Shown piece by piece: positions 1-64,000 of a stretch of 64,000 nucleotides of DNA. Position 1 is the stretch's first letter. Every line of letters starts with the position of its first letter. Origin of the DNA: Acidobacteriota bacterium (lineage in GTDB: Bacteria > Acidobacteriota > Terriglobia > Terriglobales > Acidobacteriaceae); the NCBI GenBank assembly GCA_003225555.1, contig QIAM01000014.1, positions 1 to 64,000 on the forward strand. The letters run 5' to 3'. The notes beneath the pieces were generated by a model that worked only from the letters and a program-made list of their open reading frames with translations, did not search any database and was not told the DNA's origin. The translations under genes were made by a program, and so were the position numbers.

Positions 1-351
1 TGCGTCCAAGAGGCATTGAGAAAGTTGCAGCGAAGCGTGGAACTTTCCGCAAGGGAACTGCGTAACGCGAAGAAGCAACACGAACCGGCGCAGAGGTGAC
101 GCCGGCAGAATTTGGTTCGAGATTTGCGGGGTTTGGGGATTCTCTCACACTCGGTTTGGCGGCCCAGGTGAGAAAACCCCCATCACGACAGTTACAAGGT
201 GTGCTTGTGGGCCCAGCTTGTCCTGCGCAACCCTGGCGCGTGCATTTTAGGCGATTCGCGCGGAAACACAAGTGTTTTCTTGCGATGGTCGCGAGCCGGG
301 CCGCCCCAACCGATTCCCGACGTTTACTTCGGGAGAGAAAAAGGAGCAGCA
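1..351. other. Upstream region without a recognised gene
   Basis: No convincing coding region is seen in these bases. The open frames present extend into the secreted-protein gene at 352 or lie antisense to it and resemble no known protein. The last bases hold the ribosome binding site AAGGAG at 341-346. Confidence 0.6.
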
Positions 352-738
352 ATGAAGTTCGCGACAGGTTCGAAGAGTCTGATACTGGGGTTGGCCGTGC
401 TGTTGGCTACAAGCGCATTCGCGGCGAACAAAGCCACGTTGCAACTCAATCATTCCGTTAACGTGAATGGCACGCAACTGAAAGCTGGCGACTACAAGGT
501 CCAGTGGGACGGCAGCGGTCCCAACGTAGAACTCAGCATCGTGCAAGGCAAAAACGTGGTGGCCAAGGTGCCAGCACACATAGTCGACCTGAGCTCAGCT
601 GCTCAGAACGACGCCGCCGTCACCCGAAAAAACGACGACGGCAGCAGCACCCTGGCGGGACTCCGTTTCCAGGGCAAGAAGATCGCGTTGCAAATTGGCG
701 AGTCCAGCGACGGCATGCAAGCGGGATCGAGCAAGTAA
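352..738 (+). CDS. Small secreted protein of unknown function
   Basis: A 128-residue protein. The start ATG at 352 was chosen because AAGGAG (341-346) lies five bases upstream and because the protein then opens with a classic signal peptide: a charged MKFATGSKS, a hydrophobic LILGLAVLLATS core and a cleavage site after AFA. The longer frame upstream has no such features. The mature part (about 105 residues) is Lys/Gly/Asn-rich with alternating polar and hydrophobic residues, suggesting a small beta-sandwich, and has no cysteines or catalytic motif I recognise. It resembles small secreted proteins common in Terriglobia, but I cannot assign a function. A bidirectional terminator follows. Confidence 0.75.
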   Translation: MKFATGSKSLILGLAVLLATSAFAANKATLQLNHSVNVNGTQLKAGDYKVQWDGSGPNVELSIVQGKNVVAKVPAHIVDLSSAAQNDAAVTRKNDDGSSTLAGLRFQGKKIALQIGESSDGMQAGSSK

Positions 739-762
739 TCGCGAATCGGCCTTAATTGAAAA

Positions 763-782
763 GGGAGCGCATTTGCGCTCCC
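763..782. terminator. Bidirectional intrinsic terminator
   Basis: GGGAGCGCA (763-771) and TGCGCTCCC (774-782) form a perfect 9-bp inverted repeat. An A-run precedes it and CTTT follows on the plus strand, so the minus strand reads stem then TTTTC. It sits between the convergent genes at 352-738 and 821-1987 and would serve both. Confidence 0.75.
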
Positions 783-820
783 CTTTCAAACCGGAAACTA
801 GTTTTGGTGGGCCACTGCCT

Positions 821-1987
821 TCAGTACTTCGGCAGCTTCGGATCCACTCGATCCGCCCAAGCGGTAATCCCTCCGGCGAGGTTGTGAACTTTCGTGAATC
901 CCGCCTGGCGCAGAAATGCAACTGCCTTCGCACTGCGTCCGCCCATCTTGCAGTGAGCCACAATCTCGCGACTGGAATCGAGTTCGTGCACGCGCTTCGG
1001 AATATCGTTCAGCGGAATTAGATATCCACCCAGATTGCAGATCTGGTACTCATGCGGCTCGCGTACGTCGAGAATAAAAAGATCCTCGCCCGCATCCAGG
1101 CGCCGCTTCAATTCTTCGACCTGCATATCCGAGTTCGCGCTCTCCACCGGGCTTTCCTCTCCGCGAATGCCGCAAAACTCGTTGTAGTCTATCAGCTTCG
1201 TTACCGTGGGATGCGTGCCGCACGCCGGGCAATCGGGGTTCTTGCGCAGCTTCAACTCGCGGAACTTCATGCCCAGCGCGTCTACCAGCAGCAATCTTCC
1301 AATCAGCGGTTCGCCAACGCCGAGGATTAGTTTGATCACCTCCGTAGCCTGCATCACGCCCACGAGTCCCGGCAAAATCCCCAGCACTCCGCCCTCCGCG
1401 CAGGAAGGCACCAGGCCCGGCGGTGGTGGCTCCGGATAAAGGCAGCGATAGCACGGCCCTTCCTCAGTCGCAAACACGCTGGCCTGCCCTTCGAAGCGGA
1501 AGATTGATCCGTAGACATTCGGCTTTCCCGTCAGCACACACGCATCATTTACCAGATAGCGCGTCGGAAAATTGTCCGTACCGTCGGCGATGATGTCGAA
1601 ATCGCGAAACAGCTCCAGCGCGTTTTCGCTGCTCAGCCGCGTATCAAATGTCCGCAGGTTCAAAAACGGGTTCATCGCCTTCAACTTGTCCGCTGCGGAA
1701 TCAAGTTTTTTTCTGCCCACGTCTGCTGTGGAGTGAATGATCTGCCGCTGCAGATTCGTGTAGTCGACCACGTCGAAATCCACCAGGCCCAGCGTCCCCA
1801 CTCCCGCCGCCGCCAGATACAACGCCAGCGGCGAGCCCAGCCCTCCCGTGCCGATGCACAGCACGCGCGCCGCCTTCAGCTTCTGCTGGCCCTCCATGCC
1901 CACCTCGGGCATGATCAGGTGCCGCGAATAGCGCAGGATTTCGTCATTGGTAAGAGTTACTTGAATCTCGGTGGTCGTTGTGGCCAT
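821..1987 (-). CDS. moeZ: MoeZ/MoeB-type sulfur-carrier adenylyltransferase/sulfurtransferase
   Basis: A 388-residue two-domain enzyme. The N-terminal ThiF/MoeB/E1-like domain (about 1-270) has the nucleotide-binding GTGGLGSPLALYLAAAG, the YTNLQRQI segment, a catalytic-type cysteine in PSCAEGGV and the zinc ligands CYRC and CPAC. The C-terminal rhodanese domain (about 285-388) has the active-site loop HCKMGGRS and the closing GGITAW. Such fusions adenylate the C-terminal Gly-Gly of a ubiquitin-like sulfur carrier and then transfer sulfur to give a thiocarboxylate. The gene 134 bases upstream on the same strand encodes a CysO-like carrier (2122-2400), its likely substrate. MoeZ can also serve MoaD, so a molybdopterin role is possible. 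Confidence 0.92.
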   Translation of the reverse strand: MATTTTEIQVTLTNDEILRYSRHLIMPEVGMEGQQKLKAARVLCIGTGGLGSPLALYLAAAGVGTLGLVDFDVVDYTNLQRQIIHSTADVGRKKLDSAADKLKAMNPFLNLRTFDTRLSSENALELFRDFDIIADGTDNFPTRYLVNDACVLTGKPNVYGSIFRFEGQASVFATEEGPCYRCLYPEPPPPGLVPSCAEGGVLGILPGLVGVMQATEVIKLILGVGEPLIGRLLLVDALGMKFRELKLRKNPDCPACGTHPTVTKLIDYNEFCGIRGEESPVESANSDMQVEELKRRLDAGEDLFILDVREPHEYQICNLGGYLIPLNDIPKRVHELDSSREIVAHCKMGGRSAKAVAFLRQAGFTKVHNLAGGITAWADRVDPKLPKY

Positions 1988-2121
1988 AAAATCCTCGGTT
2001 GAATTTTCAAACTTGGCTTGCAGATCAGGATACTAACAACAGGAAGGACAACACCTGCGAGGGCGACCTGGAATGGCGGGCTTCATTTTCTCTGATCTTC
2101 AATCGCAACCACAGAATCCCG

Positions 2122-2400
2122 TCAGATTGTGCCTCCCGCGATCGAGGGCACAATCGAAATGTTATCACTATCGTTCAGTGCAGTCGCCTCTTTCTGTAAG
2201 TACCGAATGTCTTCATCGTTGACGTAAAGGTTAACAAAGGACCGCAGTTTACCCTCTTCCGTGTACAAGTGGCGGCGCAGATCGGGATGCCGGGCCACAA
2301 GTGCGGTCATGGCTTCCGCCACCGTTTTCCCCTGAACGTCGACACTGGCCTGCTTCCCCACGTACTGCCGCAAAGGCGTAGGAATGTGAACTTTGCTCAT
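2122..2400 (-). CDS. CysO/MoaD-like ubiquitin-fold sulfur carrier protein
   Basis: A 92-residue beta-grasp protein of MoaD/ThiS type. It resembles mycobacterial CysO more than MoaD: it shares the N-terminal IPTPLR, the central FVNLYVNDEDIR and the late DNISIVPSIAGG. In CysO the terminal GG is thiocarboxylated by MoeZ and feeds CysM in cysteine synthesis. Here the GG is followed by Thr-Ile and the stop (minus-strand TGA at 2122-2124), so the glycine pair is not at the end. Carriers such as QbsE carry a similar short tail removed by a JAMM-type metallopeptidase; whether that applies here is inference. The MoeZ gene is immediately downstream on the same strand. No cysteine synthase or JAMM protease is visible in the window. 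Confidence 0.82.
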   Translation of the reverse strand: MSKVHIPTPLRQYVGKQASVDVQGKTVAEAMTALVARHPDLRRHLYTEEGKLRSFVNLYVNDEDIRYLQKEATALNDSDNISIVPSIAGGTI

Positions 2401-2481
2401 AACTAACTATAAGAGATGCGGCCGGGGGCAGGGAAGACTCATGTAAGCACCCGACCTGGAAATGAACGCGCACCCTGATCT

Positions 2482-3032
2482 CTAGAACCGAATAACGATG
2501 CCGGTCGCCAGTTGGAGGTTGTTCTGTGTTGTGTTGAAGAAACGGGTTTGCACGTAGTCTCCCTGGAGCCGCCAGGCTACCGCCGGGATGAGTTTGTAGT
2601 CGATGCCTCCGCCTAGGGCGCTGGCGAAAGAAGTGTCGGAACTGCCTCCCTTCACGTTGACGTGGCTTGCGCCAATCAGACCCTCGGCAAATGGCCGGAA
2701 TTTTCCCACCGAGACGGACACGCGCGGCCCGAACAGATAGTTGTGCTCGGTTACGTCCGCGGTTGAACGAAAGCAGGGGCCGGGAATTGGCGGACAGAAT
2801 GCCTCGAAATTCTGGGAACCATAGTGGCTGCTGACGTCCCCAACGATCCCCAGGGAAGGAACTTGCCTTCCACTGACGCCTGCCATCCATTCGTGTTGGC
2901 GCGGTCAATCGGCGAGAGATTGGTATTGTAGTAGGAATATCCGAAGAAAACGTTACCCGCAGTGGGAATCTGTGCGGAGGCTAGAGTCGCGAAACGAAGG
3001 AGCGAGAGAGTCAGCAGGGCGATTTTGCGCAT
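2482..3032 (-). pseudogene. Outer-membrane beta-barrel protein, frameshifted
   Basis: Two minus-strand frames are the halves of one gene. The N-terminal half (from ATG ending at 3032) gives a signal peptide MRKIALLTLSLLRFATLASAQ and the first barrel strands (VFFGYSYY). The second half, to 2482, gives the rest (YLFGPRVSVSVGKFRPFAEG) and a C-terminal GIVIRF, an outer-membrane-type ending. The switch is at the C-run 2848-2851 (GGGG on the coding strand), where one extra G would restore a single frame reading ...FLPWGIVGDVSS... The intact paralogue next door (3233-3745) has the same layout. It is therefore either a recently broken copy or an indel error in a homopolymer. Confidence 0.75.
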
Positions 3033-3232
3033 ACGAATGGACTCCTGACGTAAGGGTTCTCAACGACTTGGATGCGTCCGATGAAGGAGAGGCTTCACGG
3101 ATGCTAGGGAGCTATGGCGCGCCAAAAAGCGTCAGAGACCAGGGGTCAGTGGCCAGTAGAAAGTAACGCCTGTTCATAATGTGCCAGTTCTTACTGGCCA
3201 CCGACCACTGGACACTGACCACCGCATTTGTC

Positions 3233-3745
3233 TCAGAATCGCCAAACGATTCCCGTAGAACCCCGCACATCGTTCTGCTCCGCGCTCAGATAGCGCGTAT
3301 GCACGTAGTCGCCTTGCACCCGCCAGGAAAAATTCCGGAACGGAAGTTTGTAGTCGAGCCCCCCGCCGACATCCACCGCAAGAGGCTGATACGTAGTTCC
3401 GTTCACCGCAACTCTCTTGATGCCTGCGAACCCTTGCACGAAAGGTCGAAACTTGCCGAAGTTCGCGGCGAGGCGCGGCCCCGCGACGAAATTGTACTGG
3501 CTGATGCCAGGACGATAGGCTCCGCTCACATCCACCACCAGGCCTACAAAAGAAAACCGGGAAAACGGAATGAATTCGAGAGACCCATTCCATCCCCGGA
3601 AACTGTCGCGCGTGGTCACATAGACAGAACTGGAATACGTAACGCCCACGTAGGCGTTCCCATGCGGAATCAACTGGGCTGACATGGGTAGCGCACATAA
3701 CATCAGGCAGACAAACGCAAGCACCACGGCTGCGGTTTTCGACAC
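3233..3745 (-). CDS. Outer-membrane beta-barrel protein
   Basis: A 170-residue secreted protein. Residues 1-24 are a signal peptide (hydrophobic VVLAFVCLMLCALPMSA, cleavage near SAQ). The rest alternates short amphipathic strands, e.g. NAYVGVTYSSSVYV, FVAGPRLAANFGKFRPFVQG and VDVGGGLDYKL, ending in WRF. This fits a small 8-stranded OmpA/OmpW-like barrel. It is a paralogue of the frameshifted gene just downstream (2482-3032): the phrases GPR...NFGKFRPF, GGGLDYKL and WRVQGDYVHTR recur in both. Role unknown; such proteins are common in Acidobacteria. The two genes lie head-to-tail, consistent with tandem duplication. Confidence 0.75.
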   Translation of the reverse strand: MSKTAAVVLAFVCLMLCALPMSAQLIPHGNAYVGVTYSSSVYVTTRDSFRGWNGSLEFIPFSRFSFVGLVVDVSGAYRPGISQYNFVAGPRLAANFGKFRPFVQGFAGIKRVAVNGTTYQPLAVDVGGGLDYKLPFRNFSWRVQGDYVHTRYLSAEQNDVRGSTGIVWRF

Positions 3746-4021
3746 GAACTTATTCCCCTCCTCCGGACGTCCGCCGGCAGCAAAAATTGGCTACTCGAAT
3801 GAAATCAGTTAGATGCAGTGTACCGGATGCTCCAGATGTATCGCGTGACAAAATTTCTCTTCCCGGAAATGTTCCGATTTGCGGCTAGTCTGACAAAAAT
3901 TTACGAGTTTTTTATGATGCCGAAACCGCCCCACGCTCGTCTATCCAGTAACATGCAAACTATGAATCCGGAATGTCAATCATGGCCGCAGCCGCCGGGT
4001 GTGGCTGCCTTTCAACTGCAC

Positions 4022-4027
4022 AAGGAG
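4022..4027 (+). promoter_or_regulatory. Ribosome binding site that fixes a TTG start
   Basis: AAGGAG lies six bases before TTG at 4034, which begins exactly at the STAS domain. None of the upstream in-frame ATG codons (3914, 3917, 3953, 3962) has a comparable site. Confidence 0.65.
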
Positions 4028-4033
4028 CCAAAG

Positions 4034-4399
4034 TTGAAGCTGAGTTTGGAAACGCGAAATCGTGGGGACGTGATGATCGTTCACTGCCACGGCCGCATCG
4101 TCTATCGCGATGAGGCCGCCGCACTGTCGCGTCTGGTGGGGGAGGTTCTCGAGCACTCGCGCAAGCTGATTCTCGACCTCAGCGGCGTGACTTCGATGGA
4201 TAGCGCCGGCATCGGCGAACTTGCGCTGCTGCAAAACTGCGCCCAGGGCAAGAACGCGACTTTCAAGTGCGCCGGCCCGAACGAGTTCGTACGCAATCTG
4301 CTCGACCTGACGAATCTGGATTCGGTCCTCGAGATTCACTCTTCAGTGAACGATGCTTTGGAGTCGTTCGCGGGAGACGAGGTGTGCGCGGACAGTTAG
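4034..4399 (+). CDS. STAS-domain anti-sigma factor antagonist-like protein
   Basis: A single STAS domain of 121 residues, counted from TTG 4034. The frame is open further upstream, but the extra residues look non-coding. The domain has the strand VMIVHCHGRIVYRDE, the strand-loop LILDLSGVTSMDSAGIGELA with the Ser-Ala-Gly loop expected to be phosphorylated by an anti-sigma kinase (SpoIIAA/RsbV family), and a final helix. Proteins of this type work in partner-switching control of sigma factors or as parts of signalling complexes. No RsbW-like kinase or sigma factor is adjacent. A strong intrinsic terminator follows, so it is probably monocistronic. Confidence 0.83.
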   Translation: MKLSLETRNRGDVMIVHCHGRIVYRDEAAALSRLVGEVLEHSRKLILDLSGVTSMDSAGIGELALLQNCAQGKNATFKCAGPNEFVRNLLDLTNLDSVLEIHSSVNDALESFAGDEVCADS

Positions 4400-4432
4400 G
4401 TCGATAGTTTCCCAATCGAAAAAGAAAAGACA

Positions 4433-4462
4433 GGAAGCAAAGCGCCCCTTTGCTTCCTTTTT
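4433..4462 (+). terminator. Intrinsic terminator of the STAS gene
   Basis: A perfect 10-bp stem GGAAGCAAAG (4433-4442) / CTTTGCTTCC (4448-4457) with loop CGCCC, followed by TTTTT at 4458-4462. Confidence 0.9.
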
Positions 4463-4484
4463 ATTTGTGATCTAAAGGCGCAAC

Positions 4485-4610
4485 GTCATGCTGAGCGCAG
4501 CAACGAAACGAGGAGAGCGAAGCGATCCTCGTTGCGGAGCCGAAGCATCCCTACCAACCACATCGCTGCGAGTCGCCACGTCAGCTCCCCCACTGGAACC
4601 GGTATCCCCT
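4485..4610 (+). repeat. Dispersed repeat, copy A (GTCATGCTGAGCG type)
   Basis: Begins GTCATGCTGAGCG, continues through an internal hairpin (arms near 4500-4513 and 4526-4538) to a conserved CCGAAGCATCCCTACC and then an ACCACATCGCTG...GTCAGCTC tail. Copy B (5701-5825) matches over almost the whole length. Copy C (6757-6828) shares both ends but has a different hairpin. Together with the terminator it fills most of the gap before the gene at 4712. Confidence 0.8.
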
Positions 4611-4702
4611 TGCGTTTCCCGGTACGGCGACGGAGAGTTGCAGTTTTCTTCATCTTGACGCGGGCGCGGGAAGCTCGAAAATTCGTGGACTTCCCGGCGC
4701 CC

Positions 4703-4707
4703 GGAGG
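4703..4707 (+). promoter_or_regulatory. Ribosome binding site deciding a TTG start
   Basis: GGAGG lies four bases before TTG at 4712. Starting there gives a protein that opens with a signal peptide. The longer frame upstream reads through the dispersed repeat and is unlikely to be translated. Confidence 0.55.
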
Positions 4708-4711
4708 AAAC

Positions 4712-5680
4712 TTGAAACCGACGATACGGTTCTTAGCGGTGACATTGCTTGCTTGCCTAGTCAGCTTTGCCCATGCAGCCACAGCCACGGTGATTAACGT
4801 GGTTGTCGGCCATCACCCGGCGTATGTTGACTTAAACAATTCCATCGGGCGAGTGTACGTGGCCAATGTCGCCGACAAGACGATCTCGGTTATGGACGGC
4901 AATACGTTCCGAATCATCGATACCATTGCGCTCGGGGGTAGGCCTTCCGGCCTGTCCTCAGACCCGGTCACAAACCGGTTCTATGTCTCCGTTCCGGGCG
5001 GAGTCGCTGTTTATGACGGCTCGGACGCTCTCCTGACGACAATCGCAATTTCAGGCACACCCACGGTTCTGGCCTTCAACGCGGCTCCGAACCGCCTCTA
5101 CGTTCAGGATTCTGCCAACGCCCAGGTTCACGTCGTTGACGGGGTCTCAGACACCGTCATCGCCGATTTGCCGGTTCCGAACCGCGGCAATGGGATCGCT
5201 GTCGACCACGCCAACAACGTCATCTACGTGAGTACGTCAAGTGTTACTGGCGGGTCGGTGTTGGTATTTGATGGTGTGAGCAACCAACTGGTCAACACAT
5301 TCACGCTGCCAGGAAACCCTTCTTTCAGTTATTTGGCCTTCGATGCCCGGGAAGGGGAAGCTAACGCACTCTACGCGATCACTCGCTCGGCGGGGAGGTC
5401 TGGCTTCGTGGCACTGGACGCATCCACCGGGGCGCTTCTTGACACGGTCCCAAATCTTGGTAATCCCGGATCCGGGCTCGCCATTCGTGGGCGAAGAGAA
5501 GCTCTTACCAACGATGGGAAGGGCAAGATGTACGTCTTAAACTCCTGCTGTCCCACAGTCAGCGAGTCGGTAAATGTCGGGAAAAACCCGGCCGGCATGG
5601 CCTTAGCCAGGGGACCGGGGTGGGTATTCATCGCAAACAGCGGCGGAAATACAGTTTCAGTTGTGGAAGGCTTCATCTGA
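4712..5680 (+). CDS. Secreted YVTN/YncE-type beta-propeller protein
   Basis: A 322-residue protein if started at TTG 4712. Residues 1-22 form a signal peptide (LKPTIRFLAVTLLACLV, cleavage after AHA). The rest is built of about seven propeller blades with the YVTN signature, e.g. GRVYVANVADKTISVMDG, NRFYVSVPGGVAVYDG, NRLYVQDSANAQVHVVDG and VIYVSTSS...VLVFDG, closing with GWVFIANSGGNTVSVVEG. YncE-like propellers are periplasmic or extracellular and often bind DNA, peptides or carbohydrates, but no specific role can be read here. Direct copies of the same dispersed repeat lie on both sides, so this may be a small mobilised or duplicated block. Confidence 0.8.
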   Translation: MKPTIRFLAVTLLACLVSFAHAATATVINVVVGHHPAYVDLNNSIGRVYVANVADKTISVMDGNTFRIIDTIALGGRPSGLSSDPVTNRFYVSVPGGVAVYDGSDALLTTIAISGTPTVLAFNAAPNRLYVQDSANAQVHVVDGVSDTVIADLPVPNRGNGIAVDHANNVIYVSTSSVTGGSVLVFDGVSNQLVNTFTLPGNPSFSYLAFDAREGEANALYAITRSAGRSGFVALDASTGALLDTVPNLGNPGSGLAIRGRREALTNDGKGKMYVLNSCCPTVSESVNVGKNPAGMALARGPGWVFIANSGGNTVSVVEGFI

Positions 5681-5700
5681 AGTAGAGGCTCCGGCCACCT

Positions 5701-5825
5701 GTCATACTGAGCGCAACAATGAGGAGCGCGAAGCGATCCTCATTGCGGAGTCGAAGCGTCCCTACCGAACCACATCCCTTGAGTCGCCACGTCAGCTCTC
5801 GCGCTGGAAGCGATATCCACCCTTG
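5701..5825 (+). repeat. Dispersed repeat, copy B
   Basis: Begins GTCATACTGAGCG and matches copy A through the hairpin, the GTCGAAGCGTCCCTACC segment and the GTCAGCTC...CTGGAA tail. Its last part overlaps the stop codon and final codons of the LysR gene (5792), so the repeat supplies that protein's C-terminus. Confidence 0.78.
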
Positions 5826-6709
5826 CGCTCCGCCGCCACCGCTTCCGCCACTTTCAGAAACGCCCGTGCCGCATGCGAAAGATTCCCCTCCTTGCGATAG
5901 ATCAAGCGCAGCTTCCGCTTTAACTGCAGCTCGCGCACCGGGATTCTCACAAGCTCCTTCCGTACCAGCTCCGCCTCCACGCAAATCTCCGGCAGCAGCG
6001 CGACTCCATTCCCGATGGCCACAAACTGCTTGATCGCCTGCAAAGTCGGCAACTCAAGATCCATATGCAAGGGCGTCTTGTGAGTCTTGAACAGCTGGAT
6101 CACTTTGTCCCGATAGGGCGACGGCACGATATGCGCGACAAACGACTCCGCCCCCAGTTGCCGAATGCTCACCTGCCCCGCCGACGCCAGCGGATGATTC
6201 GGGGGCGCCACAAACACCAGCTCATCCAGATAAACGACCACCGAGCGCAGGCTCGGCTCCTGTGGCTCATACGACAAAATCCCAATCTCCGCACTGTGCC
6301 GCAGCACATCATCCGGGATATGACTGCCCAGCGCCCGCTGCACCGCGATCTTGATCATGGGATGCACCCGGCGAAACTCCACAAGCACCGGCAGCAGGTA
6401 CAGCGCCGTAAACTCATTTGCCGCAATCACCAGCTTGCCCTTTTGTAGTTCGCGCAGCTCGCTTAGCGATTCCGCCGCCTCAGTGCGCAGGTTGAGTAAC
6501 TTTTCCGCATACTCGTAAAGCACTTTTCCTGCGTCGGTGAGAACTCCTTCGCGCGAGGAGCGGTCAAAAAGAGCCTCTCCCAGCTCGCCTTCCAGCTTGT
6601 GAATGGTTTGGCTGACCGCGGATTGCGTCCGGAAAAGCTTCTCAGCCGCGCGTGAAAACCTACGCTCGCGGGCCACAGCGAGAAAGACCTCCAGTTGCGA
6701 AAGCTCCAT
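5792..6709 (-). CDS. LysR-family transcriptional regulator
   Basis: A 305-residue LysR-type regulator. Residues 1-60 hold the winged helix-turn-helix: LEVFLAVARERRFSRAAEKL, then TQSAVSQTIHKLE and a wing near LFDRSS. Residues about 90-295 form the periplasmic-binding-protein-like effector domain (LVIAANEFTALYLLPVLVEF; GVALLPEICVEAEL). It resembles the CysB/CysL-like branch that senses small metabolites. It is transcribed away from leuA, and the gap contains a T-N11-A palindrome at 6889-6905, so it may autoregulate and control leuAB; this is inferred from layout only. Its last residues lie inside dispersed repeat B. Confidence 0.9.
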   Translation of the reverse strand: MELSQLEVFLAVARERRFSRAAEKLFRTQSAVSQTIHKLEGELGEALFDRSSREGVLTDAGKVLYEYAEKLLNLRTEAAESLSELRELQKGKLVIAANEFTALYLLPVLVEFRRVHPMIKIAVQRALGSHIPDDVLRHSAEIGILSYEPQEPSLRSVVVYLDELVFVAPPNHPLASAGQVSIRQLGAESFVAHIVPSPYRDKVIQLFKTHKTPLHMDLELPTLQAIKQFVAIGNGVALLPEICVEAELVRKELVRIPVRELQLKRKLRLIYRKEGNLSHAARAFLKVAEAVAAERKGGYRFQRES

Positions 6710-6756
6710 CGTTTAGGACTCCCAACATCGATTTTGACCGCGCGACCTGCCACCGT

Positions 6757-6828
6757 GTCATGCTGAGCGAAGATCGAGCTTCGCAAAAGCGAAGCTCAAT
6801 CGCAGTCGAAGCATCCCCTACCCTCGTC
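6757..6828 (+). repeat. Dispersed repeat, copy C
   Basis: Has the same ends as copies A and B (GTCATGCTGAGCG ... GTCGAAGCATCCC) but a different middle: GATCGAGCTTCGC and GCGAAGCTCAATC around AAAA, forming a long hairpin. Lies in the LysR-leuA divergent gap, upstream of the predicted operator. Confidence 0.75.
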
Positions 6829-6888
6829 GAGATCGTGTGCATCGGCAGGACTGCCAAGCGGGCGCGCGTTAATGAAATCGTCAATTTA

Positions 6889-6905
6889 AATAAGCAACGC
6901 TTATT
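6889..6905. promoter_or_regulatory. Candidate LysR operator (T-N11-A palindrome)
   Basis: AATAAGC-AAC-GCTTATT is a perfect 7-3-7 inverted repeat with the T-N11-A core typical of LysR-type binding sites. It lies between the divergent LysR and leuA genes in an AT-rich island in GC-rich DNA. Further half-site-like TATAAG elements follow near 6907-6912 and 6938-6944, as expected for an activation site next to the promoter. Confidence 0.65.
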
Positions 6906-6998
6906 ATATAAGTTCGTCTAATCATTCGCAAACAATTATAAGTTTTGCTTCTTCCCCACTCCCCTCGTAGCATAACATCAGCCTCTGAAGGGAGATCC

Positions 6999-8357
<1,359 letters not shown>

Positions 8358-8390
8358 GCCACGGCTGCATGAATCAGTAAGATCCATGTG

Positions 8391-8441
8391 GGGGCAGCCG
8401 CCTCGGCTGTCCGGCCGGGCAAAGCCCGGCTGTGGTGCAGA
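8391..8441 (+). repeat. Palindromic intergenic repeat between leuA and leuB
   Basis: Contains CAGCCGCCTCGGCTGTCC (8395-8412), which recurs inverted at 50397-50414, followed by CCGGGCAAAGCCCGG. It occupies most of the leuA-leuB gap and may form mRNA hairpins between the two genes. Confidence 0.7.
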
Positions 8442-8492
8442 GATGCCGACTTCGCAGGCGCCAGCCACAATTTCCGTTACACTGATTCCCAG

Positions 8493-9584
8493 ATGCTCCT
8501 GAACCTGACCATCCTCCCCGGCGACGGCATTGGCCCCGAAGTTACCGAGCAAGCCGTGCTCGTTCTGCAGACCATTGCCGAAGCCTTCAGCCACCAACTG
8601 CAACTTCAGAAGAAAAACATCGGCGGCGCCGCTCTGACAGCCGCAAACGACCCGTTGCCTCCCGACACCATCCAGGCATGCCTCTCCTCCTCAGCAGTCC
8701 TGATGGGCGCCGTTGGCAGTCCAGCCTTCGATCATTACCCGAATCACCTACGCCCCGAGGCGGGATTGCTTCGCCTGCGGAGAGAACTGGGCGCGTTCGC
8801 CAATCTGCGTCCAGCAGTGAGCTTTCCAGCGCTCGAAGACACGTCCCCCTTGCGCACCGAAGTCGTGCGCGGCACCAACATCTTGATCGTGCGGGAATTG
8901 CTTGGAGGCCTGTACTTCGGCCAGCCGCGCTCGATTGAGGGAGCCCCCGGATCCCGAGTAGCCATCAACACCATGAGCTACGGCGAGTCCGAGATCGAAC
9001 GCATCGCACGCGTCGCCTTTGATCTGGCCCGCAAGCGTCGCAAGAAAGTTCTCTCCGTCGACAAAGCCAATGTCCTCGAATGCTCACGCCTCTGGCGCGA
9101 AGTAGTCACTCGCGTAGGCAAAGACTACCCCGATGTGAAGCTCGCCCATCAGTACGTGGATTCGGCAGCCATGCTGCTGGTGCAGCGCCCTACCGATTTC
9201 GATGTCGTGCTCACTGAAAACATGTTTGGCGACATTCTTTCCGACCAGGCAGGCGGAGTCGTAGGATCACTCGGCCTGCTGGCCTCAGCCAGCATCGGCG
9301 GCGTCATCGGCTTGTACGAGCCGGTGCATGGCTCCGCTCCCGACATCGCCGGAAAGGGCATCGCTAATCCCCTTGGCGCAATTCTCTCGGCGGCAATGTT
9401 GCTGCGGCATTCCTTCGGCCTGGAGTCCGAAGCCCTGTGCATTGAGAATGCGGTCTCCTCGTCGCTCGACGAAGGTTATCGCACGGCAGATCTTGCTAGC
9501 GCGAAAAATCCCGCTATCTCCACCTCGGCGATGGGCCAGCGGGTTGCCGAGACTGTAAGAGTTTCCCGCTCGCTGCCCCAGTAA
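8493..9584 (+). CDS. leuB: 3-isopropylmalate dehydrogenase
   Basis: NAD-dependent oxidative decarboxylation of 3-isopropylmalate in leucine synthesis. The start was placed at ATG 8493 because the protein then begins LNLTILPGDGIGPEV, the normal LeuB N-terminus; the upstream open frame reads through a palindromic repeat. 363 residues, the usual length. Motifs include LLRLRRELGAFANLRP, the substrate loop IVRELLGGLYFG, the DKANVLE lysine region, the metal aspartates in DVVLTENMFGDILSDQ and the NAD-binding GSAPDIAGKGIANP. Downstream of leuA on the same strand, probably one transcript. leuC and leuD are not in the window. Confidence 0.93.
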   Translation: MLLNLTILPGDGIGPEVTEQAVLVLQTIAEAFSHQLQLQKKNIGGAALTAANDPLPPDTIQACLSSSAVLMGAVGSPAFDHYPNHLRPEAGLLRLRRELGAFANLRPAVSFPALEDTSPLRTEVVRGTNILIVRELLGGLYFGQPRSIEGAPGSRVAINTMSYGESEIERIARVAFDLARKRRKKVLSVDKANVLECSRLWREVVTRVGKDYPDVKLAHQYVDSAAMLLVQRPTDFDVVLTENMFGDILSDQAGGVVGSLGLLASASIGGVIGLYEPVHGSAPDIAGKGIANPLGAILSAAMLLRHSFGLESEALCIENAVSSSLDEGYRTADLASAKNPAISTSAMGQRVAETVRVSRSLPQ

Positions 9585-9731
9585 TCAAGAAATGGTTGCC
9601 TTCTTCCGCGCCAAACCACCGCGGATATTTTGCATCTAACCTGGTTGCACAATACCCAGCAGACCGTGGTTCGAATGGAGATTACAGCGCCAGTCTGCTG
9701 CTATGAGAACCGGCTCAAGCGGGAAACGCTT

Positions 9732-9984
9732 ATGCTGTCAAAGTGTGCCAACCCCTCGTGCTTCGCTTTATTCCGCTATTTCCACCAGGGAAAATTGTTC
9801 CGCATGGAAATGGTGCCGGAAGAGGATCGGAATACGGTTGCAGTCGACGCCACGACGATTGTGCGCCGCGCAGAATTTTTCTGGTTCTTGCGACCATTGC
9901 GCTTCGGAACTGACTCTGACCTACGATAGTCGGGGCGGCGTCCTGATGACTAGGCTGGACCAGGACCTCCGGGAAGCGTCGTAA
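9732..9984 (+). pseudogene. Small zinc-ribbon-like acidobacterial protein, frameshifted
   Basis: The first frame from ATG 9732 gives MLSKCANPSCFALFRYFHQG KLFRMEM..., then RRAEFFW. At that point the match continues in the next frame as CDHCASELTLTYD to the stop at 9982-9984. Joined, this is the compact CxxxxC...CxxC protein with an EFFW segment that I recognise from many acidobacterial genomes (probable zinc-binding, function unknown). One extra base lies between 9876 and 9888, in the T-run or the TTCTT. The last 35 bases overlap the end of the convergent GT2 gene. It may be a true pseudogene or a single-base error. Confidence 0.65.
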
Positions 9985-10732
9985 CCGGGTTGACCGCAGG
10001 CGCCGCATCATACTTCCCCGTCAGGTCGTACCACCGTACCCTCAGCATCTCGGTGAACATACGCGCTCCGTCCACCAGCGGATTGATGCGCGATCCGCCA
10101 CTGTGTCCCCACGTAACCGGAACTTCCGAAACTTTGAATCCCATCTTCCGCGCCAGAAATAGAATCTCCGGATCAAATCCCCAGCGCTCTATTTTCTGTA
10201 ACGGAAAGATGGCCTGCGCCGCCAGCCGGGTGAAAGCCTTAAAGCCGCACTGCGTATCTCTGTACTGCAGTCCCAGCGTGACACGCAACATCAGGTTGAA
10301 GATGCGTCCGAACACTTGCCGATGCAGAGGTTGCCGTTGTGTCTGCATTTCCGCGCGTAGCCATCGCGACCCAATGGCGATGTCGGCTCCGTGCGTCAAT
10401 GCGTCCAGCAGCTTGGGAACCTCTTCGATGGGCGAGGAAAGATCCGCATCGCTGAAGATCAAGATCCGCCCGCGAGCGCTCAACATGCCATTGCGAACGC
10501 TGTATCCCTTCCCGTGATTGCCCGGATTATCGATCAGCCGCAGCGCGGGATTCTTGGCCGCAAAGCTGCGGACAATCTCCGCCGTGTTGTCGCGCGAGCC
10601 GTCGTTGACGACAATCACTTCAGTGTCGCCACCATGCTGCCCGACATATTCGAGCACGCGTTCGAGACTGGCTCCCAGCCGGGTGCCCTCGTTATAGGCG
10701 GGAATCACGAGGCTGTAGGTAATATTCTGCAA
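9950..10732 (-). CDS. Family 2 glycosyltransferase, polyprenyl/dolichyl-phosphate glucosyltransferase-like
   Basis: A 260-residue GT-A fold glycosyltransferase. Motifs: SLVIPAYNEGTRLGASLERV (nucleotide-sugar binding), VIVVNDGSRDNTAEIV, HGKGYSVRNGML, the catalytic/metal FSDADLSSP, a GSRWL segment and the acceptor region RDTQCGFKAF followed by RWGFDPEILFLA. This pattern matches the DPG-synthase-like group that loads glucose or mannose onto a lipid phosphate carrier. There is no C-terminal membrane pair. The start is TTG at 10732 with GAAGGA just before it (short spacing), so the start is uncertain. Convergent with, and overlapping, the frameshifted small gene at 9732-9984. Confidence 0.85.
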   Translation of the reverse strand: MQNITYSLVIPAYNEGTRLGASLERVLEYVGQHGGDTEVIVVNDGSRDNTAEIVRSFAAKNPALRLIDNPGNHGKGYSVRNGMLSARGRILIFSDADLSSPIEEVPKLLDALTHGADIAIGSRWLRAEMQTQRQPLHRQVFGRIFNLMLRVTLGLQYRDTQCGFKAFTRLAAQAIFPLQKIERWGFDPEILFLARKMGFKVSEVPVTWGHSGGSRINPLVDGARMFTEMLRVRWYDLTGKYDAAPAVNPVTTLPGGPGPA

Positions 10733-11016
10733 GCGTCCTTCAGTTCCCCACCTTCCTCCGCCGCAACCATGCGCCGCGCGGCCGGGGAAGTGCCTAAGAT
10801 GTCGCGGAACCGATTCCCGTTGCCAGCAAAAATCGAGAGCAATTGTACGGCGGCGCAGTCATCTTTCCGCCATCTTTCATAAAACCTTCTGAGAGGCTAG
10901 AAGAAGCCGCGAAGCGGCGCAAGAATGCAGCCCACGGCGCAAGCCATGGGTCGAATGTGGATCCAAAGCAAGCCCCCACGGGGCGAAAGAGAACGCCGCG
11001 ACCTGTCGCGCACCCA
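10733..11016. other. Intergenic region with short palindromes
   Basis: No gene seen. Contains short GC-rich inverted repeats (e.g. GCCGCGAAGCGGC near 10907-10919 and CCCACGGCGCAAGCCATGGG at 10931-10950) between the ends of the RNase R and glycosyltransferase regions. Confidence 0.5.
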
Positions 11017-13641
11017 TCACTTCCGCCGTCCCTTCCTCTTCCGCTGCGGAACCCGCGCCTTCTCTTCCTGCACCAAAGCAAACTGAATCTTCCTCTCCAC
11101 CGGATCAATCCGATCAACCAGCACCCGCACGCGATCCCCCATGCGAAAGGCCTTGCGTGAATACTTACCAATCAACTCGCGAGTATTCTCATGGAAAAAG
11201 TAATCATCGTTCGTAAGCGAATTCAGCGGCACGAGCCCTTCCACAAACAAATCCGTCAATTCGACGAACAAACCGTACTTGGTAACGCTGGTGATGAGCC
11301 CGTCAAACTCCTCACCCACGCGGTCCTGCATAAACTTCACTTTCTTCCACTCCATCAGTTCGCGCTCGGCATCGTCAGCCCGCCGTTCCGATTGACTCGA
11401 TTCTTCGGCGATCTCATGCAACTCCTCAAGCGGGATGGGACCGCGCAGTGCCTCGAGCGCCTCACGATGAGCAGCGTGATCACGCCGTTTGGACCAAGGG
11501 GTAGCGCTGGCGTCCCGCCGGCCCGATGACGGGCTGAAAGCCCGTTGTTTCTCAGCGCCAGCGCTATCTCCACTCACGGGATACACTCCCACCGCAGTCT
11601 CACCCTCATGCCGCTCCGCCGACTCCCGCAAAACTTCCTTCAGAATCCGATGCACAATCAAGTCCGGATACCTTCGAATCGGCGAAGTAAAGTGCGTATA
11701 GCAAGGCGCCGCCAGCGCGAAGTGCCCCAGATTCTCCTCCGAGTACCGCGCCTGCTTCAGCGAACGCAGCATCAGGTAACTCAGGATTCGTTCTTCCGGC
11801 TTGCCCGCAATCTTCTCCGCAAGCTTCTGATACATCCGCGGCGTGATGTGGACTTCCTTCGGAACTTCAATGTCGCCCACACGCTTGCCCGTGCCGTGAG
11901 CCGCCCGCCGGTCAGCCTTCATCTGCACCCGGTGGATGGGCAAGGGCCCGACGCCAAGCGAATATCCAAAAGTCGACGCGATGACCTCAAAGTCGTAAAC
12001 GCGCTTCGCATCCGGTTTTTCGTGAACGCGATAAATCGACGCCATCCGCTTCGATTCCAGATACTGCGCCACGCACTCGTTAGCCGAAAGCATGAACTCC
12101 TCGATCAGTCGGTGCGCAATGTTACGCTCCGACCGCCCGATACTCTTCATCAGCCCAAATTCGTCAAACTCAATCACCGGCTCCGGTAGATCAAAATCGA
12201 TCGACCCGCGCCGCCGGCGCTTCTGGTTCAGAATCATCGCCAAATCACGCATCAGCTCAAACGTCGACACCAGCGGCGCATAGCGCTCGCGCACCGGGCC
12301 ATCCCCTTCGAGCACGGCATTCACCGCCGTGTAAGTCATCCGCTCCGCCGACCGGATCACCCCCTGGCAAAGCTCGTAGCCGACAATCTCCCCGCGGTGG
12401 TCAATCTCCATTACGCACGACAGCACCAGCCGCTCCACCTGTGGCCGCAAGCTGCAGATGTCCGTAGAAAGCTCCAGCGGAAGCATGGGCACAGCCCGAT
12501 CCGGAAAGTAGACGCTCGTAGCGCGCAGCCGCGCTTCCTGATCAAGCGCCGAGCCCGGCGTCACATAAGTGGCCACGTCCGCGATGTGCACTTGCAACTC
12601 GAAGTTTCCATTCGCCAGTGTCCGCACTGTAACCGCATCATCGAAGTCGCGCGCCGTCTCGCCGTCGATAGTAACGATCGCCAGCGAACGAAAGTCGCGC
12701 CGGTGGTGAATCTCACGAGCAGAAATGACAGCCGAGGCCGACTGTGCTTCCCGCAGCACCTCCTCCGGAAAATGATGAGGCAGATGAAATTTTCGAATGG
12801 TGATCTCGACATCAACCCCAAAATCGTCCTCGCGCCCCAAAATCTCAATGACGCGCCCGCGCGGACTCTGCGTAGCCGTGGGCCAATCCGTAATCTCAAC
12901 GTCAACCACCACGCCCTCAAGGTCATCCCATTCCACCCGCCGAGCCGCCTCCTCACCCAGCACGCGGTCGACAGACCTCGGGCCTTTTCGTAGCGCCGGC
13001 GACCCGCCGGCTGTCCCGGGGGCATCCTGGCCCCGGCCCCGCTGCAAAGACGAACTTGCGACAGCAGCAGGCGGCGACGAGGGCGGCACGGTTGCATCCG
13101 GATACTCCATCCCCGGCGGAATCACAATCTCCGGCCTGATCTTGCTGTCAAACGGCGTCACGTAATTGCGCCGCGCCCCATAATGAAAAATCCCAACCAC
13201 CGTCGGATGCGCACGATCAACCGGCCGCACGATGCGACCTTCAGCCCGCCCATCCGGACGAACCGCGGTGATGTCCACCAGCACGCGGTCCCCATGCATG
13301 GCATTCCCGATCAGATGCGGTGGAATGAAGATGTCGCCAACAAGCCGCGACTTCAGCGAAGCAGGCAAAGAGTTCGCATCCGGAATCACAAACCCAAACC
13401 CGTCGCGATGCATGGTAAGCCGCCCCGCAACCAGATTCTTGTCAGCGGCTGATTGCGGCAATGCATAGCGATCGGAATCAACCGCGATCACAGCCCCGCT
13501 GGCGACAAGCTTCTGCAGCCGTTCATCGAGTTCCCGCCGCGCCTCCCCATGCACCCCAAGTTCGCGGACGAGTTGCTTGAACCCAGCCGCACGCTTGGGC
13601 TGCCGCGCAATATGTTTCAGGATGGTGGAATCGGAGAGCAT
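11017..13641 (-). CDS. rnr: Ribonuclease R (3'-5' exoribonuclease)
   Basis: Processive 3'-5' exoribonuclease for structured RNA. 874 residues in order: an N-terminal winged helix (about 1-65), cold-shock domains (about 70-165 and 225-285), the RNB catalytic domain with TIDGETARDFDDAVTV and its clustered aspartates, the HFTSPIRRYPDLIVHR motif, a C-terminal S1 domain (FDGLITSVTKYGLFVEL) and a basic tail PQRKRKGRRK. Two stretches look foreign: about residues 195-222 (SSLQRGRGQD...GGSPALRK) and 690-716 (AEKQRAFSPSSGRRDAS). Both are encoded by GC-rich palindromic repeats of the intergenic type and lie in linkers, leaving the frame and all catalytic motifs intact. Confidence 0.93.
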   Translation of the reverse strand: MLSDSTILKHIARQPKRAAGFKQLVRELGVHGEARRELDERLQKLVASGAVIAVDSDRYALPQSAADKNLVAGRLTMHRDGFGFVIPDANSLPASLKSRLVGDIFIPPHLIGNAMHGDRVLVDITAVRPDGRAEGRIVRPVDRAHPTVVGIFHYGARRNYVTPFDSKIRPEIVIPPGMEYPDATVPPSSPPAAVASSSLQRGRGQDAPGTAGGSPALRKGPRSVDRVLGEEAARRVEWDDLEGVVVDVEITDWPTATQSPRGRVIEILGREDDFGVDVEITIRKFHLPHHFPEEVLREAQSASAVISAREIHHRRDFRSLAIVTIDGETARDFDDAVTVRTLANGNFELQVHIADVATYVTPGSALDQEARLRATSVYFPDRAVPMLPLELSTDICSLRPQVERLVLSCVMEIDHRGEIVGYELCQGVIRSAERMTYTAVNAVLEGDGPVRERYAPLVSTFELMRDLAMILNQKRRRRGSIDFDLPEPVIEFDEFGLMKSIGRSERNIAHRLIEEFMLSANECVAQYLESKRMASIYRVHEKPDAKRVYDFEVIASTFGYSLGVGPLPIHRVQMKADRRAAHGTGKRVGDIEVPKEVHITPRMYQKLAEKIAGKPEERILSYLMLRSLKQARYSEENLGHFALAAPCYTHFTSPIRRYPDLIVHRILKEVLRESAERHEGETAVGVYPVSGDSAGAEKQRAFSPSSGRRDASATPWSKRRDHAAHREALEALRGPIPLEELHEIAEESSQSERRADDAERELMEWKKVKFMQDRVGEEFDGLITSVTKYGLFVELTDLFVEGLVPLNSLTNDDYFFHENTRELIGKYSRKAFRMGDRVRVLVDRIDPVERKIQFALVQEEKARVPQRKRKGRRK
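11502..11566. repeat. Palindromic repeat inserted in the RNase R coding sequence (distal)
   Basis: TAGCGCTGGCG (11502-11512) and CGCCAGCGCTA (11556-11566) are a perfect 11-bp inverted repeat enclosing a second hairpin (ACGGGCTGAAAGCCCGT, 11529-11545). It encodes the unusual Ser/Arg-rich segment near residue 700 without breaking the frame. Confidence 0.75.
12988..13050. repeat. Palindromic repeat inserted in the RNase R coding sequence (proximal)
   Basis: Contains CGTAGCGCCGGCG followed by CCGCCGGC and CCGGGGGCATCCTGGCCCCGG palindromes. CGTAGCGCCGGC recurs in the intergenic block near 37677. It encodes the non-conserved linker around residues 197-218 of RNase R. Confidence 0.65.
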
Positions 13642-13999
13642 GGGAGCTGTCAGCTCTCAGCATACCGCACGGCGCGGTGTCATTCCCCTGGCTCTGTCAT
13701 CGTGACCCTGAGCTTGTCGAAGGGGAAGCACCCATGTACGTCCCTGAGATTGCACAGGTCCTTCGGACCGCAAAGGACGCGGACCTCAGGATGACAGGGC
13801 CTTGAAGACAGAAAGGAGCGTGGCGTGGACAGAGACTGCTTTTAGGGCTTTCTCGCTTTCCATGTACGCCAAAGCTTCGGCAAGAAACCCAGGACGGTGG
13901 ACGGTGCGAGCCCGACAACGCAAGAACCACGAAAAGAAGGCCTGCCCCGATCCCTGCGACGAGCTGTGTAATTTTAATAGGGTCCAACAGCCAAAACAC
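13642..13999. repeat. Intergenic repeat block between rnr and the DinB gene
   Basis: No gene recognised. Holds the GTGACCCTGAGCTTGTCGAAGG-type element near 13703-13724 and its inverted counterpart CTCAGGATGAC at 13786-13796, enclosing GGTCCTTCGGACC. Related elements occur near 37540, 37725 and 44470-44570. Confidence 0.65.
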
Positions 14000-14584
14000 C
14001 TACGACCTAACACCCAAGACCTGAGTCCTATCCTCACCCCCGAAGTACTTCTCCTCCAAAATCCTCCGGTGATGCAGCTCATGCCCCGCAATGATGTAGC
14101 CCAGTGCCCGTACCGTAACTTCATTCTTATTCGCCACTCCGCGCCGCATCCAAGCCGCCTCATCCAGATTCCGCAGCAGCGACAACGTAGCCCGCCGCAC
14201 CGCCATGTAATCCTCGATCAGATCGCAGAGAGGCCGCCGCGCAAACGGCCCATTGCGGACGTAATCATCCTGCTCGAACCCTTCCATCGGCATAGCATCC
14301 GCCCTCGCAATCCGCAGCGCCCGGTAACCAAAGATGCGCTCCGTGTCGTTCACATGCCCAAGCACTTCCTTCGCCGACCACTTTTCCGGCGCATAACGGA
14401 AATCGCCTTCCGCTTCACTGCGTCCCGAAAGCAGCAACACAGTCTTCCGCCGCTCCTCGTCGAGCGTCGTAAGAATGTCCTCTCCCTGAACCAAAGAAAT
14501 GTAGCGGTCGTAATATGGCGCGTGCTCGCCGGACTGGGGCCGGCCGATTGCCAGGGCTGGAGAGGCAGTTACTTCCTCAAGCAT
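14000..14584 (-). CDS. DinB-superfamily protein
   Basis: A 194-residue four-helix-bundle protein of the DinB/YfiT type. The start was set at 14584 because the coding strand reads GGAGGAAATCA directly before that ATG; an upstream in-frame codon at 14623 lacks such a site. Features: the SAKEVLGHVNDTERIFGYRAL helix with the first metal histidine, FEQDDYV, and late GYIIAGHELHHRRIL with further ligand histidines. DinB-like proteins are metal-binding and in known cases use bacillithiol, mycothiol or similar thiols in transfer reactions; the substrate here is unknown. Confidence 0.87.
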   Translation of the reverse strand: MLEEVTASPALAIGRPQSGEHAPYYDRYISLVQGEDILTTLDEERRKTVLLLSGRSEAEGDFRYAPEKWSAKEVLGHVNDTERIFGYRALRIARADAMPMEGFEQDDYVRNGPFARRPLCDLIEDYMAVRRATLSLLRNLDEAAWMRRGVANKNEVTVRALGYIIAGHELHHRRILEEKYFGGEDRTQVLGVRS

Positions 14585-14880
14585 TGATTTCCTCCATTCT
14601 GAGTTGTGGAATCCAATGAGCATACTCCCCGCTGGTGTGAAATCCGCATGTTCTGCGTTCTTTTCCGGGAGTCTTTACATAGCGAGTCTATAGATCAAGA
14701 CGATCAGTCTCCCCAGTTCGATTCGGAAAAACTCAGAAGTACATCCCCGTCCTGCAATCTCCGCCCAAAATCCGCATTTTCCACAGCGCTCCTCTTGTAC
14801 CTGCGGAGTACAATGCAAATTGGTCACACAAGTGCGGCCGTAACCCCTGATCCCAACTAGGAAAGGATACTGTTGATCCC
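14585..14880. other. Divergent promoter region without a recognised gene
   Basis: Gap between the divergent DinB and bactofilin genes. No coding frame with a plausible protein and no clear hairpin was found. It should contain both promoters, but I could not identify boxes with confidence. Confidence 0.45.
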
Positions 14881-15423
14881 ATGTGGAAGCCCACGAATCA
14901 GCCTCAGACCGCTGCCCGGCCGAACGAGCCCGAGCGTCCGACCATGTCTTCTCCGAGCGCCCCAGCGATGACGGCGAATGAGCCTTCATCTGCCCCGCGT
15001 CCGGCGACCGCCACTACCACGGCAGACCAGGCGACCATCGGCAAATCGCTGGTGATCAAGGGCGAGGTGACCGGCTCCGAGTCGCTCTACATCGACGGCC
15101 GCGTGGAAGGCTCCATCAACCTTTCCGGCAACCGCGTCACAGTCGGTCGCAATGGCGTAGTCGCAGCCAACATCAACGCCCGCGAGATCGTCGTGCTCGG
15201 CAAGGTGCGCGGCAACCTCACCGCCAGCGACCGGGTCGACATCCGCAGCGACGGCTCCCTCACCGGAGACGTAGTCGCCGCCCGCATCTCCATCGAAGAC
15301 GGCGCTTTCTTCAAGGGCGGCATCGACATCCGCAAAGGCGGCCAGCCGACCCAGCAGAAGGCCAACGGCGAAGAGAAGAGCGTCGGGGCGCCCGAGCCGG
15401 CTGCAGTCGGCGCCCGCGCGTAG
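14881..15423 (+). CDS. Bactofilin (polymer-forming cytoskeletal protein)
   Basis: A 180-residue bactofilin. The N-terminus (about 1-52) is a disordered Pro/Ala/Thr-rich tail. Residues about 55-158 form the right-handed beta-helix core with regular strands: IGKSLVIKGEVTGSESLYID, GRVEGSINLSGNRVTVG, GVVAANINAREIVVLG, VRGNLTASDRVDIRSD and GSLTGDVVAARISIED. The C-terminal tail is Gln/Glu/Ala-rich. Bactofilins self-assemble without nucleotide into filaments that scaffold cell-wall enzymes and shape stalks or poles. There is no membrane segment. An intrinsic terminator follows at 15471, so it is likely monocistronic. A second ATG at 14944 could also serve as start. Confidence 0.93.
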   Translation: MWKPTNQPQTAARPNEPERPTMSSPSAPAMTANEPSSAPRPATATTTADQATIGKSLVIKGEVTGSESLYIDGRVEGSINLSGNRVTVGRNGVVAANINAREIVVLGKVRGNLTASDRVDIRSDGSLTGDVVAARISIEDGAFFKGGIDIRKGGQPTQQKANGEEKSVGAPEPAAVGARA

Positions 15424-15470
15424 GATCGAGTTCGGACGCACTCAGCAGTGGCGATGCTGTGACAGATTAG

Positions 15471-15517
15471 GCGGCGGACATTCGCGGATTCCCACGAACG
15501 TCCGCCGCTCTGCTTTT
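15471..15517 (+). terminator. Intrinsic terminator of the bactofilin gene
   Basis: GCGGCGGAC-A-TTCG (15471-15484) pairs with CGAA-C-GTCCGCCGC (15495-15508), one mismatch, and is followed after a short gap by TTTTT at 15513-15517. Confidence 0.75.
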
Positions 15518-15630
15518 TGCCTACGATCTCGCCTACCACTTTCCCGCGAACAGGATCACCTTAGCCCTCCGTAACAATGAACCTCAATCAGGTTTCGAGG
15601 CGGGTCCTAAAGGCGGAATCTTGGTTGCGC

Positions 15631-18301
15631 TCAGATGGGGTTGACGGTTCCTCCACTCTGGTCTGGGCAGGTAAAGGTAATGGCCGACCAGTTGACCGTC
15701 GCGCCGCCCGCGACTTTCTGCTTGATTGTGATGTGACCTTTCGGTGCCCGCAGCGTTGCCACCGCCTCGCCGTCTACAGCCTGTCCGATGATGATATTTC
15801 CGTTCACCGATGTGATGTCGGCGACCGCGTGCTGGTCGATGCCTTCATCGATGGTGATATCGCCTTGGGCGACAATAGTGACCTCGGAGTGCTGGTCGAT
15901 CTTTTGTCCGATGTGAACCGTGGTTGCGGCAGTCAACCTCGCCTGAGAGTGTTGATCGACCTTCTCACCGATGTCGATGCCGCCCTTGGTCGAAGTGATG
16001 ATGATATCTCTCGACCATTGATCGATCTTCTGGCCGATGCTCACGTCGCCGTGGGCCAGGATCGTGGCCCGAGAGTGCTGATCAATCTTCTCGCCGATGT
16101 TCACGGCACCGCAGGCAGTCAGCGTGGCCTTGGAATTTTGATCGATTTTATGAGCGATGGTGATGCTGCCGTGCTGGCTGGTAAGATCCAGGACTAAGCC
16201 GCTGTCCACTTTGTCGACGGTTACATCTCCATTTGCCGACTTCACTGCTGATCCGGCACCACTGAAGCTTCCCAGGTTGACGGGCGGAAAAGGCCCACCG
16301 ACCGCGCAGTTATCGGGCAATCCAAAGGGTTCCAGGTGGTAGGTTATTGTGAAGTCGTTGCTGAAAGTGAGATTGCTGGATCCGCCACCGGCCTGGATGA
16401 GCGTCGTGAGGGTGTCCCTCCCAGGTGGTGAGATCGGAACCATGCAGATTGTCGATGTCGGCCCCGGTGTAGGTGGTCATCAGCTGTCCCCAGTGGGGCA
16501 CTCCACCGTGATTGATGGCTGCGCGCTGGACGCGGTCGATGAACTCCGCATTCCCCGCAAATTTTCGAATCAGTGGAATTTCTATGTGGCACGTTTTCGG
16601 GAACTTCGACATGCCGATGAGTGCGGTGGTTTTTGAGGTGTAGCGCAGCGACATCAGCCCGGCGACAGCAATGTTGCGGTTGTAGAGATCGCCGAAGATG
16701 GCGAGCACTTCGTCGACGAAGGCGATGTAGCCTTGCTTCACGTCGGTTGCCGCAGCGACATCGAAGGCGATCTCCATCGAGTCGACTTTCTGGCAAAGAT
16801 CTTCATACTTATAACCATATGTATCCATGATCTTCCAGCTGATGCGAGTTTGCGTCCACGGCTGCCCGTTCGACTTCGTAGGGTAGGCATTGTCGAACAA
16901 CATGAGGAGGGCGGCCTTCATCAGATCCTTGAGCCCGAACGCAAACGCGAAATTAGCGATCGCGGCAATCAGTTCCCCCGATGTCACACTGCCCGAGACG
17001 GTTAGGTATCCGATCAGCGTGGTGAGCGCGGCAATGGTTACCCCGAGTGCCGCGATTGCGGTTAGAGTTGCCGCCCAGGCGGCGTATAGAGCCGCAGCCA
17101 GGGCCCACCCGACGAATGGAATTGCAGCTAAAGCGGAAGCAGCGGCGAACTCGGCGGCAGCGAGGGCAACCAACGCTGCGACTGCTATAAGTCCGGCGAG
17201 CGCCGCCAAGAGCAGGGGGATGAATATCCTCACGTCCTGCTGTCTACAGATGAAACCTGCGAAGTCGAAGCCAGTCCCGTCCACAACCTGGTCAGCCGGG
17301 CAGTCCTTCAACTTGATTCTCTGGGCGAGCTTGCAGCCATGCATGTTTTGCCCGTTCGCGAAAGGGAGGATCAGCACTTGCAGAAAGTGCAGGCTCGGGT
17401 TCGCGACGAAATTGGCGAAATTGGTTGCGGTTAGATTAATGTTAAAATCTTCCCACACCTGGTCGGACCGGGTTTCCTGCAACTTGAAGGCGGGTACGGT
17501 CTTCACGACCAGCGAATAAACGAATCCCATGCGGCCGACTGAGACCAGGACGGAGCGAAAGAAATCGTCGTCCTTCTCGACTCGAATGTCCTTGCACAAT
17601 TCGGCCGCAGCGCCGCGAACGGTGGTTGCGATATTCTGCAGTTCCCTCTGAGTCTCCGCCTCAGTTCCCGCGGTGAGCCCATGGGATGGCTCAATCCACC
17701 ACTCCTGCCCGCCCGGGCCAATCAGGTGAATTGCCATGACGCAATCTGCGATCGGCGGCAAGAAGATGTCGCCGCCATGCGAACCCGTGGCCATCACCCC
17801 GGCAATGGATTGTCCGCCGCTGCCTCCCAAAGTGGGCAGCGCCCTCCGCCCCCAAACACCCTAGACCCTTCTCATCACAGGCCGGGTCTTTATCGTCCGA
17901 GCGCTTGCCCTCCTCCTCAACCGAAACGGGATCTAGGCCCTGCAAGATTCGGTTGACATTGAAGACCTTCGTCCCTCCCTTGATGTGAACGAGACTTTCC
18001 CTCACCGAGGGGTCCGATAGCGTCAAGTGGTCGAGAATGAGTTTGCTATCGATCACGCCAGTGATCGCATCGCTCTCGATCACCACGTCGCTAGAAACAA
18101 AATTTCCCATGAACGACCAGCGGCTGCCGGTCCACTTTACTTGCTTCTCGGCGGCCGCGGCCTGTCGGATGATCTCAACGATCTCGCCCCGGCTGGAGGG
18201 CCGAAGCGCCTTTCCAGCCGTGAAGGTGAAAGCCCGAGCCCAGTTGGTGAATGTTGCTGGGGAGGTCTGAGGCGTGGAATCAATCGGGGCGGGGATATCA
18301 T
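15631..18301 (-). pseudogene. Aldonolactone-oxidase-like FAD enzyme fused to a 20-residue repeat domain, broken by frameshifts
   Basis: Three minus-strand frames join into one gene of about 890 codons. From about 18270, FTNWARAFTFTAGKALRPSS then KWTGSRWSF starts an FAD_binding_4 domain, with HIKGGTKVFNVNRILQ. After a slip near 17838, GGSGGQSIAGVMATGSHG continues it. The cap region carries an Ala-rich hydrophobic stretch of about 85 residues (around 17235-16985). HWGQ in GGVPHWGQL matches the HWGK motif of L-gulonolactone/D-arabinonolactone oxidases. After a second slip at 16416-16422 the oxidase ends (SNDFTITYHLEPF) and a 20-residue repeat domain follows. At the 5' end, GGAGGCA-ATG near 18301 reads in frame only if one further base is dropped. 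The slips are +1 each. Substrate unknown; it looks decayed. Confidence 0.75.
15718..16149 (-). repeat. Seven coding repeats of about 20 residues (KIDQxS...IGx)
   Basis: Within the broken FAD-oxidase gene, seven successive units of 20-22 residues begin KIDQ, KVDQ, GIDQ or AVDG and end in xIxIGQ/E. Typical units are KIDQHSRATILAHGDVSIGQ and KIDQHSEVTIVAQGDITIDE. At DNA level they are about 60-66 bases long with a recurrent TGATCGATCTT-like core. The alternation fits one turn of a parallel beta-helix per unit. Confidence 0.85.
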
Positions 18302-18610
18302 GAAGTCATTGCCTCCTGAAATCTCGCTGCCGGTCCGCGTCGTGCGGTTGCGAATGATACATCAACATGCAAATGAGGGCACGTCACACGATCTGGGTAA
18401 TTGTGCAGTTTTGAGGCTCGACCGTTTCACGTCTGGGCACCATCAGGCGGAGGGAAGTTGAGATCACCGAGCCTGCCGCATAAGTGTTCCGCGACGATTC
18501 GCGAGGCTCTGAGGCTGTGGTACTATGCTCCGCACCTAATAGCGGCTTATGCTCTGATGTCGGCAACGAAACCAATGCTCTGAAGACCAACCTTTCGACA
18601 GGGAGCAGAT
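18302..18610. other. Divergent gap upstream of the TonB receptor
   Basis: No gene seen. It separates the minus-strand broken FAD-oxidase gene from the receptor and should hold the receptor promoter, but no boxes are clear. The receptor start at 18611 is preceded by AGGGAGCAGAT. Confidence 0.4.
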
Positions 18611-21600
18611 ATGCGGACGACCCTTAGTAGTCTTCCCTGGTTTGCCCTCACCGCGCTCATATTTTTTGCTCCGCCCGCTCCTGGGCAAGACACGGCCACG
18701 CTTACAGGCACGATTCGAGACCAGTCGGGCGCCAGCATTCCCGCGGCCGCAGTTGCGATTACGAATACGTCAACCGGCATGGTCCGACAACTGAAGAGCA
18801 ACTCGGACGGAGAGTACGTCGCTGCTGCCCTGCCACCCGGTACGTACAACGTCGCGGTGACAGCTCCCGGCTTCCACAGATATCAGGCGCAGGGCGTTGT
18901 CCTGCGTGTAGCCCAAGATGCGCGCATTGACGTGGCTCTGCAGGTAGGCGATGTCAACGTTCAGGTCACCGTCACTGGCGAAGGCCTCGCCCAGGTGAAT
19001 ACCCAGTCATCCGAGCTAGGTGGCATTATCACCGGCAAGGAATTGACGCAACTCCAACTGAACGGACGCAATTTCACCCAACTGATAACGCTCGTGCCGG
19101 GCGTGAGCAATCAAACCGGGCAGGACGAAGGCGTGGTTGGGGCCGAAGGTAGCATCAGCTACAGCGTCAATGGTGGCCGTACGGAATACAACAACTGGGA
19201 AGTGGATGGCGGCGACATGATGGACAACGGCAGCAACTTCTCGCTGAACGTCTATCCCAGTGTCGAGGCTATTGCCGAAGTCCAGGTGTTGACCTCGAAC
19301 TACGGCGCCCAATACGGAAAGAACGGTTCCGGCACTGTCGAAGTAGAAACCAAGTCAGGCACTAACCTTTTTCACGGTTCCGTGTGGGAGTTCGCCCGCA
19401 ACGAAGCGTTCAATGCGCACAACTATTTTGACTTTCCCGGTACGCCAAAGGCGGGCTACAAGAAACATGACTTTGGTTACAGCATCGGGGGCCCGATCTG
19501 GAAGAATCACACCTTCTTCTTCTGGTTGCAGAATTGGAGACGGGAAAAAATTCCTTCCAACTTCGTCAACTTCGTCCCCTCTCTGGCGAACCGTCAGGGG
19601 GATTTCACCGACGTCTGTCATCCTGCAGATCCGAATAACCTGACCGACTGCCCCCTCGACGTAAACGGAAACGAGTTTCCTAACGATCAAGTCCCGTTCA
19701 TCGATGCCAATGCACAAATTTTACTCAACATGATTCCCGCACCGAACGCCACCTCGGGCGGATTACCCGTCTTCGCCGCCTCGGTGCCCAAGCCGACGCG
19801 TTGGCGCGAAGACTTGGTACGAATTGACCATGATTTCAATTCCAAGGTGCGCGCCACCTTCCGCTCCATTCACGATTCTTGGGATACGGTGAACCCCACG
19901 GTTACCTGGGGAGGTCAGAGCTTTCCAACCATCGGAACGCACTTTATCGGTCCCGGCGTCGAACTGGTTGCCAGGCTGACCGCCACGGTCTCGCCTACGC
20001 TCCTCAACGAGTTCGTGGCTAGCTATACCACCGACCACATTAGGCAGATCAATACCAATCCTTCGGTGTGGACTCGCGACAAAAACTTCACCATGACCGG
20101 CCTATTTCCCGATTTCGGCGGAAAGCTGCCCGGATTCTGCGTTCAGACCAACGGCGCGTACGGTGGCGGCTTCTGCGAAGGCCCAACTGCGTTCCCTTGG
20201 CAGAACTCCAATCCAACCTTCACCCTTCGCGACAACGTTACCAAGAGTCTAGGCAAGCACAAACTGACGTTTGGCGCCTACTTCATGAACGCCCAGAAGA
20301 ATGAGATGGCATACACAGACCTCGGCGGCGACCTCGTATTCGACAGTACCTTCCCGGTTTCCACCGGAAATGCCTTCGCGGATATGTTGATGGGAAATAT
20401 CGCAAGTTTTACCCAAGCCAGCTCGCAGCCCAAATATCACATCAACTACAAGATCCTCGAGCCTTACTTCCAGGACGACTTCCACATCCGGAAGAATCTG
20501 ACTCTAAATCTTGGCGTGCGGATCAGCTTGTACGGAACTTTCTGGGAGACGAACCACCTCATCTCCAACTGGAAGCCCGGCGCCTATGATCCCAACACAG
20601 CGCCACAGATTGACATCGGTGGAAGCTTGACTGGCCAAGAGGGAGCGCTGGTCCCCGGCGTCGGAAATCCCTTCGACGGCATGGTGCAATGTGGAGTCGG
20701 CGGTGTGCCTCGAGGCTGTTTGAGTGGCCACTTATTCAACCCGGCGCCTCGCCTGGGTTTCGCCTGGGACCCTTTGGGAAATGGCAAGATGTCCATTCGC
20801 GGAGGCTATGGAATTTTCTTCGAGCACACCAACGGGCTGGATGCTAATGCGGAAGATCTGGAAGGCACTCCGCCGATCGTGCAGGTTCCTACGCAGTATG
20901 ATGTTGTGGGCTACACCAGCATCGGTGGTGGTGGATTGTTGTTCCCCCAGTCGACGACATCTATTCCCGATCGCGCCATCTGGCCCTACGTTCAGCAGTG
21001 GCACCTTGACGTACAGCGCGACCTGGGCAAGAACACGGTGGCCACACTGGCCTACGTCGGCGCCAAGGGAACCCACCTGACTTTGCAACATGAGCTCAAC
21101 CAGCTAGCTCCGGTTCCGGCAGCGCAGAATCCCTATCAGCCGGGGCAGGTTATTACCGACGATGACTGCAACTCGATTTCGATCGACCCCAGCACCGCGC
21201 AAGCAACTGCCACCGCCAACGTCGACACAGCCAACCCAGTCACGATGACCGGCAGCTGGGCTAACAATTTGGCCGTCGCTTGCGGAAACAATCCCGATGT
21301 CTTTCGCACTGCCTTTCCCGGCCTGGGATCGCTTCAGCGCATAGAATCGGTGGCCAATTCCAACTACAACGCGTTGCAGTTTTCCCTGCGCAAGACTAGC
21401 GGCCCGCTGACCCTGGATGTGGCCTACACCTACAGCCATTCCCTCGATAATTCATCCGACGCCTTCGACAGCAACTTCGTGAACTCGTACGACTTGGACA
21501 AGAACTATGCCAGCTCGAATCATGATCAGCGGCACATCCTGACCGTGGCGTGGGTTTACGAATTGTCGTTTCACGGAAAGGGTTGGTCACGTACCCTTTT

Positions 21601-22069
21601 CGGTGGATGGCAGCAATCAGGCATCATGACGTCACAAAGCGGGACGCCGTTTTCGGTGGTCGACGGCGTTATTGGCGACAACGCGGGAGTGGCTGACGGT
21701 ACGACTGGGATCGGATCGTTTGCTGATCGCGTAGGCAATCCATACGCAGTGCCCGCCTCTGACCCAACGATTAAAGGACGCCTGTTTTTCAATCCCGCCG
21801 CGTACGCCCAACCTCAAGGCCTGACCTTTGGCGACTCAGGCCGTAACAGCTTGAACAGTCCTCATCGAACAAACTTCGACATGGCGGTATACAAGATCTT
21901 CAAGCCGACAGAGAAAATAGATGTTCAGTTCCGCGCCGAAGCGTTCAACATCTTCAACCACACACAGTTCCAGGGTCTTGATAACTACGCCGGCACGACA
22001 ACGTTTATGTATTCCACCGGCGCCCACATGACCAGAGTGCTGCAGTTTGCTCTCAGGATCACGTTCTAA
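18611..22069 (+). CDS. TonB-dependent receptor, Oar-like, with carboxypeptidase-regulatory domain
   Basis: A 1152-residue outer-membrane protein. Residues 1-25 are a signal peptide ending in PGQ. Residues about 28-110 are a carboxypeptidase-regulatory-like (transthyretin-fold) domain: ATLTGTIRDQSGASIPAA, NSDGEYVAAALPPGTYNVAV. The plug follows (ELTQLQLNGRNFTQLITLVP; GGRTEYNNWEVDG; YGKNGSGTVEVETKSG), then a long beta-barrel with TonB-receptor-like segments (PAPRLGFAWDPLGNGKMSIR; RAEAFNIFNHTQFQG) ending in FALRITF with a terminal aromatic. These giant Oar-like receptors are abundant in Acidobacteria and probably import oligosaccharides or other large substrates; the ligand here is unknown. No adjacent hydrolase marks a utilisation locus. 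Confidence 0.92.
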   Translation: MRTTLSSLPWFALTALIFFAPPAPGQDTATLTGTIRDQSGASIPAAAVAITNTSTGMVRQLKSNSDGEYVAAALPPGTYNVAVTAPGFHRYQAQGVVLRVAQDARIDVALQVGDVNVQVTVTGEGLAQVNTQSSELGGIITGKELTQLQLNGRNFTQLITLVPGVSNQTGQDEGVVGAEGSISYSVNGGRTEYNNWEVDGGDMMDNGSNFSLNVYPSVEAIAEVQVLTSNYGAQYGKNGSGTVEVETKSGTNLFHGSVWEFARNEAFNAHNYFDFPGTPKAGYKKHDFGYSIGGPIWKNHTFFFWLQNWRREKIPSNFVNFVPSLANRQGDFTDVCHPADPNNLTDCPLDVNGNEFPNDQVPFIDANAQILLNMIPAPNATSGGLPVFAASVPKPTRWREDLVRIDHDFNSKVRATFRSIHDSWDTVNPTVTWGGQSFPTIGTHFIGPGVELVARLTATVSPTLLNEFVASYTTDHIRQINTNPSVWTRDKNFTMTGLFPDFGGKLPGFCVQTNGAYGGGFCEGPTAFPWQNSNPTFTLRDNVTKSLGKHKLTFGAYFMNAQKNEMAYTDLGGDLVFDSTFPVSTGNAFADMLMGNIASFTQASSQPKYHINYKILEPYFQDDFHIRKNLTLNLGVRISLYGTFWETNHLISNWKPGAYDPNTAPQIDIGGSLTGQEGALVPGVGNPFDGMVQCGVGGVPRGCLSGHLFNPAPRLGFAWDPLGNGKMSIRGGYGIFFEHTNGLDANAEDLEGTPPIVQVPTQYDVVGYTSIGGGGLLFPQSTTSIPDRAIWPYVQQWHLDVQRDLGKNTVATLAYVGAKGTHLTLQHELNQLAPVPAAQNPYQPGQVITDDDCNSISIDPSTAQATATANVDTANPVTMTGSWANNLAVACGNNPDVFRTAFPGLGSLQRIESVANSNYNALQFSLRKTSGPLTLDVAYTYSHSLDNSSDAFDSNFVNSYDLDKNYASSNHDQRHILTVAWVYELSFHGKGWSRTLFGGWQQSGIMTSQSGTPFSVVDGVIGDNAGVADGTTGIGSFADRVGNPYAVPASDPTIKGRLFFNPAAYAQPQGLTFGDSGRNSLNSPHRTNFDMAVYKIFKPTEKIDVQFRAEAFNIFNHTQFQGLDNYAGTTTFMYSTGAHMTRVLQFALRITF

Positions 22070-22236
22070 GCAGGCGCTGGCCAATTGGCTTTCTCTATGG
22101 GCAGCTTACAGTTCGGGACCCACAGCCGCCCACGTGACCGAAATCAGCCCCAGCCCTTTCGGGAATGGATCGGTTCGGTTAAACTGCGGCGTTGCACGAC
22201 GGTAGTCTGCAAAGTACTGTACGTCGCACGTCCAGA

Positions 22237-23193
22237 TTACGATCCCACGACCTCTACCGTGTCTTCCACAGAGATTTTCGCCACCGGCTTCTTCGCCCGC
22301 GTTGTGGCGATCACGACCACGCTGGTCAACACCAACAGAGTCCCCAGCATGGTTCGCAAGCCAAGCGCTTCACCGCCCAGGAAATACCCAACCAGCACCG
22401 CCACCACTGGATTCACATACGCGTAGGTCCCGACCTTCGTCGGCAACTCATGATGAATCAGCCACACGTAGGCCGTAAACGCGACGATGGAGCCCGCGAC
22501 GATCAGGTAGAGTAACGAAAACCATGCTCCTCGTGAGACGCTCGACGGATGGAAATTACGAAACTCGCCCAGCGCCGCCGCGGTGAGAGTCAGAAACACT
22601 CCGCCGGCAAGCATCTGCGCTCCCGAACTCATGACTTTGGAAGCAGGAAGCGGCAGCCTGCGCGAAAGTGCCGACGATACCGACCAGCTCATCGCCGCAA
22701 TGATCAGCGCCACCGCTCCTACCAGATCGATTGGCGCCCCGCCGACGTTCAACCCGCGACTCATCAGCACGGCCACTCCCCCAATACCGATCAAGAGCGC
22801 CAACGCCAGGCGGAGCGTCAGTCTCTGGGTTCGCAGGAAGATGATTTCCGACAGCGCCGTGAATACCGCGATCGTAGCCATCATCACTGCCGTAATGCCC
22901 GAAGGCACACGCTGTTCGGCCCAGAACACCAGTCCGTAGTCGATCACGAAGATCAGCACCGCGAGTAAAGATACCGACATCCACTGCCGTCCGCTCGGAG
23001 AGCGCTCGCCCCGTGCGATCATCCAGCCATACAGAACCAGCCCCGCAACCAGAAAACGCATAGCCGCAAGAAGAAACGGCGGAACTTCACGGACGCCGAT
23101 GCGAATGGCAAGAAATGTGGACCCCCAAACGAAATAGATAATGGCGAAAGCCAACACGGTCTTCCAGGTCGGGGGATGAGTCCTAGCGTCCAT
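22237..23193 (-). CDS. DMT-family (EamA) inner-membrane transporter
   Basis: A 318-residue inner-membrane protein with two EamA repeats and ten predicted membrane segments. The opening WKTVLAFAIIYFVWGSTFLAIRIG is the standard EamA first helix, and the second repeat begins near SLLYLIVAGSIVAFTAYVW. Overall it resembles YedA/RhaT-like drug/metabolite exporters, which often export amino acids or other metabolites in exchange for protons. The substrate cannot be read from sequence. Convergent with the TonB receptor; 167 bases separate the ends and no terminator is obvious. Confidence 0.88.
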   Translation of the reverse strand: MDARTHPPTWKTVLAFAIIYFVWGSTFLAIRIGVREVPPFLLAAMRFLVAGLVLYGWMIARGERSPSGRQWMSVSLLAVLIFVIDYGLVFWAEQRVPSGITAVMMATIAVFTALSEIIFLRTQRLTLRLALALLIGIGGVAVLMSRGLNVGGAPIDLVGAVALIIAAMSWSVSSALSRRLPLPASKVMSSGAQMLAGGVFLTLTAAALGEFRNFHPSSVSRGAWFSLLYLIVAGSIVAFTAYVWLIHHELPTKVGTYAYVNPVVAVLVGYFLGGEALGLRTMLGTLLVLTSVVVIATTRAKKPVAKISVEDTVEVVGS

Positions 23194-23384
23194 AGCCTAT
23201 TATGCGGGCGCAGCACGGCTGCCGCACGACTGAAGTTGCTCTGCCCAGTTGCCGATGAGTAGACCGGAGGCGATCCTCTGGATTGCGTATGGGGCACTTG
23301 ACTCGACCTACCACCCGCGCCAAGCCACATAGATCCCCCATTGGAGTCTTTTAAAGTTCCCAGACTGCTGGAGTTTTTCCGAAA

Positions 23385-25010
23385 ATGTCGATGACCAAAA
23401 TGGGAATGCTGCAGGCCGATAGAGCTGAAAGCCTCAGCACCAGCCTGGTTGCGTTGAAGGAGTTGGCCGATCAGAGGTTTGCCCTCGATCAACATGCGAT
23501 CGTCGCCATCACTGATGTTCAGGCACGATTACCTACGTGAACGACAAGTTTTGCGCCATCAGTCAGTACTCTAGAGCCGAATTGATCGGCCAGAATCACC
23601 GCATCCTCAACTCTGGCCACCATCCGACGGAGTTTTTCCGGCGGATGTATCACACCATCGCCGGCGGGAAGGTTTGGCACGGTGAGATCAAAAACCGGGC
23701 CAAAGACGGCTCCATCTACTGGGTGGACACCACCATCGTCCCCTTCATGAGCAGGGAAGGCAAACCACGCCAGTACGTCGCTGTCCGCGCTGATATTACT
23801 GATCGCAAGCGAACCGAAGAAGCGCTGAAGCAAGGCCTTGCCACGAGTGATCAAACCCTCAGGGAATTGGCTGACCAGAAATTCGCTTTGGATCAACACG
23901 CGATTGTGGCGGTAACCGACGTCCAAGGCACGATTACCTACGTCAACGACAAATTCTGCGACATCAGTAAGTATTCCAAGGCGGAACTCATCGGCCAGAA
24001 TCACCGCATCCTCAACTCTGGCCACCATCCCACGGAGTTTTTCGGGCGGATGTATCACACCATCGCCAACGGGAAGGTTTGGCACGGCGAGATCAAGAAC
24101 GGGGCAAAAGATGGCTCGATCTACTGGGTAGACACCACCATCGTCCCCTTCGTCGAGGCCGACGGGAAACCGAGGCAATATATGGCCATCCGTGCAGACA
24201 TCACCGAACGCAAGCGACTGGCGGCGGTAGTCGAGTCGTCCGATGACGCCATTATCGGCAAGACCTTAGATGGGACGATAACCGCCTGGAATCATGGCGC
24301 CGAGAACGTGTTTGGCTATTCGGCTACAGAGGCCATAGGCAAATCGATGCGGATGCTCATACCGCCCGAGCGCGCCAGTGAGGAAAGGGACATTCTGGCG
24401 CGCATTGGGCGCGGTCAGAGCGTCGAACATTTCGACACTGTCCGGGTCCGAAAGGATGGCAAGAGAATCGAGGTCTCGGCGACGATTTCGCCGATCAAGG
24501 ACAGCAGCGGCGCGATTGTTGGCGCCTCAAAAATTGCACGCGATGTCACGGAACGGAAGCTGCCGGAAGAAACTCTGAAGAAGAGCCTCGCCACCAGCGA
24601 CTCTGCGCTCAAAGAACTTGCCAATCAAAAGTTTGCCCTGGATCAGCATGCCATCGTGGCCATCACCGACGTCCAAGGAACGATTACCTACGTTAATCAC
24701 AAATTATGCTGCATCAGCCAATATTCCAAAGACGAACTGATCGGCCAGAATCACCGCATCCTCAACTCCGGCCACATCCCAAAGAGTTTTTCCAGCAGAT
24801 GTATCACACCATCGCCAGCGGGAAGGTTTGGCATGGAGAGATCAAGAACCGCGCCAAAGACGGTTCGATCTACTGGGTTGGTTTACCGTCGTGGTCGTGC
24901 CCAAGGCAGACCCGGTAGAAAAAGCGGGCACACTCCGGAGCCTGAGCACAGACAAAAACTTACCTCCGGAGCAACCGTTCTCTATCCCAGCTGGCTTAAC
25001 AGTTTGCTGA
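23385..25010 (+). pseudogene. Multi-PAS sensor protein, broken by three frameshifts and lacking a kinase
   Basis: From ATG 23385 the reading frame enters FALDQHAIVAITDVQ and then slips. One G is missing at 23522-23523 where sister copies read GTITYVNDKFC. PAS1 and PAS2 (to about 24210) are nearly identical: [55 protein letters not shown]3 (about 24215-24560) is of another type (SSDDAIIGKTLDGTITAWN). PAS4 repeats the first type but has lost a base near 24774 and another near 24882, ending in VVVVPKADP. There is no histidine kinase, GGDEF or other output domain before the stop at 25010. Probably the decayed N-terminal part of a sensor kinase. Confidence 0.72.
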
Positions 25011-25113
25011 AAAAACTCTGATTTTGGGTGGCGTAGTGTTTTCCAACCCTGCGATAGAGGCTTTCCTTTCTGTCGGGGCCTTGCAGTTCGCTGGAAAACT
25101 TGATTGCGGTTCG

Positions 25114-25151
25114 GTTTTGAAAGGGCGTGGCTTAGCCGTGCCGTAAGTGCC
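25114..25151 (-). repeat. Dispersed repeat (inverted copy of the element flanking the amidohydrolase gene)
   Basis: On the minus strand this reads GGCACTTACGGCACGGCTAA GCCACGCCC then TTTCAAAA, matching elements at 45745-45817 and 47306-47379. Confidence 0.6.
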
Positions 25152-25262
25152 GGTGGGGTGCCCCACTTCTCGCCCCTTTTGCGAGACCTGGGAGACAGCA
25201 GATGCCCGTACCAAGCTCCTGCTTAAAAGACAACTCCCGAAGTTCCTGGCGAGGTCAAACCG

Positions 25263-27398
25263 TCACCGGAAATTCTTCACCAGCATAAGATTGGATTCTG
25301 CGAATTCATTCTGAATATAGACGATGGACTTGCCGTCTTGCGACAAGCTCAGGCCCCAACCCGGTTCTTTCTCCAGAGTCCAGACAGGAATTGCTTTGCC
25401 GGTTGCGAATTCAAAGAAGTCGATGGTTACTAGAGGAAACTTTCCGAACTTCAGAAAATAGATTCCATCCGCATTGACTCCCCAATTGGGCCACGCGCCA
25501 CCATCCACATCTTTCAAGACTTCCGCTTCCTGGCCGCCCGGCAACGGAACTCGCCAAACCCCGCCTTGTTCGTACTTGCTGTAATAAAGATAGCGGCCCT
25601 CTGGTGACTCAACCGGAGAGATCCCACCATTTCTTGTAATCCTGATTGGCGAACCGCCCTCGACAGGCATTTTCCAAACCTGGAACGGTTCCGTGCCGCG
25701 CTTCGAGGCGAAATAAAGCCACTTGCCATCCCGGGACCAGCTTGGCGAGAGATTGTCCGAACCTGCGATGGTTGGTATAAGGTGAGGCAGTCCGCCCGGG
25801 ATCTCGGCAACGTAAATTTCGCCTCGCTCTTTAGGATGAAATTCGAACGCGATATGACGCCCATCGGGAGACCACCGGGCACGTCCCGCCGTTCCGTGCA
25901 AGGAGGTAATCTGGTCACAATTATTGCCTTCGACATCACAGGTCCATATATCCCAAAAGCCCAGGCGGTTGGATTCGAACGCAATCTTCTTCCCGTCAGG
26001 AGACAACTCCGGACGCATCTTGTCACCCTTCTCCAAGACCATCGCCGATGGCCGCCGGACATAGTGTTTTGCATCCTTCAGGTCGAGTCGCCAGATATTG
26101 AATTTGGATTCTCCCTGCTCGTAAACCAGGGTGTTGCCCTTCGCAGGAACGGACGGCCACGTTGCCTCGCCGACTGGGCCGGCCACCGGCCGCGGTTTAC
26201 AACCGGTTGCCGAGACTCTCCACAAACCCGTCGCGGCACCTCGGTTGGAAGAGAAAATTATTTCACGGCTGTCGGGGGTCCAGGTGGGAGGGCCCATGAT
26301 CGGCCGGTTGTCAAAAGTCAGGCGTTTGGCGTGCCCGCCCGCGGCGGGCATAACGAAGACGTCATTACTAACGCCCGCTACCGTAGATCGGACAAAAGCC
26401 AACTGGCGTCCGTCGGGCGAGAATGCCGGCTCGTGATCGAGCCAGCCTGCGGGCGGTGACGTAATCGCTCGCGTGCTGGAATCGGTGAGAGACAGAAGTG
26501 ATATGACGGAGCGAGTCGGATCTGTCGGATTGGTTTCAGAAAAAACCAGCAGATCGCTATTCGGCGACCAGGAAAGCCCCGCTCTCATCGAGGCCATTCC
26601 ACGGTACACACGATGTTCCGTCCCGCCCAGAGCAGGAATCGTAAGAATCGAAACATCTTTCTCGGCATAGCGAATAAACGCCAACTGACGGCTATCGGGA
26701 GACCAGGTTGGGCAGCAGTCGCCAGGATCACCCGTAAGCTGCAGCGACTTCTGCCCTCCTACGACCGCGGCGAAGATTCCGGTGTTATGCGCGCCATCAC
26801 TTTGACGGAAGGCAACTAATGTGCCGTCGGGCGAGAAAGCGGGAGTGGCTTGGAAGCCGCGTAAGCCGATCAAGGGCACTACCTCGATTCGCTCCAATTG
26901 CGAGTCAGGACTCGGCCGGTACAGCGCCCACGTTGTAAGCACACAGAACAGAGCTAAACAAAAGGTGATGCTCATCCAGATCTTTCCCGGAAGATGATGC
27001 ATGAGCCGTGTGCCGTTGTGAGCTGCCGGATTGACGCTGGGCACCGCTACGGTCGGCGTGGCAGCCTGGAGCGGAGCGATAAACCGGTACCCGCGCTTGG
27101 CGATAGTCTCGATGAATCGCGGCTTCTCCGCGGAATCGCGCAGAGCTTCCCGCAGCCGGGCCACCGCGCTGTTCAGGCCATGATCGAAGTCGACAAATGT
27201 GTCGGCGGGCCAAAGCGTTGCACGCAGCTCTTCCCGCGTAACCACTTCACCGGCTCGCTCGAGCAAGAGAAACAGAACACGGAAAGGCTGTTCTTGTATC
27301 TTGATTCGCCGCCCTTCCCTCCGCAGTTCGCCTGCCTGAAGATCAATCTGGAATACATCGAAGCTGACCATTGCTTCAGCGAACCGACTTTCTGACAT
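25263..27398 (-). CDS. Membrane-anchored winged-helix regulator with C-terminal TolB-type propeller
   Basis: A 711-residue CadC/ToxR-like protein. Residues about 10-105 are an OmpR-type winged helix (FDVFQIDLQAGELRREGRRI; QEQPFRVLFLLLERAGEVVT; WPADTFVDFDHGLNSAVARL; RFIETIAKRGYRFIAP). One membrane segment lies near residues 140-160 (MSITFCLALFCVLTTWALY). The periplasmic part is a WD40-like/TolB propeller with repeated SPDG/SPDS blades (AFSPDGTLVAFRQ; WSPDSRQLAFIRY; LSPDGKKIAFESN). The start ATG at 27398 fits the family; the open frame begins at 27494. Such proteins could sense envelope ligands and bind DNA directly. A frameshifted paralogue lies at 30312-32425. Confidence 0.87.
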   Translation of the reverse strand: MSESRFAEAMVSFDVFQIDLQAGELRREGRRIKIQEQPFRVLFLLLERAGEVVTREELRATLWPADTFVDFDHGLNSAVARLREALRDSAEKPRFIETIAKRGYRFIAPLQAATPTVAVPSVNPAAHNGTRLMHHLPGKIWMSITFCLALFCVLTTWALYRPSPDSQLERIEVVPLIGLRGFQATPAFSPDGTLVAFRQSDGAHNTGIFAAVVGGQKSLQLTGDPGDCCPTWSPDSRQLAFIRYAEKDVSILTIPALGGTEHRVYRGMASMRAGLSWSPNSDLLVFSETNPTDPTRSVISLLSLTDSSTRAITSPPAGWLDHEPAFSPDGRQLAFVRSTVAGVSNDVFVMPAAGGHAKRLTFDNRPIMGPPTWTPDSREIIFSSNRGAATGLWRVSATGCKPRPVAGPVGEATWPSVPAKGNTLVYEQGESKFNIWRLDLKDAKHYVRRPSAMVLEKGDKMRPELSPDGKKIAFESNRLGFWDIWTCDVEGNNCDQITSLHGTAGRARWSPDGRHIAFEFHPKERGEIYVAEIPGGLPHLIPTIAGSDNLSPSWSRDGKWLYFASKRGTEPFQVWKMPVEGGSPIRITRNGGISPVESPEGRYLYYSKYEQGGVWRVPLPGGQEAEVLKDVDGGAWPNWGVNADGIYFLKFGKFPLVTIDFFEFATGKAIPVWTLEKEPGWGLSLSQDGKSIVYIQNEFAESNLMLVKNFR

Positions 27399-27658
27399 TT
27401 CGTCACCGCTGGTTAGACGTAATTTTATCCCCGAAGTTAGTGATCCCCGGCTCGCTCGCCCGCTTCCGCCGCGTGATCTGCCGGGAAAGTCCATTTAGTT
27501 GACCAGCTTGGCTTCGTTACCCAAACGTGTGGAAACCGTGTGCAGCCTTGCATTGCCGCACACGTCCATTGCGGTGAACGTTGGGTTGAGAAACCGCACA
27601 GCAAGGAGCTGTTTCTCTACACACGAGTCTCTGTCCCTGTGATTCGAAGGAGGTCTTG

Positions 27659-28630
27659 ATGAACTCACGAACATTTCTTCTAGTTACGTCACCAGCTATT
27701 GTTTGGTTCTGCGTTTTCACGGCTGGGGCCGAACCCTTACAGAATGCAAAGCCGATTGGTGACACAAAAAACCCACAAGTGGACATTTCTTCTCTTCAGC
27801 AGCAGGCCCGCCAAGGAGATGCGAAGGCAGAGTACCTCCTAGGCTGGTCATACATGACCGGAACGGGCGTTTCACAGAACTTCGTGGAGGCTGCAAAGTA
27901 CTATCGTCAAGCCGCCGCACAGTCTTCGCCCGATGCCGAATTTGCGCTGGGGTATCTCTACGAACAAGGCAAAGGCGTGTTGCGTGACTACCACCAGGCT
28001 GCTGCCTACTACACAGCCGCAGCACAAAAGGGACACCTGACGGCCGAAAACAATCTGGGTTCCATGTACGAGTACGGCCGTGGCGTGCACAAGAACATTC
28101 GCCAAGCCCAACACTGGTATCGGATGGCAGCCGACCACGGAGACGTTACCGCACAATGCAACTTGGCCTCGTTGTACTTTCGCGGAGGACGCGTCCCGCG
28201 AAACTACCCACAAGCGGCGGAGTGGTTTAGGAAAGCAGCCGATCGTGGTTATGCGCCCGCTCAGGAAGATCTTGCCTGGATGTACTTCACCGGAACCGGT
28301 GTACCTCTGGACTATTCCAGCGCCGCACACTGGGTGCAAATGGCCGCTGATCAAGGGTTTGCGCGTGCGCAATTGGACCTGGCTTACCTCTACGAGCAAG
28401 GGAAGGGAGTTCCGCTCAACTACGTCAAGTCCTATATGTGGTACAAAGCCGCAGCGTCCGGAGGTGAGCAGCGGGCGATCGGCAGACTGAAAGGCTTATC
28501 GGCGGTGATGACGAAGGAACAGATCAGTCAAGCCAATGCGGCAGCCGGACAGTTATCTAGATCTCCGCCAAAAGTTGACGGCGCGGCAGACTCGAAATCG
28601 ATCGGGAGTTCATTCATTGGACCGCGCTAG
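27659..28630 (+). CDS. Secreted Sel1-repeat protein
   Basis: A 324-residue protein. The start ATG 27659 follows GAAGGAGG at 27646-27653 with five bases spacing. An N-terminal signal peptide (about 1-24) is visible. Residues about 50-275 contain six Sel1-like repeats of 36 residues: GDAKAEYLLGWSYMTGTGVS, SPDAEFALGYLYEQGKGV, HLTAENNLGSMYEYGRGV, DVTAQCNLASLYFRGGRV, YAPAQEDLAWMYFTGTGV and FARAQLDLAYLYEQGKGV. Sel1 proteins are alpha-solenoid scaffolds for protein-protein contacts; no partner is suggested. Divergent from the winged-helix/propeller gene. The C-terminal ~50 residues are low-complexity. Confidence 0.88.
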   Translation: MNSRTFLLVTSPAIVWFCVFTAGAEPLQNAKPIGDTKNPQVDISSLQQQARQGDAKAEYLLGWSYMTGTGVSQNFVEAAKYYRQAAAQSSPDAEFALGYLYEQGKGVLRDYHQAAAYYTAAAQKGHLTAENNLGSMYEYGRGVHKNIRQAQHWYRMAADHGDVTAQCNLASLYFRGGRVPRNYPQAAEWFRKAADRGYAPAQEDLAWMYFTGTGVPLDYSSAAHWVQMAADQGFARAQLDLAYLYEQGKGVPLNYVKSYMWYKAAASGGEQRAIGRLKGLSAVMTKEQISQANAAAGQLSRSPPKVDGAADSKSIGSSFIGPR

Positions 28631-28638
28631 CGACCAGT

Positions 28639-28893
28639 TCAGGTGGAATCGATTCCGCCGGGTTTGCTCCAGTAGATGCCTGCCGGCAATCCCGTAATGC
28701 GATACGATCCGATGGCATCGGTGGTCGTCTGTATGTCCGTGATCGACATTGAGCCGCTCAGCATGATTCCTGCGCCTACGACTGCCAGATGCTGCTCATC
28801 GGTTACCGTCCCTTGGAGGGTGGAGGTGGTTTGGGCTGCAAGGCGAAAAGGCCCTACGGCTAGGACGCCACAGAGAAGTGTCCGGAGTATCAC
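28639..28893 (-). pseudogene. Remnant of an Oar-like TonB receptor (signal peptide plus start of regulatory domain)
   Basis: 84 codons from GTG 28893. A signal peptide (LRTLLCGVLAVGPFRLAAQ) is followed by a carboxypeptidase-regulatory-like segment (TTSTLQGTVTDEQHLAVVGA ...GSYRITGLPAGIY), as at the N-terminus of the receptor at 18611. It then ends abruptly instead of continuing into plug and barrel. The stop is only nine bases from the end of the Sel1 gene, so the rest was probably deleted. A genuine small secreted protein is possible but less likely. Confidence 0.55.
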
Positions 28894-29248
28894 CCCCTGG
28901 CCACCACGGAGCAGCCCGGCGCACTTTCACGCCACGCTTCGATCCAAGAATGATGCACGATACTTCCCAGATCGGCGGAACTCCGCACCAACATGAGTCA
29001 CGATCTGAGACTAATGTCCTGGATAGTGAAGGCGAGATTACAAGGTTCTCATTGACTGGCAGACATCGCGTCGTCACAATCCGGAGCCATTACTTCCGGA
29101 TTGCGCGCTCGCCCCGAATCGCGGTCCGAACAAGTAGATCGTCTGCGCTTGCTATAGTTCCCCAAGCGTGAAGAAGAACGTAGGGAAAACGGGCGAGCCG
29201 TGAGGCTCACCCGTCGGAAGGTTCGCGTGAATACCTACAGCCGGAAGC
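28894..29248. other. Gap without a recognised gene
   Basis: No supported coding region or RNA gene. The open frames here resemble nothing known. It may be further debris of the receptor remnant at 28639-28893. Confidence 0.45.
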
Positions 29249-29572
29249 TCAGGCAGCTCTTTCCGCTGCCATCTTCTGCCCGGTCGAAGTGTGTACATCG
29301 AACGTACGGAGGTTCGGTTCGCCCTGCAGAAGGTGCCGCACTGATTCGTGGATGTTCTTATACTGCTCGCGGTGATAACGCTCAGCGTCCTCCTTCGTAT
29401 TCCAGAAGCTGAGAGCGACCACTTTATCGGGTTCTGCGTCCGAGTTGAGAATGATCTCATCCACGAAGCCACTCTGTTTTTTCAGGATGGGAACGCCTTT
29501 TTCCTTGATGGTGTTGGAGAGTTCTTTCGCTTTTCCGGGCTTACTGGTGAGTTCGACTAGACGTGTAAACAT
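29249..29572 (-). CDS. Antibiotic-biosynthesis-monooxygenase-like (ABM) small protein
   Basis: 107 residues. The start was set at ATG 29572, preceded on the coding strand by AAAGGAGC. The ferredoxin-like ABM fold is suggested by FTRLVELTSKPGKAKELSNT, a central QSGFVDEIILNSD and the conserved VALSFWNTKEDAERYHREQY. Family members are dimeric and include haem-degrading and quinone-forming monooxygenases, but many have no known activity. No neighbour clarifies a role. Confidence 0.8.
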   Translation of the reverse strand: MFTRLVELTSKPGKAKELSNTIKEKGVPILKKQSGFVDEIILNSDAEPDKVVALSFWNTKEDAERYHREQYKNIHESVRHLLQGEPNLRTFDVHTSTGQKMAAERAA

Positions 29573-29841
29573 CGGTTTGCTCCTTTCGTCGGTTAGAAGG
29601 TGAAAGGAACCGCCGTGGGCGCGGCGACGGATCAATTTGTTGGTATGAATCCACGCTACGCCTCGCCGGACTCCCGGTCAATTGCCCAGAATTGGTGCAG
29701 TGAGTTTTGCTGGCTTGCTTCCCCTGAGTCGTAGAGAACTGTAAAAGGATGTGTCGGGACATTTTGTAAAGCATGTGTCTGCCGGACTCTTATCCGGGAG
29801 CTGGACCTAGCAAGCCAGCCCTCCCAAGGCGATTCTCTGAG

Positions 29842-30243
29842 CTAGCCGTGTTCGACGCGCGCCTTTATATCCGAGTACGCCGCATCGATGAGCCTGCTTA
29901 GCGCTGCGGCGTTCGTGGCCGTTCCCGGTCTCAACTTCACATGGCGCATGAACTTGCCGGTGCCTTGCAACAAGCGGGCCGGATCCGGCAGTGCTGCGCC
30001 GTGAAAGAACCCCACGTTTACGTGCGAAGTGAATACATTGACGTAGCCGAACGGCACATCTCCCAAACATGCCACCGGACAGCCGTCATGCAAAAGTTCC
30101 CGGACTTCGTCCCCGCATTTTCGCATCACCTCAAACCACTGATGCGCGATGGCTCCCAATTCACCTGCATGCTCGTTCATCCACGCATCGATGGTGGGAT
30201 CCCGCTCGACAGCGCCGTTGAATCGCAGCAATTCCGTTCTCAT
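29842..30243 (-). CDS. DUF1801 family protein
   Basis: 133 residues matching the DUF1801 (YdhG/Fra-like) pattern: RKCGDEVRELLHDGCPVACL near the middle, FGYVNVFTSHVNVGFFHGA, then LLQGTGKFMRHVKLRPG. The domain is a small alpha-beta fold; some relatives are reported iron-binding chaperones, but the biochemical role of most is unknown. No membrane segment or signal peptide. Single gene flanked by unrelated genes on the same strand. Confidence 0.82.
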   Translation of the reverse strand: MRTELLRFNGAVERDPTIDAWMNEHAGELGAIAHQWFEVMRKCGDEVRELLHDGCPVACLGDVPFGYVNVFTSHVNVGFFHGAALPDPARLLQGTGKFMRHVKLRPGTATNAAALSRLIDAAYSDIKARVEHG

Positions 30244-30311
30244 CGTCGCTCCACATCAACATCGGCGACCACAAACTCGCGGAGGGCTGGCTGGCCAGCC
30301 CGCGTTGCCGG

Positions 30312-32425
30312 TTAATGGAAGTTTTTCATCAACATGATATTGGATTGTTTGAACTCGTTTTGAACATACAAGATGGATCTGCCATCTCCAGATAGGACCA
30401 ATCCCGGACCATATGGCTTCTCCAGGGTCCAGATAGGAATGATTCTGTGCGTGGCAAATTCGAAGAATTGTACAGTCGCGTGGGGCTGGGTATTGACCCT
30501 TCGGATGAAGTAAATTCCATTCTGCCCAAGTGCCCAGTTGAACCAGAATAACCCCTGATCCAAAACGCGGGTTTCTTCGCCGCCCTGCAGTGGCATCTTC
30601 CATATGCCTGGCACGTCAAACTTCGAGTAATAAAGAAAGCGGCCATCGGCTGATGCCGCGGCAAAAACGCCGCCGTTCTTGGTTACCTGGACAGGGGGTC
30701 CTCCGTTGAGTTGTATCTTCCATAATTGAAACGGCCCGCCACCTCGGTCAGAGTAGAAATAAATCCACTTTCCATCTCGCGACCAATTGGGCCCTCCGTT
30801 ATCCGCTCCTGGTAAGGTGGCCAGCAGCCGCGGCCTGCCTCCTCCCACCTCAAGAAAATATACTTCGCTGTGTTCTTGGGGACGAAACTCAAAGGCGATA
30901 TAGTGGCCGTCCGGCGACCAACGCGCGGCTCCAGCCGTACCGTGCAAGGAAGTCAATTGCCCACAATTCGACCCGTCACTGTCGCAAGCCCAAATTTCCG
31001 GATACCCGAAGCGAGCCGATTCGAACGCAATCCTTTTCCCGTCGGGAGAAAAGTGCGGCCGCCCAGCCCCGCCTTTTCCCGATATGACCTCCGCAGGCGG
31101 GCCCTGGCGATGTTTTTCGTCCCTCAGGTTCAACCGCAAAATGTTGAGCTTGCCGGGAGAACCCTGCAGATAAACGAGCTGATTACCTTTAGGAGAAATG
31201 GAAGGGAGCACGGCGTCCACACCGACACCTGGAACCGGCCGTGGTGTCCCTCCGGAAGCGGATATGCGCCACAGAGTCTCGGAACCTCCACGCAGCGAAG
31301 AGAACACGATATCGCGACCGTCCGGAGTCCAAGTGATTCCATCTATGAAGCACTTATCAAAACTCAGCCGTTTAGGTGCGCCACCCGTGGCGGGCACAAC
31401 ATAGAGGTCCTCCACAACACCCGTAGCAATCGCTCGGACAAAAGCCACGGTCGAGCCATCGGGCGAGAAAGCAGGACCAAAATCGAGCTCCTGACCTGAC
31501 GGTGACGTAAGCCGTCGTGTGGTGGAATCGAGCGAAAGCAACGCAATCCAGGTGTGGGTTTTGTCCGTCTGGCTCTCCGAAAAGGCCAGAACTTTGCCAT
31601 CCGGCGACCAATCCAAGGACCGAGGAAAAATACTGACGGGCCCTGAGTATAACCGGTGCTCAGTACCGCCAAAAGCTGGCATCACGTAAATAGCAACTCC
31701 CTCGTCAGTGGGGCGGGAAAAAGCGAGCTGTCGGCCATCCGGTGACCACCGCGGACAGCAGTCGCCAGAATTGCTAGTCAGGCGCAGCGACTTCTCGCCC
31801 CCGACCACCGTCGTGTAAATCCCGGAATTCTCCTTGCCATGGAGGTCAAAGGCGACCTGGTTGCCGTCGGGCGAAAAAGCCGGCGAACCCTCAAAACCAG
31901 GCAGGCCGACCAAGGGCACCACCTCAATTGGGGGCAGCGGCGTTTCTGCTCGGTTTCGCGCTAACCGCCAGATTCCAATCCCGGAGAGCAGGGCTAACAA
32001 CGTGGTCCCGACTGACATCCACCGTGCTTTCGGCGCGAGTCTCTGCAAGCCCACTTTCGCAAGACGAGGTGAGGCTACCTGTGCACTTGGCTTCTCCACT
32101 GGCCGATAAAACGATAGCCGCGGCGAGGGAGAGTCTCCACAAACCTCGGATTGTCGGCGTCGTCTCGCAGCGCGATTCGGATCTTGGTGATAGCTGTATT
32201 GAGGGCGTGGTCAAAGTCGACAAAGGTGTCTTCGGGCCAGACCTGCTGGCGCAGCTCTTCCCGCGTAACCAATTCGCCCGAGTGTTTCAGCAGGATGGCA
32301 CAGACTTGAAACGGCTGTCCCTGCAGTGGCACCTTCACTCCATTCTTGTGCAGTTCCCCCGTCTGTAAGTCCGCTTCAAAGATTCCGAAGCGAACAATCT
32401 GCGCAGAACGGTTGGCCTCGTCCAT
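30312..32425 (-). pseudogene. Winged-helix/TolB-propeller protein, split by a one-base frameshift
   Basis: The first part (32425 to about 32102) is an OmpR-type winged helix (RFGIFEADLQTGELHKNGVK; WPEDTFVDFDHALNTAITKI; RGYRFIG). The second frame, from about 32100 to 30312, supplies a membrane segment (VGTTLLALLSGIGIWRLA) and a propeller with SPDG blades closely similar to the intact paralogue at 25263-27398. In the paralogue the two parts are one chain. Adding one C in GGCC (32101-32104) would join them as ...RGYRFIGPVEKPSAQ... Either the DNA-binding half has been uncoupled or the base is missing by error. Both halves otherwise look well conserved. Confidence 0.8.
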
Positions 32426-32631
32426 GTAACACCAGCCTTGTGAACCGGAACTCTAGCACTCTCAGTCAGCTTTTCCAACTTGGACCTCTGGAGGTGCTTA
32501 TCCAAACCCCCTACCGACAACACATTAGCGATAGCGGATAAATAGTTATGCAATGTATGCGGCGTTCATTGAGGTACCTGAACCTGTAATTCAGCGTAGG
32601 CGTCACCGCGAATCACCAAGGGGTGAACGCC

Positions 32632-33537
32632 ATGAACTGCCCGCTTTTCTCCACTGGTCTGCTGGTCATCCTCACACTGTCCCATGCCGACCGCAGTTGG
32701 TCCCAGGCGATCACTGCGCCTGCTGATCCCGCATTGCAGGGAGCACACTCGTCCGCTCACCTGTTGATAAAACTTCCTATCCGTCTGTATTGGGGCTATT
32801 TGGTTGTCGTTGAAGGATCAATTGGCAATATCCAGAAGCTAAATTTCCTGGTGGACACCGGGGCCTATCCAAGTGTCGTCGACCAAAAAATCGCGTGTAG
32901 CCTTGGGCTGGCCGAACAGCCCGGTAGAGTGAATCTGTCGAATAAGAGTGTTCAGACGCGGCTGGTCGTCCTGCCTTCCCTGCTTCTTGGCCCGGTTCAT
33001 GTCGAGTCCCTCCACGTTCTGACGGAAGACCTCTCCTTTTTTCAGAAGGCCTTCGGCCAAAGGGTGGATGCGATTGTCGGTCTGGATGTTCTCAGGAAAA
33101 GCAGTTTTAGCATCAACTATAGGACGAAGGAAATGCTCTTCGGTCCGATCGCGAGCCTGACTTTCTCCGCACCATTCGACACCGATGTACCTGTTGTGAC
33201 CATTCGAATGGAATTCCAAAATCGACAGCTCCGCCTAGTGGTCGATTCGGGCGGACCGGACCTGATGCTCTTCCAAAGTCGGATGCCAGACCCCACCGGC
33301 CTTCAGGCGTTAGGGACCCAAACGGTTGCCGACGTCAGTGGCACATTTCAGCGCAGGAAAGTGAGGATTTCTGAGGTATCTTTAGGCAAAGTAACAATCG
33401 GCTCGCAAATCGCGTTTGTGGTGGATGACCGAAAGGATGACGGAGATAGTTTTGATGGCGTTTTGGGGGTTAGGGGGCCTCAGTTCTGGAAAATTGCATT
33501 TGACTTTGAACACCGCAGGTTTAGCTGGGAACGCTAG
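32632..33537 (+). CDS. Secreted retropepsin-like aspartic protease
   Basis: A 301-residue protein from ATG 32632 (AAGGGG at 32617-32622). It has an N-terminal signal-like segment, then two retropepsin-type half-domains. The first carries the catalytic-type loop [16 protein letters not shown] (D-T-G) and a later [10 protein letters not shown]; the second carries [15 protein letters not shown] (D-S-G) and FDGVLGVRG. Two D-T/S-G loops in one chain suggest a monomeric pepsin-like active site, whereas viral retropepsins dimerise. Substrates unknown. Neighbours are unrelated. Confidence 0.8.
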
Positions 33538-33626
33538 CAGGCAGGCTGATCCCGAACGACGATTCTTTCCGAGCGACGCGCAAACCGGAAGGAATTCTGG
33601 CTAAGGCAGCGCTTATTCTGCGACCC

Positions 33627-35261
33627 CTAAGGTTGCGTTCCCGCCCCCCGTGTCTCCTCAGCCTGCGCCCCCGCCACCGCCGGATAAGCCGCCACTCTCC
33701 GCCGACGCAAATCCGCCGGCAACTCTGACCGCAGCAGCCACAGTCCGCCAGCCACCGCCGCTGCCCACGTAATCGAAATCAGCCCCAGCCGCAGCCCATC
33801 CGCAACCCGGCTGCCGAGTCCCGAGATTGAGAGCGGGACCACCTTTGCCACTTCAAAGCTCACCGCTCCCGCAATCACCGCCGTCAGCGCCGATTTGCCC
33901 AACTCTCCCCAACGCAACTCTCCCAGAGCAACCAGTTTCCGGTAATGCAGCAGCCACGCCAGCGCCAAAAGGTTCAATCCAATCCCGATGTCCGACGCAA
34001 ACGCCAGCCCTACCACCCCGAAGCTGTGAAACAGGATCGAATAGATCGGCAGCGACGCACCCGTGATGATCGTGACCGCCGCCATCGGAGTGAAAGTATC
34101 CCCCGCCGCGTAGAACGCCCGCGCGTACAGTCCCTGCGCCGACCACAGCGCCAGCGACAGCGAGAACCAGAAGAAGTAGACCGCCGTCGTTTGCGTGTCT
34201 GAAAACAGAAACCGTCCCCGCCGGTAAACCAGATCGATCAGCGGTAAGGCCGCTGCCATCATCCATGCCGTAGCCAGGAACGACGCCGCCGACACCCGGT
34301 ACACCGAATCGTTCACCGTGTCAGCGAAATCTTTCAGCCGCTTCTCATTGAACAGTCGCGCAAAAAACGGCAGAGAGGCCTGTCCCGTAGCCTGCCCCAA
34401 CACCGCAATCGGCACTGCGAACAAGCGTTTGGCATAGTTGAGCCGCGCGATGTCCCCGACGCCGCTCGAGGCATAGTGCCGCAGAATCCAGTCATCGGCA
34501 GTCACCAGCGACACCCCCAGCATCAGCGGAACCGAAAGCTGCACCCACTCCCGGAACGCCGGATTGGTGATGTCAAACGACGGCCGATAGCCCGTCCCGA
34601 TCCTCGCCGCGCCGATCACGCTTGCCAGAAAAGGTCCGACGAAACTTCCCGCCAGCGCACCGTAGGCCAGCGACGCGATGCCGAAGCGATGCCCCCCAAC
34701 CACGCCCCCCAGAATGATGCAGATGTTGTACAGCAGCGGCCCAAACGCCGGAAAAAGAAACAGCCGGTGCGAAAGCAACACCGCCGACACCACTCCGCCC
34801 ACGTAGAAGAAAATCTGCGCCGGCAACAGAATGCGCGTCAGGTGAACGCAAAGTTCCAACTGCGCCGGCGAGAATCCCCGAAACATCCAGCGCACAAACT
34901 GCGGCGTGAAAATCTCGGTGACAATCGTGCCCACCATCAGAACCGCCGTCATCACCGTAATAACAATGGAGAAGGTCTTCTGCGCCTCGGCGTCCCGTTT
35001 CTCCGCCAGAAATCGCGTGTAGATCGAGATGAACGTGATCGACGCCGCGCCTCCCGCCACAATGTAGTTGAGCCAGTCCGGCAGCGTGAAGGCGGCGACG
35101 TAAGCGTCCGTCTGCGGCCCCGCTCCGAAGGCATACGCGATGTAAGCCTCCCGCACGTAGCCGATCACACGGGACAGCATCACCGTCCCCATCAGCAGCA
35201 GGGTCGCCGAGAACGCCGTGTGCTGGTGCGATGGACGGAAAAACCGCAGAAGTTTCGTCAT
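33627..35261 (-). CDS. murJ: Lipid II flippase MurJ (MviN family)
   Basis: A 544-residue polytopic inner-membrane protein with about 14 hydrophobic segments. MOP-superfamily MurJ motifs: GTVMLSRVIGYVREAYIAYA in the first helix, QTDAYVAAFTLPDWLNYIVA, and later VIGAARIGTGYRPSFDITNP and LYARAFYAAGDTFTPMAAV. MurJ flips lipid II to the periplasm during peptidoglycan synthesis; paralogues flip other undecaprenyl-linked glycans, so an O-antigen or exopolysaccharide role is possible. It stands alone on the minus strand; no other mur gene is present. Confidence 0.92.
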   Translation of the reverse strand: MTKLLRFFRPSHQHTAFSATLLLMGTVMLSRVIGYVREAYIAYAFGAGPQTDAYVAAFTLPDWLNYIVAGGAASITFISIYTRFLAEKRDAEAQKTFSIVITVMTAVLMVGTIVTEIFTPQFVRWMFRGFSPAQLELCVHLTRILLPAQIFFYVGGVVSAVLLSHRLFLFPAFGPLLYNICIILGGVVGGHRFGIASLAYGALAGSFVGPFLASVIGAARIGTGYRPSFDITNPAFREWVQLSVPLMLGVSLVTADDWILRHYASSGVGDIARLNYAKRLFAVPIAVLGQATGQASLPFFARLFNEKRLKDFADTVNDSVYRVSAASFLATAWMMAAALPLIDLVYRRGRFLFSDTQTTAVYFFWFSLSLALWSAQGLYARAFYAAGDTFTPMAAVTIITGASLPIYSILFHSFGVVGLAFASDIGIGLNLLALAWLLHYRKLVALGELRWGELGKSALTAVIAGAVSFEVAKVVPLSISGLGSRVADGLRLGLISITWAAAVAGGLWLLRSELPADLRRRRVAAYPAVAGAQAEETRGAGTQP

Positions 35262-35484
35262 GGGTCAGCGGAATCCCCATCTTATAGGAAGCCGGCACGG
35301 CAGACCGTTTATCAGTGTGAATCGGCATCTCCCTTTCCGTTCTAGATGCCGGTTGATGTCACACGCTATCCCCTCTGCCCTCAATGCCTTGCCTCTTGAT
35401 CTCCGCTTGAGCCCGATTTGATCCCGCGTGCATTGTCACGTACTCCATCGCATCGCATAGTGGCGCAGGAGCATGGAGGCGAAC

Positions 35485-36243
35485 ATGGCAATCCTTGGGG
35501 TTCAACCGATGACCGCATTCTGCGAGCAGGTAAATCCGCGCGTGCTGCTGGAGATGCGGCACATGCGGTCATTCCCCGAGCCTCGCCCCGAGACCCGCCG
35601 CATACAGGAAAGCTGGATCGCAGCCGCCGAGAAGCGCGCGCTGACATGGCTGGCCCTGCGCACTCCCGAATCCATTAACCCCGACCACCTGACAACCTTG
35701 GGTCTAGCCGCGCAGGTCGGCGCAGGAGTGTGCTACGCGCTGGCGAGTCGGAACCAATACTGGCTCATAGGCTCGATCGCGTGCCTCGCGTTCAACTGGT
35801 TGGGAGACTCACTCGACGGAACGCTGGCGCGAGTGCGGCAGAGGCTGCGTCCGCGATACGGATTTTACGTCGACCACATGGTGGATAGCTTTGGAGCTCT
35901 TGCGCTGACGGGCGGTCTGGCCATGTCTGGGTACATGCATCCTGGAATCGACATTGGATTGCTGATCGCTTTCCTCCTGCTCTCGATTCAGTCGTATCTC
36001 GCAACTTACGCGCTGGGTGAGTTCCGTCTGTCATTTTGGCGGTTCGGGCCTACGGAGTTGCGCATTTTGCTGGCCGTGGGAAACCTGGCCTTGTTGTGGA
36101 GACCGACGGTTCATTTCCTGGGCGCGCAGTACCGGTTGTTTGATGTTGGGGGAGTCATGGGGCTGGTCGGCATGGGCGTGATGGTGATCTCTTTCACTTT
36201 GCAGAACACCGTCCGGCTGTATCGCCAAGAAAGGATTCCGTGA
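35485..36243 (+). CDS. CDP-alcohol phosphatidyltransferase family membrane protein
   Basis: 252 residues. The CDP-OH-P signature is complete: DSLDGTLARVRQRLRPRYGF then YVDHMVD, i.e. D-x2-DG-x2-AR...G-x3-D-x3-D, which binds metal and the CDP-alcohol. Five to six membrane segments surround it. The family makes phospholipids by moving a phosphatidyl or similar group onto an alcohol; the acceptor (inositol, glycerol phosphate or other) cannot be told. ATG 35485 with GGAGG at 35475-35479 is preferred; ATG 35473 is in frame too. The stop overlaps the GTG start of the GtrA gene, indicating coupling. Confidence 0.87.
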   Translation: MAILGVQPMTAFCEQVNPRVLLEMRHMRSFPEPRPETRRIQESWIAAAEKRALTWLALRTPESINPDHLTTLGLAAQVGAGVCYALASRNQYWLIGSIACLAFNWLGDSLDGTLARVRQRLRPRYGFYVDHMVDSFGALALTGGLAMSGYMHPGIDIGLLIAFLLLSIQSYLATYALGEFRLSFWRFGPTELRILLAVGNLALLWRPTVHFLGAQYRLFDVGGVMGLVGMGVMVISFTLQNTVRLYRQERIP

Positions 36244-36638
36244 AGACGCAAACGCTGGTGCGATGGCTCAAGTTCAACCTTGTCGGAGGAATTGGCATTC
36301 TCGTGCAGTTCGTCGCGCTGTTCATGATGAAAAGCGTTCTGCACCTGGACTACCTCGCCGCGACCGCGCTGGCGGTCGAGGCCGCCGTATTGCACAATTT
36401 CGTCTGGCATGAACGCTACCCGTGGGCCGACCGCGTGCAACCGTCGTGGCGCCGGTCGCTCACGCGGCTTGTGCGTTTCAACCTCACCACCGGCGGAGTC
36501 TCCATGGTTGGCAATCTGGCGCTGATGAAGGTGATGGTCGGCGTGGGACACGTGAACTATCTCGTGGCCAATGGGATCGCGATCGCACTGTGCCCGCTGG
36601 CGAACTTTCTGGTGAGCGAGGAGTGGGTGTTCGAATGA
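36240..36638 (+). CDS. GtrA-family membrane protein
   Basis: A 132-residue protein with four membrane segments of the GtrA/DPMS family: KFNLVGGIGILVQFVALFMM, an intermembrane HNFVWHERYPW, RFNLTTGGVSMVGNLALMKV and a final ANFLVSEEWVF. GtrA proteins assist glycosyltransferases using lipid-linked sugars, often as flippase components. It starts at GTG 36240 inside the preceding gene's stop (GTGA overlap), so the pair is translationally coupled and likely acts in the same lipid or glycan process. No glycosyltransferase is adjacent. Confidence 0.87.
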   Translation: MKTQTLVRWLKFNLVGGIGILVQFVALFMMKSVLHLDYLAATALAVEAAVLHNFVWHERYPWADRVQPSWRRSLTRLVRFNLTTGGVSMVGNLALMKVMVGVGHVNYLVANGIAIALCPLANFLVSEEWVFE

Positions 36639-36719
36639 ACTTCTTGCCGCTGATTTAGCCAGATTAACGCAGATCTAAAAACTAACAACATAGAAAAGCC
36701 TAAGCTTCGCATCGAGGAC

Positions 36720-37142
36720 TCAGGCGCCCTCCGGCAAGGGCTTGCCGATTTCCCAATGGTGTCCGAACGGGTCGACAATGCGTCCCACGCGCCAACCGTA
36801 GGGCTGGTCGGCGACCGGCGAAATCACGCCGGCCCCGGCTGAGACCGCGCGTGCGAAGGCGGCATCGGGATCGTCAACGACCATCACCATCCGCACCGAA
36901 CCGCCGCCAAGAGACTGGGGGCTGAAGTTCAAGTTCTCCGGGGACTCATCCGCGACCCAGAATTGGGCTGCTCCCACGGACAACTGAGCTACTACCTCTC
37001 CGCTATCGTTGTCGAGGCGGAACAGCTCGCCGGCTCCGAATGCTGCCTTGTAGAATTCGACGGCTTTTGCGCCGCGACGAACTGAGAGCATTGGCGCTAT
37101 GGAGGTGTTTTGATTTTTGACGCTCTGGGAATCCTGGGTCAT
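36720..37142 (-). CDS. VOC (glyoxalase/PhnB-like) family protein
   Basis: 140 residues from ATG 37142. The glyoxalase/bleomycin-resistance fold shows in SIAPMLSVRRGAKAVEFYKA, FGAGELFRLD, AQFWVADESPENLNFSPQSL, VRMVMVVDDPDAAFARAVSA and the closing YGWRVGRIVDPFGHHWEIGK. This is the PhnB-like group of VOC proteins. The longer open frame upstream runs through the remnant of another VOC gene and is not counted. Enzymatic function unknown. Confidence 0.85.
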   Translation of the reverse strand: MTQDSQSVKNQNTSIAPMLSVRRGAKAVEFYKAAFGAGELFRLDNDSGEVVAQLSVGAAQFWVADESPENLNFSPQSLGGGSVRMVMVVDDPDAAFARAVSAGAGVISPVADQPYGWRVGRIVDPFGHHWEIGKPLPEGA

Positions 37143-37169
37143 GGAAATCTTCTCTCTCGTTGGTTTGGC

Positions 37170-37455
37170 GCCTGCTTGTTTCTTCTCGGGATTTAGTGTT
37201 CCGGCTCTGAGTCCTCGGTTTCTTCGGGGACGCCGGTGGGGCTTCGAAGTAGATTTGGTAGCCGTCCGGGTCGGACAGGTTTCCGACGAACGGTCGCTTA
37301 GCCTTGATCCCGCGCGAGGTAACCTGGCGGTAGATGGCGAGGGCGTCTTCACCGATGAAGTAGATGGATACGCCCTCGCCCACTTTCCCCGTGGGCGCCC
37401 AGGAATCGTGCCCTTGGTTTCGAGGGTCATGGGTTGAGACCTGCGTGTGCAGCAT
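37170..37455 (-). pseudogene. VOC-family gene remnant
   Basis: The frame encodes VGEGVSIYFIGEDALAIYRQ, SRGIKAKRPFVGN and LSDPDGYQIYFEAP, recognisable as the C-terminal part of a VOC/glyoxalase domain. The N-terminal half is missing and about eight residues seem deleted after PFVGN. The frame then runs open past the start of the next gene. Upstream are only dispersed repeats. Probably a fragment left by repeat-associated deletion. Confidence 0.6.
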
Positions 37456-37482
37456 TGTACTTCTTCTGTAGCGAGGGGTGAG

Positions 37483-37815
37483 AAACTCGTGTCGTCCCTA
37501 CGGGACTCGTTCCATCGGTGGGGACTGACCCAGCACTTACGTCCCTTCGGCAAGCTCAGGGCAGGCTCTGGGCTATCGTATGCTGCCCTTCGGGGTTTGA
37601 TTAGCTGAGCTGATTTGCAAATCGGCAGTCATGGTAGCACGGGGAAGCAGGGTGCCCGTTATGGCATCTGTGCCTCGTAGCGCCGGCACGGTTTCGACTT
37701 CGGAGCGGCGGGCGAGGACGCCCGCCCCTTCGGCTTCGCTCAGGGCAGGCTCCCAGCCGCCGGGACGGCGACGCTGCGGCAACCCGGGCCGTGGTAACCC
37801 TCGGAAAAGTCTCAT
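37483..37815. repeat. Repeat block between the VOC genes and the poly-HAMP kinase
   Basis: Contains CCCTTCGGCAAGCTCAGGGC near 37543, CGTAGCGCCGGC near 37677, GGCGGGCGAGGACGCCCGCC near 37708 and CCCTTCGGCTTCGCTCAGGG near 37727. All resemble elements elsewhere in this window (13700, 12988, 44470-44570, 58490). No gene is seen in 37456-38097. Confidence 0.6.
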
Positions 37816-38097
37816 CTTGTCCCCCAGTACAGGAAATACTGTAGAGATAATTCCCTAGGGCCTGTGCTACGTATGCATATTGGCTGGTATGCTCCCCCCA
37901 GACCTCTACAGCCTATTACCAGTCGACTCCGTGCGGCTGCTGGAGTGCTTTGCCGCCGAACAGGAGCGGTTCTGGCGGTGGCCACGTAACTTAATGCCCG
38001 TCAAATTGGAATGCCCGATCCGCTCGACGCCATCGCCGTCTGAACCAGCCGTATGGCGTGTCCATACCCGTTTGTTTTTGATCCAGGAGATAGGGAT

Positions 38098-41000
38098 ATG
38101 AAGCGAACCCTGCAGAGTAGCGAAGTCTCGGCGCCCGATGAAACCGTTGCAACCCGCGCTAAAAAACAGGAGAGAGAAAACGGTAACGGAACGGGAGCGC
38201 CGGGGGCGGAGCTGAATCTGATTCTCGCCAGCCTGCAGACCATGCGGGATGGAGATTTCTCGGTGCGACTGCCGGGGCATTGGACGGGAATCGCAGGCAA
38301 GATTGCCGATACCTTCAACGAGATCGTCACCGCGAACCAGCAGATCGCGCAAGAACTGAAGCGCGTGGGGCAGGTGGTCGGAAAAGAGGGCAGGACCCGC
38401 GAACGGACTCGGTTTCACCAGTCGAAGGGGGCGTGGGGCGAGATGGGAGTGTCCGTCAACACGCTGGTGGACGATCTCCTGCGGCCTACGGCGGAGGTTA
38501 CGCGAGCGATCGCCGCGGTGGCGCAGGGCAACCTGAGACAGACTGTGCAACTTGACGTAGATGGCAGGCCGTTGGAGGGAGAATTCCTGCGGTCGGCAAC
38601 CATCGTCAACACGATGATTCAGCAGTTGGGCGTGTTTACGGCGGAAGTAACGCGCGTGGCACGCGAAGTGGGTACGGAAGGAAAGCTGGGTGGACAGGCG
38701 GTTGTGCCGGGTGTCGCGGGAACGTGGAAGGACCTTACCGACAACGTTAACTACATGGCCGGAAACCTGACTGGGCAGGTGCGCAACATCGCGGAAGTGG
38801 CGACTGCCGTGGCCAGTGGCGACCTTTCTCGCAAGATTACCGCGGACGTCCGCGGCGAAATTCTACAGCTCAAAGAAGCCATCAACACGATGGTGGACCA
38901 GTTGCGATCGTTCGCTTCCGAAGTGACGCGCGTGGCTCGTGAAGTGGGTACTGACGGCAAGCTGGGCGGGCAGGCAGTTGTGCCGGGCGTGGCGGGCACG
39001 TGGAAAGATCTGACCGACTCCGTGAACGCCATGGCCGGAAACCTTACGGCCCAGGTACGAAACATCGCCGAAGTGACGACGGCTGTGGCCCGCGGCGACT
39101 TGTCCCGCAAGATCACCGTCGATGTGAAGGGAGAAATTCTCGAACTGAAGGACACCATTAATACGATGGTGGATCAGCTGAATGCGTTCGCGGGCGAAGT
39201 GACGCGCGTGGCTCGCGAAGTGGGAACAGAAGGAAAACTTGGCGGGCAGGCGCAGGTGCCGGGCGTTGGTGGTACCTGGAAGGATCTCACGGACAACGTG
39301 AACTTCATGGCCAGCAACCTGACGGGCCAGGTGCGAAACATTGCGGAAGTGGCGACGGCTATTGCTAGCGGGGATTTGTCGCGCAAGATCACCGTCGATG
39401 TGCGTGGCGAAATCCTGCAGCTGAAAGAGACGCTGAATACGATGGTGGACCAGCTGAACCGGTTTGCCGGCGAAGTTACGCGCGTGGCCCGCGAAGTGGG
39501 TAGCGAAGGCCGGCTGGGTGGTCAGGCTAACGTGCCGGGCGTCGCGGGAACGTGGAAGGATCTCACGGACTCGGTCAACTCGATGGCCGGCAACCTTACT
39601 GGTCAGGTGCGAAACATCGCGGAAGTTACGACGGCTGTGGCTCGCGGCGATTTGTCACGCAAGATCACGGTGGACGTGAAGGGCGAAATTCTCGAACTGA
39701 AGAACACTATCAACACCATGGTGGACCAGCTCAACGCGTTCGCCGGTGAAGTGACGCGCGTGGCCCGCGAAGTGGGTACGGAAGGAAAGCTGGGTGGGCA
39801 GGCCCAAGTGCCGGGCGTGGCCGGTACCTGGAAAGATCTCACCGACAACGTGAATTTCATGGCCAGCAACCTGACGGGCCAGGTGCGAAACATTGCCGAG
39901 GTCGCAACCGCTGTGGCCCGCGGCGATTTGTCGCGCAAGATTACGGTGGACGTGAAGGGAGAAATTCTCGAACTGAAAGACACCATCAACACGATGGTGG
40001 ATCAGCTGCGATCGTTCGCCTCGGAAGTAACGCGTGTGGCCCGCGAAGTGGGTACGGACGGCAAGCTGGGCGGACAGGCGCTGGTGCCCGGCGTCGGCGG
40101 AACGTGGAAGGATCTTACGGATTCCGTGAATTCCATGGCTAGCAACCTGACTGGCCAGGTGCGTAACATCGCGGAAGTTTCGACGGCGATTGCCAGCGGC
40201 GACTTGTCGAAGAAGATCACGGTGAACGTGAGCGGCGAAATCCTGCTGCTCAAGGAAACCATCAATACGATGGTGGACCAGCTGAACGCGTTCGCTGCCG
40301 AAGTGACGCGCGTGGCTCGCGAAGTGGGCTCCGAAGGCAAGCTGGGCGGGCAGGCGCAGGTTCCGGGTGTGGCAGGAACGTGGAAGGATCTGACGGACTC
40401 CGTCAACTCGATGGCCGGAAACCTTACTGGTCAAGTCCGTAATATCGCGGAGGTGACGACGGCCGTGGCGCAGGGAGACTTGTCGCGCAAGATCACGGTC
40501 GATGTGAAGGGTGAAATTCTCGAACTCAAGAACACCATCAACACGATGGTGGACCAGCTGAATGCGTTCGCGGGCGAGGTGACGCGCGTGGCCCGCGAAG
40601 TCGGAACGGAAGGAAAACTGGGTGGTCAGGCGCTTGTTCCCGGTGTCGGTGGGACCTGGAAGGACCTTACCGATTCCGTGAATTTCATGGCCAGCAACCT
40701 GACTGGCCAGGTGCGAAACATCGCGGAAGTGGCGACGGCGATCGCCAGCGGAGACCTTTCGCGCAAGATCACGGTCGACGTCCGCGGAGAGATCCTGCAG
40801 CTCAAAGAGACGCTGAATACGATGGTGGAGCAGTTGCGGTCATTTGCGGCCGAGGTGACGCGCGTGGCCCGCGAAGTCGGCACGGAAGGCCGGCTGGGTG
40901 GTCAGGCTAACGTGCCGGGCGTGGCGGGAACGTGGAAGGATCTTACGGATTCCGTGAATGCCATGGCCGGCAACCTGACGGCCCAGGTGCGAAACATCGC

Positions 41001-44000
41001 AGAAGTTACGACGGCTGTGGCTCGCGGCGATTTGTCGCGCAAGATCACGGTCGATGTGAAGGGTGAAATTCTCGAACTCAAGAACACCATCAACACGATG
41101 GTGGACCAACTGAATGCGTTCGCTGCCGAGGTGACGCGCGTGGCCCGCGAAGTGGGTACGGAAGGCAAGCTGGGCGGGCAGGCGCAGGTTCCGGGAGTTG
41201 CCGGTACGTGGAAGGATCTCACCGACAACGTGAACGTCATGGCGGCGAACCTGACTGAGCAGGTGCGCGGCATCGTGAAAGTTGTGACCGCGGTTGCCAA
41301 CGGCGAGCTCACACAGAAGCTGACGGTGAACGCCAAGGGTGAAGTAGCAGCCCTAGCGGAGACGATTAACAACATGACAGACACGTTGGCGACCTTCGCC
41401 GACCAGGTGACGACGGTGGCTCGCGAAGTCGGCGTGGAGGGCCGGCTGGGCGGCCAAGCGAACGTGCCCGGAGCTGCCGGAACATGGAAAGACTTGACGG
41501 GCAACGTGAACCTGCTGGCCGATAACCTGACCAACCAGGTGCGCGCTATTGCCGAAGTCGCGACCGCTGTGACCAAGGGCGATCTGACGCGATCGATTCA
41601 AGTAGAAGCCAGCGGTGAAGTCGCGGAGTTGAAAGACAACATCAACACGATGATCGACAACCTGCGGCTCACGACTGACCGCAACACGGAGCAAGACTGG
41701 CTCAAGACCAACCTTGCACGTTTTACCGGTATGTTGCAGGGGCAGCGCGATCTCACCACGGTGGGCCGCATGCTGCTTTCGGAGCTGGCCCCGCTGGTGA
41801 ATGCCCAGCAAGGCGTGATCTACCAGATGGCGGATGGAGATGAGTCCAGCGGCTTGGTATTGCTGTCGGCCTTCGCCGATACCGGGCAGGAAGGTCACTC
41901 GCACCGTCTGCGGATTGGAGAAGGGCTGGCGGGACAGTGCGCGGCGGAAAAGCGGCGCATGCTGATCAACGACTTGCCGCCTTATGCGACTCCCATCCGT
42001 TCGGGACTGTTCCAGGCGGTGCCGCGGAATGTCATCGTGCTGCCGGTTCTGTTCGAAGACCGGGTTAAGGCGGTGATCGAGCTGGCGTCTTTGAGCGCGT
42101 TTACGCCTTCACACCTGGCCTTCCTCGATCAGCTTACGTCGAGCATCGGCATCGTGCTCAACAGTATTGAGGCCACGATGCAGACGGAAAGCCTGCTGAA
42201 GCAGTCGCAACAGCTCGCTATCGAACTGCAGACGCAGCAGAAAGAACTGCAGCAGACCAACGAGCAACTGGCGCAGAAAGCGCAGCAGCTGGCAGAACAG
42301 AACGTGGAAGTGGAGCGCAAGAACCAGGAAATCGAGCAGGCACGCCGCGCTCTGGAAGAGAAGGCGAAGGAACTGGCTCTCACTTCGAAGTACAAGTCAG
42401 AGTTCCTGGCCAACATGTCGCACGAGTTGCGCACGCCGCTGAACAGCATTCTGGTGCTGGGACAACAGCTCGGCGACAACCCGGATGGCAACCTGACGCC
42501 GAAGCAGGTCGAGTTCGCCCGCACCATTCACGGCGCGGGAACCGATTTGTTGAACCTGATCAGCGACATTCTCGATCTTTCGAAGATCGAGTCGGGTACG
42601 GTCTCGGTGGAGGCCGAGGAGGTGTTCTTCAACAACCTGCTGGAAACGGTGGGACGGCCATTCCGGCACGAGGCAGAGAACCGCAAGCTGTCGTTTGAGG
42701 TGCATAGTGACCCGCATCTCGCCCGCAGCCTGGTTACGGACTCGAAGAGGTTACAGCAGGTGCTCAAAAACCTGCTGTCGAACGCCTTCAAGTTCACGGA
42801 GCAAGGTGGAGTTCGTCTAACGGTTTCGGAGGCCGGCAGCGGCTGGAGCGAAGACCATCCCATTCTCAGCAAGGCGGCATCCGTCATTGCCTTCGAGGTT
42901 GCGGACACCGGCATCGGCATTGCCTACGAGAAGCAGCGCATCATCTTCGAGGCCTTCCAGCAGGCAGATGCCGGCACCAGCCGCAAGTACGGCGGAACGG
43001 GGCTGGGGCTGGCGATCAGCCGCGAACTGGCCAGCCTGCTCGGCGGCGAAATCCAGCTGCACAGCGCGCCGGGATCAGGCAGTACGTTTACACTTTACCT
43101 GCCGAAGACCTATGTGGGGCCGTCGGCGTCGAGCACATCAGCGGCTGTGGCGGCGGAAAGCAAGACCAAGCCGTCGAGTGCTGCTCCGCTGCATCTGGCC
43201 AGCATGAACGTCGTGGAAGTGCCGAAGGAGCACATTGCAGACGATCGCGAGAACCTGCAGCCTGACGACACCGTATTGCTGGTTGTGGAGGATGATCCGC
43301 ACTATGCTCGCGTGTTGTGCGATTTGTCGCACGATCAGGGATTCAAGGTATTGGTGGCGAACCGGGGCGCGGAAGCGCTTGAGCTGGCGCGTGAGTATCA
43401 TCCAGCCGCGGTCTCGCTCGACGTATTCCTGCCGGACATGCTGGGATGGACGGTCCTGAATCATTTGAAGCAGGATCCGGCCACGCGGCATATTCCGGTG
43501 CAGATGCTGACACTTGATGAAGACCGTCAACATGGTTTGGCGCGGGGGGCGTTTGCCTTCGTCACCAAGCCGACGACGCCGGAGGAAATCGAAGGAGCGC
43601 TGGCTCGGATCAAGGATTACTCGACTCCGCGGCGCAAGCGGTTGCTGATCGTGGAAGACAACGCCAGCGAGCAGCTGAGCATCCGCGAGTTGCTCGGTTA
43701 CGACGACATCGACATCTCGGTCGTTTCGAGCGGGAAGGAAGCGTTGAGCGCGCTGGATGAACAGCAATTCGACTGCGTGGTGCTCGATCTGAAGCTGCCG
43801 GACATGTCGGGCTTTGAGGTCCTCGAACACCTGCGCGATACCCCGGCACTGAGCGAGTTGCCGGTGGTCGTCTTCACCGGCAAGGAGCTTTCGCCGGATG
43901 AGGATGCACGCCTGCATACGCTGGCTCGCAGCGTGGTGGTGAAGGGAGTGGAATCGCCGGAGCGCTTGCTCGACGAGACTGCGCTGTTCCTGCACCGCGT

Positions 44001-44439
44001 GGTAGCGGATCTGCCGCCGGAAAAACAGCGCATGCTGGACCGGCTGCATCGATCGGATGATGCGCTGGTGGGCAAGAAGGTGCTCATCGTCGACGATGAT
44101 GTGCGCAACATTTTCGCGTTGAGCAGTGTTCTTGAACGCAGGGGCATGACCGTGCTCACGGCGGGTACCGGACGCGAGGCTATCGAGACGCTCGAGTCCA
44201 CGCCGGACGTGGGGATGGTGATGATGGACATCATGATGCCGGAGATGGATGGATATGAAACCATGCAGGTGATCCGTCAGAACCCGGAATTCCGGCGGCT
44301 GCCGATTATTGCGTTAACCGCGAAGGCGATGAAAGGTGACAGAGAAAAGTGCCTGGAAGCTGGGGCTTCGGAGTACCTGGCCAAGCCAGTGAACACCGAG
44401 CAGTTGCTCTCGGCGTTGCGGATGTGGCTGCATCGATAA
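38098..44439 (+). CDS. Giant soluble poly-HAMP hybrid histidine kinase with GAF and three receivers
   Basis: 2113 residues; ATG 38098 with AGGAG at 38085. Two divergent N-terminal HAMP units (about 25-180) precede eleven HAMP-type repeats of exactly 92 residues (about 183-1194), each like [15 protein letters not shown] then [24 protein letters not shown] and [12 protein letters not shown] domain (about 1201-1360), a coiled coil (about 1365-1430), HisKA with phospho-His 1442 ([11 protein letters not shown]), HATPase ([25 protein letters not shown]) and receivers with Asp 1775, 1897 and 2044 follow. No membrane segment or signal peptide, so it is cytoplasmic. It resembles group III (Nik1/Os-1-like) hybrid kinases, which sense osmotic or other stress through HAMP chains. 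A receiver-kinase gene follows at 44584. Confidence 0.95.
38644..41679 (+). repeat. Eleven tandem 276-bp coding repeats (HAMP units)
   Basis: The units start with GAAGT(G/A)ACGCGCGTGGC at 38644, 38920 and every 276 bases. Units 1-9 are closely similar, with many runs of identical bases; units 10 and 11 have drifted. Variants alternate (GILQLKE/GEILELK; RSF/NAF), suggesting two-unit blocks duplicated. Confidence 0.92.
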
Positions 44440-44449
44440 GGAAGGGAGC

Positions 44450-44575
44450 CGAACGCGCGAGTTGTGCGCCGCAACAAACGCGACCCTTCCGCAAACTCAG
44501 GGCAGGCCGCATGGCGCGGCTCGCTCAGGTCCTTCGGCGGGCAAGAAACGCCCGCCTCAGGATGACATTCAACAA
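44450..44575. repeat. Dispersed repeat elements between the two kinase genes
   Basis: Includes CCCTTCCGCAAACTCAGGGC near 44484, GGTCCTTCGGCGGGC near 44529 and CCGCCTCAGGATGAC near 44550, related to the block at 13676-13800. They separate the kinase stop (44439) from the ribosome site AAGGGGAACC before 44584. Confidence 0.6.
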
Positions 44576-44583
44576 GGGGAACC

Positions 44584-45720
44584 ATGAGCGTCCATGAAAA
44601 AGTGAACATCCTGATGGTCGACGACCAGCCCGCCAAGCTGCTGAGCTATGAAGTCATGCTGGGCGAGTTGGGAGAGAACCTGATCAGGGCCAATTCGGGC
44701 AGAGAGGCACTGGAGTTATTGCTGAAAAATGAAGTCGCGGTGGTGCTCATGGACGTGAGCATGCCGGAACTGGACGGCTTCGAACTGGCGGAAATCATTC
44801 GCCAGCATCCGCGCTATCAGAAGACGGCCATCATCTTCATCTCGGCGGTGCATCTGACCGATCTTGACCGGCTGAAGGGATATCAACGCGGCGCTGTGGA
44901 CTACATCTCGGTTCCGGTGGTTCCGGAATTGTTGCGGGCCAAGGTGTCAGTATTTGCCGAGCTGCACCGGCGCGCCCACCAGCTGGAAATGCTGAATCGC
45001 GAGCTGCGCCGGCTGTCGAGCAGCCTGATCGCGATGCAGGATGACGAGCGGCGGCGCATTGCGCGCGAATTGCATGACGGCCTGGGTCAGGAGCTTACCG
45101 CGGCCAAGATGATTGTCGACGGGATTCTTTTCCAGGAGAAGGGGGAAGCGTCGTCGTTCAAGAGGAATGCGGCGGCGGACGCGAGTTCCCTGATTGACCG
45201 GGCGATCCAGCAGGTTCGCAGCATTTCTCACCTGCTGCATCCGCCGTTGCTGGACGAAGTCGGATTGCTTTCGGCGCTACGCTGGTTCCTGGAAGGGTTT
45301 ACGAAACGCAGCGGCCTGCACACGGTTCTGGAAGTGGAGCCGCAAGAGTTTCCCAGGCTTCCGTCGGAGCTGGAGACGGCCATCTTCCGCATTGTGCAGG
45401 AGGCTCTCAATAATGTGTTTCGCCACGCCAAAGCAAGGAATTGCTGGATTACAGTGAAACACGCCTCCGGCCAGGTTACCGTCACGGTTCGTGATGACGG
45501 CAAGGGTGTGGAGCAGGGCGTGACGGAGTTTCGTCCCGATCGCATCGGGATGGGGATTGGCGGGATTCGGCAGCGCATCAAGGAATTTGGCGGTGAGCTG
45601 CGGTTGGCGAGACTGAATCCGGGGACGCTGGTGGAAGTCGTGATTCCGACGAAGTCATTGCCGCAGGCGCCGCAAACGTCGAAGGTTTCATCGGCGGTGG
45701 TGGCTTCGATTGCGAAATAA
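44584..45720 (+). CDS. Receiver-histidine kinase (REC-HisKA_3-HATPase)
   Basis: 378 residues in one chain. An N-terminal receiver (about 8-125) has ILMVDDQPAK, phospho-Asp 57 in VVLMDVSMPELDG and a lysine-position variant (SVPVVPELLRAK). A coiled coil joins it to a NarX/DesK-type HisKA_3 domain with RRIARELHDGLGQELTA (His 164), then HATPase_c (RIVQEALNNVFRHAKA; VRDDGKGV; GMGIGGIRQRI). It has no sensor domain, so it is probably switched by phosphorylation of its own receiver, plausibly in a phosphorelay with the poly-HAMP kinase immediately upstream. The response regulator it serves is not next to it. Confidence 0.92.
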   Translation: MSVHEKVNILMVDDQPAKLLSYEVMLGELGENLIRANSGREALELLLKNEVAVVLMDVSMPELDGFELAEIIRQHPRYQKTAIIFISAVHLTDLDRLKGYQRGAVDYISVPVVPELLRAKVSVFAELHRRAHQLEMLNRELRRLSSSLIAMQDDERRRIARELHDGLGQELTAAKMIVDGILFQEKGEASSFKRNAAADASSLIDRAIQQVRSISHLLHPPLLDEVGLLSALRWFLEGFTKRSGLHTVLEVEPQEFPRLPSELETAIFRIVQEALNNVFRHAKARNCWITVKHASGQVTVTVRDDGKGVEQGVTEFRPDRIGMGIGGIRQRIKEFGGELRLARLNPGTLVEVVIPTKSLPQAPQTSKVSSAVVASIAK

Positions 45721-45744
45721 GCGAGGCGATCGCGTGATGGCAAA

Positions 45745-45817
45745 CCTCAGTGGCTAAAGCCACGGCTGAGTTGTGGCACTTACGGCGCGGCTAGAAGCCG
45801 CGCCCTTTCAAAACAGA
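45745..45817 (+). repeat. Dispersed repeat flanking the amidohydrolase gene, copy 1
   Basis: CCTCAGTGGCTAAAGCCACGG, then TTACGGCGCGGCTAGAAGCC GCGCCCTTTCAAAACAGA. Copy 2 (47306-47379), in the same orientation, lies on the other side of the gene; an inverted partial copy is at 25114-25151. Confidence 0.75.
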
Positions 45818-45904
45818 ACCTCCCTCAAAACAGACTGGCCTTTCAAACAGATCCGCTTTCCAAACAGGACAGTAAGCTTCACATTCCCGGTCATTTCTCG
45901 TAGA

Positions 45905-47197
45905 TCATTTCTTGTAGATCACTCCACCCTTCATTACGAACGCGACACTACCGAGGACGCTTACGTCCTGCAGCGGGTCGCCGGGGACGGCGACGATGTC
46001 GGCGAGGTATCCGGGCTCGAGTGAGCCAATCTGACCTTTCCAGTCCAGCAATTTGGCGCCGTTCAGCAAGTCGGCCTGCAATACCGCCAGGGGCGACATG
46101 CCGAACTTCACCATGAGGGCGAACTCGCGGGCTTGGGTGCCGTGGGGGAACGGGCCGACGTCGGAGCCGAGCGCCATGGGGACTCCGGCGGCAATTTGCT
46201 TTTTGAATTCCTGGGCGTGCAGGTCGAGCATCTGGCGCTCGCGAGCGGATTGCTCGGGCGTGGCGGCGTGGTCGGCGAAGTACTCGAAGATGGTGAATGT
46301 GGGGACGGCGAAGATTTGCTCTTCGCGCATCAGGCGCGTGGTTTCGTCGCCGAGCTGGTTGGCGTGGTCGATGGAAACGACCCCGGCTTGGGCGGCGTAG
46401 AGAGTGCCAGGCTCGGTGGTGGCGTGCACGGCGACGTGTCTGCCCAGGCGGGCGGCTTCTTTGACGGCGGCGGCGAGTTCGGGCTCGGTGTACTGGTAGA
46501 CGCTGTGGAGTTTGCCGTCGCGCACGGAGTCGTGGCCGGTTTCATAAATCTTGATGAAGTCGGCGCCCTCCTTGAATTGCTGGCGGATTACGGTGACCAG
46601 TTCGTCGGCGTTGTTGGCGTAGGTGGCGTTGGGCAGGACGTGCTGCTCCGGGTTGTAGTTGAGGGCGTCCTCGTGTCCGCCGAGGATGTTGATGGCGTTG
46701 CCGCTGACGCGAAGGCGCGGGCCGGGGATGAGTCCCTGGTCAATCGCGTTGCGGACGGCAGTGTCGGCGGAGCCGGCGCCTTCAGTTCCCATGTCGCGCT
46801 CGGCGGTGAATCCGGCCATGAGGTCGTCGCGCGCGGCCAGCGTAGCGCTGATAGTGCGCTGGGGGACGGATTCCTGAACTGTCTGCAGATCCTCGGCGCC
46901 GGGATGCAGGAAGAGATGGATGTGGGCGTCGACCAGGCCGGGGAGCAGGGTGCGGTCTCCGAGATCGATTACTTCTGCGCCGGCGGGATGCTTGACGGAA
47001 CTGCCGGCCTCGAGGATGCGCTCGCCCTGAATCAGAATTTCTCCCGGCTTTACTATGCGGCCGTTCTTGATGTCGAGCAGGCGTGCGGCGTGCAGGATGA
47101 TGGGATGCGAGGGCTGGGACTGGGCCGCGAGTTCCAGAGTTGAACCACATAGGAGCAGAGCCAGCAGCGATGACGAGAGAGTCCGAAACGTGGTCAT
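45905..47197 (-). CDS. Secreted amidohydrolase family protein
   Basis: A 430-residue metal-dependent hydrolase of the amidohydrolase (imidazolonepropionase/prolidase-like) group. The start ATG 47197 gives a signal peptide ending near LELAAQ. Motifs: HAARLLDIKNGRIVKPGEIL (beta-sandwich edge), the metal HxH in LVDAHIHLFLHPG, VHATTEPGTLYAAQAG, SIDHANQL and late MALGSDVGPFPHG, which carries the metal aspartate. Such proteins hydrolyse cyclic amides, peptides or aryl dialkyl esters; the substrate is not deducible. Flanked on both sides by direct copies of the same dispersed repeat. Confidence 0.87.
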   Translation of the reverse strand: MTTFRTLSSSLLALLLCGSTLELAAQSQPSHPIILHAARLLDIKNGRIVKPGEILIQGERILEAGSSVKHPAGAEVIDLGDRTLLPGLVDAHIHLFLHPGAEDLQTVQESVPQRTISATLAARDDLMAGFTAERDMGTEGAGSADTAVRNAIDQGLIPGPRLRVSGNAINILGGHEDALNYNPEQHVLPNATYANNADELVTVIRQQFKEGADFIKIYETGHDSVRDGKLHSVYQYTEPELAAAVKEAARLGRHVAVHATTEPGTLYAAQAGVVSIDHANQLGDETTRLMREEQIFAVPTFTIFEYFADHAATPEQSARERQMLDLHAQEFKKQIAAGVPMALGSDVGPFPHGTQAREFALMVKFGMSPLAVLQADLLNGAKLLDWKGQIGSLEPGYLADIVAVPGDPLQDVSVLGSVAFVMKGGVIYKK

Positions 47198-47305
47198 GAT
47201 CGGACGCGATGGTACCACCTTGCGGTGAATGGCCGCCAGATCGTGCGCTCGTATTCGCGATTGTCTCTAGCAGCTGCGGGAAAATTCTCTTCAAGGGCCG
47301 ACTTA

Positions 47306-47379
47306 CCTCAGCGGCTGAAGCCGCGGTCGATTTTTTGGTGGTTACGGCGCGGCTGGAAGCCGCGCCCTTTCAAAACAGA
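47306..47379 (+). repeat. Dispersed repeat flanking the amidohydrolase gene, copy 2
   Basis: CCTCAGCGGCTGAAGCCGCGG ... GTTACGGCGCGGCTGGAAGC ... TTTCAAAACAGA, matching copy 1 at 45745-45817 with the same spacing. Confidence 0.75.
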
Positions 47380-47427
47380 GGCGACGAGGCTTGCCGTTTT
47401 TGGGGTTGAGGTTCTATCTTGGGCTGG

Positions 47428-48951
47428 ATGACGTTCTCGCGGGCCAGCGGAATCCTGCTTCACCCTACGTCGCTGCCTGGCCCACACGGAATTGGCGATT
47501 TCGGTCCTGATGCTTACCGCTTTCTTGATTTCCTGCACGCTGCTGGTCATAAGCTCTGGCAAGTCCTGCCTCTGAATCCGACGGGGTATGGAGATTCTCC
47601 GTTCCAGTGCTTTTCGGCGAGCGCGGGCAATCCGCTGCTGATCAATCTGGATGCGCTGGTCGAACGCGGAATTCTCAGCAAAACCGATTTGAACATGGCC
47701 CCGGCGGTGCCCGACCAGACGGTTGACTTCGGGCGTGTGATTGCTTCCAAATTCCCGCTACTGAAGCGGGCGGCTAAGAATTTTCTGGAGTCGGCCGATG
47801 CCGCCGAGCACGCACCGTTCGAGGAATTCTGCCAGGCGAACGCTGGCTGGCTCGAGGACTTTGCCCTCTTCATGGCTTGTAAGGAGGCTCATGCGCTGAT
47901 CGCGTGGCCGCGCTGGCCGGCTGACATCGCGGATCGGGAGCCGGATGCGCTTCGGCAGCGGAGTGTCCGGCTTGCGCACGAGATTCAAGTACACAAATTT
48001 TGGCAGTATGAATTCTCGCGGCAATGGCAGAAACTGCGGGCTTACGCGCACGGACTTGGCATTCAGATTATCGGCGACGTTCCCATCTATGTGGCGCATG
48101 ACAGCGCCGATGTTTGGGCTCATCGGGAGTTTTTCCTGCTGGATGAGAAGGGGAATGCGGCGAAGATGTCGGGAGTGCCGCCCGATTATTTCAGCGCTAC
48201 CGGACAGCTTTGGGGCAATCCCATCTATAACTGGCCGCTGCTGAAGCAGACCGCCTACCGCTGGTGGGTGGAACGTTTCCGGGCGGCGCTGCGTTTGTAC
48301 GACGTTGTGAGGATCGACCACTTTCGTGGATTCGAGGCCTACTGGGAGATTCAGGCGGGCGCGACCACGGCGGCCACGGGACAGTGGGTGAAGGGTCCGG
48401 GCGCGGACTTGTTCGCGGCGCTGAAATCGGAGATCGGGGAACTGCCGATCATTGCGGAGAATCTTGGCGTCATCACGCCGGAGGTGGAGGCGATCCGGCA
48501 CCAGTTTGACTTTCCGGGCATGGCGATTCTGCAGTTTGCTTTTGGCAAGGATCCGCAGGGGCCGAGCTTTCGTCCGCACAACTATGGGCGGGATCTGGTT
48601 TCATACACCGGGACACATGATAACGACACGGTGGTGGGATGGTGGAATAGTAAGGGCGCGACGGACAGCATTCGCACACCGGAAGACGTGGTCAAGGAGC
48701 ACGCTTTCGCGCGGGCTTATCTCGGCTTGGGCGATGAACCCATTCATTGGGCGATGATCCGGGCGATTCTGGCCTCGGTGGCGAATACGGCAATGATCCC
48801 ACTGCAGGATGTTCTGGGGCTCGGGAGTCACGCGCGTATGAACTTGCCGGGGACGCCGAGTGGAAACTGGCGCTGGCGCTGTTCGCCGGGGGTTTTGACC
48901 GCGGGACTGGCGGGGCGGCTGCGGGAATTGAATTCTCTGTATGATCGGTAG
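47428..48951 (+). CDS. malQ: 4-alpha-glucanotransferase (amylomaltase)
   Basis: 507 residues; ATG 47428 (an in-frame TTG nine bases upstream is the alternative). Transfers alpha-1,4-glucan segments in maltodextrin/glycogen metabolism; GH77 family. Motifs: SGILLHPTSLPGPHGIGDFG, WQVLPLNPTGYGDSPFQ, the nucleophile region VRIDHFRGFEAYW, the acid/base region IIAENLGVITPEVE, and HDNDTVVGWW, ending LPGTPSGNWRWR. Followed by a transporter remnant and a secreted aldose 1-epimerase, so this was probably a maltose/glucose utilisation set. No maltose-responsive regulator is seen. Confidence 0.94.
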   Translation: MTFSRASGILLHPTSLPGPHGIGDFGPDAYRFLDFLHAAGHKLWQVLPLNPTGYGDSPFQCFSASAGNPLLINLDALVERGILSKTDLNMAPAVPDQTVDFGRVIASKFPLLKRAAKNFLESADAAEHAPFEEFCQANAGWLEDFALFMACKEAHALIAWPRWPADIADREPDALRQRSVRLAHEIQVHKFWQYEFSRQWQKLRAYAHGLGIQIIGDVPIYVAHDSADVWAHREFFLLDEKGNAAKMSGVPPDYFSATGQLWGNPIYNWPLLKQTAYRWWVERFRAALRLYDVVRIDHFRGFEAYWEIQAGATTAATGQWVKGPGADLFAALKSEIGELPIIAENLGVITPEVEAIRHQFDFPGMAILQFAFGKDPQGPSFRPHNYGRDLVSYTGTHDNDTVVGWWNSKGATDSIRTPEDVVKEHAFARAYLGLGDEPIHWAMIRAILASVANTAMIPLQDVLGLGSHARMNLPGTPSGNWRWRCSPGVLTAGLAGRLRELNSLYDR

Positions 48952-49004
48952 GCCGAAGGCTCGCCGGTGCCGCTCATCGCGGGCTGTGCGAGAGAGTGAG
49001 TTCC

Positions 49005-49129
49005 ATGGAGAAGCCGCAACGCAGTTTCTGGCAAATCTGGAACATGAGCTTCGGCTTTCTCGGCATCCAGTTTGGCTGGGGCTGCAGATGGCGAACATGA
49101 GCGCCATCTATACGGCTGGCTCAGGATGA
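49005..49129 (+). pseudogene. N-terminal remnant of an MFS sugar transporter
   Basis: From ATG 49005 the frame reads MEKPQRSFWQIWNMSFGFLG IQFGWG, the characteristic N-terminus of an SLC45-like MFS sugar transporter. It continues in the next frame as LQMANMSAIY after one C is lost in GGGGC (49077-49081). Only the first ~35 codons remain; the region then becomes unrelated sequence before the epimerase gene. The position between malQ and the epimerase fits a lost glucose/maltose uptake gene. Confidence 0.72.
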
Positions 49130-49220
49130 CGCCACCAGGAATGGAGACTGGAGACTGGGAACCTCGAACCGCGGCGGTACCGCAAAGCGTGTTGTGTGGT
49201 CTCGTAGTAAACTTTTCGGC

Positions 49221-50372
49221 ATGATGCCAAGACGCCTTGTGACCGTGTGCGTTGCCTTCCTGCTGGGGCTCGCTCTCTGCGGGCTTTCTCCGGCGCAGAA
49301 AACTTCCTCAAAACATAAACATGAAGCTCAGAAGCAATCTTTTGGTACGCGGGAGGGGAGGGCCGTCAACTTGTATACCTTAACCAATGCTCACGGTGTC
49401 GAAATCCGGGCCATGAACTATGGCGGCATCATCACTTCGATCCGTGTGCCGGACCGCAAGGGACAATTGGCCGATGTGGTTTTAGGTCACGAGACGCTTG
49501 AGGGTTACACTCCGAATCCGCCCTATCTTGGGGCGGTGGTGGGACGCTATGCCAACCGCATTGCCAATGGCACCTTCATGCTCGACGGGAAAACTTACAC
49601 TTTGCCCAAGAACGATGGGCCGAATACTCTGCATGGCGGCGTGAAGCGAACCTTCGACAAGGTGGTCTGGGACGACGAAGCGCTCCAGGGAAACAATGGC
49701 GTTGCTTTTTCGTATCTCAGCAAGGACGGCGAGGAAGGCTTCCCCGGGAATCTGAAACTCAAAGTCACATACACGCTCATGGATTCGAATGAGCTGGTCA
49801 TTAATTACGAAGCTACCACCGACAAAGCCACGCCGATCAATGTCAGCCAGCACAGCTATTTCAATCTTGCCGGCGAGGGCACGGGCGACATTCTTGGTCA
49901 CGAACTCATGCTGAATGCGGATCGCTTTACTCCCGTCGATAAGAATTTGATTCCGACGGGCGAACTGCGTCCGGTGAAGGGCACGCCGATGGACTTCACG
50001 ACGCCAACCAAGATCGGAGCGCGCATCGACGACAACTATGAACAGCTCGTGCTGGGCAAGGGCTATGACCATAACTTTGTGATCAATCGCAAGGGCAGCG
50101 GCATGACTTTGGCTGCGCGCGCTTACGAGCCGGCCAGCGGGCGGGTTTTGGAAGTGTCAACGGACCAGCCGGGGGTGCAGTTTTACAGCGGGAACTTTCT
50201 GGATGGTACTGTTACCGGGAAGCAGGGGCATGTCTACAAGCGGCGCTACGGATTTTGCCTGGAGACGCAGCACTTTCCGGATTCGCCGAATCATCCGGAC
50301 TTTCCGTCGACGATCTTGAGGCCTGGCGAGACGTTCCACACCAAGACGGTTTTCAAGTTCTCTACTCGATAG
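49221..50372 (+). CDS. galM: Secreted aldose 1-epimerase (mutarotase)
   Basis: 383 residues from ATG 49221 (a second ATG follows directly). A signal peptide with RRLVTVCVAFLLGLALCGLS is followed by a catalytic beta-sandwich of GalM type: GGIITSIRVPDRKG, GRYANRIANGTF, the histidine region INVSQHSYFNLAGEG, YDHNFVI and the glutamine/glutamate region near PGVQFYSGN. GalM converts alpha- to beta-aldoses. The signal peptide predicts periplasmic action, unlike E. coli GalM, fitting pre-conditioning of sugars before uptake. Same strand as malQ. Confidence 0.92.
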   Translation: MMPRRLVTVCVAFLLGLALCGLSPAQKTSSKHKHEAQKQSFGTREGRAVNLYTLTNAHGVEIRAMNYGGIITSIRVPDRKGQLADVVLGHETLEGYTPNPPYLGAVVGRYANRIANGTFMLDGKTYTLPKNDGPNTLHGGVKRTFDKVVWDDEALQGNNGVAFSYLSKDGEEGFPGNLKLKVTYTLMDSNELVINYEATTDKATPINVSQHSYFNLAGEGTGDILGHELMLNADRFTPVDKNLIPTGELRPVKGTPMDFTTPTKIGARIDDNYEQLVLGKGYDHNFVINRKGSGMTLAARAYEPASGRVLEVSTDQPGVQFYSGNFLDGTVTGKQGHVYKRRYGFCLETQHFPDSPNHPDFPSTILRPGETFHTKTVFKFSTR

Positions 50373-50396
50373 GTAGGTTGGGATTCGTCGAAACCC

Positions 50397-50414
50397 GGAC
50401 AGCCGAGGCGGCTG
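50397..50414. repeat. Short palindromic repeat
   Basis: GGACAGCCGAGGCGGCTG, the exact inverse of 8395-8412 between leuA and leuB. Lies between the convergent epimerase and glnD ends and contains a CAGCCGAGGCGGCTG hairpin. Confidence 0.65.
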
Positions 50415-50427
50415 TCTCTACGTGCTT

Positions 50428-53016
50428 CTATGCGGTCTTCAACTCATCTAGTAGTGCCTTCTCTACTTGTTTGCAGTGTTCGGGCTTGAGTTTTGCGCCC
50501 TTTGATGTCAGGTAGAAGGCGTCGATGGCCATTTGGCCTTCGGTGTCGATCAGGGCGATTTCGATGTTGCACTTCTGTGCGGAAAAGCAGGACGCGATGC
50601 GGTGCAACAGGCGGGGGCGATCCTGGGCGATGACTTGCACCAGCGTGCTCGTGGACGAGCATGCGTCATCGAACTCGATTTTTGTTTCTACTTTTACCTT
50701 GGCTGCGGGGCCCTTTTCTCCGCGCTGGCGATCGCGCAGCATGCGGTCGAGGTCCGCTTCGCCAAGCAAAACTTCGGTGACGCTACGCTTGAACCGGTCC
50801 CACTCGGAGAGATTCAGTTCCAGGGTGCGGAACCGGTCGGTGAAGTAGAGAGTATCGACCACGGTTCCGGCATCGTTGGAGAACGCGTTGGCTTTTACGA
50901 TGTTCATTCCCCAGGCGGCGAGCACGCCGGCGAGCGTTGCGAACAGTGCGGGACGGTCCCTGGTGACCAGCGTCAACTCATACCAGTGGCGGCCGCGTTT
51001 CAGGTCAATCTGGACTGGTCCCTGGGCAAGCTCGTCGGCCATTTTCAGGTGTTGCATCACTTCTTCCGCGGAATGCACGCGCAAGTAACGTTGTGGGAAG
51101 CCTTCGAGAAAGGCCTTGAACTTGCTACTGGTAACGGAGGCAAGCGAGCGCAGCCGCGCCAACTTTTCGTCGTGAAGATCGCCGTGCACGCGCTGGTCGG
51201 CGCTGCGATTCAGGTAGTTCGCGGCGGAAATGTAGAGTTGCCAGACGTTTTCGGCTTTCCACGGGGTCAGGGCTTCGGGATTCACAGCCTTGATGTCGGC
51301 GTAGGTGAGCAGGCATAGCATCTTCAGCCGCTCGGGCGTGCCAACTTTTTCGGCGAAGGCGGCGACGGTCTCAGGATTGAAAATGTCGCGCCGCATCGCT
51401 GCCGACATCTCCAGGTGGCTGCCAATCAGGAATAGAACGTTCGCACGTTCGCTGGGATCTACGTCGAGACGGTCCATGCAGCGGTTGGCGATCTCAAGGC
51501 TGCCTTCGACGTGGTTGCGGCCGGGCACGCCTTTCCCCGTGTCATGCAAAAGCAGCGCGAGGTAGAGTAGTTCGGGATCTTCCAATTCGCCTAGCAACTC
51601 GGCGTAGCGCTGCTCTCGCTCAGACTTTGACTCGCGCAGCCAGTGCAGGCTTTCGATGGCGAGGAAAGAATGCTCGTCGACGGTGAAGCGATGATAGAAA
51701 TCGCGCACGACCAGCGAGTCAATCGGCTTCAATTCCGGCAGCAGCAGGGTCAGCAGGTGCAGCGAGTGCATGGCCCGCAAGGCTTCGGCGGCATGCGGCT
51801 GCAGCAGAGTCTCTTGCAGGTAGAGCCAGAGTTCGGCGCCTCGAGGTGGAGTTGCCGCCAGTGCCGGCAATGCCTGCTCGATGCGGTATTCGGTGGTCGT
51901 GCTCAGCTTCAAGCCGTGGTGGGCCATGAAGTGAAAGAGCCGCAGCAGGGCCTCGGGATCTTGCAGTGACGCAGATTGCTGAAGGTAGATGAGGCCATCT
52001 ACGACCGAGAAGTCGGAAGTCGAAAGCCGCGAGCGCCAGCTCTGAAATTGGCGATAGACGGACGACCAGGCCTCGGGAATTTCCTCTAAAAGTTGGTTCA
52101 CGGTGCGCTGAACCGGGCGCGCGTGACGAAAATAGACACGCATCCAGTCGGCAGCCGTGAGTTCGGGAGAGTCTGGAGTCCCAATCCTACGTTCGGCTGC
52201 CGCGTCCTGCGCCTCCCAGCTTAAGGTGTTGTCATCGCGGCCGTGGCGAAAGTGCAGGAAGCAGCGCGTGGCCATGAGAAAGTCGAGCGCGGATTCGAGT
52301 TGCTTGCGCACCGGGGCGCGGAGCGAACTGGCGTCGGGCCAGTCATGGAGCTTGTCCATCGCCGAGATCAGTGCCAGCCAGCAGGCCACGTTGTAGTCGC
52401 GCAGCCCTCCGGGAGTTTCCTTGAGGTTTGGTTCGAGATGAAAAACGGTGTGGCCGAACTTGCCATGCCGCACGCGTGTCACCTCGGCTAGTCCCTGGAT
52501 TAGCGGCTTCGACTCGCGCATGACCAGCTTAGGAATGACTTTGTCACGGAGGCGCGAGAACAGATCGCGATCTCCGGCCAGATAGCGGCAATCGAGCAGG
52601 GAGATGGTGAACTCGGTGTCGTTGGGATCGAAGCGATCGCACTCCGCGAGCGTGCGCGTCGCGGGACTCACCTTCAGGCGAAGATCCCAGAGCTCCTGCG
52701 AGAGGCGACGAACAGAATCCCTGGCAGCCTGCTCGCCGTCGCGGTCGGCAAAGAGGAATAGAATATCGACATCGGAATATGGAAACATCCAGCCCCGGCC
52801 GAATCCTCCGGTGGCGACGAGGGCTAAGTTATGGGGCTGGCTCTGGTCGGGAGAGATCAAATCTTGCCAGAGGCGTTTGATGATCTCTTCGATCAGCCGG
52901 GTGCGCTGGGAGACTGCGGCGCGACCGTCGCCGGACGTTTCGAATTCGCGCTGAATACGCGCCGATCCTTGGCTGAGGGAAGTTCGCAGTTCGGTTAAAG
53001 TGGACGCTGCCGTCAT
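50428..53016 (-). CDS. glnD: PII uridylyltransferase/uridylyl-removing enzyme
   Basis: 862 residues, the usual GlnD size. Domains: nucleotidyltransferase (about 60-215) with GGFGRGWMFPYSDVDILFLF; a central helical part; an HD domain (about 465-590) with LLLHDTGKGVPGRNHVEGS; and two C-terminal ACT domains (about 690-770 and 785-862). It uridylylates PII under nitrogen limitation and removes UMP when glutamine binds the ACT domains. The PII gene glnB lies 177 bases upstream on the same strand, so both are probably in one transcript. All key residues visible are present. Confidence 0.94.
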   Translation of the reverse strand: MTAASTLTELRTSLSQGSARIQREFETSGDGRAAVSQRTRLIEEIIKRLWQDLISPDQSQPHNLALVATGGFGRGWMFPYSDVDILFLFADRDGEQAARDSVRRLSQELWDLRLKVSPATRTLAECDRFDPNDTEFTISLLDCRYLAGDRDLFSRLRDKVIPKLVMRESKPLIQGLAEVTRVRHGKFGHTVFHLEPNLKETPGGLRDYNVACWLALISAMDKLHDWPDASSLRAPVRKQLESALDFLMATRCFLHFRHGRDDNTLSWEAQDAAAERRIGTPDSPELTAADWMRVYFRHARPVQRTVNQLLEEIPEAWSSVYRQFQSWRSRLSTSDFSVVDGLIYLQQSASLQDPEALLRLFHFMAHHGLKLSTTTEYRIEQALPALAATPPRGAELWLYLQETLLQPHAAEALRAMHSLHLLTLLLPELKPIDSLVVRDFYHRFTVDEHSFLAIESLHWLRESKSEREQRYAELLGELEDPELLYLALLLHDTGKGVPGRNHVEGSLEIANRCMDRLDVDPSERANVLFLIGSHLEMSAAMRRDIFNPETVAAFAEKVGTPERLKMLCLLTYADIKAVNPEALTPWKAENVWQLYISAANYLNRSADQRVHGDLHDEKLARLRSLASVTSSKFKAFLEGFPQRYLRVHSAEEVMQHLKMADELAQGPVQIDLKRGRHWYELTLVTRDRPALFATLAGVLAAWGMNIVKANAFSNDAGTVVDTLYFTDRFRTLELNLSEWDRFKRSVTEVLLGEADLDRMLRDRQRGEKGPAAKVKVETKIEFDDACSSTSTLVQVIAQDRPRLLHRIASCFSAQKCNIEIALIDTEGQMAIDAFYLTSKGAKLKPEHCKQVEKALLDELKTA

Positions 53017-53193
53017 GAAGTAAGTCAGTAGCCTTTGTGCCGCGTCTCGTGCCCTTCGTTGATACGGCCGGCCGTGTGCCCGCGGGAGATCCCTCGCTCC
53101 GCCTGAAGAACGGCTGTGCTCAGGAGGACGCCACGGGGAATGGTTCCGGCAAAAGCAATTTCCACAACCACTCGTTGCTTCGCCAAGCTTGGC

Positions 53194-53532
53194 TCACAGA
53201 GCTCCTTCACCGCGTTCGTCGTTGCGAATACGAATTGCCTCGTCCACGCGGGAGAGAAATATCTTCCCGTCGCCGATTTTCCCGCTGCCTGCCGCGCCGA
53301 GGATGGCCTGCACTGCCTTCTCCACCATGGGATCGGGTAGAACCACCTCCAGCTTGGTCTTGGGGATCAGGTCCACGCTATATTCGCGTCCGCGGTAAAC
53401 CTCGGTGTGGCCTTGTTGCCTTCCGTGACCGCGGACCTCGACTACGGTCATGCCCTCGACTCCAACCTCTTGCAGCGCGTTCTTCACGGCTTCCACCTTG
53501 GAGTTTTGAATGACTGCCTCAACCTTTGTCAT
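53194..53532 (-). CDS. glnB: Nitrogen regulatory protein PII
   Basis: 112 residues from ATG 53532, the standard PII length; a TTG three codons earlier is the alternative. T-loop: RGHGRQQGHTEVYRGREYSV, with Tyr51, the GlnD uridylylation site, present. B-loop and C-loop regions: GAAGSGKIGDGKIF then VDEAIRIRNDERG. PII binds ATP/ADP and 2-oxoglutarate and controls nitrogen metabolism. The conserved Tyr51 and adjacent glnD indicate uridylylation control. No amtB or glnA is adjacent; genes upstream in the same direction are cytochromes and a glycosyltransferase. Confidence 0.93.
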   Translation of the reverse strand: MTKVEAVIQNSKVEAVKNALQEVGVEGMTVVEVRGHGRQQGHTEVYRGREYSVDLIPKTKLEVVLPDPMVEKAVQAILGAAGSGKIGDGKIFLSRVDEAIRIRNDERGEGAL

Positions 53533-53573
53533 GATTTTCAAGTCCTGCTACGAGTTTGGACGCTTAGCTCAGC

Positions 53574-53792
53574 TCAGGCCGCCCGGTTTTCGGAGCAACA
53601 CTCAAGCTGACGCTTCTTCAATAATAGCCTTCCTTCGCCACGCTGGCTTTCGCGGTTTGTTGCTCGAGCTTGGCGGGGCAGTGGTGTTGGGTGGCAAGCT
53701 GGGTGTAGAGCGGGAGTTTGCGCGCAAAGAAATTGCGCCAGGGTCAGGACGAAGAAGGCGATTGCGAGCCAGGCAGTCAGCCTTTTGCCCAT
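53574..53792 (-). CDS. Possible small secreted protein
   Basis: 72 residues from ATG 53792. A hydrophobic segment (LTAWLAIAFFVLTLAQFLCA) with a cleavage-like CAQ resembles a signal peptide. The rest is Arg/His/Cys-rich and has no recognised motif. The ribosome site is poor (AGGAG lies 17 bases from the ATG). Codirectional with the genes on both sides. It may equally be non-coding. Confidence 0.35.
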   Translation of the reverse strand: MGKRLTAWLAIAFFVLTLAQFLCAQTPALHPACHPTPLPRQARATNRESQRGEGRLLLKKRQLECCSENRAA

Positions 53793-53925
53793 CGACAATG
53801 GTGGGTTGCTCCTGTGAGGCGGATTCACGTTCCCACAGAATTCACGAAGCCTCACTTTAGCGTCCGCGACAAGGTTCCGGAAATTGAAACTATTTATCGA
53901 GCCTATCAGGTTTCGTTATTGCAAT

Positions 53926-55074
53926 TCATTTCGGCGGAGCGTTCGATTCCTCCGGCGCCGCAGGAGGCCTGGCAAACTTCGCGTCGTCCACGGGAACGTT
54001 CTGCTTTGCGTCCGTGACTTGGATCGTAAAACGTCCGCTGGGGCGAGCAACTGTCCACCGGAACGGAACCTTCAAACCACCTACGTCCCGATAGTCGGCG
54101 TAGTCGATCTGGGTCGGAAGACGGCCAAGGGGTGTCTCGACGTAGCGAATGAGCCGCACCAGCAAGCCGGACTGGGAGTCGAAGTAGAGCCGGAGCGGCG
54201 GTTTTCCTTCGCGACGTCCGACGACCAAGTAGGCTTCGTGGTCGCCTAGCTTCTCTATTCCTCGCACTTGTGCCTCAGTGAACATCTGCTTCAGGTGTGT
54301 AGCGAAATGAAGGTCGGCGTCGATCGCCGCATCATCGACGTCGGATCCATGCATCTCGCGAACCGGACGGCCGGGAACTCCGATCCAGCCTTCGTGACCA
54401 TCGAAGGCGGTGACGCTGTCTCCCTCGGGCAGGTGCATGAAGGAGGCGCGCTTGCCGGGGTCTTTGGAATACACATCGCTAGGCACTTGCTTCCCGCCAA
54501 TGTCAATGGTGCCCTTCGCTACCCGGCTCGTGACCTTCTCGACCGCAGCCGCGCCGCCCAAGGCCTGCAGATACTTATCGAAGAGATCGTTGGCTGTGGG
54601 TCCCGAAGCATCTTTGCTCTCGACCTTCTTGCCCTCTGGCGCTGTTTTCGCGTCCTCCGCTGCAATGATAGGCGTGGCCACGGGATCGGGGCTTCCTCGA
54701 TGACACGAGTAGCACGTCACCTCGCGATGTCCTTCGAAATTGTCTCTGTTGATGGCGAACATCATCTCCATCATCTTGCGTGCGGTCTGCTTTGGCTTCT
54801 TGTCGTCCTTTTCGAACGCCCCCTGGACGTGACAGAAATCACACTCGACTCCCAGTGAAGCACTGATAAACTGCATCGAGGGAATCAACTGGTCGGCGGG
54901 AACTCCCTTCAACGTCTGGATATTCTTGAACTGCTCTTCCGCCTTCTTGGCAGCGGGAACGCTCGCACCAGCTTGTGGGCCTGCCCCCGACTGTGCCCGC
55001 GCCGCGCGGGTAACAACGGCGCAGACGGCTAGAAATATCAGTGCTCCTGCAAACAGCACTCGTGTCATCTTCAT
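53926..55074 (-). CDS. Secreted dihaem c-type cytochrome, CytoC_RC-like
   Basis: 382 residues. Signal peptide 1-28 (VLFAGALIFLAVCAVVTRAA, cleavage near ARAQ). Two haem-c sites lie close together: CDFCH in SASLGVECDFCHVQG and CYSCH in EVTCYSCHRGSPDP, with EEQFKNIQTLKGVPADQLIP preceding. This matches the acidobacterial proteins usually labelled photosynthetic reaction-centre cytochrome subunit (CytoC_RC), though only two of the four haem sites of the true subunit are present. Residues about 165-370 form a beta-rich LolA-like domain. Probably periplasmic electron transfer; partner unknown. No photosynthesis gene is present. Confidence 0.82.
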   Translation of the reverse strand: MKMTRVLFAGALIFLAVCAVVTRAARAQSGAGPQAGASVPAAKKAEEQFKNIQTLKGVPADQLIPSMQFISASLGVECDFCHVQGAFEKDDKKPKQTARKMMEMMFAINRDNFEGHREVTCYSCHRGSPDPVATPIIAAEDAKTAPEGKKVESKDASGPTANDLFDKYLQALGGAAAVEKVTSRVAKGTIDIGGKQVPSDVYSKDPGKRASFMHLPEGDSVTAFDGHEGWIGVPGRPVREMHGSDVDDAAIDADLHFATHLKQMFTEAQVRGIEKLGDHEAYLVVGRREGKPPLRLYFDSQSGLLVRLIRYVETPLGRLPTQIDYADYRDVGGLKVPFRWTVARPSGRFTIQVTDAKQNVPVDDAKFARPPAAPEESNAPPK

Positions 55075-55194
55075 TCGATATTTGCCTCGATTGGAGATTA
55101 AGTATTTCTCTGCGACCTTTGCGGCAGTTCTCCGCGCTCTCTGCGATTAAGATTTGGATAGCCCAAAAGTGTAACAGGCCCCGCCGCCCAAGGC

Positions 55195-57120
55195 TCAAGG
55201 CCGGTTGCTGTACACGAATTTTCCCGAAGCCTGCGCCACGACAATGTGGTTGGGCAAAAGCACGTCCACTCTTTCCTTTTGGTGCGGCGGCACAAAAAGA
55301 AACACGCGGCTGTCGCCCGCCCATTGCGATTGCAGGTCGGCATCGGTCAAGTAAATCTTCGGAGCATCCGGGAAAGTGGACCCGAACCACATCGAGGTGG
55401 TGCGCCCTTCAACCAGTTGAATGGGACGCTGCAGGTACAAGAGCAGGGATGAACCGAAGGCCTGATCCCCGTAAATCATGATTTTGTCGGTCGGCCGCGC
55501 CCGCGCTGCAATCTCGCGGGCAAGGTCTTTTGACGACAGGTAAGGTCCGAACCGGCCCAGAGCGATGTGTGCCGCGATCAGAAAAGTCGCCATACCCAGA
55601 GCGAGCACTGTGGTCGTTAGATAGTGCCGTCGCCGCAGCCTCAGCAAGAACGAAATCGATGGAGCCAGCGCCAATGCAATTGCCGCCAGTACCGCGGGCA
55701 GGCGCAACGCTGCGAACGACGCATAACTCAAGTCCAGCATATGGGAAGTTGAAAGCGTGTCTTCCGCAATGTTGTGCTTGGCCAGCACGGTTCCGATGTC
55801 TGGCTCGAAGGGCAGATTCCGAGATTGCCACAGCATCGCGAATAAGACTGCGCTGGCTGCGATACCGACAACGACCAGCACCGCCGCCGAAGCGCGCAGC
55901 CAACCACCGCGAACTCGCCGGCTGCAGTCAATCCATTCCCAGCGGGCGATTCCGTCGGCAATCAAAAGCAGCAGCGGAAGGTAGGCGGGGAATGTGTAAT
56001 ACTCCTGATTGGTTGAGATTGCGAAGAAAATGAGGAGTGTGCCCGCGAGAATCCAGCACAGCAGGCGCGTGCGGGAAGAGAAGCTGGCGTGCATGCCGCC
56101 ATTGCTATCCGGCTGACTTGCGGTCCGCCTGGCGCGCGCGACTCGATATTCGTCGATGGCGGTACGAACGGCGGCTGGCAGGTACAGACTCCACGGAAAT
56201 AACCACACCAGATGCAGCGACCAGTACAGCGCCCACGGCAGCTTGTTGTAGTCCCGCGGATATCGCTTCCCCATAAACCGCAGAAAATGTTCATTGACGA
56301 AGTAGAACCATAAAAAACCGTGATTGCGGGCGCCCGCGAGAATGTGCCACGGCGCCGCGACTGCCAGAAATAATGCGAACCCCGACAGCAGGCGAAACTC
56401 GCGCCAGCGCCGCCATTCGCCGGTGATGATGAGATAGAGAATCGCGGCGACTCCAGGGAATAACAGCGCAACCAGTCCCTTGGTCAGAACGCCCAGGGCC
56501 ATACATGCGTATCCGGCGTACCAGCGCCAGGTTGGCCCGCCCGGTTCCAAGGCTGTGAGGAAGAAGTAGAGCGAGGCCGCAATTAGCAAGCTGAGCAAGA
56601 CGTCGGGAATCAAGATGCGGGTGAACAGATAGACGCCGGCGCAGGTGTACACGAATGCCGCGGCGTAAATCCCAACCCGCTCGCCGAACGCCCGCCGTCC
56701 CCAGCGCATCGCCAGCACCCCAAGCAGTAAGACTGAGAGCGCCATGGGCAGCCGGGTCGCGAATTCGTTCACTCCAAAGAGGCGATAGCTGAATGCCACC
56801 AGCCAGTAGGGGAGCGGGGCTTTCTCCAGGTAGCGAACGCCATTCACGTGCAGAGTGACATCGTCTCCGCTGACGAACATCTCGCGCGCGGCTTCCGCGT
56901 GCGTACTGTCGGCGTCGTCGAGCAAGGCGGGGGAAAAGAGTGACCCGCCATAGACTGCGACGAACACAAACGCCAGGACAAAGTAAGAGAGTGAGCGTCT
57001 TGGCGCCGGCGCGCGAACTTGCAGGTCAAAGGTAGGGAAAGGTGATTGAGTAGCGCTCAATGCCAGTAAACCCGATCCAGTGTTACAGAGCGGAAGCGGC
57101 GAGGGCAAGCGGCCGAGCAT
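55195..57120 (-). CDS. Glycosyltransferase family 39 (ArnT/PMT-like) membrane protein
   Basis: 641 residues with about 11-12 membrane segments. It has the ArnT-like N-terminal loop (LDDADSTHAEAAREMFVSGD), with the acidic residues that act in catalysis in this family, followed by GVRYLEKAPLPYWLVAFSYR, WGRRAFGERVGIYAAAFVY and FTRILIPDVLLSLLIAASLY. A soluble C-terminal part (about 500-641) follows. GT39 enzymes move sugars from polyprenyl phosphates onto lipids or proteins in the periplasm. The start overlaps the stop of the upstream cytochrome/copper protein gene (TGATG at 57118-57122), implying coupled translation. Acceptor unknown. Confidence 0.88.
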   Translation of the reverse strand: MLGRLPSPLPLCNTGSGLLALSATQSPFPTFDLQVRAPAPRRSLSYFVLAFVFVAVYGGSLFSPALLDDADSTHAEAAREMFVSGDDVTLHVNGVRYLEKAPLPYWLVAFSYRLFGVNEFATRLPMALSVLLLGVLAMRWGRRAFGERVGIYAAAFVYTCAGVYLFTRILIPDVLLSLLIAASLYFFLTALEPGGPTWRWYAGYACMALGVLTKGLVALLFPGVAAILYLIITGEWRRWREFRLLSGFALFLAVAAPWHILAGARNHGFLWFYFVNEHFLRFMGKRYPRDYNKLPWALYWSLHLVWLFPWSLYLPAAVRTAIDEYRVARARRTASQPDSNGGMHASFSSRTRLLCWILAGTLLIFFAISTNQEYYTFPAYLPLLLLIADGIARWEWIDCSRRVRGGWLRASAAVLVVVGIAASAVLFAMLWQSRNLPFEPDIGTVLAKHNIAEDTLSTSHMLDLSYASFAALRLPAVLAAIALALAPSISFLLRLRRRHYLTTTVLALGMATFLIAAHIALGRFGPYLSSKDLAREIAARARPTDKIMIYGDQAFGSSLLLYLQRPIQLVEGRTTSMWFGSTFPDAPKIYLTDADLQSQWAGDSRVFLFVPPHQKERVDVLLPNHIVVAQASGKFVYSNRP

Positions 57121-58448
57121 CAGGACAAATCAATCACTCCTGAGGATACGAAAATGAAGAACTGCCACTTGTCCATTCCAGCGGGTATGGCCACGTCGAA
57201 GAACCCGACCATCATTTCGTCTGAAGTCTGGTCGCCCCAGGTGACTGTCTTTTCTGGATCAGGATTGTGGGGATTGTTCTTCGAATTGTCGTACCACGCG
57301 ATCGCTCGCAGCTTCGTTCCAGCTTTCAAAACACGCGGCTCGGCAAGTTTGTAGCTTAACTGCCAGTGGAAGTGGTAGTTCACTCGCAGCAGCGTTTCCA
57401 CACTGCCATCGTCGTGAACAATGTTGTACTCGAAGCGTTTGCCCCGCAGATGCATGTGGGGAAAGAGGCTCATCAGCGTGGCGCCGTGAGGAAGTGTTCC
57501 TTGTACTTCGACCCGAAAATCGTCCGCGCCCGGCGGGATCAGCACCGCGTGATTATTGAGCTGGAGCGTGATCACGCGCTGCTTCGGTGGCGTTTTGGCA
57601 AACACCAAACCAATGCCCGTTTGGTCTTCCGCGGCCTTGCCATTGGTTGTGTAGTGCATCTGGAAAACAAGATCGGATCCTGCTGGAACAAACTTTGCCA
57701 TGCCTTCCGGCCATTGATCGGGAGCGCTACCCGGTGCGTACACCAGGAGCAGGTCACTGGTGGTTTCGTGAGCCTGGCGGCGATCGTCGGGGTCGGTCAG
57801 CGACGATGCCGTGAAAGGCTTGCCCACCGGCGCGTGTCGCAGCCATTGCGAGTCGGGAAGGCGAATGTAAACCACGGCATGGTGCACGTGCGCTGCACTT
57901 GATGGTCGCAGTTCGGACATCTGCACCCAGCGGTCTTCGGTGAAGTGCGTGGGGAAAATCTCGTAGGTGTATTCGACCTCGCCCTGCTCGGGCAGTTTGA
58001 CCGGGACGGGCATCTTCACGACGAGGTCAGGTTCAGGAATGTTCCACCCGTCGGTCCATTTTGGCGGAACCGGCGCATCGTGCACATCTCCAGCGGGTGC
58101 ACCAGCCGCCGCCCATTGAGAGATCGTCGCGATCTGTTGCTCGGTGAGCGATGCATCGTTGGCATAATGCCCGTATCTTCGATCGGCAAACCAAGGGGGC
58201 ATCATTTTCATCTCGACTGCATGTGCTATCTGCGACGCCCAAGGCCGCACCTGCTCGTACGTCACCAGCGGCATGGGAGCGATCTCCCCAGGGCGATGGC
58301 AATTTTGACAATGGTTTTGCAGGATGGGGAGGATGTCTTTGTAGAAAGTGGGAGGCGATGCGGGGCCTGATCCTTTGTCTTGAAAGCCGGCAGCGAGAAG
58401 GATGGTGAGGCCTGCCCAAGCCGCGAGGCTTAACGTTTTCGACCGCAT
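57120..58448 (-). CDS. Haem-c plus copper type II monooxygenase-like secreted protein
   Basis: 442 residues. After a signal-like N-terminus (residues 1-21), about 33-120 is a mono-haem cytochrome-c-like domain with LQNHCQNCHRPGEIAPMPLV. The rest resembles the copper type II ascorbate-dependent monooxygenase fold (PHM/DBM-like): AAHVHHAVVYIRLP, VFQMHYTTNG, LFPHMHLRGKRFEYN and DEMMVGFFD supply candidate copper His and Met ligands. The joining of haem-c and copper domains suggests the haem delivers electrons. Substrate unknown. The stop overlaps the GT39 start. The start ATG is at 58448. Confidence 0.82.
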   Translation of the reverse strand: MRSKTLSLAAWAGLTILLAAGFQDKGSGPASPPTFYKDILPILQNHCQNCHRPGEIAPMPLVTYEQVRPWASQIAHAVEMKMMPPWFADRRYGHYANDASLTEQQIATISQWAAAGAPAGDVHDAPVPPKWTDGWNIPEPDLVVKMPVPVKLPEQGEVEYTYEIFPTHFTEDRWVQMSELRPSSAAHVHHAVVYIRLPDSQWLRHAPVGKPFTASSLTDPDDRRQAHETTSDLLLVYAPGSAPDQWPEGMAKFVPAGSDLVFQMHYTTNGKAAEDQTGIGLVFAKTPPKQRVITLQLNNHAVLIPPGADDFRVEVQGTLPHGATLMSLFPHMHLRGKRFEYNIVHDDGSVETLLRVNYHFHWQLSYKLAEPRVLKAGTKLRAIAWYDNSKNNPHNPDPEKTVTWGDQTSDEMMVGFFDVAIPAGMDKWQFFIFVSSGVIDLS

Positions 58449-58551
58449 CTCAGAATTCTACAGGGGGCTGTGGACCGCAGGCCTTGGGCGGGCGGAGCGC
58501 CCGCTCCACACCCACACAAGCACATTCCAAAAATGCTACAGTTGGCAGTTC

Positions 58552-59652
58552 ATGTCTGCGCCCAATTCCATCTTCGTGCGTGCGTGCAAATCCCAGCCGG
58601 TGGAGCGGACTCCCGTCTGGTTCATGCGTCAGGCGGGACGCTACATGCCTGAATACCGCGCGGTGCGCAAGCAGCATTCGCTGCTTGAAATCTGCAAGAA
58701 GCCCTCGCTCGCCGCGGAGGTTACAGTCACTGCCGCCGAGGCGCTCGGAGTCGACGCTGCGATCATCTTCGCCGATCTTCTGCTGCCGCTCGAAGTCATG
58801 GGGCTGCCATTTCACTTCTCGGCGGGGAAAGGTCCGGTCATCGAGAAGCCAATTCGGACTAAGGAAGGCATCTCTAATTTGCGTACTGACCGCGCCGCCG
58901 AACTAGGATATGTGTCCGAAGCCGTGGGCCTGGTGGCGAAGCACTTTGGCGACCGGCTGCCAGTCATCGGATTCTGTGGTGCGCCCTTCACGCTGGCCAG
59001 CTACATGATCGAAGGCGGCGGCTCGCGCAACTACGTTCATGCCAAGAAGATGATGTACAACTCGCCTGCGCAGTGGGATGAGTTGATGCGCAAACTGGTG
59101 GCGGTGACGGCAGAGTACTCGGCGGCGCAAGTTCGTGCAGGAGCTGATGCGATCCAGGTTTTTGACAGCTGGGTCGGCTGTTTGAGCGTGGAAGACTATC
59201 GGCGGTATGTGCTGGCGCACGTCACCGACCTGGTGAAGCGATTGCAGAAGAGCAACGTGCCTGTCATTTATTTCGGTACCGACAGCGCCACGCTCCTGCC
59301 TGCGATGAAAGAAACGGGAGCCGAGGTGATCGGCCTCGACTGGCGGATTCCGCTGGACGACGGCTGGCGCAGCCTCGGCCATGGATGCGCGGTGCAGGGC
59401 AATCTCGATCCGGTGCTGCTGTTCGCCGAGTGGAAGGAAATCAAATCGCGCGCTGAGGATATTTTGCGCCGCGCTGGTGGACGTCCGGGCCATATCTTCA
59501 ATCTCGGTCACGGCATCCTGCCCCAGACTCCGGTCGAGAACGTGAAGAATCTTGCTCGGTTTGTGCAGGAGCACTCCGCGAAACCGGCTTCGGGCTCTGG
59601 GCTTCGGGCTTCGGCTGGCGCACAACCCAAAGCTGGTCGCCGTCGCTCATGA
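58552..59652 (+). CDS. hemE: Uroporphyrinogen decarboxylase
   Basis: 366 residues. ATG 58552 was chosen because the protein then starts SAPNSIFVRACKSQPVERTP, the family N-terminus; the upstream open frame passes through a palindromic repeat (about 58486-58506). Decarboxylates uroporphyrinogen III to coproporphyrinogen III in haem synthesis. Motifs: PVWFMRQAGRYMPEYR, the catalytic Asp in IIFADLLLPLEVMG, GFCGAPFTLASYMIEGG and GHGILPQTPVENV. The last 25 residues are a basic, Ala/Ser-rich extension. It overlaps the next haem gene by ATGA. Confidence 0.95.
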   Translation: MSAPNSIFVRACKSQPVERTPVWFMRQAGRYMPEYRAVRKQHSLLEICKKPSLAAEVTVTAAEALGVDAAIIFADLLLPLEVMGLPFHFSAGKGPVIEKPIRTKEGISNLRTDRAAELGYVSEAVGLVAKHFGDRLPVIGFCGAPFTLASYMIEGGGSRNYVHAKKMMYNSPAQWDELMRKLVAVTAEYSAAQVRAGADAIQVFDSWVGCLSVEDYRRYVLAHVTDLVKRLQKSNVPVIYFGTDSATLLPAMKETGAEVIGLDWRIPLDDGWRSLGHGCAVQGNLDPVLLFAEWKEIKSRAEDILRRAGGRPGHIFNLGHGILPQTPVENVKNLARFVQEHSAKPASGSGLRASAGAQPKAGRRRS

Positions 59653-61040
59653 GACGTGTCGCCATCATCGGCGGGGGGATCTCGGGACTCTCCGCCGCTT
59701 ACGCCCTTGAAGAGCACCGCCGCCAGACGGGCTCGGCCCTCGACTACACCCTGTTCGAATCTTCTCCGCAACTTGGCGGCGTGCTTCGCACCGAGAAGAT
59801 CGATGGCTGCATCGTGGAGGCTGGCCCTGATTCTTTCATCACTGAGAAGCCGTGGGCGGCGGACTTGTGCAGAAGTCTTGGCCTCTGCGACCAACTCATT
59901 GGCTCGAACGATGCGGATCGCAAGACTTACATTCTGGTTCGCGGGCGGCTGATCGCCATGCCGGACGGCTTGATGTTTATGGTGCCGACGAGAATCCTTC
60001 CGACTGGATTGTCGCCACTATTTTCGTGGAAGACCAAGTTCCGCATGGGCCGCGAACTGTTTCATCCGCCTCGTGCGGTCGATGGTGATGAGAGCGTGGC
60101 TTCGTTCGTTGAGCGGCATTACGGCGCCGAGATGGTCGATCGCCTCGCGGATCCGCTGCTGTCGGGAGTCTATGGCGGCGAAGCGGCCTCACTCAGCGTG
60201 CGGGCCGTGCTGCCGCGCTTTGCGGAGATGGAGCGGAGCCACGGTAGCCTGGGTCGCGCTATGCTCGCCGCGCGCCAGAAGATGTCGCCAGCGAAGCGTC
60301 CGGTGCCCCCGCTGTTCACTTCGCTGAAGGATGGCATGCAGCATCTGGCGGAGGCCGTTGTCTCACACTTGTCGCCTGCTTCACTGCTGACTGGTGCGTT
60401 GGTGCAAGCCGTTCAACCTGAAGCGGGCGGATGGGTGGTCTCGGCGGGCTTGCAGTCGGACCACTTCGATGCGGTTGTTCTGGCCGTGCCCACGCACAGC
60501 GCTGGGCGGCTGCTTGCGATCTGCAGCCCGGAACTGTCCGCCGAACTCGCAGCGATCCAGTACACCTCGTCGATTACCGTTGGTTTGGGGTTCGATCGCG
60601 AGGTCCGCCAATCGCTTCCTCCTGGATTCGGATTTCTTGTGCCTCGCAGCGAGGGCAAGCAGATGCTGGCGGCAACCTTCGTCCATAACAAGTTTCCGCA
60701 GCGCGCGCCGGAAGATCGCGCGCTGCTGCGTTGCTTTCTTGCGGGGAAGAGTGCGGAGAGCGGGTGGGGGCTCTCCGACGATCAAATTGTCGGGATCATT
60801 CGCAACGAGCTGCAACAGATTCTCGGCCTGCGTGCCGAGCCGCTGTTCGCGCGCGTCTACAAGTGGAAGGCGGCGATGGCGCAATACGGCGTGGGCCATC
60901 TCGATCGGCTGGACCGGATCGAGCGCCTGCGTCAGAAATTGCCGGGGCTGGCGCTGGCGGGAAACGGGTATCGCGGAATCGGCGTGCCAGATTGCGTACG
61001 ATCGGGGCGGGATGCGGCCGGAGCAGTCGCGACTAGCTGA
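59649..61040 (+). CDS. hemG: Protoporphyrinogen oxidase
   Basis: 463-residue FAD oxidase of the HemY/PPOX type (gene name hemY in some systems). The dinucleotide-binding IIGGGISGLSAAYAL opens the protein. Other features: AGPDSFITEKPWAADLCRSL, PLLSGVYGGEAASLSVRA, and the C-terminal FAD-binding LALAGNGYRGIGVPDCVRSG. Oxidises protoporphyrinogen IX (or coproporphyrinogen III in the coproporphyrin pathway) using O2. The start ATG overlaps the hemE stop by four bases (ATGA 59649-59652), so the two are translationally coupled. hemH is not downstream. Confidence 0.93.
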   Translation: MRRVAIIGGGISGLSAAYALEEHRRQTGSALDYTLFESSPQLGGVLRTEKIDGCIVEAGPDSFITEKPWAADLCRSLGLCDQLIGSNDADRKTYILVRGRLIAMPDGLMFMVPTRILPTGLSPLFSWKTKFRMGRELFHPPRAVDGDESVASFVERHYGAEMVDRLADPLLSGVYGGEAASLSVRAVLPRFAEMERSHGSLGRAMLAARQKMSPAKRPVPPLFTSLKDGMQHLAEAVVSHLSPASLLTGALVQAVQPEAGGWVVSAGLQSDHFDAVVLAVPTHSAGRLLAICSPELSAELAAIQYTSSITVGLGFDREVRQSLPPGFGFLVPRSEGKQMLAATFVHNKFPQRAPEDRALLRCFLAGKSAESGWGLSDDQIVGIIRNELQQILGLRAEPLFARVYKWKAAMAQYGVGHLDRLDRIERLRQKLPGLALAGNGYRGIGVPDCVRSGRDAAGAVATS

Positions 61041-61082
61041 TCGATGGAGGAGTGCGGGGCTGTTGGTTCCCAGGTTCCGGCG

Positions 61083-61840
61083 CTACTCAGATGGGGCGAT
61101 TGTTCGAGTGATCGCAGGATTGGGGCGTTTGGCGAGAAAGTCAGGGGATTTTAGTCTCTTGGGGAGAATGAGCACAGCGGGAATCGCCATGACCAGCACC
61201 CGGACATAGAGGTTCGCGCGCAGAACGGGTCGGAAAAAACCTGCGCCCTCGGGTCTTGAACTGAGTCGCCAGATGACCCACTCCTCCCAAACCGTGGTGA
61301 GCGTAACGCTCGCGAGCAAAGCGAGAAAAATGGCTGCCAACTTGGTAATCCAATAAGCCAGGAGTTGATGAGTCCTGATGTTTTCCTGGCCGCCAATGAA
61401 GAGAACGCAGCTTGTAAGCAGAGCGCCGGTCATGATCGCGGCAAGGCCGATAGGAGATATTCGTGCCAACCATGCCCGAGGAGCCACTTTAACAAGCCTT
61501 CGTGATGGCAACCAACCCAGGAGGCAGACTAGCGGTATTCCGATAAGCCAAGTGCCAGCCCCGCTTGCGATCAGCGCGGCTACGAGCAAGCCCACAAGGC
61601 TCGTCAATACATTGCCCAGGAACATTCGCCACGCGGCGCGGAGACGAGGAGGCGTCGCTCGAAGATGGCGAAGAGCGCCGATTTCACGACCACGGCCAGT
61701 ACGAGTACGACGATCGATCCGGAAAGAGCAAGCGCCGGCACCATGACCGGCAAAAAAGGAACAACGGGCTCGCAGGTAAAGGCTGGGCTTACGACAATCA
61801 GCGGAGCTACAAATGCGAGGACGCGGTGACACTTGGGCAT
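61083..61840 (-). pseudogene. Polytopic membrane protein, frameshifted
   Basis: From ATG 61840 the frame gives hydrophobic HRVLAFVAPLIVVSPAFTC and SGSIVVLVLAVVVKSALFAI then FERRLLVSAPR, and dies. The next frame takes over at RAAWRMFLGNVLTSLVGLLV and continues through several membrane segments (GTWLIGIPLVCLLGWLPSRR; LLTSCVLFIGGQENI; WEEWVIWRLSSRP) to the stop at 61083. One extra base near 61638-61650 would explain it. Together they give about 252 residues with five or six membrane segments. Family not identified. Confidence 0.6.
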
Positions 61841-62042
61841 ATCGGTGTCCACCTTTACGGTTTCGGTTGAGCAAGGCACCTTACTAGAACGATTGAGGGT
61901 CGAGTCTTGCGCTTCACTTTCACTGATTAGCGCAACCCCATCCCTCTCAGTCACAAGTTTCCCACGACATAACCTTCGTAATTTTCTTTCAAAGCCACGT
62001 CAAGTTCTAATAGAATCACGTACTCCCCCTTGGAATTACAGA

Positions 62043-62249
62043 ATGGATAATCTGGTCTTGGGCCTTCTTCTACAAGTGTTTCTGGCATTGGGAGTGGCAG
62101 GACTTCTCTGGCCGGACAAACTAATGCCGCTGTTTGGCGTATTGCTGTTTCCCTGGCGCGCAAGCTATCGCCTGATTCGCGCCCACGGCGTTGTCGCTAT
62201 CGGAGCCTATCTGATCGTTCTCGGCAAACTACTGGTCTTTGGTCATTGA
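62043..62249 (+). CDS. Small two-helix membrane protein
   Basis: 68 residues from ATG 62043. Two hydrophobic segments (LVLGLLLQVFLALGVAGLLW and VVAIGAYLIVLGKLLVFG) flank a cytoplasmic loop FPWRASYRLIRAHG. Hydrophobicity and codon pattern suggest a real small membrane protein; no family recognised. The ribosome site is weak. Nearest neighbours are unrelated. Confidence 0.6.
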   Translation: MDNLVLGLLLQVFLALGVAGLLWPDKLMPLFGVLLFPWRASYRLIRAHGVVAIGAYLIVLGKLLVFGH

Positions 62250-62358
62250 GATCTTTGGTCGTTGAATCCGGGCTGCCGACCACAAGCCTAGAACCGAACA
62301 GACGCGCAGGACAAAATCAAATAACGCCATCTCCCCTGTGATGATTGAGCGGCTGTGT

Positions 62359-63192
62359 TCATCGTGGACGCAGCACTTGATAGCGTGTAATGGTGTAGCC
62401 CAGGGCGGCGCCGAGAAACACGTCCGACGGAAAATGGGCACTCGTGGTTACGCGAGAGAAGCTAACAGCCGTTGCGAAACCGTACGCGAGCCAGGGCACC
62501 CAGCGGTGGTTGTGATACCGGCAGGCGATGACAGTCGCGACTGAAAAAACCCCGGCGGCGTGTCCGGATGGGAAGGCGCTGCCCTTGAAGGGAGACTTGC
62601 CGCCGCTAAAGAACGTGTCGTTAAAAGACCCTTGGGGCGCAACATCTGAAGGCCGTTTTCTGCGCGTAATCGCCTTGACCGCAAGGTCGACGACGGCGCT
62701 GTCGGCATAGGCCTCTCCGGCCAGTAATGCCGTACCCACCTGGTACGAGTCATGCCGAAGATAGCCCGCAACCATAAGGGAGGCGGGAACGATCACCACC
62801 TCTGCAGCGGTGATCGGAGCATCGAAAACGTCGTTGATGTCGTCCAAGTTCCTGGCATGAGATTGGAAATAGGGCATCGTGTGCGGGTCGGCGACTATGA
62901 GTCCCGCCGTTCCGCCTACAACGGCGAGAGTGGGTAACCAGTAGCGCCCTTTCGCCAATTGGGTTGGAAACAGCCAAATGCCCTTTTGATCATGGAGAAA
63001 GTCCTTTGGCAAAGAGCGCCACGAAACTTCCCGGTCCGAGCCCGGGTCATTGCGATGCTTTCGTCGGGAGACTTCAGATGGACTATCGGGCAAACGAGCA
63101 GTGTCGTCTTGCGCACAGGCCCAGTTTGGGGAACTCCAACTGCAAGCACAAAAGATGAATACAAATAACCACAGCTGTTTTCTCGGATTCAT
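62359..63192 (-). CDS. PAP2-superfamily phosphatase
   Basis: 277 residues from ATG 63192; an alternative GTG start lies six codons upstream. Residues 1-28 look like a signal peptide ending ACAQ. The phosphatase motifs are complete: KAITRRKRP (C1), FPSGHAAG (C2) and SRVTTSAHFPSD (C3, with the catalytic His and Asp). Membrane-like stretches lie around residues 90-125 and before C3. Such enzymes dephosphorylate phosphatidic acid, undecaprenyl pyrophosphate or similar lipids; the substrate here is unknown. Confidence 0.88.
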   Translation of the reverse strand: MNPRKQLWLFVFIFCACSWSSPNWACAQDDTARLPDSPSEVSRRKHRNDPGSDREVSWRSLPKDFLHDQKGIWLFPTQLAKGRYWLPTLAVVGGTAGLIVADPHTMPYFQSHARNLDDINDVFDAPITAAEVVIVPASLMVAGYLRHDSYQVGTALLAGEAYADSAVVDLAVKAITRRKRPSDVAPQGSFNDTFFSGGKSPFKGSAFPSGHAAGVFSVATVIACRYHNHRWVPWLAYGFATAVSFSRVTTSAHFPSDVFLGAALGYTITRYQVLRPR

Positions 63193-63290
63193 TGAAGTTC
63201 TTTGATGCACTTTTCGGCCGTCGGGAAGCCATAGCAGCCGCAGCCGTGGGGAAGAAGAAGGCGCTCCAGAACATCTTTATCAGATGGCCT

Positions 63291-64000
63291 TTACGCTGGA
63301 ATGGCGGCGCTATTCTGCTTCTGCTCTCGTCGCAGACGCGCGACCACCAGGCGAATCTCGTCATAGGTGACCTCAGGTGGGACAGCGTCTTTCAGTACCT
63401 TCAGCCGTTCCACCCCATGTTGGGCGCAGGCTGCCTCGATAACTGCCAGCTTGTTTCTGTCGACCCACTCCGGGTTGAATTCGAGCGCTCCACGTTCGAC
63501 GAGGTTGGCAACGGCGTTCACGACGGTTTGGATCTGGCGTCCGCGGGCCTTCGCAATCTCCTCGAAGGTGAGTCCCTCTCTGACGAGTCGCAGAGTTTCC
63601 AGAGCCGGAGCCGTCTTACGTTCCGGCAGGGCGCCGGCACGGGCGCCTTCGCGATACCGCTGCAGAGCGGCGAGAATTTGATTGCCGTACGTGTCCGCCT
63701 TGCGTTGGCCGATGCCGGTGATGGTCCGCAGCCCTCCGATCGATGATGGCTGCACGCGGCAAATCTCCTCGAGAGTTGTGTCATGCAGAATGACGAAGGC
63801 TGCCACATTCTGTTCTCGCGCCGTAGTCCGGCGCCACTCGCGAAGGTACTCGCGCAAATCGGGATCGACATCCCTGACGGCGGTAGCCACCGGCACGGTG
63901 TGAGGTCGTAACGGCGCATCTGCTGTAGCTTTGTCGGACGCAAATCTGCGCGACGCGAGCCTCGCCGTTGCAGCCGGCGCCGCCAGCCATTCGGGGATGC
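63291..64000 (-). CDS. C-terminal part of a RecQ-like protein (HRDC and HTH), partial at window edge
   Basis: The frame is open to the edge of the window, so the N-terminus is missing. Visible: a linker, then an HRDC domain (DPDLREYLREWRRTTAREQN; GLRTITGIGQRKADTYGNQI) and a C-terminal helix-turn-helix-like domain (TLRLVREGLTFEEIAKARGR then TVVNAVANLVERGAL), the order found after the helicase core in RecQ. The core itself is outside the window. It could also be a separate HRDC protein. An internal GTG at 63896 would give a 201-residue version, but the open frame beyond it argues for a longer gene. Confidence 0.72.
   Translation of the reverse strand, partial: IPEWLAAPAATARLASRRFASDKATADAPLRPHTVPVATAVRDVDPDLREYLREWRRTTAREQNVAAFVILHDTTLEEICRVQPSSIGGLRTITGIGQRKADTYGNQILAALQRYREGARAGALPERKTAPALETLRLVREGLTFEEIAKARGRQIQTVVNAVANLVERGALEFNPEWVDRNKLAVIEAACAQHGVERLKVLKDAVPPEVTYDEIRLVVARLRREQKQNSAAIPA

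Follow-up and report, generated by a model that had tools for sequence, protein, structure and literature searches.

The oxidase gene analyzed here lies in a 64,000-nucleotide stretch of acidobacterial DNA (the window). Translation of all three minus-strand frames shows that one protein is spread over three frames at positions 15631-18301. In protein order, an FAD domain of the VAO/ALO type is followed by a cap region that contains a hydrophobic block, by the motif HWGQ, and then by the nine coils of a repeat tail. The N-terminal part of the FAD-binding domain is in a first open segment (approximately 18242-17851, minus strand), which includes GSRWS at the flavin-linking position (the Trp codon is at 18117-18119, minus strand). 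The rest of the FAD domain (GGQSIAGVMATGSHG), the cap region, HWGQ, and core are in a second open segment (approximately 17850-16415, minus strand). The third (16443-15634, minus strand) has no in-frame stop and encodes the end of the core and then the repeats. Within it, the last core residues (TFSNDFTITYHLEPFG, 16321..16368) align with the end of a relative that we call L005 and with other relatives, and the residues past the last coil, together with the stop codon, are at 15631..15678 (both minus strand). A profile that includes the window as one of its rows matched 17838-18242 in the first segment (E = 2.4e-39) and 16415-17851 in the second. At the 5' end (18243..18301, minus strand) there is an ATG at 18301 with AGGAGG upstream. 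The start site of the oxidase gene is uncertain, as this ATG is out of frame with the first homologous segment.

An earlier note on this DNA had proposed a single gene joined across three indels. We confirmed its coordinates, its strand, and the broken frames, but only two of the frame changes are within the gene; the third is at its 5' end. In each segment, one frame has no in-frame stops and each of the other two has 5-23. The GC content by codon position is about.57/.44/.71 and is alike in all three segments. (Stops and GC were counted over 17851-18242, 16430-17830, and 15634-16420.) Of six other genes in the window that we measured, two have much the same signature (.55/.45/.68 for the gene at 18611 and.59/.47/.71 for the gene at 22237), and the other four are less similar. 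Because there are no in-frame stops and a single codon signature, the broken frames are either assembly errors or the result of very recent inactivation. The genome is a draft (4.42 Mb in 114 contigs, 86% complete), and this contig has 115,960 bases.

The last 16 or so residues of the core and the repeats are in one unbroken open frame. Since TFSNDFTITYHLEPFG is homologous to the core ends of the relatives and is in the same frame as the repeats, the fusion of oxidase and repeats, which the earlier note had described, needs no frame correction. So, the fusion is real despite the frame breaks, and we found no identical architecture in the searches that we made. A plus-strand open frame also covers the repeats (15577..16197). 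We rejected it because the minus-strand frame shares the gene's codon signature and continues into the homologous core end.

Relatives of the oxidase are sparse and scattered within the phylum Acidobacteriota. The second open reading frame had matches in 4 of the 396 genomes in our sample of the phylum, including its own genome. A search of contigs across genomes gave one relative, L005, a 640-residue protein from Bryobacterales bacterium F-183. With L005 as the query, 8 of 298 genomes from the order had a match, including the genome of the window; the other seven matches were weak (E = 4.8e-5 to 8.1e-4), and the four that we inspected were canonical. At E = 1e-15, 5 of 399 genomes from the class had a match, including the window's genome and that of L005, and two of the five were canonical proteins with GGGHSW. 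(L028 and L029 look canonical, with GGGHSW, and were left out of the alignment, as was genome G1172, with L089 and L090.) Further searches gave matches in 6 of the 160 genomes in the family of G873, in 2 of the 119 in the order of G075 (of which one was canonical), in 1 of the 100 in the class of G261 (namely, in G261), and in 2 of the 8 in the order of G259. These samples of genomes overlap. Beyond the phylum, we covered the contig search (which finds close relatives), plasmids, and viral contigs. Plasmids had no match by tblastn to L005, the repeat region, or the core piece, and the viral contigs that were scanned with the repeats and with L005 had no relative. All 20 of the same-genus genomes listed lack a match to L005. 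The window's own genome has just one strong match. It also has a second, weak ALO-type match (E = 7.3e-5 with L005) on contig C87, at 64615-64833 (L018), which is inside a 497-residue open frame.

The piece of the protein from the second open reading frame is 51% identical to L002 over query residues 1-129. Its match to L005 covers query residues 1-471, and the best segment is 27% identical. We aligned 10 clade members, including the window's protein, with 5 canonical rows (N-termini were cut for L083, L084, and L086, and tails were cut for L006 and L027). In a tree from 381 columns, the clade and the five canonical rows split at 100/100. The branching around the window's protein lacks resolution, so tail swapping and tail loss are indistinguishable.

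We then considered which fold and family these proteins belong to. FAD-binding domain 4 (PF01565) was found in L005, L006, L004, and L002 (52.6, 43.7, 42.0, and 42.4 bits) and in L027 (50.8 bits), against a curated threshold of 26.4. So, a VAO/PCMH-type FAD fold was recognized in five members of the clade, although L002 is partial. The separate pieces from the window had no match to PF01565 at E up to 1; the domain is split by the frame change. For the ALO domain (PF04030), the window's core piece scored 20.8 bits in its C-terminal half, which is below the gathering score of 23.1. L005 is above this cut-off, at 26.2 bits, and L004 and L027 are below it. The lactone-oxidase models from NCBIfam (TIGR01678 and TIGR01679) gave 39.7 against 396.8 and 21.6 against 292.25 for the window's piece, which lacks the N-terminal segment. 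The four relatives that were scanned, including L005, were all far below the NCBIfam cut-offs as well.

The solved relatives of the core are L-galactono-lactone dehydrogenase and alditol oxidase. A profile of the clade (8 rows, without L002 and L006) matches a profile of the canonical proteins (5 rows) with E = 3.1e-29, and the FAD-binding motifs are conserved throughout the clade in our 15-row alignment. These similarities indicate that the FAD-binding and cap regions are homologous to those of lactone oxidases and alditol oxidase. Judging from the sequences, the family has branched off and diverged within a known fold, and it is distantly related to the vitamin-C-type lactone oxidases. The earlier note had described an ALO-type FAD domain. 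The core is indeed ALO-like, but the name aldonolactone oxidase is not supported, given the scores for PF04030 (20.8 versus 23.1) and NCBIfam (39.7 versus 396.8) and given that neither the linking His nor the Lys of HW(G/A)K is present.

We examined the active-site positions in the columns of the same alignment. The flavin-linking position is His in all five canonical rows, which were partly chosen by motif: four of the nine loci L010-L018 passed a filter for HW[GA][KQ] and G[GS].[HWYL]S, and the fifth row, L087, was added from a profile match. Within the clade, this position is Trp in 8 of 10 proteins, including the window's, Tyr in L005, and His in L086. So, the window's protein has Trp in place of the His in GSGHS that marks a covalent flavin. 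HWGQ, which the earlier note had spotted, is at 16484..16495 (minus strand), where all five canonical rows have HWGK or HWAK. The Lys of this motif, which aldonolactone oxidases have, is replaced in 9 of 9 clade members (by Gln in eight and by Leu in L006). The placements of the flavin-linking site and of HWGK agree with a profile-profile alignment from hhalign (8 clade and 5 canonical rows). L086 (4759-6480) keeps the flavin-linking His, yet has HWGQ. It may be an intermediate form that connects canonical ALO with the other members of the clade.

For galactonolactone dehydrogenase, PMC11099136 reports that the substrate is held by Arg388 and Lys456, a pair that it calls conserved in the aldonolactone oxidoreductases, and that the enzyme can use oxygen once an Ala next to the flavin is changed to Gly. 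It also describes the FAD of the plant enzyme GalDH as non-covalent. We take Lys456 to be the Lys of HWGK. Similarly, residue 113 in the solved A113G variant of GalDH is probably the oxygen-gate Ala of that paper. We located the gate position from the wild-type and A113G rows of GalDH together with this paper. Within the clade, Gly is at this position in 9 of 10 rows, and L006 has Ser; in the canonical rows it is Gly in 1 of 5 and Ala in 4 of 5.

The catalytic Arg is a more difficult case. The motif [SA]-[LFMI]-R has an invariant Arg in 9 of 9 clade rows. One alignment sets the canonical E-x-R against it, and then the Arg is kept in 9 of 9 rows and the Glu becomes Ser or Ala in 9 of 9. An earlier alignment and the profile-profile alignment from hhalign set E-x-R against another stretch. 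Because these two alignments disagree with the first, we withdrew a firm reading of a conserved catalytic Arg; whether it appears to survive depends on the alignment used.

The cap contains an Ala-rich hydrophobic block of about 82 residues, as judged by hydropathy (16994..17239, minus strand). It is a continuous stretch, residues 198-279 of the translation of 16313-17830, and the sequences on its two sides, which are in one frame with it, align with intact relatives. This bears out the earlier note, which had given its length as about 85 residues. Between two aligned anchors, the cap stretch has 112-120 residues in the canonical rows (n = 5) and 131-368 residues in nine clade rows. (L002 was left out of this comparison because it is cut by the end of a contig.) There are 236 residues in the window's protein, 219 in L005, 260 in L085, 368 in L006, and 131-172 in L004, L027, L083, L084, and L086, so the enlarged cap is a trait of part of the clade. 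The mean hydropathy of the insert over 60 residues reaches 2.02 in the window's protein and at most 1.20 elsewhere. Among the clade rows that we compared, only the window's protein is so strongly hydrophobic over 60 residues.

The fold does include a membrane-bound member, D-lactate dehydrogenase. Our literature search for a membrane-bound member of the VAO fold found none. According to PMC11099136, animal GULO may touch a membrane via a short, low-confidence region. L005, L006, L004, and L027 all lack an N-terminal hydrophobic segment above the threshold, which speaks against simple Sec export. We also considered a phage origin, as residues 132-269 of the core piece are similar to a tail tape-measure model (phrog_2854, E = 5.8e-4). 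We rejected this idea: these residues include most of the Ala-rich block, so we read the match as probably compositional.

The repeat tail (15679..16233, minus strand) has nine coils of 20-22 residues each, with the consensus G-D-[IV]-T-I-G-Q-K-[IV]-D-Q-H-S-x-A-T-[IL]-T-A. The earlier note had counted seven KIDQ repeats at the C terminus. The C-terminal repeat region is there, but with nine coils, and KIDQ is exact in only four of them (one coil has KVDQ and another has GIDQ). The mean BLOSUM62 score of the tail against itself is 0.84 at a lag of 62 residues and 0.55 at a lag of 20; across 1000 shuffles, the best value over lags 5-69 was -0.04. At the DNA level, Tandem Repeats Finder reports just 2.1 copies of 60 bases (16018-16143). 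The tandem coils of about 20 residues, with hydrophobic positions at regular intervals, are what is expected of a solenoid. Because of this spacing and the coil pattern, the coils probably form a beta-solenoid.

Database matches to the tail are weak. FapA (PF03961) is the sole Pfam model listed, with E = 0.14. The tail has no match to bactofilin (PF04519) at E up to 1, and no match to the sequences of solved structures at E up to 1. Among the 396 genomes of the phylum sample, we accepted no separate protein with these coils: a lone weak match outside the window (E = 9.1e-4, 26% identity, with one internal stop) was rejected as a homologue. Our searches did not find a second fusion of an oxidase to coils. 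Judging by titles and the beginnings of abstracts, none of the papers among the matches listed describes such a fusion, which is weak evidence, as subscription papers were thinly covered.

Nine members of the clade, including the window's protein, have complete C-termini. Six of these (L004, L005, L083, L084, L085, and L086) end with the core and three have tails. The end of the core in L005, TFSTVFSRKVGLEPLEG, aligns with TFSNDFTITYHLEPFG. The coil tail is found in the window's protein only. In L027 (5327-8458), the FAD oxidase-like core is fused to a PLL-lectin beta-propeller (E = 2.8e-21 to PDB:5c9o). The tail of L006 matches choice-of-anchor D (115 bits versus 45) and HYDIN-like Ig (74.4 versus 25.5). 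L006 (13239-17612) is 1457 residues long, with Ig-type anchor domains at its C terminus and three Cys-containing repeats similar to WRWCHKCQGLFF inserted in its cap. So, the search for intact acidobacterial homologues that the earlier note had proposed did give complete proteins, of which 6 are without the repeats and 2 have other tails. It gave no repeat protein separate from the oxidase, and this outcome is between support for and refutation of the note's view. Going by the sequences, the window's tail is one case of a more general habit of carrying tails in this clade.

The gene is within a variable 18-kb stretch (15564..33585) between a bactofilin (14881-15423, plus strand) and murJ (33627-35261, minus strand). 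The bactofilin and oxidase genes are convergent. Across 15 regions from the same genus (a choice from 26 genomes), the bactofilin adjoins relatives of window 11017-13641 and 14000-14623 in 14; in the other, L069, the bactofilin alone was seen. (We take these two genes to be RNase R-like and DinB-like.) The oxidase is in none of these 15 regions at E = 1e-10. By tblastn, murJ follows in 6 of the 15 and is not in the stretch that was fetched for the other nine. The 18-kb stretch is absent or replaced in 5 of 5 congeners that we compared: its counterpart is about 860 bases in G439 and about 100 in G547, and there is other DNA of about 8.2, 6.3, and 2.6 kb in L062, L063, and L067. Over six genomes of the genus, the distance from bactofilin to murJ varies from about 0.1 kb to 18 kb, so this may be an insertion hotspot. 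The oxidase's neighbors in the stretch include a TonB-type receptor, an EamA transporter, and PAS and PD40 propeller proteins. The window contains no tRNA, and a scan of nine proteins from the stretch gave no integrase. Elsewhere in the window, at 38644-41306, a unit of 276 bases (92 residues) is tandemly repeated 9.6 times within a 2128-residue open reading frame (38053..44439). These repeats look, we presume, like the HAMP-type chain of a sensor kinase.

The earlier note had linked the oxidase to the adjacent bactofilin, and this link did not stand up. We rejected a partnership because the genes are convergent, the bactofilin is kept in 15 same-genus regions that lack the oxidase, and the bactofilin has no significant sequence similarity to the repeats (BLASTP E = 0.33). 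Because the gene sits in a stretch that is lacking or replaced in all five congeners, the bactofilin neighborhood looks incidental.

Overall, we lean toward viewing this protein as a modular flavoprotein with the VAO/ALO fold, from a clade that is sparse among acidobacteria; as it stands in this assembly, the copy is broken. FAD would be bound without a covalent link. The protein would still be a redox enzyme, with a substrate other than the usual sugar lactone, and it might use oxygen. The hydrophobic stretch of the cap would be set against or in the membrane, and the coils would form a beta-solenoid that acts as a binding or anchoring module. By analogy, this is the role proposed for the PLL-lectin propeller or the choice-of-anchor Ig domains in the relatives: the clade would keep the enzyme and vary the tail. 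Because of the frame breaks, the copy in the window may not be made. It is compatible with this preferred reading, and only a little short of an even bet, that the gene was acquired, inactivated by frame changes, and has no function in this lineage. Decay of this kind would fit with two internal frame changes and another at the start, with a gene that has a single strong match in its own genome and none in the 20 same-genus genomes listed, and with a location in a stretch that is missing or replaced in 5 of 5 congeners. But the absence of in-frame stops and the uniform signature across codon positions argue against lasting decay, and in a draft assembly of this quality (86% complete, 114 contigs), indel errors are plausible.

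It seems unlikely that this protein is a true sugar-acid or lactone oxidase and a member of the ALO family that has simply diverged. This idea would fit with the match to the ALO domain in its C-terminal half (20.8 bits, with L005 above the cut-off at 26.2), with the best solved relatives, which are aldonolactone and alditol enzymes, and with the catalytic Arg that one alignment keeps. However, the window's protein, L004, and L027 are under the Pfam gathering score, and four scanned relatives are far under the NCBIfam cut-offs. Furthermore, the Lys of HWGK is replaced in 9 of 9 members, while the Arg-Lys pair is conserved in aldonolactone oxidoreductases (PMC11099136). The loss of this Lys, and possibly of two further canonical active-site residues (Glu and Arg), could instead mean that the flavin fold is a catalytically dead scaffold for tails that bind surfaces, such as the binding-type tails of L027 and L006. 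We consider this even less probable, as the clade conserves the FAD-binding motifs, and in the six complete relatives that end without a tail, the core must have a function of its own. Returning to the modular flavoprotein, a bolder version of it is that the clade consists of undescribed flavoenzymes with an ALO-type fold, an altered active site, a variable hydrophobic insert in the cap that places the enzyme at a membrane, and exchangeable beta-rich tails (solenoid, lectin propeller, or anchor-type Ig domains) that are aimed at different glycans or surfaces. We offer this version as a doubtful but possible extension.

Flavoenzymes of the ALO type are known mainly as compact sugar oxidases. 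If the bolder version is true, then the clade would represent a new flavoenzyme design, in which the active site is altered, the hydrophobic cap is enlarged, and the binding tails can be exchanged. Three members of the clade (L005, L027, and L085) have one open frame each, which allows direct expression and assay. As for the window, its architecture is real and unusual; the copy is frame-broken or mis-assembled and is one of a kind within the searches that we made.

Among the closest known systems are the aldonolactone oxidoreductases (ALO, GULO, and the plant GalDH/GLDH; PF01565 with PF04030), which share the FAD-binding domain, the cap region, and the HWG motif with the window's protein. Unlike them, the window's protein has Trp at the site of the linking His, a replacement for the Lys of HWGK, a longer cap, and a repeat tail; its counterpart of E-x-R lacks a safe placement. 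Plant GalDH has non-covalent FAD (PMC11099136), and we expect the same of the window's protein from its sequence. The alditol (xylitol) oxidase AldO (PDB:2vfr) matches by profile over the FAD domain and weakly around HWGK. AldO has GSGHS and HWGK, and with 422 residues, it has no room for the block or the tail. The lectins PLL and PHL from Photorhabdus (PDB:5c9o and others) resemble the tail of L027, which is in the same place as the window's coils, but these lectins are beta-propellers, unlike the coils. Finally, bactofilin (PF04519), FapA (PF03961), and other beta-solenoid repeat proteins have short beta-coil repeats, as the window's tail probably does, although the tail has no significant sequence match to bactofilin or FapA and is fused to an enzyme.
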